Below are positions 1 through 53,420 of a stretch of 53,420 nt of DNA, one piece after another; positions within the stretch are counted from its first letter, which is position 1; each line of letters begins with the position of its first letter. The notes beneath the pieces are model-generated. The model was not told the DNA's origin, ran no database searches, and worked only from the letters and a program-made list of their open reading frames with translations. The DNA comes from Streptomyces sp. NRRL WC-3605. GTDB lineage: Bacteria; Actinomycetota; Actinomycetes; Streptomycetales; Streptomycetaceae. The stretch covers positions 1 to 53,420 of the forward strand of contig NZ_LLZN01000072.1 of NCBI RefSeq assembly GCF_001509795.1, written 5' to 3'. The position numbers and the translations under genes are program-made.

Positions 1-197
1 AGGCACTGCGGCGGGGTGGGCCAGGTGAGGCTCCCGGCGACCGCCACGGCCTGGACCCCGCCGGGTCCCGTGTCGGCGTACGCGCAGGCGTCGGCCACCG
101 CCGCCCCGGCCGGTGCCGTCACCAGCAGCCAGGTCATGACCGCCACGGCCAACAGCCGCGAGGCGGGGGGGGATTGTGTGGGTTCGGGTCCGTGCAC
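1..197 (-). CDS. Secreted protein, N-terminal part only (runs off the left edge)
   Basis: The minus strand reads from a possible GTG at 197 leftward past base 1 without a stop. The product has a signal-peptide-like stretch (SRLLAVAVMTWLLVTAPAGA) with an AVA-like cleavage site, followed by DACAYADTGPGGVQAVAVAG. The start is uncertain: GTG 197, GTG 146 and ATG 137 are all in frame and none has a clear ribosome-binding site. A run of eight G at 165-172 lies between the candidates, so a sequencing slip could also move the start. The likely role is an exported protein of unknown function. From memory, S. coelicolor also has a secreted protein beside the lipoprotein gene that follows here. The 240 bases between 197 and the lipoprotein hold no further gene that I can see. 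Confidence 0.5.
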   Translation of the reverse strand, partial: MHGPEPTQSPPASRLLAVAVMTWLLVTAPAGAAVADACAYADTGPGGVQAVAVAGSLTWPTPPQC

Positions 198-438
198 GAC
201 GAAGATCTTGATTCCATACCGATCGCCACACGCCGAGGAACCGGTGGATTGCCCCGAACGGGGGACGGGCGGCGGCACGGGCGTGACCAGGTGGACGGGT
301 GGGACGGGAGGGGTCTCACAAGTTCCCGGAAGAATTTCGGCCGCCCGTTGAACACGCACGGGGTTCCCCTGCGTACTCCTCGTCGTGCGGCGGCGCAGCA
401 GGGCGCTGCGACACCCTTGTGATTCTGGGGAGTTGACG

Positions 439-1422
439 ATGAAGACCTCGTGGCGGAGCGCCTCGCTCGCGGTGAGCGCCGTGGCGCTGCTGGCGCTGAC
501 GACGGCATGCGGGCAGGAGACGACCCCGCCGGCGAGCAGCCAGAACGTGGGAGCCACGGCCGCCACGGGCGGCGGCTACGGCTCCGCGGGCACCGGTCTC
601 GGCGGTGCCGACGCCGGCGCGCCGGGCCAGGAGGGCATCGGCGCGCAGACCTCCGCCGCCGGTGAGCTGTCCGTATCCACCAACGCGGAGCTCGGCAAGG
701 TGCTGACCGACAGCGGCGGTCTGACGCTCTACCGCTTCGACAAGGACACCGCCGAGCCGGCCAAGTCCAACTGCGACGGCGAGTGCGCCAAGAAGTGGCC
801 GCCGGTCCCCGCCGACGACGCCGAGGCCGGCGCCGGCATCGACAAGGCCCTGCTCGGCTCGGTCACCCGGTCCGACGGCACCAAGCAGCTCACCGTCGGC
901 GGCTGGCCGGCGTACCGCTTCGCCAAGGACATCAACGCCGGTGACGTCAACGGCCAGGGCGTCGGCGGCACCTGGTACGCGCTCGCCCCCGACGGCAAGA
1001 AGGCGCAGGACGGCACCGGCGCGCAGACCAGCGACCTGCCCGGCCTGTCCACCCGCAAGGACCCCAAGCTCGGCGAGATCGTCATCGACGGCAACGGGCA
1101 CACGGTCTACCGCTTCATGAAGGACTCGCCCTGGCCGATGAAGACGGCCTGCACCGGTGAGTGCCTGAAGAAGTGGCCGGTCATCAAGCCCGTGGACGCC
1201 AAGGACACCAAGGGCATCGACCTGAAGGGGTCCGGCCCCCGCGGTCAGGGCTACGTGGTCTTCGACCGGCCCGACGGGATCAGGCAGCAGACGATCGACT
1301 GCGTGCCGATCTACACCTTCGCCGGGGACAAGAAGCCCGGCGACACCAACGGTCAGGGCGTCGGCGGCACCTGGTACGCCATCCGTCCCGACGGCAAGCC
1401 GGTCGGCGCGTCGGAGAAGTGA
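439..1422 (+). CDS. Lipoprotein with four secreted Yx(F/W/Y)xxD repeats (SCO0930-like)
   Basis: This is a 327-residue exported lipoprotein. The N-terminus has two basic residues, a hydrophobic core and a lipobox LTTAC with the lipidated Cys at residue 24, so the protein should be anchored on the outer face of the membrane. After a Gly/Ala/Ser-rich linker come four repeats of the predicted-lipoprotein family (PF03640/COG4315): LTLYRFDKD with CDGECAKKWPP, WPAYRFAKD with GVGGTWYALAPDG, HTVYRFMKD with CTGECLKKWP, and PIYTFAGD with GVGGTWYAIRPDG. The biochemical role of the family is not established. The start at 439 was chosen because GGGGAG lies 7 bases upstream; a longer frame from 385 has no ribosome-binding site. 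It lies upstream of the methyltransferase and rmdA on the same strand, but a hairpin after its stop suggests a separate transcript. Confidence 0.9.
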   Translation: MKTSWRSASLAVSAVALLALTTACGQETTPPASSQNVGATAATGGGYGSAGTGLGGADAGAPGQEGIGAQTSAAGELSVSTNAELGKVLTDSGGLTLYRFDKDTAEPAKSNCDGECAKKWPPVPADDAEAGAGIDKALLGSVTRSDGTKQLTVGGWPAYRFAKDINAGDVNGQGVGGTWYALAPDGKKAQDGTGAQTSDLPGLSTRKDPKLGEIVIDGNGHTVYRFMKDSPWPMKTACTGECLKKWPVIKPVDAKDTKGIDLKGSGPRGQGYVVFDRPDGIRQQTIDCVPIYTFAGDKKPGDTNGQGVGGTWYAIRPDGKPVGASEK

Positions 1423-1461
1423 GGATCAGACCTCCCCAGGGTTGATCCACGCGCACGGCCC

Positions 1462-1498
1462 GGTCCGCCCCCTGAACCCACCGCTCAGGGGGCGGACC
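1462..1498. terminator. Perfect 14-bp hairpin after the lipoprotein gene
   Basis: Arms at 1462-1475 and 1485-1498 are exact reverse complements (GGTCCGCCCCCTGA) around a 9-base loop. It sits 40 bases after the lipoprotein stop. There is no U-tract, as is usual in Streptomyces. A terminator separating the lipoprotein from the methyltransferase is the simplest reading. Confidence 0.7.
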
Positions 1499-1721
1499 CC
1501 TGTGCCGTCACGGGCCGGGCCGGTTCGACCGGATTCCCCTGCTTCACGGCTCTGTGGAATGCTTCGGTGGTTTTCACGGGAAGTGCGGGGCGTGCCGACG
1601 CGGCACGTGCCAGCGGCAGTGACCGGGAACGGATGGTCAATTTCCGTTTCCGCTCGCTCCATTGGCGGGCGATCAGTAGCCTCAGCTCGAACACCGGATC
1701 GCCTACGCGTTGGAGAGTCAG

Positions 1722-2534
1722 ATGGAGCGTCCCGCCTGGGCCCCACGGAACATCGACATCTCGGTCCCCAGCGTCTCGCGCATCTACGACTACTACCTGG
1801 GCGGTTCGTACAACTTCGAGGTCGACCGGGAAGCGGCCCGCAAGGCCATGGAGTTCATGCCGGGTCTGCCCAAGATCATGCAGGCCAACCGGGCGTTCAT
1901 GCGGCGTGCGGTGCGCTTCGCCGTCGGCGAGGGCGTCACCCAGTTCCTCGACATCGGCTCCGGCATCCCGACGTTCGGCAACGTCCACGAGGTGGCCCGC
2001 GCGGCCGACCCCGGAGCGCGCGTGGTGTACGTCGACCACGACCCGGTCGCCGTCGCCCACAGCGAGGCCGTCCTCGCCGGTGACGAGGGCACGGGCGTCG
2101 TCGCCGCGGACCTGCGCAAGCCCCAGGAGATCCTGGCCAGTTCCGAGGTCGAGCGCCTCATCGACCTGAACCGGCCGGTCGCCCTGCTCCTCGTTGCCAT
2201 ACTGCACTTCGTGGAGGACGAGGACGACCCGTACGGAGCGGTGGCCGAACTGCGCGACGCGCTCCCGCCCGGCAGCATGCTGGTGCTCACGCACGCCTCG
2301 TACGAGGGCATCCCGCTGTCCGAGGAGAGGGCCAAGGGCACGGTCGACGTGTACGAGGGCATCCGCAACCCGCTGATCATGCGTTCGCGCGACGGGATCG
2401 CGCGGTTCTTCGAGGGGTACGACATGGTGGAACCCGGACTGGTGCCGATGCCGCTCTGGCGTCCGGACACCGCACCGGAGGACGACGACCGATGGGCCTT
2501 CTCCGGGTTCGCCGGCGTGGGGCGTACGGCGTGA
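1722..2534 (+). CDS. SAM-dependent methyltransferase, DUF574/Methyltransf_19 family
   Basis: The protein has 270 residues and belongs to the actinobacterial family PF04672. It opens with the family signature IDISVPSVSRIYDYYLGGSYNFEVDREAA, here split as IDISVPSVSRIYDYYLGG followed by SYNFEVDREAA. The SAM-binding glycine loop is FLDIGSGIPT, followed by VVYVDHDPVAVAHS (the acidic residue that holds the ribose). The substrate is unknown for the family. ATG 1722 was chosen because GGAGAG lies 4 bases upstream; an in-frame TTG at 1710 would overlap that site. The stop codon overlaps the GTG of the GGDEF-EAL gene (GTGA at 2531-2534), so the two are very probably translated from one mRNA. The same pairing occurs, from memory, at SCO0929-SCO0928. 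Confidence 0.9.
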   Translation: MERPAWAPRNIDISVPSVSRIYDYYLGGSYNFEVDREAARKAMEFMPGLPKIMQANRAFMRRAVRFAVGEGVTQFLDIGSGIPTFGNVHEVARAADPGARVVYVDHDPVAVAHSEAVLAGDEGTGVVAADLRKPQEILASSEVERLIDLNRPVALLLVAILHFVEDEDDPYGAVAELRDALPPGSMLVLTHASYEGIPLSEERAKGTVDVYEGIRNPLIMRSRDGIARFFEGYDMVEPGLVPMPLWRPDTAPEDDDRWAFSGFAGVGRTA

Positions 2535-4666
2535 GCGGGGGGCTCGACGAGCCGGAGGACAGACTGCGCCGGTTCGCGACGATCTGGAGCCGGGCCGTCT
2601 TCCCGGTGACCGCGACGTCGTCGACCCGGCCGGAGTTCGAGGCACAACTGCTGCCGCTCGCCCGGCGGTTGAGCGACGCCCTCAAGGCGCGGGCCTTCGA
2701 CGCCGACGAGGGCAAGGCGGTCGGCGCGGCTCTGGTCGGCGTCCACTGCACCGACCCGGAGGCGCTCAGCCGCTCGCTGGACTGCGTCGAGGCCTACCTC
2801 GTGCTCTACTGCGGCGGCGACGGCGACCAGGAGGACCTGCGGGCCCGCTCGGCCCGGCTCCAGCACGCCATGGCCGCCGGGTACGCCCAGGCGCTGCGCG
2901 CGCGCACCCTCGCCGAGCAGGAGGCGATCTCAGCGGCCGCGCTCAAGGCCCAGGGTGTGGTCGCCCAGGCCCTGCACGCCACCGAGGCGCGGTTCCGCGC
3001 GGTCTTCGAGGGCGCGGCCATAGGGATCGGCATCGCCGACCTGGACGGCAACATCCTCCAGGTGAACGGCGCCCTGCTGCGGATGTTCGGCATCTCCGGG
3101 CAGACCATGCAGACCCGCAACGTCCTGGACTGGACCCATCCCGAGGACGCCCCGCAGACCTGGAAGCTCTACGAGGAGCTGGTCCGCGGCGAGCGCGAGC
3201 ACTACCACCTGGAGAAGGCGTTCTACCGTCCCGACGGGACCGTCCTGTGGACCAACCTCACGGTGTCGCTGCTGCGGGACGCCGACGGAACCCCGCAGTA
3301 CCAGCTGGCCCTGATGGAGGACACCACCGAGCGCCGCCTGCTCAATCTGCGGCTGCGCTACGAGGCCACCCACGACGCCCTGACCGGGCTGCCCAACCGC
3401 ACCTTCTTCTTCGAGCGTCTGGAGAAGGCCCTGGCCGCCGGCGAGGGGCAGCGCTTCGGCCTGTGCTACCTCGACCTGGACGGCTTCAAGACCGTCAACG
3501 ACAGCCTCGGCCACGCGGCCGGCGACAGGCTGCTCGTCGAGGTCGCCGACCGGCTCCAGTCCTGTGCCACCCGGCCCGGCGAGATGGTCGCGCGGCTCGG
3601 CGGCGACGAGTTCGTCGCCCTGACCACCGGCCCCGACACCGAGCGCCAGGTCGACGAGCTCGCCTCCCGGATCATGAACGCGCTGCTCGCGCCGATCAGC
3701 GTCGACGGCCGGGAGCTGACCGTGCGCGGCAGCATCGGCGTCGTGGAGGGGCCGGCCGGGGAGCGCAGCGCGGCGGAGGTGCTGCGCAGCGCCGACATCA
3801 CCATGTACCGGGCCAAGTCGGCGGGCGGCAACCGCTTCGAGCTGGCCGACCCGGAGGCCGACGCCCGCGCCATCACCCGGCACGGGCTGACCACGGCACT
3901 GCCGACCGCCCTGGACCGGGGCGAGTTCTTCATCGAGTACCAGCCGCTGGTCCACCTCGGCGACGGCAGCGTGCGCGGCGCGGAGGCCCTGGTGCGCTGG
4001 CTGCACCCGCAGCACGGCATCCTCGGCCCGGACCGGTTCATCCCGCTCGCCGAGCACACGGGCCTCATCGTGCCGCTCGGCCGGTGGGTGCTGGAGCAGT
4101 CGGTGCGCCAGGCGCGCGCCTGGCGGGAGCGGTACCACGACGGCGGCCCGCTCCGTATCAACGTCAACCTGTCGCCCTGCCAGCTCACCCACCCCGGTCT
4201 GGTCCAGGACACCGTCGACATCCTGGAACGCGCGGGCGTGCAACCCGACGCGCTCTGCCTGGAGGTCACCGAGTCGGCGCTCATCGGCGCCGACGACGCC
4301 CTGCTCAAGCCGCTGCGCCGGCTGGCCGAGATGGGCGTCGACATCGCCCTGGACGACTTCGGCACCGGCTACTCCAACCTCGCCAACCTGCGCCGGCTGC
4401 CGGTGAGCGTCCTCAAGCTGGACCGGTCGTTCACCCAGAGCATGCAGCGGTTCCCCGCCGACCCCGTCGACCTCAAGATCGTCGAGGGGATCGTCTCCCT
4501 GGCGCACAGCCTGGACCTCGCGGTGACCGTGGAGGGCGTCGAGACCGGCGCCCAGGCCGAGCAGCTGCGGATACTGGGCTGCGACACCGCGCAGGGCTGG
4601 TACTACGCCCGCCCCGGCCCGCCGGACCGGCTGCACGAACTGGCACTGGTCGACGCGACGGGGTGA
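2531..4666 (+). CDS. rmdA: PAS-GGDEF-EAL cyclic-di-GMP turnover protein (RmdA-like)
   Basis: This 711-residue cytoplasmic protein combines an N-terminal helical region (about 1-150), a PAS domain (about 155-275, ATEARFRAVFEG onward), a GGDEF domain with the intact motif RLGGDEF (GGDEF at 357-361), and an EAL domain with EALVRW (E485-A486-L487) and the downstream DDFGTGYSNL motif of active phosphodiesterases. Both c-di-GMP synthesis and hydrolysis are therefore possible. The length and neighbours agree with RmdA (SCO0928), which affects aerial mycelium formation; this link is from memory of gene order and architecture. GTG 2531 was chosen over ATG 2492 because it gives a 4-base GTGA overlap with the methyltransferase stop, whereas 2492 would put 43 bases inside that gene. 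A hairpin at 4681-4707 follows. Confidence 0.88.
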   Translation: MSGGLDEPEDRLRRFATIWSRAVFPVTATSSTRPEFEAQLLPLARRLSDALKARAFDADEGKAVGAALVGVHCTDPEALSRSLDCVEAYLVLYCGGDGDQEDLRARSARLQHAMAAGYAQALRARTLAEQEAISAAALKAQGVVAQALHATEARFRAVFEGAAIGIGIADLDGNILQVNGALLRMFGISGQTMQTRNVLDWTHPEDAPQTWKLYEELVRGEREHYHLEKAFYRPDGTVLWTNLTVSLLRDADGTPQYQLALMEDTTERRLLNLRLRYEATHDALTGLPNRTFFFERLEKALAAGEGQRFGLCYLDLDGFKTVNDSLGHAAGDRLLVEVADRLQSCATRPGEMVARLGGDEFVALTTGPDTERQVDELASRIMNALLAPISVDGRELTVRGSIGVVEGPAGERSAAEVLRSADITMYRAKSAGGNRFELADPEADARAITRHGLTTALPTALDRGEFFIEYQPLVHLGDGSVRGAEALVRWLHPQHGILGPDRFIPLAEHTGLIVPLGRWVLEQSVRQARAWRERYHDGGPLRINVNLSPCQLTHPGLVQDTVDILERAGVQPDALCLEVTESALIGADDALLKPLRRLAEMGVDIALDDFGTGYSNLANLRRLPVSVLKLDRSFTQSMQRFPADPVDLKIVEGIVSLAHSLDLAVTVEGVETGAQAEQLRILGCDTAQGWYYARPGPPDRLHELALVDATG

Positions 4667-4680
4667 GCCGCGCCGGGTGC

Positions 4681-4707
4681 GCCGGGCAGGACGGCAGGGT
4701 GCCCGGC
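4681..4707. terminator. Hairpin after rmdA
   Basis: The 8-bp arms GCCGGGCA (4681-4688) and TGCCCGGC (4700-4707) are exact complements around 11 bases and begin 15 bases after the rmdA stop. It is a weak terminator candidate. Sequences this GC-rich form short dyads by chance, so confidence is modest. Confidence 0.4.
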
Positions 4708-4792
4708 GGCCCGGCCCCGCGTGGTCGGATAGCGTGACGAGCGAGACGGCGGCGCCGCGTCCGGGCAGCCGCCGGGAAGGCGGGGTCCGGTC

Positions 4793-5695
4793 ATGCGTGA
4801 CAGGCCGATCGATCTGGACCTGCGCAAGGTGCGCTACTTCGTGGCGGTCGCCGAGCGCCGGCACTTCGGCCAGGCGGCCGTCGCCCTGCACGTCACCCAG
4901 CCCGCCCTGTCCCGCCAGGTACGCCAGCTGGAACACGAGTTGCGCGTCGAGCTGTTCACGCGCAGCACCCGCGAGGTCGCCCTGACCCCGGCCGGCGAGC
5001 AGTTCCTGCGCGACGCCAAGGCCCTCCTCGCCGCGTCCGAGTCCGCGCAGGAACGGGCCCGCCGTATCGGCGCCGGCAACGACGCGCTGGTCGTCGGGTT
5101 CATGCTCGGCACGGACGTCGGGCCGGCGCTCAACGCGTTCTCCGCGCGCTTCCCCCACGTCTCCGTCGAACTGGTGCGTCTGCGCTGGTGGAGCCAGGCG
5201 CGGGCCCTGCTGGACGGGAGCGTCGACGTGGGGTTCGTCCGGCCACCGCTGGAGACCGACGGCGTGGACCTCCTGCCGCTCTACACCGAGCGCCTGAGCG
5301 CCGTCCTGCCCGCCGGCCACCCACGGGCGCGGGACGGCGAGGTCGCCGTCGCGGACCTCGCCGGCGAGCCCGTCCTGGAGTACGCCGAGGCGAGCGAGGC
5401 GTGGTCCGCCGTGTGGAACGCCGACCCCCGGCCCGACGGCACCCGCCCCGACCACGGTCCGGCCTTCCACGACATGGAGGAACTGCTGGGCTACGTCCGG
5501 GGCGGGCGCGGGATCGCCTTCGTACCGGGGGCCGCGGCGGCCGCGTTCCCCCGGTCCGACATCGCCTACGTGCCCGTCACCGGCGTACCGCCCGGGCAGG
5601 TCTCCCTGGCCTGGCCCGCCCGGCGTCCCTCGCCGGTCGTGACCGGCTTCGTCGAGACGGCCCGCGCCGCCGTCGCGGGCCGGGCCGGCGCGTAG
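4793..5695 (+). CDS. LysR-family transcriptional regulator
   Basis: This 300-residue DNA-binding protein has the N-terminal LysR winged helix-turn-helix at about residues 10-68 (LRKVRYFVAVAERRHFGQAA then LHVTQPALSRQVRQLE) and a C-terminal periplasmic-binding-like effector domain from about residue 95. The effector is unknown. The gene precedes, on the same strand, a zinc alcohol dehydrogenase and two SDRs, which are plausible targets, although LysR regulators usually control a divergent gene and none lies upstream here. The start is ATG 4793 with GGGAAGG about 14 bases upstream. A possible -10 (TAGCGT, 4730-4735) lies 57 bases upstream, but no convincing -35 accompanies it. Confidence 0.9.
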   Translation: MRDRPIDLDLRKVRYFVAVAERRHFGQAAVALHVTQPALSRQVRQLEHELRVELFTRSTREVALTPAGEQFLRDAKALLAASESAQERARRIGAGNDALVVGFMLGTDVGPALNAFSARFPHVSVELVRLRWWSQARALLDGSVDVGFVRPPLETDGVDLLPLYTERLSAVLPAGHPRARDGEVAVADLAGEPVLEYAEASEAWSAVWNADPRPDGTRPDHGPAFHDMEELLGYVRGGRGIAFVPGAAAAAFPRSDIAYVPVTGVPPGQVSLAWPARRPSPVVTGFVETARAAVAGRAGA

Positions 5696-5843
5696 AGCTG
5701 CGGCGCCTGGACCTGCGGCGATGCCGGCTGGGCATCAATGGCGCCGGGACCGGCATTGGACGGGCCGGTGACGAGCTCCAAGACTCGGAAGGGCCAGGAC
5801 GAACCACCGGCGTCCTTCCCCCCGACCTTCCTTGGAGCCCGCG

Positions 5844-6851
5844 ATGCGTGCTGCCGTAGCCACCGGCGCCAACCTCCCGCTCACCCTCGACGACCACGAC
5901 GTCCCGCACCCCGCCGCCGGCGAGGTCCTCGTCAAGGTCACCGCCTGCGGTGTCTGTTTCTCCGACCTGAGCCTGCTGCGCGGCCACTACCCCTTCGCCC
6001 GGTTCCCCGTGATCCCCGGGCACGAGATCACCGGCGTCGTCACCGCCGTCGGGGAGGGCGTCACCTTCCCCGAGGTCGGCACGGCCGTCGGCGGCCAGTT
6101 CCTGTACGACTCCTGCGGCCACTGCGACTACTGCGTGCGCGGCGACCAGATCCTGTGCCCGCGCAAGCGGATCACCGGGGTGGTGACCGACGGCGGTTAT
6201 GCCGAGTACGTGCTGCTCAAGGCCGGGTTCGCGACCCCGCTGCCGGACGGCCTCGACCCGGTCGCCGCGGCCCCGCTGATGTGCGCGGGCCTGACCGCCT
6301 TCAACGGGCTGCGGCAGGCAGGCGCGACGGCGGGCTCCCGTGTCGCGGTCGTCGGGCTGGGCGGCGTGGGTGCCCTCGCCGTGCGCTACGCCGTCGCGAT
6401 GGGCGCGCGGGTGGCCGTGATCGGCCGCTCCCGGCGCGGCGAGGACCAGGCGAAGGCGCTGGGCGCCGACCTGTTCGTCGCCACCGGCGAGTCCGACCCG
6501 GCCGAGGCGCTGAAGGCGTGGGGCGGCGCCGACGTCGTCCTGAACGCCGCCCCCTCCACCGAGGCGGCCGCCGCCACCCTCGGCGGTATCGCGCCCGACG
6601 GCACCCTGCTGCTGCTCGGCTACGGTCCCGAGCCGCTGACCCTGCCCACCCAGCCCATGATCCTCAACCGGCTGCACGTGGTCGCCTCGCCGTCCGGCTC
6701 CCCGCACGACCTGCGCGACACCCTCGCCTTCTCGGCGGCCCACGACATCCTCCCCGAGGTCACGCCGATCACCCTCGACCAGGCGCCGGGCGTCCTCGAC
6801 GCGATGGCCGACGGCTCGGCCCACGGCCGCAGCGTGATCACCTTCGGCTGA
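5844..6851 (+). CDS. Zinc-dependent medium-chain alcohol dehydrogenase
   Basis: This is a 335-residue cytoplasmic oxidoreductase of the MDR superfamily. The catalytic zinc site is visible as CGVCFSD (Cys38) and GHE (His60, Glu61). The structural zinc loop has four cysteines, CGHCDYC and the later C (91, 94, 97, 105). The NAD(P)-binding Rossmann motif is VVGLGGVGALAVRYA. It should interconvert an alcohol and an aldehyde or ketone; the substrate cannot be read from the sequence. ATG 5844 has GGAG 6 bases upstream, and a longer TTG start at 5832 is less likely. It is followed 42 bases later by an SDR with its own strong ribosome-binding site, so both probably share a transcript. A short dyad GATGCC/GGCATC at 5720-5736 lies in the upstream gap. 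Confidence 0.9.
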   Translation: MRAAVATGANLPLTLDDHDVPHPAAGEVLVKVTACGVCFSDLSLLRGHYPFARFPVIPGHEITGVVTAVGEGVTFPEVGTAVGGQFLYDSCGHCDYCVRGDQILCPRKRITGVVTDGGYAEYVLLKAGFATPLPDGLDPVAAAPLMCAGLTAFNGLRQAGATAGSRVAVVGLGGVGALAVRYAVAMGARVAVIGRSRRGEDQAKALGADLFVATGESDPAEALKAWGGADVVLNAAPSTEAAAATLGGIAPDGTLLLLGYGPEPLTLPTQPMILNRLHVVASPSGSPHDLRDTLAFSAAHDILPEVTPITLDQAPGVLDAMADGSAHGRSVITFG

Positions 6852-6893
6852 CCGGCCACCTCTCGTCCCACCCCGCCCCGCAAGGAGACCGCC

Positions 6894-7772
6894 ATGCCCT
6901 CCACCGTCCTCGTCACGGGTGCCTCCAGTGGCTTCGGCGCCCTGACCGCCCGCGCCCTCGCCGACGCCGGGCACACCGTCCACGCCGGCATCCGCCAGAC
7001 CACCGGCCGCAACGCCCCGGCCGTCGCCGACGCCCGCGCCTACGCCGAACGGCACGGCGTCGACCTGCGCCCCCTCGAACTCGACGTGTCCAGCCAGGAC
7101 TCCGTGGACGCGGCCGTCGCCGAGGCCGGCCGGATCGACGTCGTCGTCCACAACGCCGGGCACATGGTGCTCGGCCCGACGGAGTCCTTCACCCCGGAGC
7201 AGATCGCCGAGATCTACGACACGAACGTCGTGTCCACCCAGCGCCTCAACCGGGCCGTGCTCCCGCAGATGCGGGAACGGAGGGACGGCCTCCTGGTGTG
7301 GGTCGGCTCGACCAGCACCTACGGCGGCACCCCGCCGTATCTCGGCCCCTACTTCGGCGCCAAGGCCGCCATGGACCACCTGGCCAAGAGCTACGCGGTC
7401 GAACTGAGCCGCTTCGGCATCGACACGGCCCTCGTCGTCCCCGGCTCGTTCACCTCCGGCACCAACCACTTCGCCCACGCGATGCACCCCGAGGACACGG
7501 CCACCGCCGAGGCGTACGACGCCCTGTACGGCGGGCTCATGGACGACGTGGGCAAGGCGCTCGCGGCCCTGGCCCCGGCCGACGCCGACGTCCGGGAGGT
7601 CGCCCGCGCCATCGTCCGTGTCGTCGGCGCCCCGAAGGGCGAACGGCCGTTCCGGACGACGATCGACCCGGCCGACGACGGCTCCGAGCGGGTCAGCGAC
7701 GTCGCCGACGCCGTCCGCGCCGAGTTCTACCGGCGTATCGGCATGCCGGACCTCCTGACCGTCCGCGGCTGA
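6894..7772 (+). CDS. SDR-family oxidoreductase
   Basis: This is a 292-residue short-chain dehydrogenase/reductase. The nucleotide-binding motif TGASSGFG is near the N-terminus, the structural HNAG replaces the usual NNAG, and the catalytic Ser and Tyr/Lys appear as STSTYGG and YFGAK. It reduces or oxidises an unidentified carbonyl or alcohol with NAD(P)H. The length exceeds the classical 250 residues because of a C-terminal extension (about 230-292), a feature of sub-families acting on bulkier substrates. AAGGAGA lies 6 bases before ATG 6894. The gene follows the alcohol dehydrogenase by 42 bases, and a two-step redox conversion by the pair is possible but unproven. Confidence 0.9.
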   Translation: MPSTVLVTGASSGFGALTARALADAGHTVHAGIRQTTGRNAPAVADARAYAERHGVDLRPLELDVSSQDSVDAAVAEAGRIDVVVHNAGHMVLGPTESFTPEQIAEIYDTNVVSTQRLNRAVLPQMRERRDGLLVWVGSTSTYGGTPPYLGPYFGAKAAMDHLAKSYAVELSRFGIDTALVVPGSFTSGTNHFAHAMHPEDTATAEAYDALYGGLMDDVGKALAALAPADADVREVARAIVRVVGAPKGERPFRTTIDPADDGSERVSDVADAVRAEFYRRIGMPDLLTVRG

Positions 7773-7846
7773 CGCGGCGTACGGCGGCACGTCGGGCGGG
7801 TGCGTGACCGCGGTCCGGGCGGCGGGCCGGCCCCGGAGGCGGCAGC

Positions 7847-8668
7847 ATGACCGTGGGGGCCCCGGGTCCGATCGGAGTGTGGAACAGCATGAACACGGAA
7901 CTGCAGGGCAGGACCGCCGTCGTCACCGGAGCGAGCAAGGGCATCGGACTGGCGGTCGTGGAGGCGCTCGCCCAGGCCGGCGCCCGGGTCGTGGCCGGCT
8001 CGCGCACCGCCTCCGAACGGCTGGAGAGCCTCGTGGAGGAAGGCTCGGTGACCTGGGTGCCGGTCGACCTCGCCGAGCCCCGGGCGGCCGAGGAACTCGT
8101 CGCCGCGGCGGGCGGGCGCATCGACGTCCTGGTCAACAACGTCGGCACGGCGCCCGCCCGCACCGGCGGCTTCCTGTCGGTCACCGACGAGGACTGGCGG
8201 CGCACGATCGACCTCAACCTGCTCGCCGCCGTACGGGTCACCCGGGCCGCGCTGCCCGTGATGCTGGACGCCGGCGACGGCTCGGTGATCACGGTCGGCT
8301 CCGTCAACGCCACCCTCCCGGACCCGCTGGTCATCGACTACAGCGCGGGCAAGGCCGCCCTGGTGGCGTTCTCCAAGGCGCTGTCGAAGGAGGTCGGCCC
8401 GAGGGGCATCCGGGTCAACACCGTCAGCCCGGGCCCGGTCGAGACGGAGCTGTGGCTGGGCGGCGGGGGAGTGGCGCGGACGGTCTCCTCGTCCGCTGGC
8501 ATCACCGCGGAGGAGGTGGTCGCCCAGGCGTCCAAGGCCACCGTCACCGGCCGCTTCTCCCGGCCCGCCGAGATCGCCGACCTCGTGCTCTTCCTCGCCG
8601 GCGACCACGCCCGCAACATCACCGGCAGCGATCTGATCATCGACGGAGGCTTCATCCCCACCTGGTGA
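7847..8668 (+). CDS. SDR-family oxidoreductase
   Basis: This is a classical short-chain dehydrogenase/reductase with TGASKGIG (cofactor loop), NNVG, catalytic Ser in VGSVN and YSAGK. The C-terminal IDGGFIPTW ending is typical of the FabG-like subgroup. The product is 273 residues from ATG 7847, which has GGAGG 7 bases upstream. An alternative ATG at 7889 (GGAG 11 bases upstream) would give a 259-residue protein starting MNTELQGRTAV, closer to the usual distance to the glycine motif, so the start is uncertain. It lies 74 bases after the preceding SDR and converges with the LysR gene to the right, only 22 bases apart. Confidence 0.88.
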   Translation: MTVGAPGPIGVWNSMNTELQGRTAVVTGASKGIGLAVVEALAQAGARVVAGSRTASERLESLVEEGSVTWVPVDLAEPRAAEELVAAAGGRIDVLVNNVGTAPARTGGFLSVTDEDWRRTIDLNLLAAVRVTRAALPVMLDAGDGSVITVGSVNATLPDPLVIDYSAGKAALVAFSKALSKEVGPRGIRVNTVSPGPVETELWLGGGGVARTVSSSAGITAEEVVAQASKATVTGRFSRPAEIADLVLFLAGDHARNITGSDLIIDGGFIPTW

Positions 8669-8690
8669 GCGCCGGACGGGCCCGGGGCGC

Positions 8691-9575
8691 TCACCGCTCC
8701 AGCAGCATCCGCTGCAGCTCCCGCGCGGCCCGCGGCGGTGCCACGTCGCTGCGGTGGGCCAGCGCGATCGTCCGGTGCAGCCCGGGCCGGGCCAGCGGGG
8801 TGACCCGCAGCCCTCCGCCCGACCGCGCCGCCACCATGCGCGGGACGACGGCCAGGCCGAGCCCCGCCCTGACGAAGCCCAGCACCGCGTCCATCTCGCC
8901 GCCCTCGACCGCGAAGTCCGGTTCGAAGCCCTCGGCGCGGCAGGCCGCCACCGTCAGCTCCCGCAGGTCGTAGCCGTGCCGGAACATCACGAGGCGCTCG
9001 CCCTCCAGGTCGGCGATGCGCACCGCGCGCCGCCCGCCGCCCGGCCGCGGGGCCTCCGGTGAGGAGACGACGACCAGGTCCTCGCGCAGCAGTTCCACCG
9101 TCGTCAGCGCGGGGGACGGCGTCGGCAGGGGCAGGACGACGAGGGCGAGGTCGAGGGCGCCGCGTGCCAGCTCACGCACCAGGTCGTGCGAACCGCCCTC
9201 CTCGATGAGCAGCTGGATGCCCGGGTAGCGGTCGTGGAAGGCGCGCAGCACGTCCGGGAGCAGACCCGTGCACAGGCTCGGGGTGGCGCCGAGCCGGACC
9301 CGGCCCCGGCGCAGCTGCACCAGTTCCTGCACCTCGTGCCGGGCCGTGTCGGCGTCGGCCAGGATGCGCCGGGCCAGCGGCAGCAGGGCCTCCCCGGCGT
9401 CCGTCAGCGTGATGTTGCCCCGGGCCCGCAGGAACAGGTCCGCGCCCAGCTCCCGCTCCAGGGCCTTGATCTGTTGCGACAGCGAGGGCTGCGCCACGTG
9501 CACCAGATCGGCGGCGCGGGTGAAGTGCCGGGTCTCGGCGACCGCCACGAAGTACTGGAGCTGCTGGAACTGCAT
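8691..9575 (-). CDS. LysR-family regulator divergent from sdhCAB
   Basis: This 294-residue LysR regulator has MQFQQLQYFVAVAETRHFTR and VAQPSLSQQIKALE in the N-terminal helix-turn-helix and a C-terminal effector-binding domain (about 90-294). It is transcribed away from the succinate dehydrogenase operon with only 83 bases between the start codons, the usual layout for a LysR protein controlling its divergent neighbour. A dyad ATAG-N7-CTAT of the T-N11-A type lies 10 bases upstream of its start. From memory, the same arrangement exists in S. coelicolor (SCO0925 beside SCO0924). ATG 9575 was chosen because it places the first helix at the normal distance; longer in-frame starts would cover the operator. 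Confidence 0.9.
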   Translation of the reverse strand: MQFQQLQYFVAVAETRHFTRAADLVHVAQPSLSQQIKALERELGADLFLRARGNITLTDAGEALLPLARRILADADTARHEVQELVQLRRGRVRLGATPSLCTGLLPDVLRAFHDRYPGIQLLIEEGGSHDLVRELARGALDLALVVLPLPTPSPALTTVELLREDLVVVSSPEAPRPGGGRRAVRIADLEGERLVMFRHGYDLRELTVAACRAEGFEPDFAVEGGEMDAVLGFVRAGLGLAVVPRMVAARSGGGLRVTPLARPGLHRTIALAHRSDVAPPRAARELQRMLLER

Positions 9576-9584
9576 ACGTCCATC

Positions 9585-9599
9585 ATAGGGTGCAGCTAT
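9585..9599. promoter_or_regulatory. T-N11-A dyad, candidate LysR-binding box
   Basis: ATAG GGTGCAG CTAT is a 15-base inverted repeat in which T9586 and A9598 are separated by 11 bases, matching the LysR consensus T-N11-A. It lies between the divergent lysR (start 9575) and sdhC (start 9659) genes, about 36 bases upstream of the proposed sdhC -35 box. Binding by the adjacent regulator is inference from position and symmetry. Confidence 0.6.
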
Positions 9600-9620
9600 C
9601 GAAACGAGGCGCACCATGTC

Positions 9621-9658
9621 TTGGACCGATCGGGCCGTTCGGCCCTAGCGTCCTTCTC
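9621..9658 (+). promoter_or_regulatory. Likely leaderless promoter of sdhCAB with a palindrome in the spacer
   Basis: TTGGAC (9621-9626) and TAGCGT (9646-9651) form a -35/-10 pair with a 19-base spacer. The -10 is followed by 7 bases and then ATG 9659, so the expected transcription start coincides with the A of the start codon. No Shine-Dalgarno sequence precedes the ATG, which agrees with a leaderless mRNA. The spacer carries GGGCCG TT CGGCCC (9632-9645), a perfect palindrome that a repressor could use to block RNA polymerase. Confidence 0.55.
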
Positions 9659-10366
9659 ATGGCTCTGGCAACGCGGACGGACCGACGGCCGTCCTTCGCG
9701 CGCACGGTGTGGGACTCGACCGTCGGCAAGAAGACCGTGATGGCGGTCAGCGGACTGATCATGCTGCTGTACCTGGTCGTCCACATGATCGGCAACCTGA
9801 AGATCTTCTTCGGCGCCGGCGACTTCAACCACTACGCGCACTGGCTGCGCACCGTCGGCGAACCGTTCATGCACTACGAGTGGACGCTCTGGATCATCCG
9901 CGTGGTCCTGGTCGTCGCCGTCGTCGCCCACGCGGTCTCGGCGTACCAGCTCAGCCGCCGCGACATCAAGGCCCGCCCCAGCAAGTACGTCCACAAGAAG
10001 CCGCGCGCCTCCTACGCCACGCGTACCATGCGCTGGGGCGGCGTCATCCTCGGCCTCTTCATCGTCTGGCACCTCCTGGACCTGACGACCGGCACCGTGC
10101 ACGCGGGCGGATTCCAGGAGGGACGCCCGTACCAGAACGTCGTGGACACCTTCTCCACCTGGTACGGCAACGTCATCTACATCGTGGCGATGCTCGCCGT
10201 CGGCCTGCACATCCGGCACGGCTTCTGGAGCGCCGCCCAGACCCTCGGCGCCGGCAGCCGCACCCGCGACCGCGCCCTGAAGGCCACGGCCAACGTCCTC
10301 GCGCTGCTGCTCACGGCCGGCTTCATCGCCGTACCCGTGGGCGTCATGACCGGAGTGGTGAGCTGA
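9659..10366 (+). CDS. sdhC: Succinate dehydrogenase cytochrome b subunit
   Basis: This 235-residue membrane protein anchors the flavoprotein and iron-sulfur subunits and passes electrons from succinate to the quinone pool. Five hydrophobic segments can be seen at about 26-46, 76-97, 126-145, 171-188 and 211-233, the topology of the single-subunit b558-type anchor. His42, His91, His138 and His184 lie in these segments and are candidates for ligating haem. There is no separate SdhD, consistent with this type. ATG 9659 is favoured over the in-frame ATG at 9590, which would overlap the LysR box. The sdhA start follows the stop codon by two bases. Confidence 0.92.
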
Positions 10367-10368
10367 AC

Positions 10369-12320
<1,952 letters not shown>

Positions 12321-12324
<4 letters not shown>

Positions 12325-13067
12325 AGCTCACCCTGCGCGTCTGGCGGCAGAAGAACGCCGAAGCCGAAGGCGCCATGTCCACGTACGAGGTGGACGGCAT
12401 CTCCACCGACATGTCCTTCCTGGAGATGCTCGACACCCTCAACGAGGAGCTCATCCTCAAGGGCGAGGACCCCGTCGCCTTCGACCACGACTGCCGCGAG
12501 GGCATCTGCGGCGCCTGTTCGCTCGTCATCAACGGCGACGCCCACGGGCCCGAGCGGACCACGACCTGCCAGCTGCACATGCGGTCCTTCGAGGACGGCG
12601 ACACGATCGACATCGAGCCGTGGCGGGCCTCGGCCTTCCCGGTGATCAAGGACCTCGTCGTCGACCGTTCGGCGTTCGACCGGATCATCCAGGCCGGCGG
12701 CTACATCACCGCGCCGACCGGCGCGGCCCCCGAGGCGCACGCCACCCCCGTGCCCAAGCCCGACGCCGACCTCGCCTTCGAGCACGCCGAGTGCATCGGC
12801 TGCGGGGCGTGCGTGGCGGCCTGCCCCAACGGCGCGGCGATGCTGTTCACCTCCGCCAAGGTCAACCACCTGAACGTGCTGCCGCAGGGCGCCCCCGAGC
12901 GCGAGACCCGCGTGCTCGACATGGTGGCCCAGATGGACGAGGAGGGCTTCGGTGGCTGCACCCTCACCGGCGAGTGCGCCACCGCCTGCCCCAAGGGCAT
13001 CCCGCTGATGTCCATCACCAGCATGAACAAGGAGTGGCTGCGGGCCACCCGGAAGGCCAAGCGGTAA
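12321..13067 (+). CDS. sdhB: Succinate dehydrogenase iron-sulfur subunit
   Basis: This 248-residue electron-transfer subunit has three cysteine clusters. The N-terminal plant-ferredoxin-like 2Fe-2S site is CREGICGAC plus a later Cys (58, 63, 66, 83). The C-terminal domain has [12 protein letters not shown] (158, 161, 164, 168) and [12 protein letters not shown] (213, 219, 223), which together build the 4Fe-4S and 3Fe-4S (or second 4Fe-4S) centres. It links SdhA to the membrane subunit. It is the last gene of the operon. A strong hairpin at 13121-13152 separates it from the convergent gas-vesicle cluster. Confidence 0.95.
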
Positions 13068-13120
13068 CACCCCCGGGGCACGGCCCCGTCACGAGACGTT
13101 CGCCGGCAGGTGCGGACGGG

Positions 13121-13152
13121 CGGGACCGGGAGAGGTGCTCCTCCCGGTCCCG
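13121..13152. terminator. 12-bp hairpin between sdhB and gvpK
   Basis: CGGGACCGGGAG (13121-13132) and CTCCCGGTCCCG (13141-13152) are exact complements around an 8-base loop. It lies between two convergent operons, 53 bases after the sdhB stop and 16 bases beyond the gvpK stop, so it can serve as a bidirectional terminator. Confidence 0.75.
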
Positions 13153-13168
13153 TCTGGTGTTCCCGGGG

Positions 13169-13462
13169 TCACCGGCCGGGATCGGCGAGGAGCGGGCCCA
13201 GCGGGCCGAGGTCCAGGTTCAGGTCGGCGCGCCGCAGCCCGTGCTGCGCGCACAGCTCGTCCATGCGTTCGTCCAGCAGCATCAACGCGGTGCCGAGCCT
13301 GTCCTCCTGCTCGGCGCTGAGCGTGCCCTCGTCGAAGCGGCGCACCGCCTGCCGTTCCATCAGCTGCCGCAGCAGCTCCACCACGGTCAGGACCAGCGCC
13401 GCCAGATCGTTCGTGACCCGCTCCGGATCGAGGTCCACGGCATGGGCGCGGGGCGCGGTCAC
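13169..13462 (-). CDS. gvpK: Gas vesicle protein GvpK
   Basis: This 97-residue protein has the GvpK core (PF05121): LDPERVTNDLAALVLTVVEL, RQLMERQAVRRFDEGTLSAE, and a C-terminal RADLNLDLGPLGPLL. GvpK is an accessory protein of gas-vesicle clusters, needed for vesicle formation in other bacteria, with no known enzymatic role. The GTG start at 13462 overlaps the stop of gvpS (GTGA). It is the last gene of the cluster and ends 16 bases before the shared hairpin with sdhB. Confidence 0.9.
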   Translation of the reverse strand: MTAPRAHAVDLDPERVTNDLAALVLTVVELLRQLMERQAVRRFDEGTLSAEQEDRLGTALMLLDERMDELCAQHGLRRADLNLDLGPLGPLLADPGR

Positions 13463-13710
13463 AGCGGCCCGCTGTCCGGCCAGGGCGCGGGCACCCGCTC
13501 GCTCACCGACGCCAGCAGGGCGTGCAGCGAGATCCGCACCAACGGCACGTCGGCGATGGCCAGCACCAGGTCGCCGCTGACCACGACCCCGGTCGCCAGC
13601 ACCCGGTCCAGCAGGTCGACCAGGGGCACCCCGACGGGCGCGTACGGGTCCGGGCCGTCCCACGGCACCGGGGTCCGCGCGTCGCCCGTCGCCACCACCG
13701 GCGCCGTCAT
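13459..13710 (-). CDS. gvpS: Gas vesicle protein of the GvpA/GvpJ family (GvpS position)
   Basis: This is an 83-residue member of the GvpA family (PF00741): VPLVDLLDRVLATGVVVSGD followed by LVLAIADVPLVRISLHALLAS has the helix-strand-strand-helix pattern of the shell protein. The name gvpS is given from its place between gvpL and gvpK, as I remember the Streptomyces cluster. It may be a minor shell or tip component. ATG 13710 overlaps the gvpL stop (ATGA) and its own stop overlaps the gvpK start. Confidence 0.85.
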   Translation of the reverse strand: MTAPVVATGDARTPVPWDGPDPYAPVGVPLVDLLDRVLATGVVVSGDLVLAIADVPLVRISLHALLASVSERVPAPWPDSGPL

Positions 13711-14537
13711 GCGACCACCTCCACCGTGCCGGTGCCCGCGGTCGTGTCCAGCCGGGCGAAGGAGTACGGGATCCAGGGCCCCGACACGATGACCTCCAGG
13801 CCGGTGGCCCCGGCCTCGCGGGCCAGTCTTCCGACGGCCCGCACGAACTCCTCGCGCCGCGCGTCGTCGACCAGATAGGCGGCGTTGAGCAGTTGCGGGA
13901 CGCTCGTGCCGGTCAGCCGCTCGCTCTGCGGCCGGTGCCGGGTCGCGGCGACGGCGTGAGCCCGCAGCTCCCGGTCGACGGCGTGGGCCCGGGCCAGGGA
14001 CTGCTCGCGCGTCTCCCGTTCGGTGCGCCGGCGGGCGCTGGCCCGGCGCAGGTACGACCGCCCGTCGGCCGCGCCCTCCCCGTCGGCGGCACCCCCGGCC
14101 GTCGGGCCGTGCACCTTCACCGCCCACTCCGTACGGTCGCGCAGCCGCTCCAGCAGCGCCCGCAGGGACGCCTCCCGGGCGGTCACGGCCCGCACCGCGT
14201 TGCCGTCGTCGAGGTACAGCGTCGCCATCGGGAGCGGGACGACGGGGCCCGCGCCCGCCGCCTCCACGCCCCGGTGGTGGGCGCGGGCGCAGCGCTCCAG
14301 CGCGTCCGGCCGGTTCAGCCGTTCAGCCAGCGCCTCCTCGCCGTACTCCGTCGCCGGCACGTCCTGCACGACCAGGTGGAACTCACCCGCGGCCAGGGTG
14401 CGCAGGGGGCCGCCGCCGTCGTGGCCCGGCGTCCGCGCGAGCACGTCCGGGGGCACCGGGGAGTCCGTCACGGCGAAGACGCAGAGGAGGGTGCGGGGTT
14501 CCGCCGCCGTCGCCCGGCCGGCCGGGAGCGTGCTCAT
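13707..14537 (-). CDS. gvpL: Gas vesicle protein GvpL/GvpF family
   Basis: This 276-residue protein of the GvpF/L family (PF06386) has an N-terminal domain starting LLCVFAVTDSPVPPDVL, a central LNRPDALERCARAHHRGVEA with VPLPMATLYLDD, a helical middle with many Arg/Glu (SYLRRASARRRTERETREQS) and the C-terminal GLEVIVSGPWIPYSFA that marks the family. GvpF/L proteins bind the GvpA monomer and act in early assembly. The start overlaps the gvpJ stop (ATGA) and the stop overlaps gvpS. A second, shorter paralogue is encoded upstream as gvpF. Confidence 0.9.
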   Translation of the reverse strand: MSTLPAGRATAAEPRTLLCVFAVTDSPVPPDVLARTPGHDGGGPLRTLAAGEFHLVVQDVPATEYGEEALAERLNRPDALERCARAHHRGVEAAGAGPVVPLPMATLYLDDGNAVRAVTAREASLRALLERLRDRTEWAVKVHGPTAGGAADGEGAADGRSYLRRASARRRTERETREQSLARAHAVDRELRAHAVAATRHRPQSERLTGTSVPQLLNAAYLVDDARREEFVRAVGRLAREAGATGLEVIVSGPWIPYSFARLDTTAGTGTVEVVA

Positions 14538-14932
14538 CGGGCCACCTCCGCGGAGTCGGTGTCGGTATCGGGGTCGGAGTCGGTATCGCGGTCGGAGTCG
14601 GTATCGGGGTCGGTGCCGGGGCCCCCCAGGGCCTCCAGGCGGGCGCGCAGCCGGGCGTTCTCCTCGGTGAGCGCGTCCCGCGCGACGCGTGAGGACAGCG
14701 CCGGGTCCGTCTCCCACCAGTCGATGCCCGCCTTCTTCGCGGTCTCCACCGAGGCGATGAACAGGCGCAGCCGGATGGTCAGCAGCTCGATGTCGAGCAG
14801 GTCGATCTTGATGTCGCCGGCGATGACGATGCCCTTGTCCAGCACACGCTCCAGCAGATCCGCCAGGCTTCCGCCGGCGGGCCCGGCCGGCTGCGGATCC
14901 AGGCCGGACGGCCACGTGGAGAGGTCGGTCAC
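14534..14932 (-). CDS. gvpJ: Gas vesicle protein GvpJ with an Asp/Thr-repeat tail
   Basis: This 132-residue GvpA-family protein has the shell fold GSLADLLERVLDKGIVIAGD then IKIDLLDIELLTIRLRLFIA (about residues 20-65), then KAGIDWWETDPAL and a coiled region. The tail DPDTDSDRDTDSDPDTDTDS is encoded by 18-bp tandem repeats (14561-14614). The name follows the usual gvpG-gvpJ-gvpL order. GvpJ proteins are minor wall components thought to shape the ends of the vesicle. The GTG start at 14932 overlaps the gvpG stop. The acidic tail is unusual for the family and may bind cations or simply be a slippage product. Confidence 0.87.
   Translation of the reverse strand: MTDLSTWPSGLDPQPAGPAGGSLADLLERVLDKGIVIAGDIKIDLLDIELLTIRLRLFIASVETAKKAGIDWWETDPALSSRVARDALTEENARLRARLEALGGPGTDPDTDSDRDTDSDPDTDTDSAEVAR
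14561..14614. repeat. Three 18-bp tandem repeats inside gvpJ
   Basis: On the plus strand the units GTCGGTATCGGGGTCGGA, GTCGGTATCGCGGTCGGA and GTCGGTATCGGGGTCGGT follow one another directly at 14561-14578, 14579-14596 and 14597-14614, with a degenerate partial unit before them. They differ at two positions at most. Being a multiple of three, they extend the gvpJ product by six residues per unit ((S/T)D(P/R)DTD) without a frameshift. Confidence 0.9.
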
Positions 14933-15192
14933 CGGGCGCCTCCGTGCGGCGGGAGCCCGCCGTGGCGGACGGGATCGCCGAGGCGCGCGAGCAGCCGTTC
15001 CTCCTCCGCCTCGAAGGCCGCCTCGTCGATGAGGCCCTCGTCCAGGTCCCGGTTCAGCGCCGCCAGCCGGGCCTGCACCCAGCGCGGGTCGCACGCCTGG
15101 CGCTCGGCCTCCCGGCGCAGCTGCTCGGCGACCCACAGCGTGCCGCGCACCGGAGCCACGGGCAGCAGCAGGATCTCGGTCAGGAGTCCCAT
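14929..15192 (-). CDS. gvpG: Gas vesicle protein GvpG
   Basis: This 87-residue protein starts MGLLTEILLLPVAPVRGTLW, the conserved GvpG opening (PF05120), followed by a helical region rich in Arg and Glu (AEQLRREAERQ, LDEGLIDEAAFEAEEERLLA). GvpG is an assembly factor in the GvpF-G-L group. It begins 4 bases after the gvpF stop, and its own stop overlaps the gvpJ GTG start. Confidence 0.9.
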   Translation of the reverse strand: MGLLTEILLLPVAPVRGTLWVAEQLRREAERQACDPRWVQARLAALNRDLDEGLIDEAAFEAEEERLLARLGDPVRHGGLPPHGGAR

Positions 15193-15196
15193 CGGG

Positions 15197-15958
15197 TCAC
15201 CGCCCGGCCGGAGCGGACGGCGGGTCCACGAAGCTGTAGCAGGGCAGTGGCCCGGTGAGGCTGAGCGTCAGCCGGTCGCCCACGGCGCCGGCCCGCTCGG
15301 TCACGGCGTCGCGGAACCGCTGTTCGTCGGCGGAGCGAACCAGGAACGACGTGCTCAGCACCCGCTCGTCGTCGACCGGGCCCTGCGCGGTGCGCACCGC
15401 GAGCGGGACCAGCCGGGCCAGCACCTCCCGTGCCGCGCCGCGGGCCTCACGCGCGACCCCCTTCGCCAGGGCCTCGCCGAGGCGTACGTTTGCCTCGTAG
15501 CCGGGACGCTGCCGGGTCCGCCGGGCGAGCGCCCGCAGAGAGCCGTCCCGGCGTACGAGGTCCGCGAAGTGCCCGGGCACGACGACGCCCTTCACGTTCA
15601 TCTCGACGCAGCCGCGCACGGCGTCCAACTGGTCCGCGAGATGCGCCCGGTGCGTGCGCAGCCGGTCGAGCAGTTCCTCCGGGCCGGAACTGAGCGCGGC
15701 GAACCGCATCGGCAGCACCGGGCCCTGCGCGGCGAGCTCGGTCAGCACCGCCTGGTGGGCGGTCAGGTCCCGGCGCCGGGCCATGAGGGAAGCCGGCGCG
15801 TCCGAGACGGCCGCGCACAGCCCGGACCCGGTCAGCAGCCGCACCGGCGCCCCGGCCACCCCTGGGGTGCGCGGGGGGCGGGCTCCCTCGGGTGCGATGC
15901 CGTAGACGTACAGCGTGCCGGCGGCGGTGGTGGGGGCGGCGGTGGCCGTCACGGTCAC
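15197..15958 (-). CDS. gvpF: Gas vesicle protein GvpF/GvpL family
   Basis: This is a 253-residue GvpF/L-family protein. After a short Thr/Ala leader it reads [11 protein letters not shown], the typical first strand, then [20 protein letters not shown] and [16 protein letters not shown], a central helical region, and the C-terminal [18 protein letters not shown] that corresponds to the family GPWPPYSF motif. It should interact with GvpA during the start of assembly. The start is GTG 15958, overlapping the gvpA stop (GTGA), so it is coupled to the structural gene. The paralogue gvpL lies downstream. Confidence 0.9.
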
Positions 15959-16422
15959 TCCTCCTCGGCCGCGCGGCGCCTCGGCCGCGGGCGGTCGTCG
16001 TCACTGCGGCGCTTGCGGGCGGGCCGGCGGGCGGGTTCGGCGGCCTCCTCCGCCGCCTCCTCCTCGGGTGTCTCGTCGTCCGGGCTGAGGACGTCGCGCA
16101 CCTTGTCGGTCAGGGAGCGGGCGGTGCGCTTGGCGCCGGCCTTGCCGATCGTCTTGGCGACCGGCCCGCCGAACAGTTCCGGCACGGTCTTGGAACGCGG
16201 GTCGCGCTCCAGGTCGAGGCGGTTGCACGCCTCGGCGAAACGCAGATAGGTGTCGACGCTGGCGACCACGATGCGGGCGTCGATCTTGAGGATCTCGATG
16301 CCGACCAGTGAGACGCGCACGAAGACGTCGATCACCATGCCGCGGTCGAGGATCAGCTCCAGTACGTCGTAGACGTTGCCGGCGCGAGGTGCGCAGACGA
16401 TCTCGTCGCTGTTGACGGTCAT
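15955..16422 (-). CDS. gvpA: Gas vesicle structural protein GvpA with a long charged tail
   Basis: This is a 155-residue main shell-protein homologue. Residues about 12-65 carry the conserved core [20 protein letters not shown], then [20 protein letters not shown] and VDTYLRF. Classical GvpA has about 70 residues; here the remaining 80 form an extension with [20 protein letters not shown] and a strongly charged end ([36 protein letters not shown]). Such a tail would have to sit outside a vesicle wall, so normal vesicle formation is not certain. Streptomyces gvp clusters are, to my knowledge, not linked to visible vesicles. GGAAGGA lies upstream of ATG 16422. Confidence 0.9.
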
Positions 16423-16459
16423 GCGGGAGGTCCTTCCCGTCGGGCGGTCGCGCGCGCGG

Positions 16460-16783
16460 TCATTGGTCCTGGGCGCCGCGCCGGTACCGTGCGATCCGCC
16501 GGTACTGCTGCAGTTCGCCCCCCTGGTCCAGCTCCACCTGGTAGGTCGCGAGCAGACTGGTGGTGTCGGGGATGCGCGCCAGTTCGAGCACGTCGACGTC
16601 GACGACCCAGCCGCCGTCCTCGCCGCGGCACACCGCGGACACCCCTTCGAGGGGATGCCCGATCAGCTCCGTCAGCGCCTCGGCGGCACTGCGGGCGGCC
16701 CCTCCGGCCCCGCGCACGGTGCGCCGGCGGGTGGCGGACGAGGCGGAGCCCTTGCGGCGCTCGCCGGTTCCCGATTCGGTCAT
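16460..16783 (-). CDS. gvpO: Gas vesicle protein GvpO
   Basis: This is a 107-residue GvpO-family protein (PF05800): after a basic Ser/Arg-rich N-terminus it has [40 protein letters not shown] and [20 protein letters not shown], ending with [11 protein letters not shown]. In haloarchaea GvpO is an accessory protein that affects expression of the cluster; the role in actinobacteria is unknown. It is the first gene of the cluster, with GAGAGTGGGG before ATG 16783 and a gap of 37 bases to gvpA. The promoter should lie in 16784-17000, shared with the divergent acyltransferase gene. Confidence 0.88.
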
Positions 16784-17000
16784 GGACCCCACTCTCGCCA
16801 ACGCGGGCCCGACCCGCGCCCGCAGCTAGGCCGTCCGGGCCCACCCGCCCGGCGCGAGCCGTTCAGCCACCCCACACCCCCGCTCCCCGCGCCCGACACG
16901 CACACGTCAGCCGCGATCGGGAGAACAGGGTCGGCGCACCGCGCGACACCGCACAGGCGTCCCCACCCCGCCGCACCGGCCCCGTGACCAGGAGAGAGCC

Positions 17001-17771
17001 ATGACCGGCGCTTCCACGCTCGCCCGTCCCCCGCAGCCCACGGCACCCACCCGCTACACCGTCCGGCTCGCCCGCGACGAGGAGGACGTCCGCGCCGCCC
17101 AGCGGCTCCGGCACGACGTCTTCGCCGGAGAACTGGGGGCCGCGTTGTCCACCCCGGTGCCCGGGCACGACATCGACGCCTTCGACGCGTACTGCGACCA
17201 TCTGCTCGTCCACGAGGAGTCGTCCGGTCAGGTCGTCGGCACCTACCGGCTGCTGCCGCCCGAGCGGGCCGCCGTCGCCGGACGGCTGTACTCCGAAACC
17301 GAGTTCGACCTCACCGCGATCGACGCGATCCGCCCGGACCTGGTCGAGGTCGGCCGGTCCTGCGTCCACCCCGGCCACCGCGACGGCGCCGTGATCGGCC
17401 TGATCTGGGCGGGCATCGCCCGCTACATGGTGGACCGCGGCCACGAGTGGCTGGCGGGCTGCTGCTCGATCCCGCTCGCCGACGGCGGCACGCTCGCCGC
17501 CGCCACCTGGGACCGGGTCCGCACCCGGAACCTCGCCCCCGAGGAGCACCGCGTACGGCCGCTGCGTCCCTGGCGGCCTGCCGGCCCGGCGCCCGTCCGC
17601 CGCGTCGAACTCCCCGCCCTGCTGCGCGGATACCTGCGCCTGGGCGCCCAGGTGTGCGGCGAGCCCGCCCACGACCCCGAGTTCGGGGTGGCCGACCTGT
17701 ACGTGCTGCTGTCGATGCGCCGGATCGACCCGCGCTATCTGCGGCACTTCCTCTCCCTCGTCCCGGCGTGA
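17001..17771 (+). CDS. GNAT-family N-acyltransferase, OlsB-like (ornithine-lipid step 1)
   Basis: This 256-residue member of the acetyltransferase family PF13444 has YTVRLARDEEDVRAAQRLRH, VFAGELG, DAFDAYCDHLLV and VVGTYRLLPPE, then EVGRSCVHPGHR, the core of OlsB-type N-acyltransferases that attach a 3-hydroxyacyl chain to the alpha-amino group of ornithine. The next gene, overlapping by four bases, encodes a PlsC-type acyltransferase, so together they have the two activities needed for ornithine lipid. From memory, SCO0921/SCO0920 of S. coelicolor were assigned this way. AGGAGAGA lies 3 bases before ATG 17001. The acyl-amino-acid substrate is inferred, not visible. Confidence 0.85.
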   Translation: MTGASTLARPPQPTAPTRYTVRLARDEEDVRAAQRLRHDVFAGELGAALSTPVPGHDIDAFDAYCDHLLVHEESSGQVVGTYRLLPPERAAVAGRLYSETEFDLTAIDAIRPDLVEVGRSCVHPGHRDGAVIGLIWAGIARYMVDRGHEWLAGCCSIPLADGGTLAAATWDRVRTRNLAPEEHRVRPLRPWRPAGPAPVRRVELPALLRGYLRLGAQVCGEPAHDPEFGVADLYVLLSMRRIDPRYLRHFLSLVPA

Positions 17772-18679
17772 CGGCCCCGGCGGGAGGAGAGGCGGCCGCC
17801 GCGCACGCGGCCGAGGCCGGGACCTTCTGGCGGCCCGGCGCCCCCTGCACCCCGCGGACCTGCGTCGAGCGCGCCGCACGGACACGGGCCCTTCCGTGGG
17901 CCGTCCTGCGCCTGACCGCCCTGCTGGTCCTGCTGGCCGCCGGAGTGACCGTGCGTCTGGTCACCGCGTCCCTCGGCATCCGCCTGCCGCCGGGCCCGGT
18001 CCGCCGCTGGTGCCGCTGGGTGGTCCGGGCCGCGGGCGTGCGGGTCCGGATCGGCGGCGAGGCCGTACCGGCCGCCGGTGTGCTGATCGTCGCCCGGCAC
18101 GTCTCCTGGCTGGACGTCCCCCTGCTGGCCGCCGTCCGCCCGGCACGGATGCTCGCCAAATCGGAGATCCGCTCCTGGCCGGTCGCCGGCCGACTGGCCG
18201 CTCGCGGCGGCGCCCTGTTCATCGACCGGGACCGGATCCGCGCGCTGCCCGGCACGGTCGCCCGTGTCGCCGGACACCTGCGCTCCGGCCATGCGGTCGC
18301 CGTCTTCCCCGAGGGCAGCACCTGGTGCGGCCGGGCCGGGGGCCCCTTCCGCCCGGCCGCCTTCCAGGCCGCCCTGGACGCGGACGTCCCCGTCGTGCCC
18401 GTGCGCCTGCGCTACCGGGTCCCCGGCGGCCCGCCGGCCACGATCCCGGCCTTCGTCGGCGACGACACGCTGGCCCGCTCGGTCTGGCGGGTGGTCCGGG
18501 CACGGGGCCTGAGCGCGGAGGCGGAGGTACGGGCGCCCCTCGTGCCGGGCCCGAGGACCGACCGCCGCACGCTGGCCAGGGCGGCCGAGACGGAGACGGG
18601 GGCACCGGGGGACGCCGTCCTCGCCGGCACGGCGGTCCCGGCAGGAGACGGCGTCCCCCGCGGGGGAGTCACAGCATGA
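17768..18679 (+). CDS. Lysophospholipid/lyso-ornithine-lipid acyltransferase (PlsC family, OlsA-like)
   Basis: This 303-residue membrane-associated O-acyltransferase has a hydrophobic segment at about residues 45-72 (VLRLTALLVLLAAGVTVRLV). The PlsC motifs are the catalytic HVSWLD (HxxxxD), the SEIRSWPVAG block, FIDRDR and FPEGSTW. It would add the second acyl chain to lyso-ornithine lipid or lysophosphatidate. The GTG start at 17768 overlaps the stop of the OlsB-like gene (GTGA). The last 11 bases overlap the 3' end of the convergent UvrA-like gene. Confidence 0.88.
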   Translation: MTAPAGGEAAAAHAAEAGTFWRPGAPCTPRTCVERAARTRALPWAVLRLTALLVLLAAGVTVRLVTASLGIRLPPGPVRRWCRWVVRAAGVRVRIGGEAVPAAGVLIVARHVSWLDVPLLAAVRPARMLAKSEIRSWPVAGRLAARGGALFIDRDRIRALPGTVARVAGHLRSGHAVAVFPEGSTWCGRAGGPFRPAAFQAALDADVPVVPVRLRYRVPGGPPATIPAFVGDDTLARSVWRVVRARGLSAEAEVRAPLVPGPRTDRRTLARAAETETGAPGDAVLAGTAVPAGDGVPRGGVTA

Positions 18680-21002
18680 CGCGCGCCAGATACGGTGCCG
18701 TGGCGCTGTCCGCCGTCGCCGCCACCTCGGCCGGGGTGCCGGCGGCCACGACGCGGCCGCCCGCGTCGCCGCCGCCCGGGCCCAGGTCGATCACCCAGTC
18801 GGCGCCCGCGACGACCGACATGTCGTGCTCGACCACGACCACGGTGTTCCCGGCGTCGACCAGGCCGTGCAGCTGACGCATCAGCACCTCCACGTCGGCC
18901 GGGTGCAGTCCGGTCGTCGGCTCGTCCAGGAGGTACAGCGTGTGCCCGCGCCTGCCGCGCTGCAGCTCGCTCGCCAGCTTGATGCGCTGGGCCTCGCCGC
19001 CGGACAGCTCGGTCGCGGGCTGGCCGAGCCGGAGATAGCCGAGACCGACGTCGAGGAGCGTGGCGAGACTGCGGGCCACGGCCGGGGTGTCCGCGAAGAA
19101 GTCCGCGGCGGCCTCGACCGTCAGGTCCAGCACCTCGGCGACAGTGCGCCCCCGGTACCGGACCTGAAGGGTCTCCGCGTTGTAGCGGGCGCCGCCGCAC
19201 TCCGGGCACGGGGCGTAGGTGCTCGGCAGGAACAGCAGCTCCACGCTGACGAACCCCTCGCCCTGGCAGGTCTCGCAGCGTCCGCCCGCCACGTTGAAGG
19301 AGAACCGCCCGGCGCCGTACCCCCGCGCACGGGCCTCGTCGGTCGCCGCGAACACCCTGCGCACCACGTCGAACAGCCCGGTGTAGGTGGCGAGGTTGGA
19401 GCGCGGGGTACGGCCGATGGGCCGCTGGTCGACCGAGACGAGCCGGCCCACACCCGGCAGCTTCTCGGTGATCTCCCCGATCAGCGTGGACTTGCCCGAC
19501 CCCGACACCCCGGTGACGGCCGTGAACACGCCGAGCGGGAACGTGGCGGTCACCCCGCGCAGGTTGTGCCGGGTGACCGGGCCGACCGTCAGCCGGTCCC
19601 GTGCCGTGCGCACCGGGCGCGGGGCGGCCGGGGCGTCCTCGAACAGGAAGCGGGCCGTCGCCGAGTCGGCGACCGACGCCAGCTCCGCCACCGGCCCGCT
19701 GTGCAGCACCCGCCCGCCGTGCTCCCCGGCCCGCGGCCCGACGTCCACCAGCCAGTCGGCGCCGCGCATCACGTCGAGGTGGTGCTCCACCACGAACACC
19801 GAGTTCCCGGCCTCCTTCAGCCGGGCCAGCACCCGCAGCAACGCCTCCGTGTCCGCCGGGTGCAGACCCGCCGACGGCTCGTCCAGGACGTACACCACAC
19901 CGAACAGCCCGGACCGCAACTGCGTGGCGAGCCGCAGCCGTTGCAGCTCGCCCGCCGACAGTGTGGGCGTGGCCCGGTCCAGGCTCAGATAGCCGAGGCC
20001 CAGCTCGACCACGGGCGCGATCCGTGCCCTCAGGTCCCCGGTCAGCACCCGCGCGGTCTCCGACGCGCCGCCGTCCAGCGTCTCCGCCAGCTCCACGAGC
20101 GGCAGCGCGGCCAGCTCGGCGATCGTCCGGCCCGCGAAGGTCACCGCCAGCGCCTCCGGCCGTAGCCTGCTGCCCCCGCACACCGGGCAGGGCGCGGCGG
20201 TCAGGAACCGCTCCGCCCGGGCCCGCAGCGTCGCGCTGCGCGAGTCGGCGAACGTCTTCATGACGTACCGGCGGGCACTCATGTACGTGCCCTGGTACGG
20301 GCGTTGGATACGGTCGGCGTCGCGCACCGGGTGGACCGTGACGACGGGCTGCTCGTCGGTGAACAGGATCCACCGCCGCTGCTCGGCCGGCAGCTCCCGC
20401 CACGGCCGGTCGACGTCGTAGCCCAGCGCGTCGAGGATGTCGCGCAGGTTCTTGCCCTGCCAGGCGCCCGGCCACGCTGCGATCGCGCCGTCCCGGATGG
20501 ACAGCGACGGGTCGGGGACCAGCGACTCCTCGGTCGTGCGGTGCACCCGGCCCAGCCCGTGGCACTCCGGGCACGCCCCGGCGGCGGTGTTCGGCGAGAA
20601 GGAGTCCGAGTCGAGGCGCTCCGCCCCCGGCGGGTAGTCGCCGGCCCGGGAGAACAGCATCCGCAGCGAGTTGGACAGATTGGTGACCGTGCCCACCGAG
20701 GACCGCGACGTCGGCGCGGAGCGGCGCTGCTGGAGCGAGACGGCGGGCGGCAGCCCGGTGATCTCCCCGACCTTCGGCGCGCCGACCTGATGGATCAGCC
20801 GGCGGGCGTACGGCGCGACCGACTCGAAGTAGCGGCGCTGCGCCTCGGCGTAGATCGTGCCGAAGGCCAGCGACGACTTCCCGGAGCCGGACACTCCGGT
20901 GAAGACGGCCAGCACGTCGCGCGGGACGTCGACGTCCACCCCCCGGAGGTTGTGCTCGCGGGCCCCGCGGACGCGGACGAAGGGGTCGTGCGGGGAGTGC
21001 AT
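18669..21002 (-). CDS. UvrA-like ABC ATPase (UvrA2 / drug-resistance type)
   Basis: This 777-residue paralogue of excinuclease subunit UvrA has two ABC ATPase modules. Walker A motifs are GVSGSGKSSL and GVSGSGKSTL, signatures are LSAGELQRL and LSGGEAQRIKLA, and Walker B regions are VYVLDEPSAGLHP and LYLLDEPTTGLHP. Zinc-type Cys pairs CPECHGLG, CPVCGGSRL, CETCQGEG and CPECGGARY are present. True UvrA has about 950 residues with a UvrB-binding insertion; the shorter length here points to the class II proteins that bind DNA without UvrB and often protect antibiotic producers. ATG 21002 has GGAG 10-13 bases upstream. It converges with and overlaps the acyltransferase by 11 bases. Confidence 0.9.
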   Translation of the reverse strand: MHSPHDPFVRVRGAREHNLRGVDVDVPRDVLAVFTGVSGSGKSSLAFGTIYAEAQRRYFESVAPYARRLIHQVGAPKVGEITGLPPAVSLQQRRSAPTSRSSVGTVTNLSNSLRMLFSRAGDYPPGAERLDSDSFSPNTAAGACPECHGLGRVHRTTEESLVPDPSLSIRDGAIAAWPGAWQGKNLRDILDALGYDVDRPWRELPAEQRRWILFTDEQPVVTVHPVRDADRIQRPYQGTYMSARRYVMKTFADSRSATLRARAERFLTAAPCPVCGGSRLRPEALAVTFAGRTIAELAALPLVELAETLDGGASETARVLTGDLRARIAPVVELGLGYLSLDRATPTLSAGELQRLRLATQLRSGLFGVVYVLDEPSAGLHPADTEALLRVLARLKEAGNSVFVVEHHLDVMRGADWLVDVGPRAGEHGGRVLHSGPVAELASVADSATARFLFEDAPAAPRPVRTARDRLTVGPVTRHNLRGVTATFPLGVFTAVTGVSGSGKSTLIGEITEKLPGVGRLVSVDQRPIGRTPRSNLATYTGLFDVVRRVFAATDEARARGYGAGRFSFNVAGGRCETCQGEGFVSVELLFLPSTYAPCPECGGARYNAETLQVRYRGRTVAEVLDLTVEAAADFFADTPAVARSLATLLDVGLGYLRLGQPATELSGGEAQRIKLASELQRGRRGHTLYLLDEPTTGLHPADVEVLMRQLHGLVDAGNTVVVVEHDMSVVAGADWVIDLGPGGGDAGGRVVAAGTPAEVAATADSATAPYLARVML

Positions 21003-21047
21003 GGCGCGGTGCTCCGGGAGGACGGCGAGGACAGGGCTCCTCAGCCT

Positions 21048-21117
21048 AGGTCGTGTCGCAAAGTCCCGTCGTTCGCCCGTAGGGCGTGCCGGGCGCCGGG
21101 CTTTGCGGACACGACCT
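21048..21117. repeat. 70-bp imperfect palindromic element
   Basis: The terminal arms AGGTCGTGTC (21048-21057) and GACACGACCT (21108-21117) are exact complements, and the match continues through GCAAAG/CTTTGC and the CCCG/CGGG pair with a one-base bulge. The centre contains CGCCC GTA GGGCG (21074-21086). It lies between the start of the UvrA-like gene and the stop of the LLM gene on the same strand. Form and size resemble a miniature transposon remnant that may also act as a terminator for the LLM... transcript reading in from the right is not affected because that gene ends at 21148, just before it. Confidence 0.65.
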
Positions 21118-21147
21118 GGGCAACCAGCTCCCGGGCCGCCCGCCGCG

Positions 21148-22146
21148 TCAGGCGTGGACGATCCGGGCCAGCCGCCGGTAGGAGTCCACGAGGGCGTCCC
21201 GGTCGTGGGTGCTGGTCGTCACCAGCACCTCCTGGGCGCCCGTCTCCTTCAGCAGTGTCTCCAGCTCGTGCGCCACCTGCTCCTCGGTGCCCACGACATG
21301 CCCGGTCAGCCCCCGCTCGTAGAACTCGCGCTCCCGGCCGGTGAGGGACAGCGTCTCCACCCGCTCGGCGGGCGGCAGCGGCGGGAAGGTGCCGTGCGTA
21401 CGGGAGTACGCCATCGACCACGCCTCGGGCACCAGCAGCCGGCGCGCCTCGTCGGGCGTGGCGGCCACCGCGACGGTGCCGGAGATCACGACGTACGGCT
21501 CGGCCGCCCACTCCGAGGGCCGGAACCGCTCCCGGTACCGGTCGACGCCGCGCCGCATCCGCTCCCGGTCCCGCAGGTCCCCGATCACCATGGGCAGCCC
21601 GGCGCGGGCCGCGATGTCCGCGCCCTCGCCCATGGCCAGCACGAACGGCGGCACCGTCAGACCCTCCGGGGGCCGGGCGTGCACCCCCGTGGGCGAGGTG
21701 CCGCGGAACCAGCCCAGCAGCTCCTGAAGCTGGCCCGCGAAGTCCTCCGCGTCCTCCTTGTCCCGGCCGAGCGCCCGGCGCACCCCGCCGGTGAACCCGA
21801 CCGAGCGGCCCAGCCCCATGTCGATGCGGCCCGGGAACAGCGACTCCAGCACGCCGAACTGCTCGGCCACCACCAGCGGCCGGTGGTTGGGCAGCATGAC
21901 CCCGCCCGTGCCGACCCGGATCGTGCGGGTCGCACCGGCCACGGCGGCGGCCAGCACGGTCGGCGCCGAGCCGGCGACACCGGGCACCCCGTGGTGCTCC
22001 GACACCCAGAAGCGGTGGTAGCCGAGCTCCTCGGCCACCCGCGCCAGCCGCACGGTGTCCCGCAGCGCCTCCGGCGCGGTGTGCCCCTCGCGGGTGCGGG
22101 AGCGGTCGAGGACGGAGAAGCGGGTGGCGGCGATCACGGAGCTCAT
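21148..22146 (-). CDS. LLM-class flavin-dependent oxidoreductase
   Basis: This is a 332-residue luciferase-like monooxygenase (PF00296). It reads RFSVLDRSRTREGHTAPEAL near the start, then LGYHRFWVSEHH, the family HH-type motif, GTGGVMLPNH, LFPGRIDMGLGRS and the later ARAGLPMVIGD. The subgroup (MsnO8 type) uses FMN or F420; the substrate is unknown. ATG 22146 gives the usual N-terminus, but no ribosome-binding site precedes it. The gene is divergent from the HAD phosphatase gene with 78 bases between the starts. It ends 31 bases to the right of the palindromic element at 21048-21117. Confidence 0.9.
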   Translation of the reverse strand: MSSVIAATRFSVLDRSRTREGHTAPEALRDTVRLARVAEELGYHRFWVSEHHGVPGVAGSAPTVLAAAVAGATRTIRVGTGGVMLPNHRPLVVAEQFGVLESLFPGRIDMGLGRSVGFTGGVRRALGRDKEDAEDFAGQLQELLGWFRGTSPTGVHARPPEGLTVPPFVLAMGEGADIAARAGLPMVIGDLRDRERMRRGVDRYRERFRPSEWAAEPYVVISGTVAVAATPDEARRLLVPEAWSMAYSRTHGTFPPLPPAERVETLSLTGREREFYERGLTGHVVGTEEQVAHELETLLKETGAQEVLVTTSTHDRDALVDSYRRLARIVHA

Positions 22147-22211
22147 ACAGGGTTCAACACCGGACGGCACGGGAGATTCCTGCCCGCCGGGTCCGGCGCC
22201 ACGGCGGGCCG

Positions 22212-22224
22212 TACCCTGGCGGAC
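22212..22224 (+). promoter_or_regulatory. -10 box 7 bases before the HAD gene start (leaderless)
   Basis: TACCCT (22212-22217) matches TANNNT and is followed by 7 bases and GTG 22225. No Shine-Dalgarno sequence is present. The spacing equals that of the proposed sdhC promoter in this window, so transcription probably begins at the start codon. Confidence 0.5.
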
Positions 22225-22716
22225 GTGACCGACAGCAGCCGACGTCCGCTCGCCGTGTTCGACCTGGACAACACCCTCGCCGACACCGGGCATCGCCAGC
22301 ACTTCCTGGAGCGCAGGCCACGCGACTGGGACGGCTTCTTCGCGGCCGCGCCCCAGGACCCGCCGCTGGAGGAGGGGATCGCGCTGGCCCGGGAGCACGC
22401 GCGGGAGTGCGACATCGTCTACCTGACCGGCCGGCCCGCGCGCTGCCGGCGGGACACGCTCGCCTGGCTCGCCGCGCACGGCCTGCCCGACGGGGACCTG
22501 CGCATGCGGCGCGACGACGACCGCAGGCCCGCCCGGCGCACCAAGCTGGAGACGCTGCGCCGCCTCGCCCGCACCCGCGAGATCCGGGTCGTGGTCGACG
22601 ACGACGAGCTGGTGTGCGAGGACGCCGAACGGGCCGGCTTCCCGGTCGTCCGCGCGCGCTGGACCGCCCCCTCCGCGGCGCTGGAGGAGGCGCAGGAGCG
22701 CGACGGACGGACCTGA
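22225..22716 (+). CDS. HAD-superfamily phosphatase
   Basis: This is a 163-residue soluble hydrolase. The first HAD motif is FDLDNTLADT (nucleophile and acid Asp, DxD), motif II is YLTGRP (Thr/Ser position), and a motif-III/IV-like block RRTKLETLRRLA followed by VVVDDDE is seen in the second half. This fold resembles polynucleotide-kinase 3'-phosphatase and acid-phosphatase types; the substrate is unknown. The GTG start at 22225 follows a TANNNT box with no ribosome-binding site. The gene converges with the dodecin gene, leaving 11 bases. Confidence 0.82.
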   Translation: MTDSSRRPLAVFDLDNTLADTGHRQHFLERRPRDWDGFFAAAPQDPPLEEGIALAREHARECDIVYLTGRPARCRRDTLAWLAAHGLPDGDLRMRRDDDRRPARRTKLETLRRLARTREIRVVVDDDELVCEDAERAGFPVVRARWTAPSAALEEAQERDGRT

Positions 22717-22727
22717 GGCGAGGACCC

Positions 22728-22943
22728 CTACTCGGAGTCCTCCAGCCGGAACCCGACCTTCATGGTCACCTGCCAGTGCGCGATGTCACCGCCGTCGAGC
22801 TGGCCGCGTACATCGGTCACCTCGAACCAGTCCAGGTTCCGCAGGGTCTGCGAGGCCCGCGCGATGCCGTTGCGGATGGCCTGGTCCACGCCGTCGGGCG
22901 AGGTGCCGACGATGTCCGTGACCCGGTAGGTGTGGTTCGACAT
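22728..22943 (-). CDS. Dodecin-family flavin-binding protein
   Basis: This is a 71-residue protein. TYRVTDIVGTSPDGVDQAIR, GIARASQTLRNLDWFEVTDV and the following RGQLDGGDIAHWQVTMKVGF cover the whole dodecin fold (PF07311) including the Trp that stacks on flavin (NLDWFEV). Dodecins assemble into hollow 12-mers that store riboflavin, FMN or FAD. ATG 22943 was chosen with AGGAG in the preceding sequence. It lies 66 bases downstream of egtD on the same strand, so it could be read from the ergothioneine transcript. Confidence 0.9.
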   Translation of the reverse strand: MSNHTYRVTDIVGTSPDGVDQAIRNGIARASQTLRNLDWFEVTDVRGQLDGGDIAHWQVTMKVGFRLEDSE

Positions 22944-23009
22944 GTAGGTGCTCCTCTCACACGCGTCACTCCACCGTGCCCCACCGCGGGGCATCGCGCG
23001 AGCCGTCCG

Positions 23010-23972
23010 TCAGCGCGCCGTGCTCAGCGAGAGCGCGAACCGGCCCTCGGCGTCCGTCCACCAGTGCGTCAGCTCCAGGCCGGCCGCCGTGAGTTCCACG
23101 CGCACCCCGTCCCGGCGGAACTTCGCCGACACCTCGGTGCGCATCTCCTCGCCCGCCGCGAAGTCCACGGCGAGGCCCAGCGCGGGCACCTTCACGGTCT
23201 GCGCGGTCCGGGAGCGCAGCCGCATCTCGATCCACTCCTCCCGGGGGTCCCACACCGCCACATGGTCGAAGGCGCCCGGGTCGAAGTCGGCGCCCAGCTC
23301 CCGGTCGATCACGGCGAGGACGTTCTTGTTGAAGGCGGCCGTCACCCCGGCCGCGTCGTCGTAGGCGGCGACCAGGACCCGTTCGTCCTTGACCAGGTCC
23401 GTGCCGAGCAGCAGCGCGTCACCGGGGGAGAGCAGCGCCCGCACCGAGGCGAGGAACGCCGCGCGCTCCGGCGGCAGCAGATTGCCGATGGTGCCGCCGA
23501 GGAACGCCACCAGCCGCGGTCCCGGCGTGTCCGGCAGGTCCAGGCCGGCGGTGAAGTCGGCGATCAGGGCGTGCACCTCGAGCCCCGGCCGCTCCTCGAC
23601 GAGCGCCTGCCCGGCCTGGGTGAGGGCGCTCTCGCTGACGTCGACGGGGACGTACGTGTGCAGCCCGGTGAGGGCGTCGATCAGGTAGCGGGTCTTCTCC
23701 GAGGAGCCGGAGCCCAGCTCGACGAGGGTGCGGGCGCCGGTGGCGGTGGCGATCTCGCCGGCCCGGCCGGTGAGGATCTCCCGCTCCGCGCGCGTCGGGT
23801 AGTACTCGGGCAACTCGGTGATCTTCTCGAAGAGTTCGCTGCCCTGGGCGTCGTAGAACCACTTCGGCGGAAGTGTCTTGGGGGTGCCGGTCAGGCCCGC
23901 GAGGACGTCGGCGCGCAGCGCGGCCGAGGTGGCGTCCTCGGGGAGGGTGCGGGTGATGCGGAACGGACTCAC
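23010..23972 (-). CDS. egtD: L-histidine N(alpha)-methyltransferase EgtD
   Basis: This is a 320-residue, full-length EgtD (DUF2260/PF10017). It transfers three methyl groups from SAM to histidine, giving hercynine, the first step of ergothioneine synthesis. The conserved opening LPPKWFYDAQGSELFEKITE and PEYYPTRAEREIL is followed by the SAM site VELGSGSSEKTRYLIDAL, YVPVDVSESAL, and FLGGTIGNL, then the histidine-binding NKNVLAVIDRELGADF. The start is GTG 23972, overlapping the egtC stop (GTGA). Confidence 0.95.
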   Translation of the reverse strand: MSPFRITRTLPEDATSAALRADVLAGLTGTPKTLPPKWFYDAQGSELFEKITELPEYYPTRAEREILTGRAGEIATATGARTLVELGSGSSEKTRYLIDALTGLHTYVPVDVSESALTQAGQALVEERPGLEVHALIADFTAGLDLPDTPGPRLVAFLGGTIGNLLPPERAAFLASVRALLSPGDALLLGTDLVKDERVLVAAYDDAAGVTAAFNKNVLAVIDRELGADFDPGAFDHVAVWDPREEWIEMRLRSRTAQTVKVPALGLAVDFAAGEEMRTEVSAKFRRDGVRVELTAAGLELTHWWTDAEGRFALSLSTAR

Positions 23973-24760
23973 GTGCTGGGCTCCTTGCGTGGTGCGTAGG
24001 CCAGGGCGCCGCTCGGTTCCTTGAGCGGGGTGAGCAGGACGTCGGTGCGGCTCGCGGCGAGCAGGGTGCGGTCGGGGACCTCCTGCCAGTGCGGGTCGTC
24101 GTCGTAGGGCTCGGAGGCCACGACGGTGCCGCCGCCGGTCCGGCGCAGATACCAGAGCGTGTCGCCCCAGGTGGTCGCGGTGATCGTCGCGCCGTCGGTG
24201 AGGAGCAGGTTGAGCCGGGAGCCGGGGGCCGCCTCGGCGACCTCCAGGACCGGGTCGGCCAGCGCCTGCCCCTGTTCGTCGCCGTCGCGCAGCCGTGCGA
24301 GCACCAGCGCCCACACGAACGCGGAGTCGTTGCGGGCCTCCATGGACAGCAGGTCCACGGCGGGCAGAGCCGGCGTCAGTGGTGCGAGCGAGCCCGGCCA
24401 GCCCTTCACGGCCCCGTTGTGGCTGAACAGCCAGGCCCCGGCGGCGAACGGTGCCGCCGCGGCCTCCTGGTCGGCGCCCGGCACGGTCGCGTCCCGTACG
24501 GCGGCGAGCAGCGCGGTGCTGCGCACGACCCGGGCGAGGTCCGCGAACGACGGGTCCGCCCACATCGGCCCCGCGCGCCGGTACCGGGCCGGCACCGGGT
24601 CCTCCTCGGCGTACCAGCCGACGCCGAAACCGTCGGCGTTGACGGTGCCGTACCGCTGGTGCCGCGGCGCCCACGCCTGCCGGTACAGGCCGTGCGCGGG
24701 GTCCACGAGGAGCCGGCCGAGCGGCTCCTGCGGGCCCACATAAGCGAGGTGACGGCACAT
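23969..24760 (-). CDS. egtC: Gamma-glutamyl-hercynylcysteine sulfoxide hydrolase EgtC
   Basis: This is a 263-residue class II glutamine amidotransferase-like (Ntn) hydrolase. Cys2 becomes the N-terminal nucleophile after Met removal (MCRHLAYVG). Other family markers are NADGFGVGWY, the LFSHNGAVKGW loop and ARNDSAFVWAL. It removes glutamate from the product of EgtB. ATG 24760 overlaps the egtB TGA by one base (TGATG), and its own stop overlaps the egtD start. Confidence 0.94.
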   Translation of the reverse strand: MCRHLAYVGPQEPLGRLLVDPAHGLYRQAWAPRHQRYGTVNADGFGVGWYAEEDPVPARYRRAGPMWADPSFADLARVVRSTALLAAVRDATVPGADQEAAAAPFAAGAWLFSHNGAVKGWPGSLAPLTPALPAVDLLSMEARNDSAFVWALVLARLRDGDEQGQALADPVLEVAEAAPGSRLNLLLTDGATITATTWGDTLWYLRRTGGGTVVASEPYDDDPHWQEVPDRTLLAASRTDVLLTPLKEPSGALAYAPRKEPST

Positions 24761-26079
24761 CAGGCGCCCTCGGCGGAGCGCGCGGTGCGGAACCCGGAGA
24801 AGATCTGCCGGCGGATCGGGTAGTCCCAGTTGCGGAACGTGCCCCGGCAGGCCACCGCGTCCACCGCGAAGGACCCGCCGCGCAGCACCTTGTGCTCCGG
24901 CCCGAAGAACACCTCCGAGTACTCCTTGTACGGGAACGCCTGGAAGCCCGGGTACGGCAGGAAGTCGCTCGCCGTCCACTCCCACACGTCGCCGATCAAC
25001 TGCCGTACGCCCAGCGGCGACTCGCCCTCCGGGTAGCTGCCCGCCGGGGCCGGCCGCAGATGGCGCTGGCCCAGGTTGGCGTGCCGGGGGGCCGGGTCGG
25101 CGTCGCCCCACGGGTAGCGCGTCGAGCGGCCGGACACCGGGTCGTGCCGGGCGGCCTTCTCCCACTCGGCCTCGGTGGGCAGCCGCCGTCCGGCCCAGCG
25201 GGCGTAGGCGTCGGCCTCGTACCAGCACACGTGCAGCACCGGCTCCTCGGGCGGTACGGCCTCGGTGACGCCGAAGCGCCGCCGCAGCCACTGCCGGCCC
25301 TCCCGGTGCCAGAACAGCGGCGCGTGGATGCCGTGCCGCCGGATGTGCGCCCAGCCGTCCTTCGTCCACCAGCGCTCGTCGTCGTAGCCGCCGTCCTCGA
25401 TGAACGCCTGGTAGGCGCCGTTCGTCACGGGCGCCGTGTCGATGTGGAAGGCCGCCACCTCGCGCCGGTGCGCGGGACGTTCGTTGTCCAGCGCCCACGG
25501 CTCGGTGGACGTGCCCATGGTGAACGGACCGCCGGGGACCAGGACCTCGGACGGCCCGGTGAACGGGGGTGCCGGCTCCGGGTCGGGGGCGGTCAGGGCC
25601 TGCGGACCCCTGCGGAGCTGATGCGTGATCAGCATCGTCTCGTCGTGCTGCTGCTCGTGCTGCGCGATCATCCCGAACGCGAAGCCGGCCTCGGTCAGCC
25701 GCGTCCCGTGGAACGCGGTGCCCTCCAGGAGGTCCAGGACCCGGCCGCGCACCTCGGACGCGTACGCCCGGGCCTCGGCCGGAGGCAGCAGCGGCAGAGA
25801 GGGGCGCTCGGAGCGCGGGTGCTCGAAGGCGTCGTAGAGGCCGTCGATCTCGGGGCGCATCGCGTCCCGCCCGGCGACCGCCCGGAGCAGCCACTGCTCC
25901 TCCTGGTTGCCGATGTGGGCGAGGTCCCACACCAGCGGGGACATCAGCGGCGAGTGCTGGGCGGTCAGGTCCGGGTCGTCGACGCAGCTGGTCAGCAGGG
26001 TCGTGCGGGCACGGGCCGTGGTCAGGGTGGTGAGGGCCCGCTCGCGGAGCGTCTCGGCGTCGAGGGCGGGGTCGTTCAT
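24760..26079 (-). CDS. egtB: Ergothioneine sulfoxide synthase EgtB
   Basis: This 439-residue non-haem iron enzyme joins gamma-glutamylcysteine to hercynine with O2. The N-terminal DinB-like domain has the iron ligands His55 (DLAHIGNQEEQW) and His141/His145 (AQHEQQHDET). The C-terminal FGE-sulfatase domain has TAPVTNGAYQAF, RLPTEAEWEKAARHD, GDVWEWTASDF and VLRGGSFA. The gene starts within the egtA stop (ATGA) and ends on the egtC start, so it is translationally linked to both. Confidence 0.95.
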   Translation of the reverse strand: MNDPALDAETLRERALTTLTTARARTTLLTSCVDDPDLTAQHSPLMSPLVWDLAHIGNQEEQWLLRAVAGRDAMRPEIDGLYDAFEHPRSERPSLPLLPPAEARAYASEVRGRVLDLLEGTAFHGTRLTEAGFAFGMIAQHEQQHDETMLITHQLRRGPQALTAPDPEPAPPFTGPSEVLVPGGPFTMGTSTEPWALDNERPAHRREVAAFHIDTAPVTNGAYQAFIEDGGYDDERWWTKDGWAHIRRHGIHAPLFWHREGRQWLRRRFGVTEAVPPEEPVLHVCWYEADAYARWAGRRLPTEAEWEKAARHDPVSGRSTRYPWGDADPAPRHANLGQRHLRPAPAGSYPEGESPLGVRQLIGDVWEWTASDFLPYPGFQAFPYKEYSEVFFGPEHKVLRGGSFAVDAVACRGTFRNWDYPIRRQIFSGFRTARSAEGA

Positions 26080-27407
26080 GGGGTGTCCTTCCCGTGCGGG
26101 GTCCCCGCCTGTGAGCGGAGCCGGGGGTGCGGGCGGTCCGTGCCGTGGTGCCCGTCGAGGAGGTCGTCGGCGGGGCAGCGGCCCCGGGCGACGTAGCGGT
26201 CGTGGTAGGCGGCCACCGCGTCCGTGACCGCGGTGTCCGCGCCGAGGCGCGGCAGGGCCTCCTGGGCCGCCGTGAAGCAGATGACCGCGACCTCGTGGAG
26301 CTCGGGGTCGGCCAGGCCCGAGCGGGCCGCTCCGGCCCACAGCGGGTTGTGCGGCGCGGGCCACGACAGGGACCGCTCGGCGAGCGGCTTCACGGCCCGG
26401 TAGGCGGTCTCGGCCGCCTGCGGGTCGTCGAAGAGCGCGGTGGTCACGGCGAGCGGCACGATCCAGCCGTCGTCGCCGGGCTGCGCGTCGATCATCCGCA
26501 GCTCCAGATGGCCACGCGGCCTGACCGGCGGGAACAGTGTCGTCAGGTGGTAGTCGAGGTCCGCCCGGGTGGGCGGCCGGGGCGCGCCCGACCGGGTCCA
26601 CTCACGGAATGACAGCCCTTCGGGCACCTCCCAAGGGCCGTTCTCGCTGCGGACGCACATCACGGGGGCGTCCAGCACGTGCCGCGCCCAGCCCGCCCTG
26701 GGGTCGCCGTTCAGCGGGGGCGCGCCCGCACGGCCGGGACCGATGTCCATCCAGAACCGCTGCCGGGTGGAGACCCAGCCGGTCGGCTCCCGCCCGGCCA
26801 GCGGGGAGTTGGCGAAAGCGGCGACGAGGACCGCGCCCAGCTGGTGGGCGAGCCACCAGCGCCGGCCGTGGCCCAGCGGTCCGGGTTCCTCGTACCCGGC
26901 GTCCAGGCAGACCTGCACGGAGGCCGAGGTGCACATCATGGCGCGGCCCGCCGGACCCCTGCGGTCCAGCACCGTCTCCATGGCGTCGTAGCGCGGCTCG
27001 CGCAGGAACCGGCGCGGCGGATGCCAGGGGTCGGTGCCGAGCCCGGCGAGGGCGAGTCCCTGGCCGGCCAGGACCGCGCGGACGGCGGCGAGGTCGGCGG
27101 AGACGATGCCGACGCACTCGGTGAGCGAGCCGGCGGGGGGCGAGCTCAGCTCCAGCTGCCCGCCGGGCTCCACGGTGAGAGCCGACCTCAGGGGCAGGGA
27201 GCGCACTGCGGCGTAGGCCGCTTCGAGTCGTTCGGGTGTCACGGGGAGCCGCGGGTCGCGCAGCTCCTGCACTATCCATTCCACTTCCACCCCGAGCGTG
27301 CGGGGCGGGCCGGTCTTGAAGCAGATGCCCCGGACCAGGGCCTCCACTTCGGCTTCGGTGACCACGGTGCGGGAACGCTCCGTACAGTCACTGACCGAGT
27401 CGGACAT
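26076..27407 (-). CDS. egtA: Glutamate-cysteine ligase EgtA
   Basis: This is a 443-residue ATP-dependent ligase of the GCS2 family, which makes gamma-glutamylcysteine for EgtB. It reads LGVEVEWIVQ (family GxExE region), VEPGGQLELSSPP, ALAGLGTDPW, MMCTSASVQVCLD, RQRFWMDIGP and PRGHLELRMIDAQ. It is the first gene of the cluster, with GGAGGA 8 bases before ATG 27407. The promoter should lie in 27408-27720. A fifth enzyme, EgtE (C-S lyase), is not encoded nearby, as is common in actinobacteria where another PLP enzyme does the step. Confidence 0.94.
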   Translation of the reverse strand: MSDSVSDCTERSRTVVTEAEVEALVRGICFKTGPPRTLGVEVEWIVQELRDPRLPVTPERLEAAYAAVRSLPLRSALTVEPGGQLELSSPPAGSLTECVGIVSADLAAVRAVLAGQGLALAGLGTDPWHPPRRFLREPRYDAMETVLDRRGPAGRAMMCTSASVQVCLDAGYEEPGPLGHGRRWWLAHQLGAVLVAAFANSPLAGREPTGWVSTRQRFWMDIGPGRAGAPPLNGDPRAGWARHVLDAPVMCVRSENGPWEVPEGLSFREWTRSGAPRPPTRADLDYHLTTLFPPVRPRGHLELRMIDAQPGDDGWIVPLAVTTALFDDPQAAETAYRAVKPLAERSLSWPAPHNPLWAGAARSGLADPELHEVAVICFTAAQEALPRLGADTAVTDAVAAYHDRYVARGRCPADDLLDGHHGTDRPHPRLRSQAGTPHGKDTP

Positions 27408-27720
27408 ATCGGAATCCTCCTGAGAGTCCACGATGCCATCGGCCCACGGATCTCGCGGGCCGGAGCGGCACACTCGTCCCACCCAAGACGTTCGCGGCGA
27501 CTCGCACAAGAGTGCTTACTCGGCATGTTCGGGGTCGGTAATCTCCGTTTCCCGGGCGTGTGCTGGGCCTTTCCCAGCGCGTTCCCGCGGCCGTCGGCGC
27601 GCCGAAATTCCTGTTGCGGCGCAGCACCAGGATCGCCCAGGATGCTCAGGTGAGCACGACGGGGGAGAACACGAGCGGCCCGCGCGGTCGCGGGTTCATG
27701 GCGCGCACGGGGGTGGCGCC
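27408..27720. other. 313-base gap with the egtA promoter region; no gene seen
   Basis: This divergent gap separates egtA (minus) from the PARG-like gene (plus). It is less GC-rich around 27500-27620 than its surroundings. I see a small hairpin GCTGGG/CCCAGC (27562-27578) and an eight-codon reading frame (ATG 27698 to TGA 27724) whose stop overlaps the PARG start. No confident -35/-10 pair could be chosen on either strand. Confidence 0.5.
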
Positions 27721-28545
27721 ATGAGCGCGCGCCTGCGCGGCATCGCGAAGGAGACCGAGGAGATCGTCGCCGCGGGCTCCTACCGCGCGCCGGACGGCCG
27801 CGAGGTGTCCCTCGCCGCCGCCGTCCGCGCGGCGCGCGAGGGCACGCGGATGTACGGCCCCGAGCCCGTACCCGTGCCGGACGCGGCCGCGGTGACGACG
27901 TCGTTCGAGGTCACGGGGGAGAGCAGCCTGGAGGCGGCCCGCCGTCTCGGCGCCGGCACCGCCGTGCTGAACTTCGCCTCCGCCCGCAATCCCGGCGGCG
28001 GCTTCCTGAACGGCGCGCAGGCCCAGGAGGAGGCCCTGTGCCGCGCCTCGGCCCTCCATTCCTGCCTGCGGGCGGCGCCCGGGTTCTACGAACACCACCG
28101 CGCCCATCGCGACCCGTTCTACACGGACCGCGTCATCCACTCGCCGGGCGTACCCGTCTTCCGTGACGACCGGGGGCGGCTGCTCGCCGAGCCGTACACG
28201 GCCGGCTTCCTGACCGCCGCCGCGCCGAACGCGGGCGTCGTACGGCGTACGGCTCCCGGGCGCGCCGGCGACCTGCCCCGCGCGCTCGCCATCCGCGCCG
28301 AGCGGGTGCTGGAGGTCGCCGCCGCGCACGGCTACCGGCGGCTGGTGCTCGGCGCCTGGGGCTGCGGCGTCTTCCAGAACGACCCGGCGCGGGTCGCCGA
28401 GGCGTTCCGGGGCCTGCTCGGACCGGGCGGACGGTTCGGCTCCGCGTTCGAGCACGTGGTCTTCGGCGTCCTCGACCGCACCCCGGACAGCGCGACCCGC
28501 GCGGCGTTCGCCGCCGCGTTCCCCGTGGGTCAGGTCCAGCCGTAG
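27721..28545 (+). CDS. Bacterial-type poly(ADP-ribose) glycohydrolase (TIGR02452 / DUF2263)
   Basis: This is a 274-residue macrodomain-like protein. The bacterial PARG signature GGG-x7-QEE is intact as GGGFLNGAQAQEE (Gly92-94, Gln102, Glu103-104), preceded by VLNFASARNPGG; the second Glu of the pair is catalytic in this family. Later blocks IHSPGVPVFRD, LTAAAPNAG and LVLGAWGCGVFQNDP are also typical. It should remove poly(ADP-ribose), probably from proteins or DNA, in the cytoplasm. GGGGGTGG lies 4 bases upstream of ATG 27721. The last 16 bases overlap the 3' end of the convergent PemK-like gene. No ADP-ribosyltransferase gene is in the window. Confidence 0.9.
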   Translation: MSARLRGIAKETEEIVAAGSYRAPDGREVSLAAAVRAAREGTRMYGPEPVPVPDAAAVTTSFEVTGESSLEAARRLGAGTAVLNFASARNPGGGFLNGAQAQEEALCRASALHSCLRAAPGFYEHHRAHRDPFYTDRVIHSPGVPVFRDDRGRLLAEPYTAGFLTAAAPNAGVVRRTAPGRAGDLPRALAIRAERVLEVAAAHGYRRLVLGAWGCGVFQNDPARVAEAFRGLLGPGGRFGSAFEHVVFGVLDRTPDSATRAAFAAAFPVGQVQP

Positions 28546-28976
28546 CGCTCGTGGAGCCGGCGCCGGACCAGGTCGAAGCGGCCCCGGTCCAGGGCGCACG
28601 CCTCCCGGCGCATCCCCTCCTCGTGCAGGCGCAGCACGCGGTCGACGCCCACCCACGAGTCCCGGCCGGTGCGGTCCCAGGGGCCGCTGCCGATCGCCAC
28701 CCACTCCCGGTCGCCGTCGTGCCGCTTGCTCGACAGCTGCACCGCGAGGAACGTCCCGGCGGCCTCCCGCGCCACCACGAGCACCGGGCGGTCCTTGCCC
28801 CGGCCGTCGTTCTCCTCGAAGGGCACCCAGGTCCAGACGATCTCCCCGGGGTCCGGGTCGCCGTCGTGCGCGGGCGAGTACTCGGTGCGCACCTTCCCCA
28901 CCGCGCGCGGGTCGGCCTCGGTGGTGGCGGAACGGCCGTGCCGGCCCGGGACGTTCTCTTCGGTGTACGTGTTCAC
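28530..28976 (-). CDS. PemK/MazF-family toxin-like protein without a visible antitoxin
   Basis: This is a 148-residue protein. After an N-terminal charged region (1-40) comes the PemK/MazF fold: DPGEIVWTWVPFEEND, GKDRPVLVVARE (RP-x-x-VV core) and TFLAVQLSSKRHD, then WVGVDRVLRLHEEG. Such proteins are sequence-specific endoribonucleases when paired with an antitoxin. The upstream gene on this strand is an amidase, and no small antitoxin gene lies on either side, so it may be an orphan or serve another role. It starts at ATG 28976 and overlaps the 3' end of the PARG-like gene by 16 bases. Confidence 0.8.
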   Translation of the reverse strand: MNTYTEENVPGRHGRSATTEADPRAVGKVRTEYSPAHDGDPDPGEIVWTWVPFEENDGRGKDRPVLVVAREAAGTFLAVQLSSKRHDGDREWVAIGSGPWDRTGRDSWVGVDRVLRLHEEGMRREACALDRGRFDLVRRRLHERYGWT

Positions 28977-28985
28977 GCAGGCACC

Positions 28986-29025
28986 CTAGTGCTGTGACCG
29001 GAAAGGTTCACCGGCTCGCGGCGCC
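28986..29025. repeat. Copy A of a CTAG-ended palindromic element (left half only)
   Basis: It starts CTAGTGCTGTGACCGG and continues AAAGGTTCACCGG and CTCGCGGCGCCCGGCAC. From GTGACCGG onward, about 38 bases are identical to copy C at 50300. The right arm is absent. It lies between the amidase stop (29033) and the PemK-like start (28976). Confidence 0.85.
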
Positions 29026-29032
29026 CGGCACC

Positions 29033-30457
29033 TCAGCCGGCCGCGACCGGGGCCGTCTCGCCCTGCTGCGGGGGCCACAGTTCGTGCCAGCGCAGCTCCG
29101 ACTCCAGTTGCGCGGCGAGGGAGATGAGCAGCGGCTCGCTGTGCGCAGGTCCGAGCAGTTGGCCGCCGACGGGCAGGGAGCCCACGAAGCCGGCCGGGAC
29201 GTTGACCCCGGGCCAGCCCAGCACGTTCCACGGCCACGCGTACGGGCAGGCGGCGATCATCGCCCGGTCGGTGGCGAAGCCGCCGAGCCCGGCCAGCGCG
29301 CCGATCCGGGGCGGCGGAGCGGCGGTCGTGGGCGCGAGGACGACGTCGTAGGTCTCGTAGAACCGGCCGATCCGGCGGTGCAGGACCGCCTCCGCGCGCC
29401 GGGCCGCCCGCAGCGGGGGTCCGCCGAGCAGCCGGCCCAGCCGGACGGCGCCGCGGGTGCGCGGGTCCAGGAGAGCGGGGGAGGGCACGTCGGCCGCCCA
29501 CTCGGCGATCCCGGCCGTGGCGCGCGGCACGAACGTCAGCCCGATCCGGCCGTACGGCGGGTCCGCCTCGACCACGTCGTGGCCCAACGCCGCGAGCCGC
29601 GCGGCGAGTTCGACGACCTTGGCCCGCACCTCGGGCTGGAGCCGGGCGGGTACCGCCGTGAACGGCGGCTTGAGGGAGAGCGCGATGCGCAGCCGGCCCG
29701 GGTCGCGGCGCACGGCGCCCGACGCGTCGACGGCGGGCGGGCGGTGCGGGTCGCGCGGGTGGTTGCCGGCGGCCGCGTCCAGCAGCAGCGCCGCGTCGGC
29801 GACCGTGCGGGCGAGGGTGCCGTTGACGGTGATGCCCTTGAAGGACTCGCCGCGAGGCCATGTGGAGATGCGCCCCCGCTGCGGCTTGATGCCGATCAGG
29901 TGCGTCCAGGAGGCCGGGATGCGGACCGAGCCCGCGCCGTCCGAGCCCAGGGCCGCCGGCACCAGACCGGCCGCCACCGCCGCGGCCGAACCGCCGGAGG
30001 AGCCGCCCGGGGTGTGGTCCGGGTGCCAGGGGTTGCGGGTGGCGCCGAAGGCGGGCCCCTCCGTGAACGGCCACTGCCCCAGCTCACAGGTGTTGGTCTT
30101 GCCGACGATCACCGCCCCGGCCGCGCGCAGCCGCCGTACGGCCTCCCCGTCCTCGGCGGCGGGCGGGAACTCCCCGCGGCAGCCGAACGCGGTGGGCTCG
30201 CCCGCCACGTCCATGTCGTCCTTCACCGCGACCGGCACACCGAGCAGCGGCAGCCGCTCACCGGAGGCCAGCCGTTCGTCCGCCGCCCGCGCCTCCGCGA
30301 GGGCGGCCTCGGCCCGGACCACGCGGAACGCGTTCAGGGACCCCTGCGTGGCCTCGATGCGTGCCAGCGCCTCGGCGACGAGAGCCCGCGAGGTCACCTC
30401 CCCGTCGGCCAGCGCGCGGGCGGACTCCATGAGACCTGCGGCACGGTCGGGCGTCAT
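29033..30457 (-). CDS. Amidase signature-family hydrolase
   Basis: This is a 474-residue hydrolase of the amidase family (PF01425), which cleaves carbon-nitrogen amide bonds. The Ser-cisSer-Lys triad is visible: Lys79 in VPVAVKDDMD, Ser153/Ser154 in PGGSSGGSAAAVAAG and nucleophile Ser177 in GSDGAGSVRIPAS. The C-terminal part has VLAPTTAAPPP and WPGVNVPAG. The substrate cannot be inferred. GGAGGTG lies 6 bases before ATG 30457. The gene stands alone on its strand, with 128 bases to the sigma-factor stop upstream and the repeat element downstream. Confidence 0.92.
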   Translation of the reverse strand: MTPDRAAGLMESARALADGEVTSRALVAEALARIEATQGSLNAFRVVRAEAALAEARAADERLASGERLPLLGVPVAVKDDMDVAGEPTAFGCRGEFPPAAEDGEAVRRLRAAGAVIVGKTNTCELGQWPFTEGPAFGATRNPWHPDHTPGGSSGGSAAAVAAGLVPAALGSDGAGSVRIPASWTHLIGIKPQRGRISTWPRGESFKGITVNGTLARTVADAALLLDAAAGNHPRDPHRPPAVDASGAVRRDPGRLRIALSLKPPFTAVPARLQPEVRAKVVELAARLAALGHDVVEADPPYGRIGLTFVPRATAGIAEWAADVPSPALLDPRTRGAVRLGRLLGGPPLRAARRAEAVLHRRIGRFYETYDVVLAPTTAAPPPRIGALAGLGGFATDRAMIAACPYAWPWNVLGWPGVNVPAGFVGSLPVGGQLLGPAHSEPLLISLAAQLESELRWHELWPPQQGETAPVAAG

Positions 30458-30585
30458 TCGGGGCACCTCCGGGACGACGATGTCTACCGAACGGTAACCT
30501 CCTGCGGGCCGGGGCGAAACGTTTTCGCCCGGTGTGGCTCCCAGGACCTGGAAGCCGCATCGCCACCGCCCGCGTGGACGGCCCG

Positions 30586-31512
30586 TCAGCCGGCGACCGC
30601 GGCGACGTACGGGGCCAGCTTGGCCGGGTTCAGGACCCACATCAGCCGTTCGATGCCGCGGTCCGAGACGTCCGCGCACAGCAGCGCCACCGGCTGGTCG
30701 TCGCGCCGCACGAGCACCGCGGGCCTGCCGTTGGCCTCCACCCAGCGCACCTGCGCGTCCGGCCAGAACCGCGGGGCGAAGGCCACGAGGTACCGGGCCA
30801 CCCGCTCCCGTCCGGCGACCGGGACACGGGACGCCCCGCGCATCCCGCCGCCGTCCGCGTAACTGACGACGTCCTCGGCGAGCAGGTCCTCCAGCGCCGA
30901 CAGCGTGCCGGTGCGCGCCGCCTCCAGGCACGTCTCCAGCAGCCGCCGGTGCGCACCCTCGCTCACCGGCTCCCGGCGTGCCGCCTTCAGATGCTTCCGG
31001 GCGCGGCTCACCAGCTGACGGGTGTTCGGCTCGCTGGTCTCCAGGATCTCCGCGATCCGTCCGTACGGGTAGTCGAAGGCCTCACGCAGCACATGGGCGG
31101 CGCGCTCCTGCGGGTTGAGCCGCTCCAGCAGCAGCAGGACCGCCAGGTCGACGGCCTCCGCCCGCTCCGCGCCGAGTTGCGGGTCCGCGCGGGTGTCGAC
31201 GGGCTCCGGGAGCCACGGGCCCACATACGTCTCCCGCCGCCTGCGGGCGGACTGCGTGGAGTTGACGGCCAGGCGCGTGGTGACGGTCGTCAGGAACGCG
31301 GCCGGCTCCCGGACGGCCGAGCGGTCGGCGCGCTGCCATCGCAGCCAGGTCTCCTGGAGGACGTCCTCGGCGTCCGCCACGCTGCCGAGCATGCGGTAGG
31401 CGATGCCGAAGAGCTGGGGACGCGCCGCGACGAAGTCCTTCATCGCGTGCTCGAGCGAGTCCCCGTCCGCCGTGGCGCGGTCGAGGGGTTCGCGGTCGTC
31501 CCCGTCGCCCAT
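30586..31512 (-). CDS. ECF41-group RNA polymerase sigma factor with SnoaL-like C-terminal domain (SigJ-like)
   Basis: This is a 308-residue sigma factor. Region 2 has LFGIAYRMLGSVADAEDVLQ and ETWLRWQ; region 4 has LNPQERAAHVLREAFDYPYG and NTRQLVSRARKHLK. The C-terminal NTF2/SnoaL-like domain (about 190-308) carries DGGG (in SYADGGGMRGA) and NPAKL, which correspond to the ECF41 motifs DGGGKV and NPDKL. In ECF41 this domain, rather than an anti-sigma factor, modulates activity. The next gene upstream on the same strand is an AhpD/CMD-like protein, the usual ECF41 partner. GGGAGG lies 5 bases before ATG 31512. Confidence 0.92.
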   Translation of the reverse strand: MGDGDDREPLDRATADGDSLEHAMKDFVAARPQLFGIAYRMLGSVADAEDVLQETWLRWQRADRSAVREPAAFLTTVTTRLAVNSTQSARRRRETYVGPWLPEPVDTRADPQLGAERAEAVDLAVLLLLERLNPQERAAHVLREAFDYPYGRIAEILETSEPNTRQLVSRARKHLKAARREPVSEGAHRRLLETCLEAARTGTLSALEDLLAEDVVSYADGGGMRGASRVPVAGRERVARYLVAFAPRFWPDAQVRWVEANGRPAVLVRRDDQPVALLCADVSDRGIERLMWVLNPAKLAPYVAAVAG

Positions 31513-31542
31513 CGTGCCTCCCGTGCCGGCCCACCCGCCATG

Positions 31543-31587
31543 CTAGTGCTGTGACCGGACCCGGCGAACCTTCCCGGTCACAGCACT
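31543..31587. repeat. Copy B of the CTAG-ended palindromic element (short hairpin form)
   Basis: CTAGTGCTGTGACCGG at 31543-31558 is followed by a short centre and the complementary CCGGTCACAGCACT at 31574-31587. The 14-bp arms are exact. The right half (GGCGAACCTTCCCGGTCACAG) corresponds to the right arm of copy C at 50350-50376. It lies between the CMD-like stop (31637) and the sigma-factor start (31512), where it could act as a terminator. Confidence 0.85.
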
Positions 31588-31636
31588 GGATGTCCGTCCG
31601 TCGGGGCGCCCCGGCGGACGGACGCGGGGGCGCCGG

Positions 31637-32110
31637 TCAGCCGAACATGCCCGGACGGTAGTCCCCGGCGGGCTGCCGGTTGATGACGTTGACGCGGTTG
31701 TAGGCGTTGATGAGGGCGATCAGCGAGATCAGCGCGACGAGCTGCTCCTCGTCGAAGTGCTTGGCCGCCCGCTCCCAGGCCTCGTCGGTGACACCGCCGG
31801 ACGCGTCGGCGATCCGGGTGCCCTGCTCCGCCAGTTCGAGGGCGGCGCGCTCGGCGTCCGTGAAGACGGTGGCCTCCCGCCAGGCCGCGACCAGATGGAG
31901 GCGCTGAGCGCTCTCGCCGGCGTGCGCTGCGTCCTTCGTGTGCATGTCGGTGCAGAAGCCGCAGCCGTTGATCTGGCTGGCGCGGATCTTCACCAGTTCC
32001 TGGACGGTGCCGGGCAGCGACGAGTCCGAGATCGCCTTGCCGGCGGAGTTGACGTGCTTCAGCACCTTGCCGGCCAGCGGGCTGCCGAAGAAGTCGAGAC
32101 GCGGTTCCAC
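31637..32110 (-). CDS. Carboxymuconolactone decarboxylase / AhpD-like protein, ECF41 partner
   Basis: This is a 157-residue protein of the CMD/AhpD fold. It reads LVKIRASQINGCGFCTDMHT, with the redox CxxC (CGFC) and the conserved His of CxxxCxxxH-type AhpD motifs, then LHLVAAWREATVFTDAERAA and ISLIALINAYNRVNVI. It probably acts as a peroxidase or in a related redox reaction. The GTG start at 32110 has GGGAG 7 bases upstream and begins at the common position (VEPRLDFF). It lies upstream of the sigma gene on the same strand, and a candidate ECF41 promoter precedes it. Confidence 0.9.
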   Translation of the reverse strand: MEPRLDFFGSPLAGKVLKHVNSAGKAISDSSLPGTVQELVKIRASQINGCGFCTDMHTKDAAHAGESAQRLHLVAAWREATVFTDAERAALELAEQGTRIADASGGVTDEAWERAAKHFDEEQLVALISLIALINAYNRVNVINRQPAGDYRPGMFG

Positions 32111-32146
32111 GGTGAACTCCCAGAGGTAGGAGGGATACACCTCAAG

Positions 32147-32173
32147 GACCGGTCCGGGCGCGCGGATGTGACA
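32147..32173 (-). promoter_or_regulatory. Candidate ECF41 promoter of the CMD/AhpD-like gene
   Basis: Read on the minus strand, TGTCACA (32173-32167), a 16-base spacer and GGTC (32150-32147) lie 37 bases upstream of GTG 32110. The ECF41 consensus, as I recall it from work on this group, is TGTCACA-N16-CGTC, so the -35 is exact and the -10 matches three of four bases. The adjacent gene encodes an ECF41 sigma factor, which makes this the expected target. Confidence 0.65.
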
Positions 32174-32288
32174 TGCGGGCGGTGTGGCCTGCGTCACCAG
32201 GGCTGCGGGGCGAGTCACTTCATCGTTCGGCGCGCACAACACCCGCTGACGGCGAAGGACTTGAGTGAGCGGCAGGCGCTCGCCGCCC

Positions 32289-32340
32289 TCTTGATCGCAA
32301 AAGTTGAACATGTGACGTATGTGCACTTGTGAGAAAAGAT
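32289..32340 (+). promoter_or_regulatory. AT-rich segment upstream of the small-peptide operon
   Basis: This stretch is unusually AT-rich for the window (TTGATCGCAAAAGTTGAACA, then TGTGACGTATGTGCACTTGT and GAGAAAAGAT). TTGATC (32291) or TTGAAC (32304) could be a -35 and TATGTG (32318-32323) a -10, but no pair has ideal spacing. The related words ATGTGAC and ATGTGCAC nine bases apart could be a regulator half-site repeat. The segment lies about 70-120 bases upstream of ATG 32409. Confidence 0.4.
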
Positions 32341-32408
32341 GCGCCCTCTGAGGCGATGTGGTCATCTGGGTTGTGGAGGCTATGGCTGACCCCAGAGGAG
32401 ATGGTGAT

Positions 32409-32594
32409 ATGCCTTCCATGGACAAGGCGACCAAGGACACGACCGGCGTCCGCACGGACCTCGACGCGGCCCTCGACCCCGCAGAGCCCGACGGAGTCTT
32501 CCGTGACAGCCGGGAGTGCGCCGCCCTGGCGCTGCTCTCCGCGGACACCCAGCTGCTGCTGTCCCCGCCGACCCCGCGCCCGAAGAAGGGCTAA
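32409..32594 (+). CDS. 61-residue peptide at the head of an unrecognised operon
   Basis: I do not recognise this small protein. It has an acidic region (DLDAALDPAEPDG), a single cysteine (Cys37 in SRECAALALLSADT), a hydrophobic patch QLLLS and a Pro/Lys tail PPTPRPKKG. It has no signal peptide or membrane segment. AGAGGAG 8 bases upstream supports ATG 32409; an ATG at 32382 would give a 70-residue form with poorer spacing. The next gene starts 31 bases later with its own GGAG. Size, charge pattern and position before several unknown enzymes would suit a precursor of a modified peptide, but a small regulatory or scaffold protein is equally possible. Confidence 0.7.
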   Translation: MPSMDKATKDTTGVRTDLDAALDPAEPDGVFRDSRECAALALLSADTQLLLSPPTPRPKKG

Positions 32595-32625
32595 AGGACC
32601 GGCGAACCCGACAGGAGCACGCTGA

Positions 32626-33333
32626 ATGGAGCAGTCAGGCACTTCGGCCCTCTTGCAGGGCGCGGTGCAGGACCTTGCGTCCGACGTGGTCTCCGCCCTC
32701 CGGGGCGGGGACCATGTGCGCATGTCCGGCACCTCCGCCATGGACGACGTCGAGGGCAGTCTCATCCTCGCGGCCGTGCGGGTACTGGGAGCGGATCTGC
32801 TCCTCCCGCACGTCCTCTTCCCGACCCCGCCCGACCCCGAGGCGCTCGCCGCCTTCCGCCGTACGGCCGAGGCGTACCCGCCCCGCCCCGAGGCCGGCCC
32901 CACCGTCCACTGGAGCCACTGGGCGATGCGCCGCACCCTCGCGCGCCTCGGCTCCCCCCTGCCCGCACCGCCCGGCACGGACGCCGGCGAACCCGGGACC
33001 GAGTGGCTGGAGACGGCCACCTGGCAGGTCCTCACCCATCAACTCGCCGTCCTGGCCGCCCTGGCCGTGCCCGGGGAGGACAGCGCGGTGGCCCGCGTCG
33101 CCCGCGGCCGTCCCGTGGACCTCGCCCGCGGCTTCGTCCGGGCGGTACGCCGCCGGGACTGGCAGCAGGCGGCCGGAGCGGGACGCTGGCTCACCGTCGT
33201 GGACGGCGTGCCGGACACGCTCGGACTCGAAACCGGCCTGGACTTCGTGGAGCTGATGGGCGGCACCGACGCACGGGTCGCGCTCCAGGTGCAGGCCGCG
33301 CGGATCACACGGGCGGCCGGAGCGCTCGTATGA
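32626..33333 (+). CDS. Hypothetical 235-residue protein
   Basis: I do not recognise a family. The protein looks soluble and mostly helical, with GTSAMDDVEGSLILAAVRVL, ADLLLPHVLFPTPPDPEALA, TVHWSHWAMRRTLARLG, TWQVLTHQLAVLAALAVPGE and RRDWQQAAGAGRWLTVVDGV. Several Trp/His clusters (HWSHW) could form a binding pocket. GGAG lies 9 bases upstream of ATG 32626. Its TGA overlaps the ATG of the next gene by three bases (ATGA), so it is translated together with the two paralogous proteins and probably works with them. Confidence 0.75.
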   Translation: MEQSGTSALLQGAVQDLASDVVSALRGGDHVRMSGTSAMDDVEGSLILAAVRVLGADLLLPHVLFPTPPDPEALAAFRRTAEAYPPRPEAGPTVHWSHWAMRRTLARLGSPLPAPPGTDAGEPGTEWLETATWQVLTHQLAVLAALAVPGEDSAVARVARGRPVDLARGFVRAVRRRDWQQAAGAGRWLTVVDGVPDTLGLETGLDFVELMGGTDARVALQVQAARITRAAGALV

Positions 33334-34295
33334 CGGCGACGGACGTCGCGCGGATCCAGGAGGTGGGCGCCGCGGCGCTCGCCTGGCTCTCCGCCCACCG
33401 GGACGAATTCGCCCTCGGCGAGGGCGCGCTCGCCGCCGACGGCCAGGTCGACGCCACCTGGAAACCCCTCGGGGAACTGGCCCAGACCTGCGCGAGCGTG
33501 TGCGCGGGTACCCCGGTCGGCGACCCGCTGCACGAGGCCGCCGCCGGCCTGCTGCGGTTCGCCTGGCGGCAGACCGGGCAGGGGGAGCTGTTCCTGCACC
33601 TCCAGCGCCTGGAGCCGTTCGCGACATATCCCCTGGAGATCTACTCCGTCTTCGCCTCCGCGGGCCTGCGGCACCCCGGTTACGAGACGGCCGCCGCCGT
33701 CACCGCCCGTACCCGCGGCTGGCGTCTGACGGAACAGGACCCGACCCGCCGGCTCGGTGTGCTCAAGGCCGAGCGGCGCGGCGGCGTCCACCGGGCCGAT
33801 GACGCCGAACTGGTCCTGCGGCACACCTGGCTGGGCGGCCGCCCGGAACCCTGGACGTTCGAGCGGTCCGCCGGATACGCGCTCACCCACGTCGTCTTCC
33901 ACCTCACCGACTGGGGCCGCGCCCCCGACGCCCTCCCCGCGGACCTGTCCGAATACCTCGCCCACTGGCTGCCCGCCTGGCTCGACACCTGCCTCGACGC
34001 CGGGATGTGGGACCTGAGCTGCGAACTGCTCGTCGTGGCGGCCAGCCTGCCGGACCCGCCCGACCCCGGCGTCCTGCGGGACGCCTGGCCCCGGATCGCC
34101 GGCGCCCAGTGCGCCTCGGGCGCCCTCCCGCAGCAGGAGTACGGCGACGGGCGGGAGCCGGACTTCCTGCACTGCTACCACTCCACGCTCATGGCCGCCT
34201 TCGCCGCCGCGCAGTGCCTCACCCGCCTGACCGCCGAGGCCACCGCCGGCACCGGCGGACACCACCGGTACAGGGGACAAGGAGTGCCCGGATGA
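33330..34295 (+). CDS. Hypothetical protein, paralogue 1 (DUF6895-like)
   Basis: This is a 321-residue soluble protein. It shares with the following gene the blocks KPLGELA, RRLGVL, TWLGGRPEPWT, THVVFHLTDWG, YLAHWLPAWLD, WDLSCELLVV and YHSTLMAAFA. The conserved His, Asp and Trp in THxVFHLTxWG and the YHxTL block look like active-site or metal positions on an all-helical fold, perhaps an alpha-toroid. I believe the family is annotated DUF6895, but this is from memory. No function is known to me. ATG 33330 overlaps the preceding stop and its own stop overlaps the next start. Confidence 0.78.
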   Translation: MTATDVARIQEVGAAALAWLSAHRDEFALGEGALAADGQVDATWKPLGELAQTCASVCAGTPVGDPLHEAAAGLLRFAWRQTGQGELFLHLQRLEPFATYPLEIYSVFASAGLRHPGYETAAAVTARTRGWRLTEQDPTRRLGVLKAERRGGVHRADDAELVLRHTWLGGRPEPWTFERSAGYALTHVVFHLTDWGRAPDALPADLSEYLAHWLPAWLDTCLDAGMWDLSCELLVVAASLPDPPDPGVLRDAWPRIAGAQCASGALPQQEYGDGREPDFLHCYHSTLMAAFAAAQCLTRLTAEATAGTGGHHRYRGQGVPG

Positions 34296-35212
34296 CCGAC
34301 ACCCGTCTCATGCACACCGTCGGCGTCCGCGCCCTGGAGTGGCTGTGGGCCCACCGCGACGGCTTCCGCCTCGAACCCGACGCCGACCCCGAGGTCGGCT
34401 TCCTGGACCGCTTCAAACCCGTCGGCGAACTCGCCCTGATCTGCCGGGTGCTGTTCCGCGAGGGCGTGGCCGGGTCCCGGCAGGCCGACCTGGCCCGCCG
34501 GCTCCTCGACCACTCCTGGCGCGAGACCCTGGACGGCGGCCGCATGCTGGCCCGCGGCCAGCGCGTCGAACCGCTGTCGCCGATCCCGTTCGAGGTGTAC
34601 CTGCCGTACAAGGAACTCGGGTACAGCGAGCCCGAGGTGGAGCGCGCGGTGCGCCTCTACCACCGGCTGGAGAGCTGGTCCGCCCTCGAGGTGGACCCCA
34701 ACCGGCGGCTCGGACTGGCCGCGTTCCAGCGCCGCTTCGGCCTCGCCCCGCGCACCCCCGAGACCGATCTCGCGGGCGCCACCTGGCTGGGCCACACCCC
34801 CGAACCGTGGACCGTCAGCGGCCACATCGCCTACGACGTCACCCACACCGTGTTCCACCTGACCGAGTGGGGAGCGCACCCCGAGGGGCTCCCGCCGCAC
34901 ATCGCCGACTACCTCACCACCTGGCTGCCGGTCTGGATCGACGACTGGCTGGACCTGGAGCGCTGGGACCTGCTCGGTGAACTCCTCGTCGTCGACGCCT
35001 GCCTGCCTCGCCCCACCCTGGACGAGCGGGCCTGGGACGGCTTCGCCGCCGCGCAGCAGGCCGACGGCGCCATGCCGGCCGTGCGGTCGATGCCCGAGGG
35101 CGACCCGGACGAGGTGTTCGACCTGGTGTACCACCCGACGCTGGTGGCCGCGTTCGCCTCGGTGCTGGCCACCTCGCGTGCCCTGACCGCCCTCACCCAC
35201 GCCCCCGCATGA
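34292..35212 (+). CDS. Hypothetical protein, paralogue 2 (DUF6895-like)
   Basis: This is a 306-residue paralogue of the preceding product. Matching blocks are TVGVRALEWLWAHRDGF, KPVGELAL, PNRRLGLAAFQRRFGL, TWLGHTPEPWT, THTVFHLTEWG, YLTTWLPVWIDDWLD, WDLLGELLVVDACLP and YHPTLVAAFASV. The two differ in the region before the TWLG block and in the C-terminus (this one ends soon after the YHPTL block; the first has an extra 30 residues). Divergence suggests two partners or two reactions rather than a recent duplication. GGAG lies 8 bases before ATG 34292, and the start overlaps the upstream stop. Confidence 0.78.
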   Translation: MTDTRLMHTVGVRALEWLWAHRDGFRLEPDADPEVGFLDRFKPVGELALICRVLFREGVAGSRQADLARRLLDHSWRETLDGGRMLARGQRVEPLSPIPFEVYLPYKELGYSEPEVERAVRLYHRLESWSALEVDPNRRLGLAAFQRRFGLAPRTPETDLAGATWLGHTPEPWTVSGHIAYDVTHTVFHLTEWGAHPEGLPPHIADYLTTWLPVWIDDWLDLERWDLLGELLVVDACLPRPTLDERAWDGFAAAQQADGAMPAVRSMPEGDPDEVFDLVYHPTLVAAFASVLATSRALTALTHAPA

Positions 35213-36285
35213 GCGCCGCCGCGGCGCCCTGGCCGGGCATGGCCGAGGACACCGTTCGGCGGGCCGCCGCCCCTCGCGGGGACCACGACGGCCTGGCCGA
35301 GCGGCTGGTGCGGACCGTCGACGCCGTGGACGCCCCCGACGTCGTCTTCGCGGTGTCCCGCGACGGCCGCCGCACCCTCCACTGCGGGGGCACCGCTGTG
35401 TCCCCGGCGGTGCCCCGGCAGGACCTGCGCTACGAGATCGGCTCGGCCTCGAAGGCGTTCACCGGCCTGCTGTTCGCACGGCTCGTCGGCAGCGGCCTGC
35501 TGACCGGGGGTGAACCCGCCGCCGCCTGCCTGCGGCCCGGCCGCCCCGCCGGTCCCGACCCCGTGACCCTCGCCCACCTCGTCACGCACACCGCGGGACT
35601 GCCCGCCCTGCCGCCGGGCTTCCGCCGCAGCGCGCTGCCCGCCTGGCGCACCAACCCCTACGGCCGCTACCCGGCCGAACGAGTCGTCGACGCCTTCCTG
35701 CGCCACAGCCCCCGGCACCGGCCCGGCACCCGGTGGCACTACTCCAACTTCGGCGTCGCCGTGCTCGGGCACGCACTGGCCGCCGTCACCGGCACGCCCT
35801 GGGACGAACTGCTCGCCGGACACGTGCTGCGCCCGCTCGGCCTGACCGGCACCTCACTGCGCCCCGAGGACCCGAAGACGGATGCGACCGGGCACGCCAA
35901 GGACGGCCGCACCCCCACCCTCCCCTTCGACGCGGGCGGCTTCGACGCGGCCGGTGCGGTCCGGGCCACCCCGCACGACCTGCTCACCTTCCTGGAGGCG
36001 CACCTCGACCCGGCCGGCTCCCCGGACGCCGGCGCGCTGCGCGCGGTGCGGACCCCGGTGCTGCGGCGCGGCCGGGGTCATGTCCACGAACACACCGTGG
36101 CGTGGTTCCGGCACCCCACCGACGGCGGCCCGATGTACTTCCACAGCGGGGCCACCCTCGGCCAGCAGGCCTTCCTCGGCTTCCGGCCGGACACCGGGAC
36201 GGCGCTGGTCGCGCTGTGCACCCGCCGGTACCGCGCCCGCGACCCCTTCGTGCCCACGGCGTACGCGCTGCTCGCGGAGGACTGA
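35209..36285 (+). CDS. Serine hydrolase of the beta-lactamase/class C fold
   Basis: This 358-residue protein of PF00144 has the catalytic SxxK motif in GSASKAFTGLLFARL, the YxN motif in WHYSNFGVAVLGHALA and the third motif near FHSGATLGQQAF (HSG in place of KTG). Relatives are D-aminopeptidases, esterases and lactamases. No signal peptide or transmembrane segment is present, so it probably acts in the cytoplasm, unusual for a cell-wall enzyme but suited to maturing an intracellular product. ATG 35209 overlaps the paralogue-2 stop (ATGA). A very strong hairpin follows 7 bases after the TGA. The activity towards the 61-residue peptide is a guess. Confidence 0.88.
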   Translation: MSAAAAPWPGMAEDTVRRAAAPRGDHDGLAERLVRTVDAVDAPDVVFAVSRDGRRTLHCGGTAVSPAVPRQDLRYEIGSASKAFTGLLFARLVGSGLLTGGEPAAACLRPGRPAGPDPVTLAHLVTHTAGLPALPPGFRRSALPAWRTNPYGRYPAERVVDAFLRHSPRHRPGTRWHYSNFGVAVLGHALAAVTGTPWDELLAGHVLRPLGLTGTSLRPEDPKTDATGHAKDGRTPTLPFDAGGFDAAGAVRATPHDLLTFLEAHLDPAGSPDAGALRAVRTPVLRRGRGHVHEHTVAWFRHPTDGGPMYFHSGATLGQQAFLGFRPDTGTALVALCTRRYRARDPFVPTAYALLAED

Positions 36286-36291
36286 CGGAGG

Positions 36292-36348
36292 ACCGACGCA
36301 CCGCGGCCGGTGCGGGGCCCGGCCCCGCACCGGCCGCGGTGCGTCGGT
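36292..36348. terminator. 57-base perfect palindrome between convergent genes
   Basis: Two 28-base arms (36292-36319 and 36321-36348) are exact reverse complements with a single central base. The arms read ACCGACGCACCGCGGCC then GGTGCGGGGCC. It lies 7 bases after the serine-hydrolase stop and 8 bases beyond the protease stop on the other strand, so it is well placed as a bidirectional terminator. A perfect match of this length is unusual. Confidence 0.85.
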
Positions 36349-36355
36349 GGTTCCC

Positions 36356-37729
36356 CTACACCCGCTGCCACAGGGCGGGTGTGCCGTCCGGCGCCCACCG
36401 GCTCTGCGCCTGGTGGCTCTGGAGGCACTGGTAGCGCACCCCGGCGACGGTCACCGTGCTGCCGGCCTCGTAGACGCGGCCCGCCGCCCACTGGTCGTTC
36501 GCCGGCTCCTCCTGCGTGGCCTGCGTGCCCTTCTGCGCGGTCGCCGTCTTCAGGACCAGGCCGAAGTCGCTCAGGATGGGGTTGACCGGCTGGTAGTACG
36601 TGGTGCCGCCGCTGGTGCAGTTGCCCGAGCCGCCCGAGGTCACGCCCTGGGCCTGCGACCCGGACAGGTAGGAGCCACCGGAGTCCCCGGGCTCGGCGCA
36701 CACCGTGGTCCGGGTGACCCCGTCGACGGTGCCCTCGGAGTAGCGGACGCTCGTGTCGTGCTGCTGGATGGTCCCGCAGTGCCAGCCCGTGGTGGAGCCG
36801 GAGCGGCAGATCGACGCCCCGACGAGCGCCTGCACGGAACCGGTGACCTGGGTCCTCTGCCCGCCCTCGCCCGCGACGTCGGCGGTGGCGGTCCAGTCGC
36901 TGTTCGCGGCCACCCAGGACATGTCCTTGCCGGGGAACGTGGAGGCCTGGAACTCGCCCTGCGCGGCCTGGTCGGCACCGGTCGTCCTGTTCCCCGGCTC
37001 GCCGCAGTGGCCCGCGGAGACGAAGCCCTGCTGCTCGCCCTTGGTGACGGAGAACCCGATGGAGCAGCGGGCGGAGTTCTCGATGTAGTACGCCTCGCCG
37101 CCCACGATGTCCGCCAGCGGCCGGGGCCGCTCGGCCGACACGACGACGGCGACACCGGCGTCCTGGGCGCCGGCCGCCTTGATGAACGAGGTGGCGGCCG
37201 TGCGCCGGGCCGCCTGCACGACGACCCGGTTCGACGGCACGTCCACGTACCAGACCGGGGCGTCCTTCGTCGCGGCCCCGGCGGCGGCCTTGTCCAGCTT
37301 CTCCTTGAGTGCCTGGAGGTCGGCGAGGGGACGCCGCACGACGGCCGCCTTGGCGCCCTGCGCCTCGATGGCCGACACGTCCGACGAGTGCGTCGTCGCC
37401 ACGGTCAGCTCGGCGGCGGTCGACCCGGTCAGCCAGGCACCGGCGAAGCGCTGTCCGAGGGAGAGGCGCAGCCGGCCCGCGCGGACCCCCGCCTCCGCCT
37501 CGTTGACCAGGCGCTCGGCGGCCTGAGCGGACGTCAGCTTCAGATCGCGCTCCAGGGCCCGCAGCACCTGGGCCGGGGGCCGGTCGGCGCCGACCGTCTG
37601 GGCGGCGGTGGAAGCGGGCAGCGGCGCGGGAGGCGGCGCTGCCGCCGCGGCCGTGGTCATCGCGGTGACGGCGAGGACGCCGAGAGCGGTCAGGGCGGCG
37701 CGGCGGCCGTCCGTGGATCTGCCGAGCAT
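36356..37729 (-). CDS. Streptogrisin C-like secreted serine protease with chitin-binding module
   Basis: This is a 457-residue pre-pro-enzyme. It has a signal peptide (about 1-30), an alpha-lytic-protease-type prodomain (about 40-207), a mature S1 protease beginning near IVGGEAYY (208) and a C-terminal CBM5/12 chitin-binding module (about 410-457, NDQWAAGRVYEAGS to LQSHQAQSRWAPDG). The catalytic triad is His241 (SAGHC), Asp269 (FPGKDM) and Ser350 (EPGDSGGSY). Length and domain order match streptogrisin C. The prodomain chaperones folding and is then cleaved off. It starts at ATG 37729 with GGAGG upstream and is divergent from furA. Confidence 0.93.
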   Translation of the reverse strand: MLGRSTDGRRAALTALGVLAVTAMTTAAAAAPPPAPLPASTAAQTVGADRPPAQVLRALERDLKLTSAQAAERLVNEAEAGVRAGRLRLSLGQRFAGAWLTGSTAAELTVATTHSSDVSAIEAQGAKAAVVRRPLADLQALKEKLDKAAAGAATKDAPVWYVDVPSNRVVVQAARRTAATSFIKAAGAQDAGVAVVVSAERPRPLADIVGGEAYYIENSARCSIGFSVTKGEQQGFVSAGHCGEPGNRTTGADQAAQGEFQASTFPGKDMSWVAANSDWTATADVAGEGGQRTQVTGSVQALVGASICRSGSTTGWHCGTIQQHDTSVRYSEGTVDGVTRTTVCAEPGDSGGSYLSGSQAQGVTSGGSGNCTSGGTTYYQPVNPILSDFGLVLKTATAQKGTQATQEEPANDQWAAGRVYEAGSTVTVAGVRYQCLQSHQAQSRWAPDGTPALWQRV

Positions 37730-37904
37730 GCGTGAGTACCTCCATCGAGTTCGCTTGGGTCTGCGACCAACGGAGGCCTTGACGAGAAGAGATCAGTAAA
37801 TGTCAGAAAAGCTGTTTTTTAGCGCTATGGGGGGTCCTGCGGAGTGTCATGTGCATCAGTGATCCGGGCCCCCGGCGGCCCCCTGCGCGCCCTCAGACTT
37901 TCAT

Positions 37905-37951
37905 CGTTCGTTTTCTTGAGTCGTTCGTGTTTAGCGCGATAGGTTGTCGGC
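37905..37951 (+). promoter_or_regulatory. furA promoter with direct repeats; leaderless
   Basis: TTGAGT (37916-37921) and TAGGTT (37940-37945) form a promoter with an 18-base spacer, and six bases separate the -10 from ATG 37952, with no Shine-Dalgarno sequence. Two copies of CGTTCGT (37905-37911 and 37922-37928), 17 bases apart, flank the -35, and could be sites for FurA autoregulation. TTTAGCGC occurs in the spacer and again at 37816 near the protease promoter. Confidence 0.5.
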
Positions 37952-38401
37952 ATGACCGCAGCCCAGACTCCGACCCCCGCCGAGGAGCTCCGTGGCGCCG
38001 GCCTGCGGGTGACCGCCGCGCGTGTCGCCCTGCTGCAAGCCGTCCGCGCGGGGGACCACCTCGGCGTCGAGGCCATCGCCTCGGGGGTACGCGAGCGCGT
38101 CGGTCATGTCTCCCTCCAGGCCGTGTACGAAGGGCTTCACGCCCTCACGGCGGCGGGACTCATACGTCGTATCGAACCGGCCGGCAGCCCCGCCCGGTTC
38201 GAGGGCCGCGTCGGTGACAACCACCACCACGTCGTCTGCCGCTCGTGCGGTGTCGTCGCCGACGTCGACTGCGGGGTCGGCGAGGCGCCCTGTCTGACCG
38301 CCTCCGACGACCACGGCTTCGCCATCGACGAGGCCGAGGTCATCTACTGGGGCCTGTGCCCCGACTGCTCCACCACCACCGGTGCGCCCCGCGCACTGTG
38401 A
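37952..38401 (+). CDS. furA: Fur-family regulator (FurA/CatR-like) of the catalase-peroxidase gene
   Basis: This is a 149-residue repressor. The winged helix spans about residues 10-85 (LRGAGLRVTAARVALLQAVR, HVSLQAVYEGLHALTAAGLI). The metal-binding half has the DNHHHVVCRSCGVV block with His and CxxC, and a second CxxC near the end (CPDCS). In Streptomyces this type senses peroxide or redox state through metal and Cys and represses itself and the downstream catalase-peroxidase. katG begins 24 bases after the stop, the classical furA-katG (furA-catC/cpeB) operon. Confidence 0.92.
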   Translation: MTAAQTPTPAEELRGAGLRVTAARVALLQAVRAGDHLGVEAIASGVRERVGHVSLQAVYEGLHALTAAGLIRRIEPAGSPARFEGRVGDNHHHVVCRSCGVVADVDCGVGEAPCLTASDDHGFAIDEAEVIYWGLCPDCSTTTGAPRAL

Positions 38402-38410
38402 TTCACCTAG

Positions 38411-40642
<2,232 letters not shown>

Positions 40643-40654
40643 TCCCTCCCGCGA

Positions 40655-40692
40655 GACGTCCGGACGGCCGCGATGGCGGCCGTCCGGACGTC
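40655..40692 (+). terminator. 17-bp hairpin after katG
   Basis: GACGTCCGGACGGCCGC (40655-40671) and GCGGCCGTCCGGACGTC (40676-40692) are exact complements around a GATG tetraloop, 12 bases after the katG stop. This is a strong rho-independent-type hairpin without a U-tract. Confidence 0.85.
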
Positions 40693-40829
40693 GTCGTGTG
40701 GGTCTCCGTACCTGTGCGTATGTGGGGGAGGCCACGCGGCGAACGTGGCGGCGGCCACGTCCCCGGGCGAGGGCGCGGGGCTACGGTGTCGGCGACCCCC
40801 GTACCCCGTCAGTCCCGGACGGTCCCGCA

Positions 40830-41354
40830 GTGCTCGCAGATCTCTCCCCGCTCATAGCGGCGACCACCCAGTGGCTGATCCGCTCCTACCCCGCGTGCGG
40901 CGGTGCCCTCGCCGACGCCCTCGGCGAGGTCCAGGCCCGGCAGGCCGTGACCGTCGCCGCCTGGCTGCGCTACCCCACCCCGACCGACGTCGCCCTCGTG
41001 TCGATGGCCGGCCCCGGCGGCTCGGCGGGTCTCGACTGGATCACCGGCGCCGACGCGGCCGTACCCGACGACACCGACGGCGCCTGGCGCACCTGGGTCG
41101 ACGAGGTCGTGGCGAGCTGGGCGGCCTGCCTGCTCACCGACCCCGACCTGGCCCGGCGGGCCGTGGTCGCGACGGCCGAGGTCGCCCACGCGACCGCCGT
41201 GCCCGCCGAGTTCCGCCGTCTGGTGTCGCCCGATCCGTACGACCGTGAGGCGGCCGCGCTGCTGCGGCACCCCGACCTCGTGGCCCCCGTGGCCGCGCTG
41301 CACGGACCCGCCCTGCGGGACCGCCTCGACCCGGGCCGGGCCCTGGCCGCCTGA
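40830..41354 (+). CDS. Hypothetical 174-residue protein
   Basis: I do not recognise this protein. It is soluble, with LADLSPLIAATTQWLIRSYP, GEVQARQAVTVAAWLRYP, VALVSMAGPGGSAGLDWITG and VVATAEVAHATAVPAEFRRL. The reading frame is open to 40698, but the protein-like composition starts near GTG 40830. No ribosome-binding site or good -10 is placed for this start, so the N-terminus is uncertain. Codon use follows the strong GC3 pattern of real genes here. It converges with the hemerythrin gene, leaving 13 bases. Confidence 0.55.
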   Translation: MLADLSPLIAATTQWLIRSYPACGGALADALGEVQARQAVTVAAWLRYPTPTDVALVSMAGPGGSAGLDWITGADAAVPDDTDGAWRTWVDEVVASWAACLLTDPDLARRAVVATAEVAHATAVPAEFRRLVSPDPYDREAAALLRHPDLVAPVAALHGPALRDRLDPGRALAA

Positions 41355-41367
41355 GCGGGCGCCCCGC

Positions 41368-41931
41368 TCAGGCCTTCTTGCCGCGGCCCGACAGCGCGTC
41401 GCGCATCCGGTCGACCAGACCCGCGCCCGGCGCCAGCAGCTTGTTGGCCGGCGGCTTGTCCGGGGCCGCCGGGTGCGGCCGCGTCGGCGCCGTCTTCTTC
41501 GCCATCCGCACCTTGTCGCCCAGCTCGTCCAGGGCCTCCGGCGTGCAGGCCGCCCGCAGCTTCGGGAAGAGGTTCTGCTCCTCGTCCGCGATGTGGGCGC
41601 GCACCTCCGTCGTCAGCCGGTTGATCAGCCGGTTGAACGCGGTGTCCTCGACGTCGCAGCCCTCGAGGTCCTTCATGATCTGCTCGGCCTCGGCGTGGTC
41701 CTCGATCTCCCGGTCGGCGATCGCGTCGCCGCCCTCCACATGCCTGCGGACCGCCGGGTAGAGGTACTGCTCCTCGGCCACCGAGTGCCGGATCAGCTCG
41801 ATCGTGACCTGGTCGGCGTACAGCTTTCGGTCCTTGTCACCGGGCGGAAGAGCCTCGATCTTCCCGAAGAGCTCCTCGACCTCGCGGTGATCGGTCATCA
41901 GCTCGTCGATGACGTCTCCGCCGTGCCCCAT
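41368..41931 (-). CDS. Hemerythrin HHE-domain protein
   Basis: This is a 187-residue protein. The cation-binding domain (PF01814) spans about 5-140: IDELMTDHREVEELFGKIEA with the first His, then HSVAEEQYLYPAVRRH, DHAEAEQIMKDLEG and HIADEEQNLFPKL, giving the H...HxxxE...H...HxxxE pattern of a di-iron site. It may bind oxygen or nitric oxide. The C-terminal tail is basic and Pro-rich. GGAGGTGGAG before ATG 41931 fixes the start. Confidence 0.9.
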   Translation of the reverse strand: MGHGGDVIDELMTDHREVEELFGKIEALPPGDKDRKLYADQVTIELIRHSVAEEQYLYPAVRRHVEGGDAIADREIEDHAEAEQIMKDLEGCDVEDTAFNRLINRLTTEVRAHIADEEQNLFPKLRAACTPEALDELGDKVRMAKKTAPTRPHPAAPDKPPANKLLAPGAGLVDRMRDALSGRGKKA

Positions 41932-42019
41932 CGTCTCCACCTCCGCTTCGCACGGGCGGCCCCGGCCGGGCCGCCGCGGACCCCGGGTGCCCGCCCCGGC
42001 CGGGCTCACACGGCCCCCG

Positions 42020-42031
42020 TAGGGTGCGGGC
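42020..42031 (+). promoter_or_regulatory. -10 box 6 bases before the SDR start (leaderless)
   Basis: TAGGGT (42020-42025) followed by GCGGGC and ATG 42032 repeats the geometry of the furA promoter. There is no ribosome-binding site, and no obvious -35 can be picked. Confidence 0.45.
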
Positions 42032-42811
42032 ATGACCTCGCAGACCTACCTCTCCGAACTGTTCTCCCTGGACGACCGGGTCGCCGTCGTGACCGGGGGC
42101 AGCTCCGGCATCGGCCGCGCCATCACCGAGGCCCTGGCCCGCGCCGGCGCCCGGGTCGTGGTCGTCGCCCGCCGGGAGGCGGAGCTGGCCGCCACGGTCG
42201 CCGCCCTGGAGGAGCACGGCTGCCGCGCGGCCTGGGTCAGCGCCGACCTGAGCACCCGCGACGGCGTGCGGACGGCGGCCGAGGAGGCCGCCGCGGTGTT
42301 CGGCGAGCCCGACATCCTCGTCAACTCCGCCGGCGTCAACCTGCGGCCCCCGCTGGGCGAGCTCGGCGAGGACGTCTGGGACGCCACCATGGCCGTGAAC
42401 CTGGAGGCGCCGTTCCTGCTGGGGCAGCGGTTCGGACCCGGCATGGCCGAGCGGGGCTTCGGCCGGATCATCCACATCACCTCGCAGCAGGCCCACCGCG
42501 CCCTTGTCCAGAGCGGCGCCTACGGCGTCTCCAAGGGCGGCCTGGAGTCGCTGGCCCGCTCTCAGGCGGAGGCGTGGTCGCCGTACGGCGTCACCAGCAA
42601 CACGCTCGTGCCGGGGTTCGTCATGACGCCCCTGAACGCCCGGCTGTCGTCCGACCCGGAGAAGGTCACCGCGCTCGCCGCGCGCACCCTCATCGGCCGC
42701 AACGGCCTGGCGGAGGACTTCGCGGGCGCCGCCGTGTTCCTCGCGAGCACCGCGTCCGCCTATGTCACCGGGCAGTCGATCTTCGTGGACGGCGGGTTCT
42801 CCGTCCACTAG
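42032..42811 (+). CDS. SDR-family oxidoreductase (glucose/gluconate dehydrogenase-like)
   Basis: This is a 259-residue classical SDR. It has TGGSSGIGRAITEALARAGA (cofactor site), NSAGVN in place of NNAG, catalytic Ser in HITSQQ and YGVSKGG for Tyr/Lys, ending VDGGFSVH. Sequence style suggests a sugar or polyol dehydrogenase, but the substrate is not determined. The start lies 6 bases after TAGGGT, as for a leaderless mRNA. It is divergent from the hemerythrin gene and converges with the GNAT gene, 22 bases apart. Confidence 0.9.
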   Translation: MTSQTYLSELFSLDDRVAVVTGGSSGIGRAITEALARAGARVVVVARREAELAATVAALEEHGCRAAWVSADLSTRDGVRTAAEEAAAVFGEPDILVNSAGVNLRPPLGELGEDVWDATMAVNLEAPFLLGQRFGPGMAERGFGRIIHITSQQAHRALVQSGAYGVSKGGLESLARSQAEAWSPYGVTSNTLVPGFVMTPLNARLSSDPEKVTALAARTLIGRNGLAEDFAGAAVFLASTASAYVTGQSIFVDGGFSVH

Positions 42812-42833
42812 CACCTGGTCTCACAGCGTCCTG

Positions 42834-43415
42834 TCAGCGCAGGTCGAGCCGCATCAGGACGCGGGGATGCCCGGCCAGGACGGACGTGGTGCCGGCGGCG
42901 TACTCGAACCCGGCCCGCTCGAAGTTCCGGCGCAGCCCGGCGTACGCCATGGTCACGTCGACCCGGGTGTCCCCGTCGTCCCCGGTGTCGATGGGGTACG
43001 CCTCCAGCACCGGCGCGCCCCGGTCGCGGGCGAACGCGACGGCCCCGGCGATCAGGGAGTGGGTGACGCCCCGCTTGCGGTGGCCGGGCCGCACCCGCAG
43101 GCACCACAGCGACCACACCGGCAGATCGTCGACGTGCGGGATCGTGCGGCTGCGGGCGTACGACGTGGCCGCGCGCGGCGCCACCGCCGCCCAGCCGACC
43201 GGCTCGTCGCCGTCGTACGCGATCACCCCGGGCGGCGGGTCCGCGCGGCACAGCTCGGCGACGTACGCGCCGCGGTCCGGGCCGCGCAACTGCTTCTCGA
43301 TCTTCGAGGAAAGGCGGTGGCTCAGACACCAGCAGACGCTCGCCGTGGGCGACTTGGGGCCGATGAGGGTGCGGACGTCCTCGAAGACCTCGGCGGGGCG
43401 CACGTCGAACTCCAT
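42834..43415 (-). CDS. GNAT-family N-acetyltransferase
   Basis: This is a 193-residue acetyltransferase. The acetyl-CoA site is SLWCLRVRPGHRKRGVTHSL (R/Q-x-x-G-x-G/A variant), with GVIAYDGDEPVGWAAVAPR in the preceding strands. An N-terminal CWCLSHRL motif with two Cys is found in a subgroup of small actinobacterial acetyltransferases. The substrate is unknown. ATG 43415 fits the first strand (MEFDVRPAEVF); no ribosome-binding site precedes it, and a GTG three bases upstream is also possible. Confidence 0.85.
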   Translation of the reverse strand: MEFDVRPAEVFEDVRTLIGPKSPTASVCWCLSHRLSSKIEKQLRGPDRGAYVAELCRADPPPGVIAYDGDEPVGWAAVAPRAATSYARSRTIPHVDDLPVWSLWCLRVRPGHRKRGVTHSLIAGAVAFARDRGAPVLEAYPIDTGDDGDTRVDVTMAYAGLRRNFERAGFEYAAGTTSVLAGHPRVLMRLDLR

Positions 43416-43462
43416 GACGCGCACGATGCCATGATCCACCGCCGGGGCGCAGGCCGTTTTGC

Positions 43463-44116
43463 TCAGGCGGGCGTCCGGAAGGCGTGCAGCGTCCCGGTGA
43501 CCTCCTCGTCGGAGACGGCACCGAAGTCCTCGTACCACTCACCGACCGCGTGCAGCCCGGGCGGCTGGACGAGACAGAGGAGGTCGTCGCACTCGGCCCG
43601 CAGCGCGCGGACCGTGCGCGGACTGCCGACGGGAACCGCCAGCACCAGGCGCGCGGGAGCGTGCCGGTGCACGAACCGCAGGGCGGCCGTGGCCGTCAGC
43701 CCGGTGGTCAGCCCGTCGTCCACGAGGACGACCGTGCGGCCCTCCACGGACGGCAGCGGGCGACGGCCGCGGTAGCGGTACTCGCGCCGGTGCAGCGCGT
43801 TGCGCTCGGTCACGACGATGTCGCCCAGCCGGTCCTCGGACAGATGCATCATCGCCAGGCTGTTGCGGTCGTACAACGGCGGATCGTCGGCGACGAGCGC
43901 GCCGATCGTGGTCTCCGGCCGGACCGGCGTGCTGATCTCGCCGGCGACCAGGACGTCCAGGGGCGCCTGCAGCGCGCGGGCCACCTCGGCGGCCACGGGC
44001 ACACCGCCGGGCGGCAGGGCCAGGACGAGGAGGTCGAAGGGGTCACCGGAACCGGTCCGCCCGGCCAGGCGCAGGGCCAGTTCCCGTCCGGCGTGGGTGC
44101 GGTCGCGGAAGGACAT
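43463..44116 (-). CDS. Phosphoribosyltransferase-domain protein
   Basis: This is a 217-residue type-I PRTase fold protein. It opens SFRDRTHAGRELALRL, has LALPPGGVPVAAEVARAL, and the PRPP-binding signature VVLVDDGLTTGLTA. The group is widespread in actinobacteria, where substrates are unassigned. GAGGAGG before ATG 44116 is a strong ribosome-binding site. The gene lies 47 bases from the GNAT gene on the same strand and is divergent from the SseB-like gene. Confidence 0.88.
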   Translation of the reverse strand: MSFRDRTHAGRELALRLAGRTGSGDPFDLLVLALPPGGVPVAAEVARALQAPLDVLVAGEISTPVRPETTIGALVADDPPLYDRNSLAMMHLSEDRLGDIVVTERNALHRREYRYRGRRPLPSVEGRTVVLVDDGLTTGLTATAALRFVHRHAPARLVLAVPVGSPRTVRALRAECDDLLCLVQPPGLHAVGEWYEDFGAVSDEEVTGTLHAFRTPA

Positions 44117-44220
44117 GGCACTCCTCCTCGGCGTCGGCGCGGGCGCCGGGTGCCCGGCCCGCCCCCGCCGAAACGCCGGACGGGCCCGGCCGCCCGGCGC
44201 CCGCCCACATACGGTGCCGG

Positions 44221-44271
44221 ACCGGGGGTACCCGGTGCGTCCGGCCGCGTACGTCACGGGCCGCCCGTGAC
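44221..44271. promoter_or_regulatory. Two dyads between PRTase and SseB-like genes
   Basis: ACCGGG GGTA CCCGGT (44221-44236) and GTCACGGG CCG CCCGTGAC (44253-44271) are exact inverted repeats in the divergent gap 44117-44307. They are candidate operator sites; no regulator in the window is linked to them. Confidence 0.35.
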
Positions 44272-44307
44272 CGGTCCGCGGCGACTCCCAGGGCGAGGGG
44301 ACGCACC

Positions 44308-44709
44308 ATGACCGACCCCGACTTCGACAACACGGCATCGGCCACGCAGGACGCCCTGCGCACGGTCGTGGAGAAGGGCGCCGACCAGACGGCGCTGAGC
44401 ACATTGGCGGACAGCGAGGTACTGGTGCCGGCCGCGGCGGACGGCGAGGGCCCTGGCCCGGCGGCCCTGACGCTCCCGGTGTTCGAACAGCAGGACGGCA
44501 CCTCGCTGGTGCCGGTCTTCACGTCGTCGGCCCGGCTGGAGGAGGCCATGCCGCAGACGACCCGGCACCACACGGTCCGGCTCGGCGCGCTGGCCCACGG
44601 CTGGCCCTCCGACGAGCTCTCCCTGGTGATCGACGCCGGGTCGCCCGAGCAGCTGGCGCTGACCGCGCAGGGCGTACGGGCACTGCTCGACCGCGACCAG
44701 GACGTCTGA
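44308..44709 (+). CDS. SseB-domain protein
   Basis: This is a 133-residue protein with the SseB N-terminal fold (PF07179): STLADSEVLVPAAADG, LTLPVFEQQDGTSLVPVFTS and LSLVIDAGSPEQLALTAQGV. The function of this family is not known; members occur in type III secretion regions of other bacteria by name only. It is not secreted. The start is ATG 44308, with GGCGAGGGG about 8 bases upstream. Confidence 0.85.
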   Translation: MTDPDFDNTASATQDALRTVVEKGADQTALSTLADSEVLVPAAADGEGPGPAALTLPVFEQQDGTSLVPVFTSSARLEEAMPQTTRHHTVRLGALAHGWPSDELSLVIDAGSPEQLALTAQGVRALLDRDQDV

Positions 44710-44840
44710 CCCCGGTCGCGTGCCGCGTGCCGCGGGCCGCGCCTGCGTTCGGGGGATGCCGGGCTTGATCGCTTTTGGGGTCCGGCCGGGCGGGAACCCG
44801 GACCCGGATCGTGCCCGTTCGACCGGTCCAGGAGGCCGTC

Positions 44841-45731
44841 GTGACCGACCCGCAGCACCGGCAGCAAGACCCGGCCACCCAGCACCCGCAGCCCGACTTC
44901 CCCGCGCAGGACCAGCGGCATCCGGGCTGGACCGGCCCCATGGACCCGCCGCCGGACCACGGCGAGGACACCTACCGCGGTTCCGGTCGGCTGGAGGGCC
45001 GTGCGACCGTCGTCACCGGCGGCGACTCCGGCATCGGGCGGGCCGTCGCGCTGGCCTTCGCCCGCGAGGGCGCCGACGTGCTGTTCACCTACCTGAAGGA
45101 GGAGGCCGAGGAGGCCCGCGAGACGGCGCGGCTGGTCGAGGAGGCCGGTCGCAAGGCGGTCGCCGTGCCCTGCGACATCCGGGACGAGGACAACTGCCGG
45201 GCGCTGATCGAGCGGGCCGTCGGGGAGTTCGGGCGGATCGACGTGCTGGTGAACAACGCCGCCTACCAGATGTCCCAGCCGGACGGCATCGAGGCGATCA
45301 GCACCGAGCAGTTCGACCGCGTGATGCGCACCAACCTCTACGGGATGTTCTGGCTGACGAAGTTCGCCGTGCCGCACATCCCGAAGGGCGGCAGTGTCAT
45401 CAACACGACGTCGATCCAGGCGTACAAGCCGAGCCCGCATCTGCTCGACTACGCCATGACGAAGGGCGCGATCGTCACCTTCACCCAGGGGCTGGCCCAG
45501 ATGCTGGTGGAGCGCGGCATCCGCGTGAACGCCGTCGCCCCGGGCCCGGTGTGGACGCCGCTGATCCCGGCGACGCTGCCCGACACCACCGAGTTCGGCA
45601 AGCAGAGCCCCATGGGCCGTCCGGCCCAGCCGGCCGAGCTGGCCCCCGCCTACGTGTACCTCGCCTCCCAGGAGGCCGGCTTCATCACGGCGGAGGTCCT
45701 CAACGCGACGGGCGGCACCCCGCTGCCGTAG
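44841..45731 (+). CDS. SDR-family oxidoreductase with N-terminal extension (YghA/GSP39-like)
   Basis: This is a 296-residue SDR. An N-terminal extension of about 45 residues, rich in Gln, His and Pro (QHRQQDPATQHPQPDFPAQD), precedes the cofactor motif TGGDSGIGRAVALAFA, NNAAYQMSQ, catalytic Ser in NTTSIQAY and YAMTKGA. The extension and sequence style are those of the YghA / general-stress-protein-39 subgroup, which is often stress induced. GGAGG lies 5 bases before GTG 44841. The stop codon lies inside the direct repeat at 45725-45773. Confidence 0.92.
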   Translation: MTDPQHRQQDPATQHPQPDFPAQDQRHPGWTGPMDPPPDHGEDTYRGSGRLEGRATVVTGGDSGIGRAVALAFAREGADVLFTYLKEEAEEARETARLVEEAGRKAVAVPCDIRDEDNCRALIERAVGEFGRIDVLVNNAAYQMSQPDGIEAISTEQFDRVMRTNLYGMFWLTKFAVPHIPKGGSVINTTSIQAYKPSPHLLDYAMTKGAIVTFTQGLAQMLVERGIRVNAVAPGPVWTPLIPATLPDTTEFGKQSPMGRPAQPAELAPAYVYLASQEAGFITAEVLNATGGTPLP

Positions 45732-45773
45732 CCGGTCTCCCGTACACGTGCCGTAGCCGGTCCCGCGTACACG
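45725..45773. repeat. Two 24-base direct repeats
   Basis: GCCGTAGCCGGTCTCCCGTA+CACG (45725-45748) and GCCGTAGCCGGTCCCGCGTA+CACG (45750-45773) differ at two positions. The first copy contains the SDR stop codon. The second feeds into the left arm of the following hairpin. Confidence 0.8.
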
Positions 45774-45815
45774 GGATTCTCACCCGCCGCCGGGTGTGGG
45801 TCCCGTGTACGCGGG
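45762..45815. terminator. 15-bp hairpin with a nested stem after the SDR gene
   Basis: CCCGCGTACACGGGA (45762-45776) and TCCCGTGTACGCGGG (45801-45815) are exact complements. The 24-base loop itself contains CACCCG/CGGGTG. It lies 30 bases after the SDR stop and can act as its terminator. Confidence 0.75.
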
Positions 45816-45827
45816 TAAGGCGGCGGC

Positions 45828-45929
45828 ATGACTGGCAGCAGACCCGCCACAGGACGCTGGGCCGTCCGACTGACCGTCCGGTACGCCGGGCTGCGCGGCG
45901 GCCGTCGAGAGCGCATGGTGGTGTCATGA
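45828..45929 (+). CDS. Possible 33-residue basic micro-ORF
   Basis: ATG 45828 opens a frame of 33 codons ending with TGA 45927-45929, which overlaps the start of the following small gene (ATGA). The product would be strongly basic (RWAVRLTVRYAGLRGGRRER). AAGG lies 8 bases upstream. Coding is suggested only by the stop-start overlap, so it may be a translated leader or chance. Confidence 0.25.
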   Translation: MTGSRPATGRWAVRLTVRYAGLRGGRRERMVVS

Positions 45930-46189
45930 GCACGCGTCCCCTCGTGGTGGTGCAGCCGCCGGAACCGGACGGCGGGCGTCCGGTGGCGATCCGTGGCGAG
46001 GCCGCGGGCACCGCGTACAGCCTGTTCGACGTGATGGACCTGGTCCACCGCGCGGGCCTGCCCGCCGAGGACCGGGCCGTCGACGATCCCGAGCTGATCG
46101 AGTGGCGCGGCGGCGGGCCCTACGACTGGACCGCGCGCGGCTCGGACACCCCGTCGGACGACACCGCGGACACGTCGCCCGACCCGTGA
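45926..46189 (+). CDS. Hypothetical 87-residue acidic protein
   Basis: I do not recognise a family. It reads PLVVVQPPEPDGGRPVAIRG, EAAGTAYSLFDVMDLVHRAG, PELIEWRGGGPYDW and an acidic Asp/Thr/Ser tail (DTPSDDTADTSPD). It has no signal or membrane segment. The GC3 pattern and defined start (ATG 45926, within ATGA of the micro-ORF) support a real gene. It is followed by a 41-base duplication that contains the ribosome-binding site of the next gene. Confidence 0.6.
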   Translation: MSTRPLVVVQPPEPDGGRPVAIRGEAAGTAYSLFDVMDLVHRAGLPAEDRAVDDPELIEWRGGGPYDWTARGSDTPSDDTADTSPDP

Positions 46190-46192
46190 CGC

Positions 46193-46274
46193 CGCGGCCC
46201 GCGCCCCCCGGCCGAAGGAGCCGTCATGCCGGACGCGGCCCGCGCCCCCTCGCCGAAGGAGCCGTCATGCCGGA
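46193..46274. repeat. 41-bp tandem duplication carrying RBS and ATG
   Basis: Copies at 46193-46233 and 46234-46274 match at 39 of 41 positions. Each has GAAGGAG followed by CCGTC and ATGCCGGA, so the translation start signal of the PNPOx-like gene is duplicated. The first ATG (46226) is out of frame with the second (46267) and would give an unrelated short product. Confidence 0.9.
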
Positions 46275-46716
46275 CATGGAGCAGGACGAGGCGCGGGAGC
46301 GGTTCGCCGCGGCGCGGGTCGCGCGGCTGGCGACGATCGCCCCGTCGGGGCGCCCGCACCTGGTGCCGGTCGTCTTCGCGCTGCGCGGTGACGACGTGGT
46401 GACCGCCGTCGACGACAAGCCGAAGCGCACGCCCCGCCCGGCGCGGCTGCACGACATCGCCGTCCATCCGGCCGTCTGCCTCCTCGCGGACCGCTACGAC
46501 GACGACTGGGAGCGGCTGTGGTGGGTGCGGGCCGACGGCGGCGCCCGCGTCCTCGAACCCGGGGCGCCCGACGAGCAGACCCGCGCGGGACGCGAGGAGG
46601 CGGTGGAACTGCTGCGGGGCAAGTACCCGCAGTACGCGGACCGGCCGCCGCAGGGACCGGTCATCGTCGTCTCCGTCCTGCACTGGACCGGATGGACGTA
46701 CGGCTCGGAGAGCTGA
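46267..46716 (+). CDS. PNPOx-like F420-dependent oxidoreductase (TIGR03668 type)
   Basis: This is a 149-residue split-barrel protein. ARVARLATIAPSGRPHLVPV, VFALRGDDVVTAVDDKPKR, HPAVCLLADRYDDDWERLWW and VIVVSVLHWTGWTYG are the family blocks. Members bind F420 or FMN; the substrate is unknown. ATG 46267 has GAAGGAG 5 bases upstream in the second copy of the 41-bp repeat. It stands between a small acidic gene and the glucarate dehydratase gene on the same strand. Confidence 0.88.
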   Translation: MPDMEQDEARERFAAARVARLATIAPSGRPHLVPVVFALRGDDVVTAVDDKPKRTPRPARLHDIAVHPAVCLLADRYDDDWERLWWVRADGGARVLEPGAPDEQTRAGREEAVELLRGKYPQYADRPPQGPVIVVSVLHWTGWTYGSES

Positions 46717-46776
46717 CGCCCAGGGGCGCCCATTGACCTCACGCTGTCCACGGACGTAACCTACGTCTTCATATGT

Positions 46777-46794
46777 AGACAGCTTCAGACAGCT
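46777..46794. promoter_or_regulatory. Direct repeat upstream of gudD
   Basis: AGACAGCT occurs at 46777-46784 and 46787-46794, ten bases (one helical turn) apart, in an AT-richer stretch (TTCATATGTAGACAGCTTCA). It lies 22 bases upstream of ATG 46816. It is a candidate operator for a sugar-acid regulator, which is not encoded in the window. Confidence 0.45.
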
Positions 46795-46815
46795 CCCGCA
46801 GATCGGCGTCCCGTC

Positions 46816-48144
46816 ATGACCCAGCCCGTCGTCACCTGCCTGTCCGTGTATCCGGTCGCCGGACACGACGCGATGCTCCTCAACCTGTCCGGCGCGCACG
46901 CCCCGTACTTCACCCGCAACATCGTCGTCCTGGAGGACTCCGAGGGCCGCACCGGACTCGGGGAGGTGCCCGGCGGCGAGGCGATCACCCGGACCCTGCG
47001 CGACGCCGCGCCCCTGGTCGTCGGCGCCCGCGTGGGGGACTACAAGAGGGTCCTGCGCGCGATCGGAGCGGCGTTCGCCGACCGGGACGCCGGCGGGCGC
47101 GGTGCGCAGACCTTCGACCTGCGCACCACCGTGCACGCGGTCACGGCCGTCGAGTCCGCCCTGCTGGACCTGCTCGGGCAGCATCTGGAGGTCCCGGTCG
47201 CCGCCCTGCTCGGCGACGGCAAGCAGCGCGACACGGTCCGCGTGCTCGGCTACCTGTTCTTCGTGGGCGACGCGGACCGCACCGGCCTGGACTACGTGCG
47301 CGACCCGAGCTCACCGGTCGACTGGTACCGGGTCCGGTACGAGGAGGCGCTGACCCCCGAGGCGATCGTCCGGCAGGCCGAGGCGGCCCACGCCCTGTAC
47401 GGCTTCCAGGACTTCAAGCTCAAGGGCGGCGTGCTGCCCGGCCCGCGGGAGGTGGAGGCCGTCCGCGCGCTCAAGGGCCGCTTCCCGGACGCGCGGATCA
47501 CCCTGGACCCCAACGGCGCCTGGTCGCTGCGCGAGGCCGTCGAGCTGTGCCGTCCGCTCGTCGGCACCCTGGCCTACGCCGAGGACCCGTGCGGGGCGGA
47601 GGACGGCTACTCGGGCCGGGAGGTCCTCGCGGAGTTCCGCCGGGCCACCGGACTGCCCACGGCCACCAACATGGTCGCCACCGACTGGCGGCAGCTGACC
47701 CACGCGCTCGCCCTGCAGGCGGTGTCGATCCCGCTGGCCGACCCGCACTTCTGGACGATGCAGGGGTCGGTGCGCGTCGCCCAGCTGTGCCACGCCGCGG
47801 GGCTGACCTGGGGGTGCCATTCCAACAACCACTTCGACATCTCGCTGGCGATGATGGCGCACTGCGGTGCCGCGGCACCGGGGGAGTACAACGCCCTGGA
47901 CACCCACTGGATCTGGCAGGAGGGCCGCGAACGGCTCACCGTCGAACCGCCCAGGATCACCGGCGGCGAGGTCGCCGTGCCGGACACCCCCGGACTGGGC
48001 GTCCGGCTGGACCGCGACCGGCTGCTCGCCGCCCACGAACTCCACCGTGAGAAGGCCCTGTCGGGCCGCGACGACGCCGCCGGTATGCGGCACCTCGTCG
48101 AAGGCTGGACCTTCGATCCCAAGCGGCCCTGCCTGGTGCGCTGA
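46816..48144 (+). CDS. gudD: Glucarate dehydratase
   Basis: This 442-residue enolase-superfamily enzyme dehydrates D-glucarate to 5-keto-4-deoxy-D-glucarate. The capping domain reads [31 protein letters not shown]. The barrel carries [10 protein letters not shown] (KxK catalytic lysines), LDPNGAWSL and YAEDPCG (metal ligands), TNMVATDW and [14 protein letters not shown] with the catalytic His. The length is normal for GudD. It is not accompanied by the other glucarate genes (aldolase, permease) in this window. Confidence 0.92.
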
Positions 48145-48159
48145 CCGGCTCCGCCTCCG

Positions 48160-48552
48160 TCAGCCCGCCTCGGCGCGCGGAAGCACCGTCACCCGTCGGA
48201 AGTTGCACGCGGCCCAGTGCGCCGGCCCGTCGGCCGGCGGGCCGCCCTGATGGGCCTTCAGAGCGACACTGACGAGGCTCATCAGCAGATCGACGTCCGC
48301 CTCGCAGCCCAGATGGAGCGTCACCCAGCGCGACCCCGGCACCAGCCGCACCGCCGTGGACTCCCACAGATTCCGCCCGAAGCGCTGGATCGCGGGAAGG
48401 GTGAGATGCAGATCCACGTCCCGGTCGGAGTGGAAGTGCACGATCTCGCTGTGGGCGGAGCGCAGGGCCCGCCCCGCGCCACAGCCGGCCGGACCCGCGC
48501 TGAGGTCGGGCCAGACTTCCAGGCGTTCCATGGCGCGTTGGGCCAGTGTCAT
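48160..48552 (-). CDS. DUF5519-type (luciferase-domain) hypothetical protein
   Basis: This is a 130-residue soluble protein. It reads LEVWPDLSAGPAGCGAGRAL, EIVHFHSDRDVDLHLTLPAI, STAVRLVPGSRWVTLHLGCE and VDLLMSLVSVALKAHQ, blocks of a family I recall as DUF5519 / luciferase-domain-containing. The role is unknown; members do not contain the luciferase active site. It starts at ATG 48552 and converges with gudD (15 bases between). Confidence 0.75.
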   Translation of the reverse strand: MTLAQRAMERLEVWPDLSAGPAGCGAGRALRSAHSEIVHFHSDRDVDLHLTLPAIQRFGRNLWESTAVRLVPGSRWVTLHLGCEADVDLLMSLVSVALKAHQGGPPADGPAHWAACNFRRVTVLPRAEAG

Positions 48553-48624
48553 GGCCCCATAGTCGCGCGATCATGGCCCGGCAACCAGAGGTTGGACGAA
48601 CCGTAACCGGCGCGTGAGGTCGCA

Positions 48625-48658
48625 CACACCGCCCGCTACCGGGGCGGCGGGCGGTGTG
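48625..48658 (-). terminator. 12-bp hairpin after the AMIN-like gene
   Basis: CACACCGCCCGC (48625-48636) and GCGGGCGGTGTG (48647-48658) are exact complements around 10 bases. It lies 31 bases downstream of the stop of the minus-strand gene at 48690, in the 137-base gap before the DUF5519-like gene. Confidence 0.65.
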
Positions 48659-48689
48659 CGCAGCGCACGGGACACCGGAGGCGGAACGG

Positions 48690-49274
48690 CTACCGCGCGC
48701 CGGTCCAGTTGTGCGCGACGTCGACGACGATCCGGCCGTCCGCCACCCACACCCGGAACGGCAGCCGGGCCCGCACGCCGAGTCCGATCTGCGTGTCCCC
48801 CTCGAAGCTCCCGACGAACCGGGCGTCGCGGAACGTCCGGTACCCCGTGAGGTTCACCCCCGGCAGCCGCTGACCGGCCCGGGCCGGATACGTGGGCCGG
48901 CCGCTGTCGGCGTCGTAGGCGGGCGCGTTGACCCGCACCTCGATCACGGCCCCGCCGCCGACGGTGACGGGACGCCCCGAACCGTCCTGGTGGACGCGGC
49001 TCACGTACTGGACGGTGTAGCCGAGCCGCCCGGTGCCCGCACCGGGGACGTCGACGACCATGCGGTCGAAGCAGTCGTGCCGGCCGGTCCTGACGTTCGT
49101 CACCGACTTCATCGTGGCGGCCGAGCGGGTCTCGGCCTGGCTGCCCCAACCGGTGGGGCAGGCCGTTGCCTTGGTGGTGGTGGTCGTGGCGGCCCCGGCC
49201 GGGACGGCCGCCACGGCCGACGTGGCGGCCACGAGCGCGGCGGTCGCCGCCCACGCCATTCTTGTTCGTCCCAT
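48690..49274 (-). CDS. Secreted AMIN-like-domain protein
   Basis: This is a 194-residue exported protein. The signal peptide is MGRTRMAWAATAALVAATSA followed by a cleavage site near AGAA. The mature part has a Thr-rich start (TTTTTKATACPTGWGSQ), HDCFDRMVVDVPGAG, YTVQYVSRVHQDGSG, INVEV-like strands AVIEVRVNAPAYD, LTGYRTFRDARFVGSFEGDT and ARLPFRVWVADGRIVVDVAH. This pattern of alternating strands is the AMIN-like domain common in actinobacteria. Its ligand is unknown. Confidence 0.8.
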   Translation of the reverse strand: MGRTRMAWAATAALVAATSAVAAVPAGAATTTTTKATACPTGWGSQAETRSAATMKSVTNVRTGRHDCFDRMVVDVPGAGTGRLGYTVQYVSRVHQDGSGRPVTVGGGAVIEVRVNAPAYDADSGRPTYPARAGQRLPGVNLTGYRTFRDARFVGSFEGDTQIGLGVRARLPFRVWVADGRIVVDVAHNWTGAR

Positions 49275-49414
49275 TGTGTCCCCAGAGAGGTGAAGTGCCT
49301 GATATCAGAGGAGACAACCGACTTGGTGGAAAGGTTGCACGCAGACGGAACTTCGTGGTCCGCACGGGGGACAGAGCCCGCCCGCGCCCCCCGGCCGGCA
49401 CCGGGCACGCGCCG

Positions 49415-49427
49415 TACGCTGGGCCCC
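49415..49427 (+). promoter_or_regulatory. -10 box 7 bases before the kinase-like gene (leaderless)
   Basis: TACGCT (49415-49420) then seven bases and GTG 49428 gives the same geometry as at 9646 and 22212. No Shine-Dalgarno is present. Confidence 0.45.
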
Positions 49428-50303
49428 GTGCACAGCAGCTTCGACACTCCGGGCGCGGCGGCCGCTCACTTCACGGGCTTCGCCGCGACCGGTGAACGGC
49501 CCCTGACCGCGACGCTGACCGAAGTGACCCTGGACGGCGGGCGCGTGGTCGTGGTCAAGCGTGGCGACGGCGACCGGGCGGCCCGCGCCGAGGCCGCCGG
49601 ACTGCGCTGGCTGGCCGACTCCGGCACCGTACGCGTCCCGCGGGTCCACGGCCACGACGCGCGCTGGCTCGTCACCGACCGGGTCGTCACCGGCCGGCCC
49701 GGCGCCGAGGCCGCCGAGCGCTTCGGTCAGGACCTCGCCGCCCTGCACGCCTCGGGCGCCCCCGCGTTCGGCGCGCCCCCGCCCGGCGGACCCGAGGACG
49801 CGTACATCGGCCGCGCCGCCCTGCGCAACACCACCGGCCCCGACTGGCCCGCCTGGTACGCCGCGCACCGCGTCCTGCCGTACGTGCGCCGGGCCGTCGA
49901 CGCGGGCACGCTGCGCCCCGCCGAGGCGGCCGTGTTCGAGCAGGTCTGCGAGCGGCTGCCCGAGCTTGCCGGCCCCGCCGAGCCTGCCGCGCGGCTGCAC
50001 GGCGACCTGTGGAACGGCAACGTGCTGTGGGGAGCCGACGGGCACGTCCGGCTGATCGACCCGGCCGCGCACGGCGGGCACCGCGAGACCGACCTCGCGA
50101 TGCTCCGGCTCTTCGGCTGCCCCCACCTGGACCGCGTCCTGGACGGCTACCGGCAGCGGGCCCCGCTCGCCGACGGCTGGACCGGACGCGTCGGCCTGCA
50201 CCAGCTCTTCCCGCTCCTCGTCCACACCGTCCTGTTCGGCCGCGGCTACGCCGAACAGGCCCTCACGACCGCGAGGGCGGCTCTCCGCGTCCAGGGCGTG
50301 TGA
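49428..50303 (+). CDS. Fructosamine-kinase-family / aminoglycoside phosphotransferase-like protein
   Basis: This is a 291-residue kinase-fold protein (PF03881). It has VVVVKRGDGD (ATP-binding Lys), AEAAGLRWLADSGTVRVPRV, RFGQDLAALHASGAPAFGAP, PAARLHGDLWNGNVLW (catalytic loop HGDLWNGN) and RLIDPAAHGGHRETDLAMLR (metal-binding Asp). It probably repairs glycated lysines or ribulosamines on proteins by phosphorylation. GTG 49428 follows TACGCT without a ribosome-binding site. The TGA stop lies inside the repeat element at 50299-50376. Confidence 0.9.
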   Translation: MHSSFDTPGAAAAHFTGFAATGERPLTATLTEVTLDGGRVVVVKRGDGDRAARAEAAGLRWLADSGTVRVPRVHGHDARWLVTDRVVTGRPGAEAAERFGQDLAALHASGAPAFGAPPPGGPEDAYIGRAALRNTTGPDWPAWYAAHRVLPYVRRAVDAGTLRPAEAAVFEQVCERLPELAGPAEPAARLHGDLWNGNVLWGADGHVRLIDPAAHGGHRETDLAMLRLFGCPHLDRVLDGYRQRAPLADGWTGRVGLHQLFPLLVHTVLFGRGYAEQALTTARAALRVQGV

Positions 50304-50376
50304 CCGGAAAGGTTCACCGGCTCGCGGCGCCCGGCACGGCACCTCGCGCGGCGAACCTTCCCGGTCACAGCACTAG
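50299..50376. repeat. Copy C of the CTAG-ended palindromic element, supplying both stop codons
   Basis: The left arm GTGACCGGAAAGGTTC (50300-50315) and right arm GAACCTTCCCGGTCAC (50353-50368) are near-perfect complements, and the right end continues AGCACTAG. The kinase TGA (50301-50303) and, on the other strand, the XRE gene TAG (50375-50373) lie within it. It forms a large hairpin between the convergent genes. Confidence 0.88.
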
Positions 50377-51206
50377 AGAACAGTCGTCAGGCCGGCCGAC
50401 AGCTGAGCGAGGCGTTCGGCGTCGGGGGTGCCCGGCTCGGCCGTGTAGACCATGAGCCGCAGATCGCTGCCGGACACCGCGAGGATGTCGCAGTCCACGG
50501 TGAGCGGGCCGGCCTCGGGGTGGTCGACGACCTTGCGGCCGGTCTCGTGCCGGCCGACCGCGCCCGACTCCCACAGCCCGGCGAAGCGCGGACTGCGCTC
50601 ACGCAACCGCGCGACCAGCTCCCGCAGCCGGGGGTCCTCGGGATAGCGGCTCACGGTCGCCCGCAGGTCGGCGACGATCCCCGCCTGGAACTCCCGCCGC
50701 TCACGCTCCGTGTGCCGGACCCGGCCCCGCGGCCCGAGGAACGCCCGCCACACGCCGTTGCGTTCGAAGCCGCGCAGCTCGCGCGGGTCCCCCAAGAGGG
50801 CGGCGTACGGGGGATTGGCCTCCAGCAGCGTCCAGGAGGCGTCGTGGACACCGACCGGCGTGCCGCTCAGCCGGTCCAGCAGCCGCCGCACGCTCGGCGT
50901 GAGATGCCCGGGGACCGTCTCCGGGCCGGGCGGCGCCAGCTCCGCCAGCCGGAACAGATGTGCGCGCTCGTCCGCCGACAGCCGCAGGGCGCGGGCCAGC
51001 GCCTCGACGATCTGCGCGGACGGATTGCTCGCCCGGCCCTGTTCGAGCCGCGTGACGTAGTCGGCCGAGATCCCGGCCAGCAGGGCCAGTTCCTCACGGC
51101 GCAGCCCGGCCGCCCTGCGGTGCCCGCCCGTGGGCAGCCCCGCGGCATGCGGCGGGACCCGGTCCCGCCAGCGGCGCAGCGCCCGCCCGAGTTCCGTCGC
51201 CGTCAT
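50373..51206 (-). CDS. XRE-family helix-turn-helix regulator with MLTR ligand-binding domain
   Basis: This is a 277-residue regulator. The N-terminal helix-turn-helix (about 28-75) reads LRREELALLAGISADYVTRL and EQGRASNPSAQIVEALARAL. The C-terminal domain (about 100-270, MmyB-like, PF17765) reads SWTLLEANPPYAALLGDPRE, then NGVWRAFLGP and a fatty-acid-binding-like remainder. Such regulators often control an adjacent oxidoreductase; here the divergent gene is an SDR. The stop codon is provided by the repeat element. Confidence 0.9.
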   Translation of the reverse strand: MTATELGRALRRWRDRVPPHAAGLPTGGHRRAAGLRREELALLAGISADYVTRLEQGRASNPSAQIVEALARALRLSADERAHLFRLAELAPPGPETVPGHLTPSVRRLLDRLSGTPVGVHDASWTLLEANPPYAALLGDPRELRGFERNGVWRAFLGPRGRVRHTERERREFQAGIVADLRATVSRYPEDPRLRELVARLRERSPRFAGLWESGAVGRHETGRKVVDHPEAGPLTVDCDILAVSGSDLRLMVYTAEPGTPDAERLAQLSAGLTTVL

Positions 51207-51307
51207 GCCCCCAGTGAACACCGTCCGCCGGGCGGATGCCTGGTACCGGCGGTCCCAGGAAGACGGGACTGCTGGCAGCCGGCCCCGCCGCGCAGGAGGC
51301 TGGACGC

Positions 51308-52015
51308 ATGACGACGACACTCATCACCGGAGCGAACAAGGGACTCGGCCTGGAGACGGCCCGCCGGCTCGTCGAGGCCGGCCACACCGTGTACGTCGGC
51401 GCCCGGGACGCCGACCGGGGCCGTACGGCAGCGGAACGGATCGGCGCCCGGTTCGTGCTGCTCGACGTCACCGACGACGCCTCCGTCCAGGCAGCCGCGA
51501 AGACCGTCGAAGCCGACGGCGGGCTCGACGTCCTGGTCAACAACGCCGGCATCGAACTGCGCGGCCCGGACAACAGCGTGCCCGCGGCCGGTGACACCAC
51601 CGCCGACGAGATGCGCACCGTGTTCGAGACGAACGTCTTCGGCGTCGTGCGCGTGACCCACGCATTCCTGCCGTTGCTCCAGCGATCCCCGGTACCCGTC
51701 GTGGTGAACGTCAGCAGCGGTCTCGCCTCGCTGGCCGGGCTGTCCGACCCGGACTCGCCGGCGCACTTCTACCAGGCCCTCGCCTACCCGTCCTCCAAGA
51801 CGGCGGTCAACATGATCACCGTGCAGTACGCCAAGGCGTTCCCGAACCTGCGGATCAACGCCGTGGAGCCCGGATTCACCGCCACCGACCTCAACGGCCG
51901 CACCGGCACCCAGAGCGTCGAGCAGGGCGCCGAGATCATCGTGCGGATGGCGCTGACCGGCCCCGACGGCCCGACCGGCGGCTACTTCGACATCAACGGG
52001 CCGCTGCCCTGGTGA
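51308..52015 (+). CDS. SDR-family oxidoreductase, divergent from the XRE regulator
   Basis: This is a 235-residue short SDR. TGANKGLGLETARRLVEAGH, NNAGIELRG, catalytic Ser in NVSSGLAS and YPSSKTAV are the expected motifs. AGGAGG 8 bases before ATG 51308 is a strong ribosome-binding site. The gap to the regulator start (51206) holds the dyad TCCGCC G GGCGGA (51224-51236) and CCTGG/CCAGG (51239-51259), possible operator sites. The pair has the classical layout of a regulator and its target; the substrate is unknown. Confidence 0.92.
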   Translation: MTTTLITGANKGLGLETARRLVEAGHTVYVGARDADRGRTAAERIGARFVLLDVTDDASVQAAAKTVEADGGLDVLVNNAGIELRGPDNSVPAAGDTTADEMRTVFETNVFGVVRVTHAFLPLLQRSPVPVVVNVSSGLASLAGLSDPDSPAHFYQALAYPSSKTAVNMITVQYAKAFPNLRINAVEPGFTATDLNGRTGTQSVEQGAEIIVRMALTGPDGPTGGYFDINGPLPW

Positions 52016-52036
52016 GACGCGGGGGCGGGCGGCGCC

Positions 52037-53230
52037 TCAGACGACGCCGTCGGCGTGCAGAGCCGCGATCTCCTCGGGGGTGCGGCCGAGTTCGGCGAGG
52101 ATCGCGTCCGTGTGCTCGCCGGCGGCGGGGACGGGGTCCATCCGGGCGGGGACGCCCACCAGGTCGGCCGGCGGCAGCAGGGCGCGGACGCTCGCGCCGC
52201 CCGGCACGGCCACCGCGCCCCAGCGGCCGCGGGCGGCCAGCACCGGGTGGTCCAGGAAGGCGGCGATGTCGTTGACGCCCGCGCAGGCGACGCCGATGTC
52301 CTCCAGCTCCTTGAGGATCTCCCCGGCGGTGGAGCGGGCGCAGCGCTCGGCGACGACCGCGTCGACCTCGGCGCGGTGCGCGACGCGGGCCGAACTCGTC
52401 GCGAACCGCGGGTCGTCGGTCAGCTCGGGCCGCCCCAGGAACCGGGCGCAGAGCACCGCCCACTCGCGCTCGTTCTGGATGGAGAGCAGCACCTGCCGCC
52501 CGTCGGCCGCCGTGAACGCCCCGTACGGGGCGAGCGTGGGGTGCCGGGTGCCCAGCCGCTCGGGCTGCGCACCGCCGTACTCGGTGTAGTAGGCGGGCTG
52601 CCCCATCCACTCCGCCAGCGCCTCGAACAGGGACACCTCCACCGGGTGGACGGACCCCGTGGTGGCGCGGGTGAACAGCGCGGTGAGGATGCCGCTGTAG
52701 GCGTACATGCCGGCCGCGATGTCGGCCACGGAGATCCCGACACGGGCGCCGCTCCCGGCGTCCCCGGTCAGCGACACCAGCCCGGTCTGGCACTGCACGA
52801 GCAGGTCGTACGACTTGCGGTCGGCCCACGGTCCGGTGGTGCCGTAGCCGGAGATCGTGCAGGGGATCAGGCGGGGCCGGCGCTCGGTGAGCTCCGCCGT
52901 CCCGAGGCCGAGCCGGCCGGCCGCGCCCGGTGCCAGGTTCTGCACGAAGACGTCGGCGCCGTCCAGGAGCCCGTGCAGGATCTCCCGTCCGCGCGGCGAC
53001 TTCAGGTCCAGCGTGAGGGATTCCTTGGAGCGGTTCAGCCACACGAAATAGCTGGACTGCCCGTGCACCGTGGTGTCGTACCGGCGGGCGAAGTCACCCT
53101 CGCCGGGCCGCTCCACCTTGATCACCCGCGCGCCGAGGTCGGCGAGCTGCCGGGTGGCGTAGGGCGCGGCGACGGCCTGTTCGAGGCTGACGACGGTGAT
53201 GCCGGTGAGGGGGAGACGCGGGGTGCTCAT
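52037..53230 (-). CDS. CaiB/BaiF family CoA-transferase
   Basis: This is a 397-residue class III CoA-transferase. It opens PLTGITVVSLEQAVAAPYAT and RQLADLGARVIKVERPGEGD, has LDLKSPRGREILHGLLDGAD and VFVQNLAPGAAGRLGLG, and the catalytic Asp170 in RVGISVADIAAGMYAYSG. It moves CoA between organic acids, such as in carboxylic acid degradation; the acid is not known. It converges with the SDR gene (21 bases between). Confidence 0.93.
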   Translation of the reverse strand: MSTPRLPLTGITVVSLEQAVAAPYATRQLADLGARVIKVERPGEGDFARRYDTTVHGQSSYFVWLNRSKESLTLDLKSPRGREILHGLLDGADVFVQNLAPGAAGRLGLGTAELTERRPRLIPCTISGYGTTGPWADRKSYDLLVQCQTGLVSLTGDAGSGARVGISVADIAAGMYAYSGILTALFTRATTGSVHPVEVSLFEALAEWMGQPAYYTEYGGAQPERLGTRHPTLAPYGAFTAADGRQVLLSIQNEREWAVLCARFLGRPELTDDPRFATSSARVAHRAEVDAVVAERCARSTAGEILKELEDIGVACAGVNDIAAFLDHPVLAARGRWGAVAVPGGASVRALLPPADLVGVPARMDPVPAAGEHTDAILAELGRTPEEIAALHADGVV

Positions 53231-53290
53231 GACGCCATGTGTACGGCCCCGCCCAAGATCACGTCAATGACGGGCCGGCCGCGGACCAGG

Positions 53291-53420
53291 TCAGACGGGC
53301 AGGCGGAGCGTCTCGACGGCCCGGACGAGGGGGGCGAGTTCGGGGTTGCGGGCGGCGTCGTCGAGGGCTTCGCGGAGGGCTTTGTCGTTGGTGGGGCGGG
53401 CCTGGTCGAGGAGGCGGAGT
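53291..53420 (-). CDS. C-terminal end of an unidentified protein (runs off the right edge)
   Basis: The minus strand from 53420 to TGA 53291-53293 reads RLLDQARPTNDKALREALDD, then AARNPELAPLVRAVETLRLP and V. The fragment is helical and soluble-looking, with the strong GC3 pattern of real genes. It is too short to name. The gene is on the same strand as, and upstream of, the CoA-transferase gene, about 60 bases from its start. Confidence 0.6.
   Translation of the reverse strand, partial: LRLLDQARPTNDKALREALDDAARNPELAPLVRAVETLRLPV

Follow-up and report, generated by a model that had tools for sequence, protein, structure and literature searches.

Organization of the five-gene locus

The window (the whole stretch of Streptomyces DNA analyzed, 53,420 nucleotides) contained five intact open reading frames, A-B-C-D-E, all on the plus strand at positions 32409-36285. 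The features of the locus were as follows.

32303..32308, plus strand: GTTGAA hexamer, possible promoter element (consensus gTTGAA in the upstream alignment)
32409..32594, plus strand: gene A, candidate precursor peptide of 61 residues (289 matching proteins at E <= 0.001, that of the window included; found in front of B at 78 of the 80 named Streptomyces loci)
32626..33333, plus strand: gene B, 235 aa, predicted all-helical, without a Pfam or NCBIfam family
33330..34295, plus strand: gene C, 321 aa, DUF6895 paralogue 1, present in the two-paralogue operon type only (PF21836, 5e-87)
34292..35212, plus strand: gene D, 306 aa, DUF6895 paralogue 2, candidate peptide epimerase (PF21836, 2.9e-84)
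35209..36285, plus strand: gene E, 358 aa, serine hydrolase of peptidase family S12 (PF00144, 1e-54)
36292..36348: 27-bp hairpin flanked by convergent genes, probably ending transcripts from both directions (-68.5 kcal/mol, z -8.9)

The initial annotation had described five plus-strand genes behind an A+T-richer segment, and both the intact frames and the segment were confirmed, the latter as a dip to 52% G+C at 32300-32399 between flanks of 67-84%. The gTTGAA consensus came from an alignment of 98 sequences upstream of two-paralogue operons, with some loci represented twice. Genes A and B were separated by 31 nt, and the ATGA overlaps from which coupling of the last four genes had been proposed were found at 33330 (B/C), 34292 (C/D), and 35209 (D/E). 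Among the named loci, ATGA stood at the stop of the upstream gene in 25/80 (B/C), 79/80 (C/D), and 64 of the 77 testable (D/E) cases, and GTGA, an overlap that is weak evidence in G+C-rich DNA, occupied the same joints in 55, 0, and 13 loci, respectively. The gene coupling is conserved across the named loci. As for the very strong terminator proposed downstream of E, the stability of the hairpin was borne out, none of 200 shuffled sequences being equally stable, but the hairpin had no T-run behind it. Since it lies between convergent genes and lacks a T-run, it is better described as a two-way hairpin than as a textbook terminator.

The convergent gene at 36356-37729 (minus strand) encoded a secreted S1 protease with Pro_Al_protease and CBM5/12 matches, and adjoined E in 75 of the 80 named loci; the sequences of the remaining five (L092, L098, L114, L117, and L127; 7,262 to 12,090 bases) stop within or just behind the operon. 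At E <= 1e-10, no match to the protease was found in the regions, 11.7-18 kb long, that contain the distant operons L066-L073 and L078-L081, or in 14 one-paralogue loci (L045-L060). Because it was not found at these loci, it was rejected as a member of the system and read as lineage synteny. Another minus-strand gene, judged by eye to encode a PhoD-like phosphatase, lies approximately 4 kb downstream; it is kept in 48 of the 80 named loci and was likewise read as lineage synteny. Two sets of neighbour clusters were inspected by eye, the 30 commonest around the 80 named loci and the 14 commonest around 14 loci of the one-paralogue type plus 12 distant loci of the two-paralogue type, and neither set contained an exporter or a regulator.

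Peptide A and its three blocks

In the two named loci in which A did not precede the operon, the contigs start inside the next gene. A sister operon type has a single DUF6895 gene, and its peptide differs from A, with an end like LLLSPKEPKE. What the two types have in common is an A-like peptide, B, DUF6895, and E. A conserved short frame preceded 16 of 17 one-paralogue loci (L053 had no intact one), so that the neighbourhood search proposed initially, for a short frame ahead of the paralogues, gave a positive answer in both types. The codons of A could be divided into three blocks, for which pN/pS is given below as a plain pairwise Nei-Gojobori proportion, calculated without a tree on a gapless alignment anchored at the C-terminus.

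32472..32537, plus strand: LDPAEPDGVFRDSRECAALALL codons, conserved candidate leader block, residues 22-43; pN/pS 0.243 (77 sequences)
32538..32552, plus strand: SADTQ codons, free linker, residues 44-48; pN/pS 1.025 (77 sequences)
32553..32591, plus strand: LLLSPPTPRPKKG codons, candidate core or recognition tail, residues 49-61; pN/pS 0.030 (77 sequences)

The 77 sequences were those of the window and 76 of the 80 loci; L113 and L140 (cut), L093, and L107 were left out, and L104 was represented by the second of its two copies only. With 289 proteins and purifying selection in two of the three blocks, peptide A is a real gene. The last 13 residues were nearly invariant, and L-x-S-P-x-x-P was present in 18 of 18 aligned peptides from both operon types. 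The three-block pattern is compatible with a leader/core split without singling out the core block, and so strictly conserved a C-terminus would be expected of a recognition tail as much as of a core.

A different assignment is that SPPTPRPKKG serves as a recognition (follower) tail to be removed, and that the RDSRxCAALAL block, including its Cys, is the modified part. The tail is the most constrained part of A, as expected for an enzyme-binding tail, and holds most of the residues common to both peptide families; the Cys was present in 120 of the 120 best homologues. However, L145 has Ser in place of the Cys, the peptides of the sister type lack it, and the RDSRxCAALAL block was less constrained than the tail. 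We consider this assignment possible but doubtful. The same data qualify the initial description of a peptide with one Cys: the 61-residue gene stands, but the Cys is not universal. If the tail is the core, its near fixation suggests a single conserved target inside Streptomyces, as a signal would have, and not an antibiotic that diversifies.

DUF6895 proteins C and D

Both C and D belonged to Pfam PF21836 (DUF6895), with 292.4 and 283.3 bits, respectively, against a curated cut-off of 23.8 bits, and shared 40% identity. The two had been recognized from the start as diverged paralogues, which is correct, and had been taken for nameless true unknowns, which they are not, since the family has a name. 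Above the cut-off, only DUF6895 was matched, so that no enzyme family of another pathway claimed them, and no epimerase was found when they were compared with solved sequences. In the phylogenetic tree, from which class-5 sequences are absent because their motif falls outside the pattern used by the script, D was sister to the single DUF6895 of the one-paralogue type, and C branched apart from D. DUF6895 genes of any kind, the operon not being counted apart, occurred in 174 of the 343 examined genomes of the order, a set that partly overlaps the other genome sets examined.

The structural model of D was an alpha/alpha-toroid, in line with the fold guessed at first for the paralogues. This fold is common to glycoside hydrolases, terpene cyclases, and sugar epimerases, and therefore the fold alone fixes no chemistry. 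In the literature searched, the sole mention of DUF6895 was the title of a 2026 paper, which names a DUF6895 lasso-peptide epimerase (Shi et al., ACS Catal 2026, doi 10.1021/acscatal.5c08590; listed among the references of PMC13352647). Three residues in D numbering, H185, an acidic residue at 192, and D226, were kept in 12 of 12 sequences from five settings; in view of this conservation and the reported epimerase, His185, acidic 192, and Asp226 are candidates for acid/base residues.

Elsewhere, DUF6895 genes were found in class I lanthipeptide operons (L192, L193, L195, and L197) with a precursor of the form FDLDLE..CTPGCTS, and another adjoined a gene whose radical-SAM/SPASM product was most similar to RiPP maturases. 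Four long DUF6895 loci (L043, L044, L048, and L054) had a conserved 65-72-residue frame, beside which no RiPP enzyme was seen. The lasso leader peptidase PF13471 was present in 9 of 14 genomes checked, always on another contig or far from DUF6895, so the link to lasso peptides is drawn from the title of the 2026 paper only.

These settings raise the question of whether the locus is an ordinary further lasso or lanthipeptide cluster, given that DUF6895 accompanies lanthipeptide genes and, by that title, acts in a lasso pathway. Family scans of the five proteins, however, gave no match to the families of the asparagine-synthetase-like lasso cyclase, the transglutaminase-like lasso leader peptidase, LanB/LanC/LanM, LanKC, or LanL, which rules out this origin for those genes, and by eye no lasso or lanthipeptide genes occurred among the commonest neighbour clusters listed. 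Such a cluster is thus very improbable.

Protein B

Profile scans found no Pfam or NCBIfam family for B, and its AlphaFold2 model, all-helical with a pLDDT of 89.2, returned no reliable PDB match in a structure search. Among the five products, B is the true unknown, as had been anticipated. Its homologues lay upstream of DUF6895 in both operon types. The canonical RiPP recognition element (RRE) is a winged-helix, which the all-helical model of B does not resemble. The stretch LTHQLAVLAPL / RRDW of B faintly resembles DUF6895 blocks. The possibility that B is a third, degenerate DUF6895 was rejected, as profile comparison gave a probability of 0.2-0.3% and deeper alignments gave nothing.

Hydrolase E

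Protein E had the motifs SxxK, YSN, and HSG, with an intact Ser79/Lys82/Tyr178 centre. SxxK/YSN/HxG were present in 116 of 116 aligned E sequences, 17 of them from the one-paralogue type; only matches covering more than 70% of E were aligned, and at least three loci (L074, L075, and L203) were in both the named and unnamed locus sets. From its sequence, E belongs to peptidase family S12, as defined by SxxK, YxN, and [HK]xG. By eye, the N-terminus had no hydrophobic stretch or signal peptide, so the initial description of an SxxK hydrolase without a signal peptide holds. Among solved proteins, E showed significant similarity to the S12 peptidase 3wwx, alkaline D-peptidase, ClbP, and D-amino acid amidase. 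ClbP is described as an S12 D-amino peptidase (PMC9889268). Because the top solved matches, slightly above these relatives, were labelled beta-lactamases, D-specificity is not readable from the sequence.

Rather than a trimming protease, E could be a ligase or cyclase like the penicillin-binding-protein-type (PBP-type) thioesterases, joining a DUF6895-generated D-residue to an L-residue to give a macrocyclic peptide. Such thioesterases are described as linking an N-terminal L- with a C-terminal D-residue (PMC11735501). The membership of E in the beta-lactamase/S12 family and its position beside epimerase-family genes agree with this function. PBP-type thioesterases, however, act on nonribosomal peptides held as a thioester, and the five-gene unit supplies no thioester, so that E as a cyclase would need an amide acyl donor. 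We regard a cyclase as unlikely.

Proposed pathway

The position of A ahead of the operon, its block pattern, the DUF6895 membership of C and D, the lanthipeptide and SPASM settings of that family, and the intact motifs of E together led us to consider it reasonably probable that the five-gene unit is a self-contained operon for a RiPP (ribosomally made, post-translationally modified peptide) of a kind without precedent in the searched literature, which also yielded nothing on the A-E operon. Its product is probably an undescribed modified peptide. Peptide A is encoded beside the putative modifying enzymes and conserved with them, and we infer its modification by them, as we do the nature of the product, the site, and the chemistry. 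At the level of sequence, these data support the original idea that a ribosomal peptide is modified and cut by the encoded proteins; of the two findings named then as contrary to it, homologous operons lacking a conserved short frame and paralogues belonging to an enzyme family of another pathway, neither came true.

The pathway would run as follows. Peptide A would be made together with B-C-D-E, as the observed gene order, overlaps, and conservation indicate. The block LDPxE..RDSRxCAALAL would act as the leader, and the all-helical B may hold or present the peptide. D, together with C in the two-paralogue type, would then turn at least one L-residue of LLLSPPTPRPKKG to the D-form, and E, judging from its S12 family, would cut, or cut and join, beside the D-residue and free the product. 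Put forward more tentatively is the full reading that the product is a conserved, non-diversifying D-amino-acid peptide of Streptomyces, a widespread endogenous signal or effector, made by paired DUF6895 epimerases and an S12 enzyme that reads the D-centre as a cleavage or ligation mark. Epimerization would then direct where a ribosomal peptide is processed, and the two families of precursors would together form a new class of RiPP.

A might also be not a precursor but a small enzyme partner or regulator, in an operon that turns over a small molecule or a cell-wall peptide, with the DUF6895 toroid performing other chemistry. S12 includes D,D-peptidases acting on the cell wall, the fold of the D model is also that of glycoside hydrolases, terpene cyclases, and sugar epimerases, and no exporter was seen among the commonest neighbours, all of which would suit such a role. 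Against it are the leader-, linker-, and core-like blocks of A, the occurrence of DUF6895 next to a SPASM gene and in lanthipeptide operons having their own peptide, and the paper title reporting a lasso-peptide epimerase from this family. This role for A seems improbable to us.

If the RiPP reading is true, the operon represents a new class with its own hallmark genes, and a precursor ending in L-x-S-P-x-x-P with B, DUF6895, and S12 offers a handle for genome mining. DUF6895 would then appear to serve as a tailoring family across several kinds of RiPP, with D-residues able to act as marks for cleavage. The nearly invariant tail would, in addition, make A a candidate peptide signal of wide distribution.

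Comparison with known systems

C and D are in the same Pfam family, far above the cut-off, as the lasso-peptide epimerase named in the title of the 2026 paper. They differ from that system in that the five proteins include no lasso cyclase or peptidase, the paralogues are two, the precursor family is its own, and epimerase activity here is predicted. MslH has a metallophosphatase-like fold. It is a lasso peptide epimerase and, according to the title of the paper on its structure, depends on metal (titles listed among the references of PMC13352647). C and D would catalyze a reaction of the same kind, an L-to-D change within a ribosomal peptide, but above the cut-off they match DUF6895 only. In the lanthipeptide operons L192, L193, L195, and L197, too, DUF6895 follows a peptide gene and the associated enzymes in the same orientation, but those operons include LanB, LanC, and an ABC transporter, none of which is found among A-E.

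ClbP, alkaline D-peptidase, D-amino acid amidase, and 3wwx have SxxK and YxN in common with E, which differs from these S12 serine peptidases in having, by eye, no signal peptide, no membrane part, and slightly higher scores with beta-lactamases. Mycofactocin and AmfS/SapB are RiPPs with near-invariant precursors. We know of no enzyme in common between them and the A-E operon; by analogy, A would resemble them in having a core that hardly changes across many species.

Organization of the operon

The genome that includes the window is 7.58 Mb in size, and the nearest relatives of the window in DNA and protein comparisons were Streptomyces. The five plus-strand genes with ATGA overlaps proposed in the initial annotation were borne out. 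Genes A, B, C, D, and E encode products of 61, 235, 321, 306, and 358 amino acids, respectively, with a gap of 31 nt between A and B and ATGA overlaps at 33330, 34292, and 35209. The operon and its neighbors were as follows.

30586–31512, minus strand: divergent upstream gene, by eye presumably for a SigJ-like sigma factor
About 31637–32150, minus strand: divergent upstream gene, which by eye we take to encode an AhpD-like protein
32409–36285, plus strand: five-gene operon (A, B, C, D, E)
36356–37729, minus strand: secreted S1-type protease carrying CBM5/12 and an alpha-lytic prodomain, its gene converging on the operon

A 27-bp hairpin without a T-run (−68.5 kcal/mol; equally stable shuffles, 0 of 200) was located between the 3' end of the operon and the protease gene. 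We compared the operon with 80 two-paralogue loci of Streptomyces, the best 80 of 349 DUF6895 profile matches. The order A-B-C-D-E was plain in 72 of them, and deviated in the others through contig ends (L092, L117, L114, L113, and L140), an A-B piece present twice (L104), or a match in two pieces (L112 and L134). The C/D joint was ATGA in 79 of the 80 loci and the D/E joint was ATGA in 64 and GTGA in 13 of 77, while the B/C joint was ATGA in 25 and GTGA, which is weak evidence, in 55. In the window's lineage, two genes stayed near the operon. The S1 protease adjoined it in 75/80 loci, the other five stretches being cut, and was not found beside distant operons. A PhoD-like gene was near it in 48/80 loci.

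Conservation of peptide A

Neither A nor B matched Pfam or NCBIfam. A search with A gave 289 relatives at E ≤ 0.001, including A itself, and a profile from 18 diverse peptides picked out 484 of the 7,983 candidates scored. A is thus a conserved gene and no chance frame. As to whether a short frame always precedes the paralogues, A was ahead of B in 78 of the 80 loci, and in the remaining two (L113 and L140) the contig begins within B. Tandem copies of A were seen in L069 and, separated by part of B, in L104. The Cys of A was kept in the 120 best homologues but is replaced by Ser in L145.

Among 77 sequences of the two-paralogue type, pN/pS was 0.243 for the block LDPAEPDGVFRDSRECAALALL, 1.025 for the following five residues (SADTQ in the window), and 0.030 for the last 13 residues, LLLSPPTPRPKKG, whose codons vary at third positions (pS 0.36) except for the two Lys codons. 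The pattern is that of a recognized block followed by an unconstrained linker and a tightly conserved tail.

A second operon type

Seventeen loci (L045–L047, L049–L053, L055–L060, L190, L191, and L198) contained B, one DUF6895 gene, and E without C. In 16 of them, B was preceded by a distinct peptide roughly 60 residues long, with an end resembling LLALLLLSPKEPKEPRGK or LLLLLLLSPKEPKDK. In an alignment of 18 peptides, L42, L50, S52, P53, and P56 of A, besides Met1, were common to both types, and D33 was nearly so. L189, from a different genus in the family, also had a full operon, with a peptide ending LLSPPTPKPKKG. Ninety-eight genes were taken as direct upstream neighbors of DUF6895, and all 95 distinct ones resembled B, the two-paralogue type contributing 82 and the one-paralogue type 13; the commonest neighbors of both types had no further gene in common. 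Decaying or broken copies were also seen: L053 had no intact peptide gene ahead of B, DUF6895 was split over two frames in L198 and split or fragmentary in L199, and L200 had only a D remnant, by eye near an S1 protease resembling the window's.

In the phylogenetic tree, the single DUF6895 grouped with D as its sister (98/95), to the exclusion of the C sequences. D therefore carries the shared step, and C was either gained by one type or lost by the other.

The DUF6895 family

The initial annotation had regarded C and D as unrecognized; both matched Pfam DUF6895 (5e-87 and 2.9e-84, respectively), a member of which is called a lasso-peptide epimerase in the title of a 2026 paper cited in PMC13352647. 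No lasso leader peptidase was found beside DUF6895 in the 14 genomes checked. Among 58 regions, there were three further DUF6895 settings beyond the two operon types; Pfam assignment was done on L193 and L194. In L192, L193, L195, and L197, DUF6895 followed a lantibiotic dehydratase, LanC, and a two-gene ABC transporter (66–82% identity of the LanB, LanC, and ABC genes of the other three to those of L193), and the accompanying peptide had the sequence ..FDLDLEIGVEKSVAGPAITSVSYCTPGCTSDGGGSGCSHCC or a near variant of it. The precursor pattern was CTPGCTS..CSHCC, and this lanthipeptide family may carry an extra epimerization. In L194 (region at about 4450–13889), DUF6895 was near another lantibiotic dehydratase, which lay on one side of it, with LodA-like and FAD/halogenase-like genes on the other. 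In L061–L065 and L196, two DUF6895 genes flanked a radical-SAM/SPASM protein, accompanied by a glycosyltransferase-like gene; the L061 protein was nearest to RiPP maturases (TIGR04463, 1.9e-33, below the cut-off). L061 also had a second radical-SAM protein and an aroma-sacti-domain protein, and its 6560–6769 (minus strand) may be a precursor gene. In L043, L044, L048, and L054, a longer DUF6895 followed a conserved frame of 65–72 residues (61–64% identity to that of L054), beside which no RiPP enzyme was seen. Across all five settings, His185, an acidic residue at 192, Asp226, Leu227, and Leu231 (D numbering) were kept in 12/12 sequences, as were Thr184, Phe188, and glycines 110, 150, 194, and 259.

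Hydrolase E and the proposed pathway

E belonged to the beta-lactamase/S12 family (PF00144, 1e-54). Because the SxxK, YSN, and HxG motifs were intact in 116/116 aligned sequences (98 two-paralogue, 17 one-paralogue, and the window), E is very likely active. Its solved relatives, among the best 60 of 113, were mostly beta-lactamases and included the S12 peptidase 3wwx, alkaline D-peptidase 4y7p, ClbP, and D-amino acid amidase 2dns. The S12 enzyme ClbP is a D-amino peptidase (PMC9889268), and penicillin-binding-protein-type thioesterases join an L-residue to a D-residue (PMC11735501). The sequence of E alone gives no verdict on D-specificity; we placed E as the reader of a D-mark because the S12 family has several D-reading enzymes.

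The gene set most likely yields a coherent D-residue pathway. D, with C, would convert tail residues of A from L to D, B would hold the peptide, and E would cut or join at the D-mark, releasing the product. Direct observation covers the genes and how they are linked, the constraint on A, and the intact motifs; we infer the epimerization and where it occurs, together with the functions of E and B and the product. Within this pathway, the chief doubt concerns the fixed tail of A, which might instead be an enzyme-binding tail and not the product.

Distribution and comparison with known systems

DUF6895 genes, whether operon-linked or other, were present in 92/199 genomes of the genus (91 over the cut-off), 174/343 of the order (172 over the cut-off; 6/10 genera), and 7/396 of the phylum, where the single one from outside the genus was below the cut-off. 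Searches of mostly non-subscription texts for DUF6895, its Pfam number, and three peptide strings gave nothing on the operon, nor did a search for RiPPs with a beta-lactamase-family enzyme and epimerization. The RiPP logic and the enzyme family are known; the precursor pair and the gene set are new relative to the texts searched.
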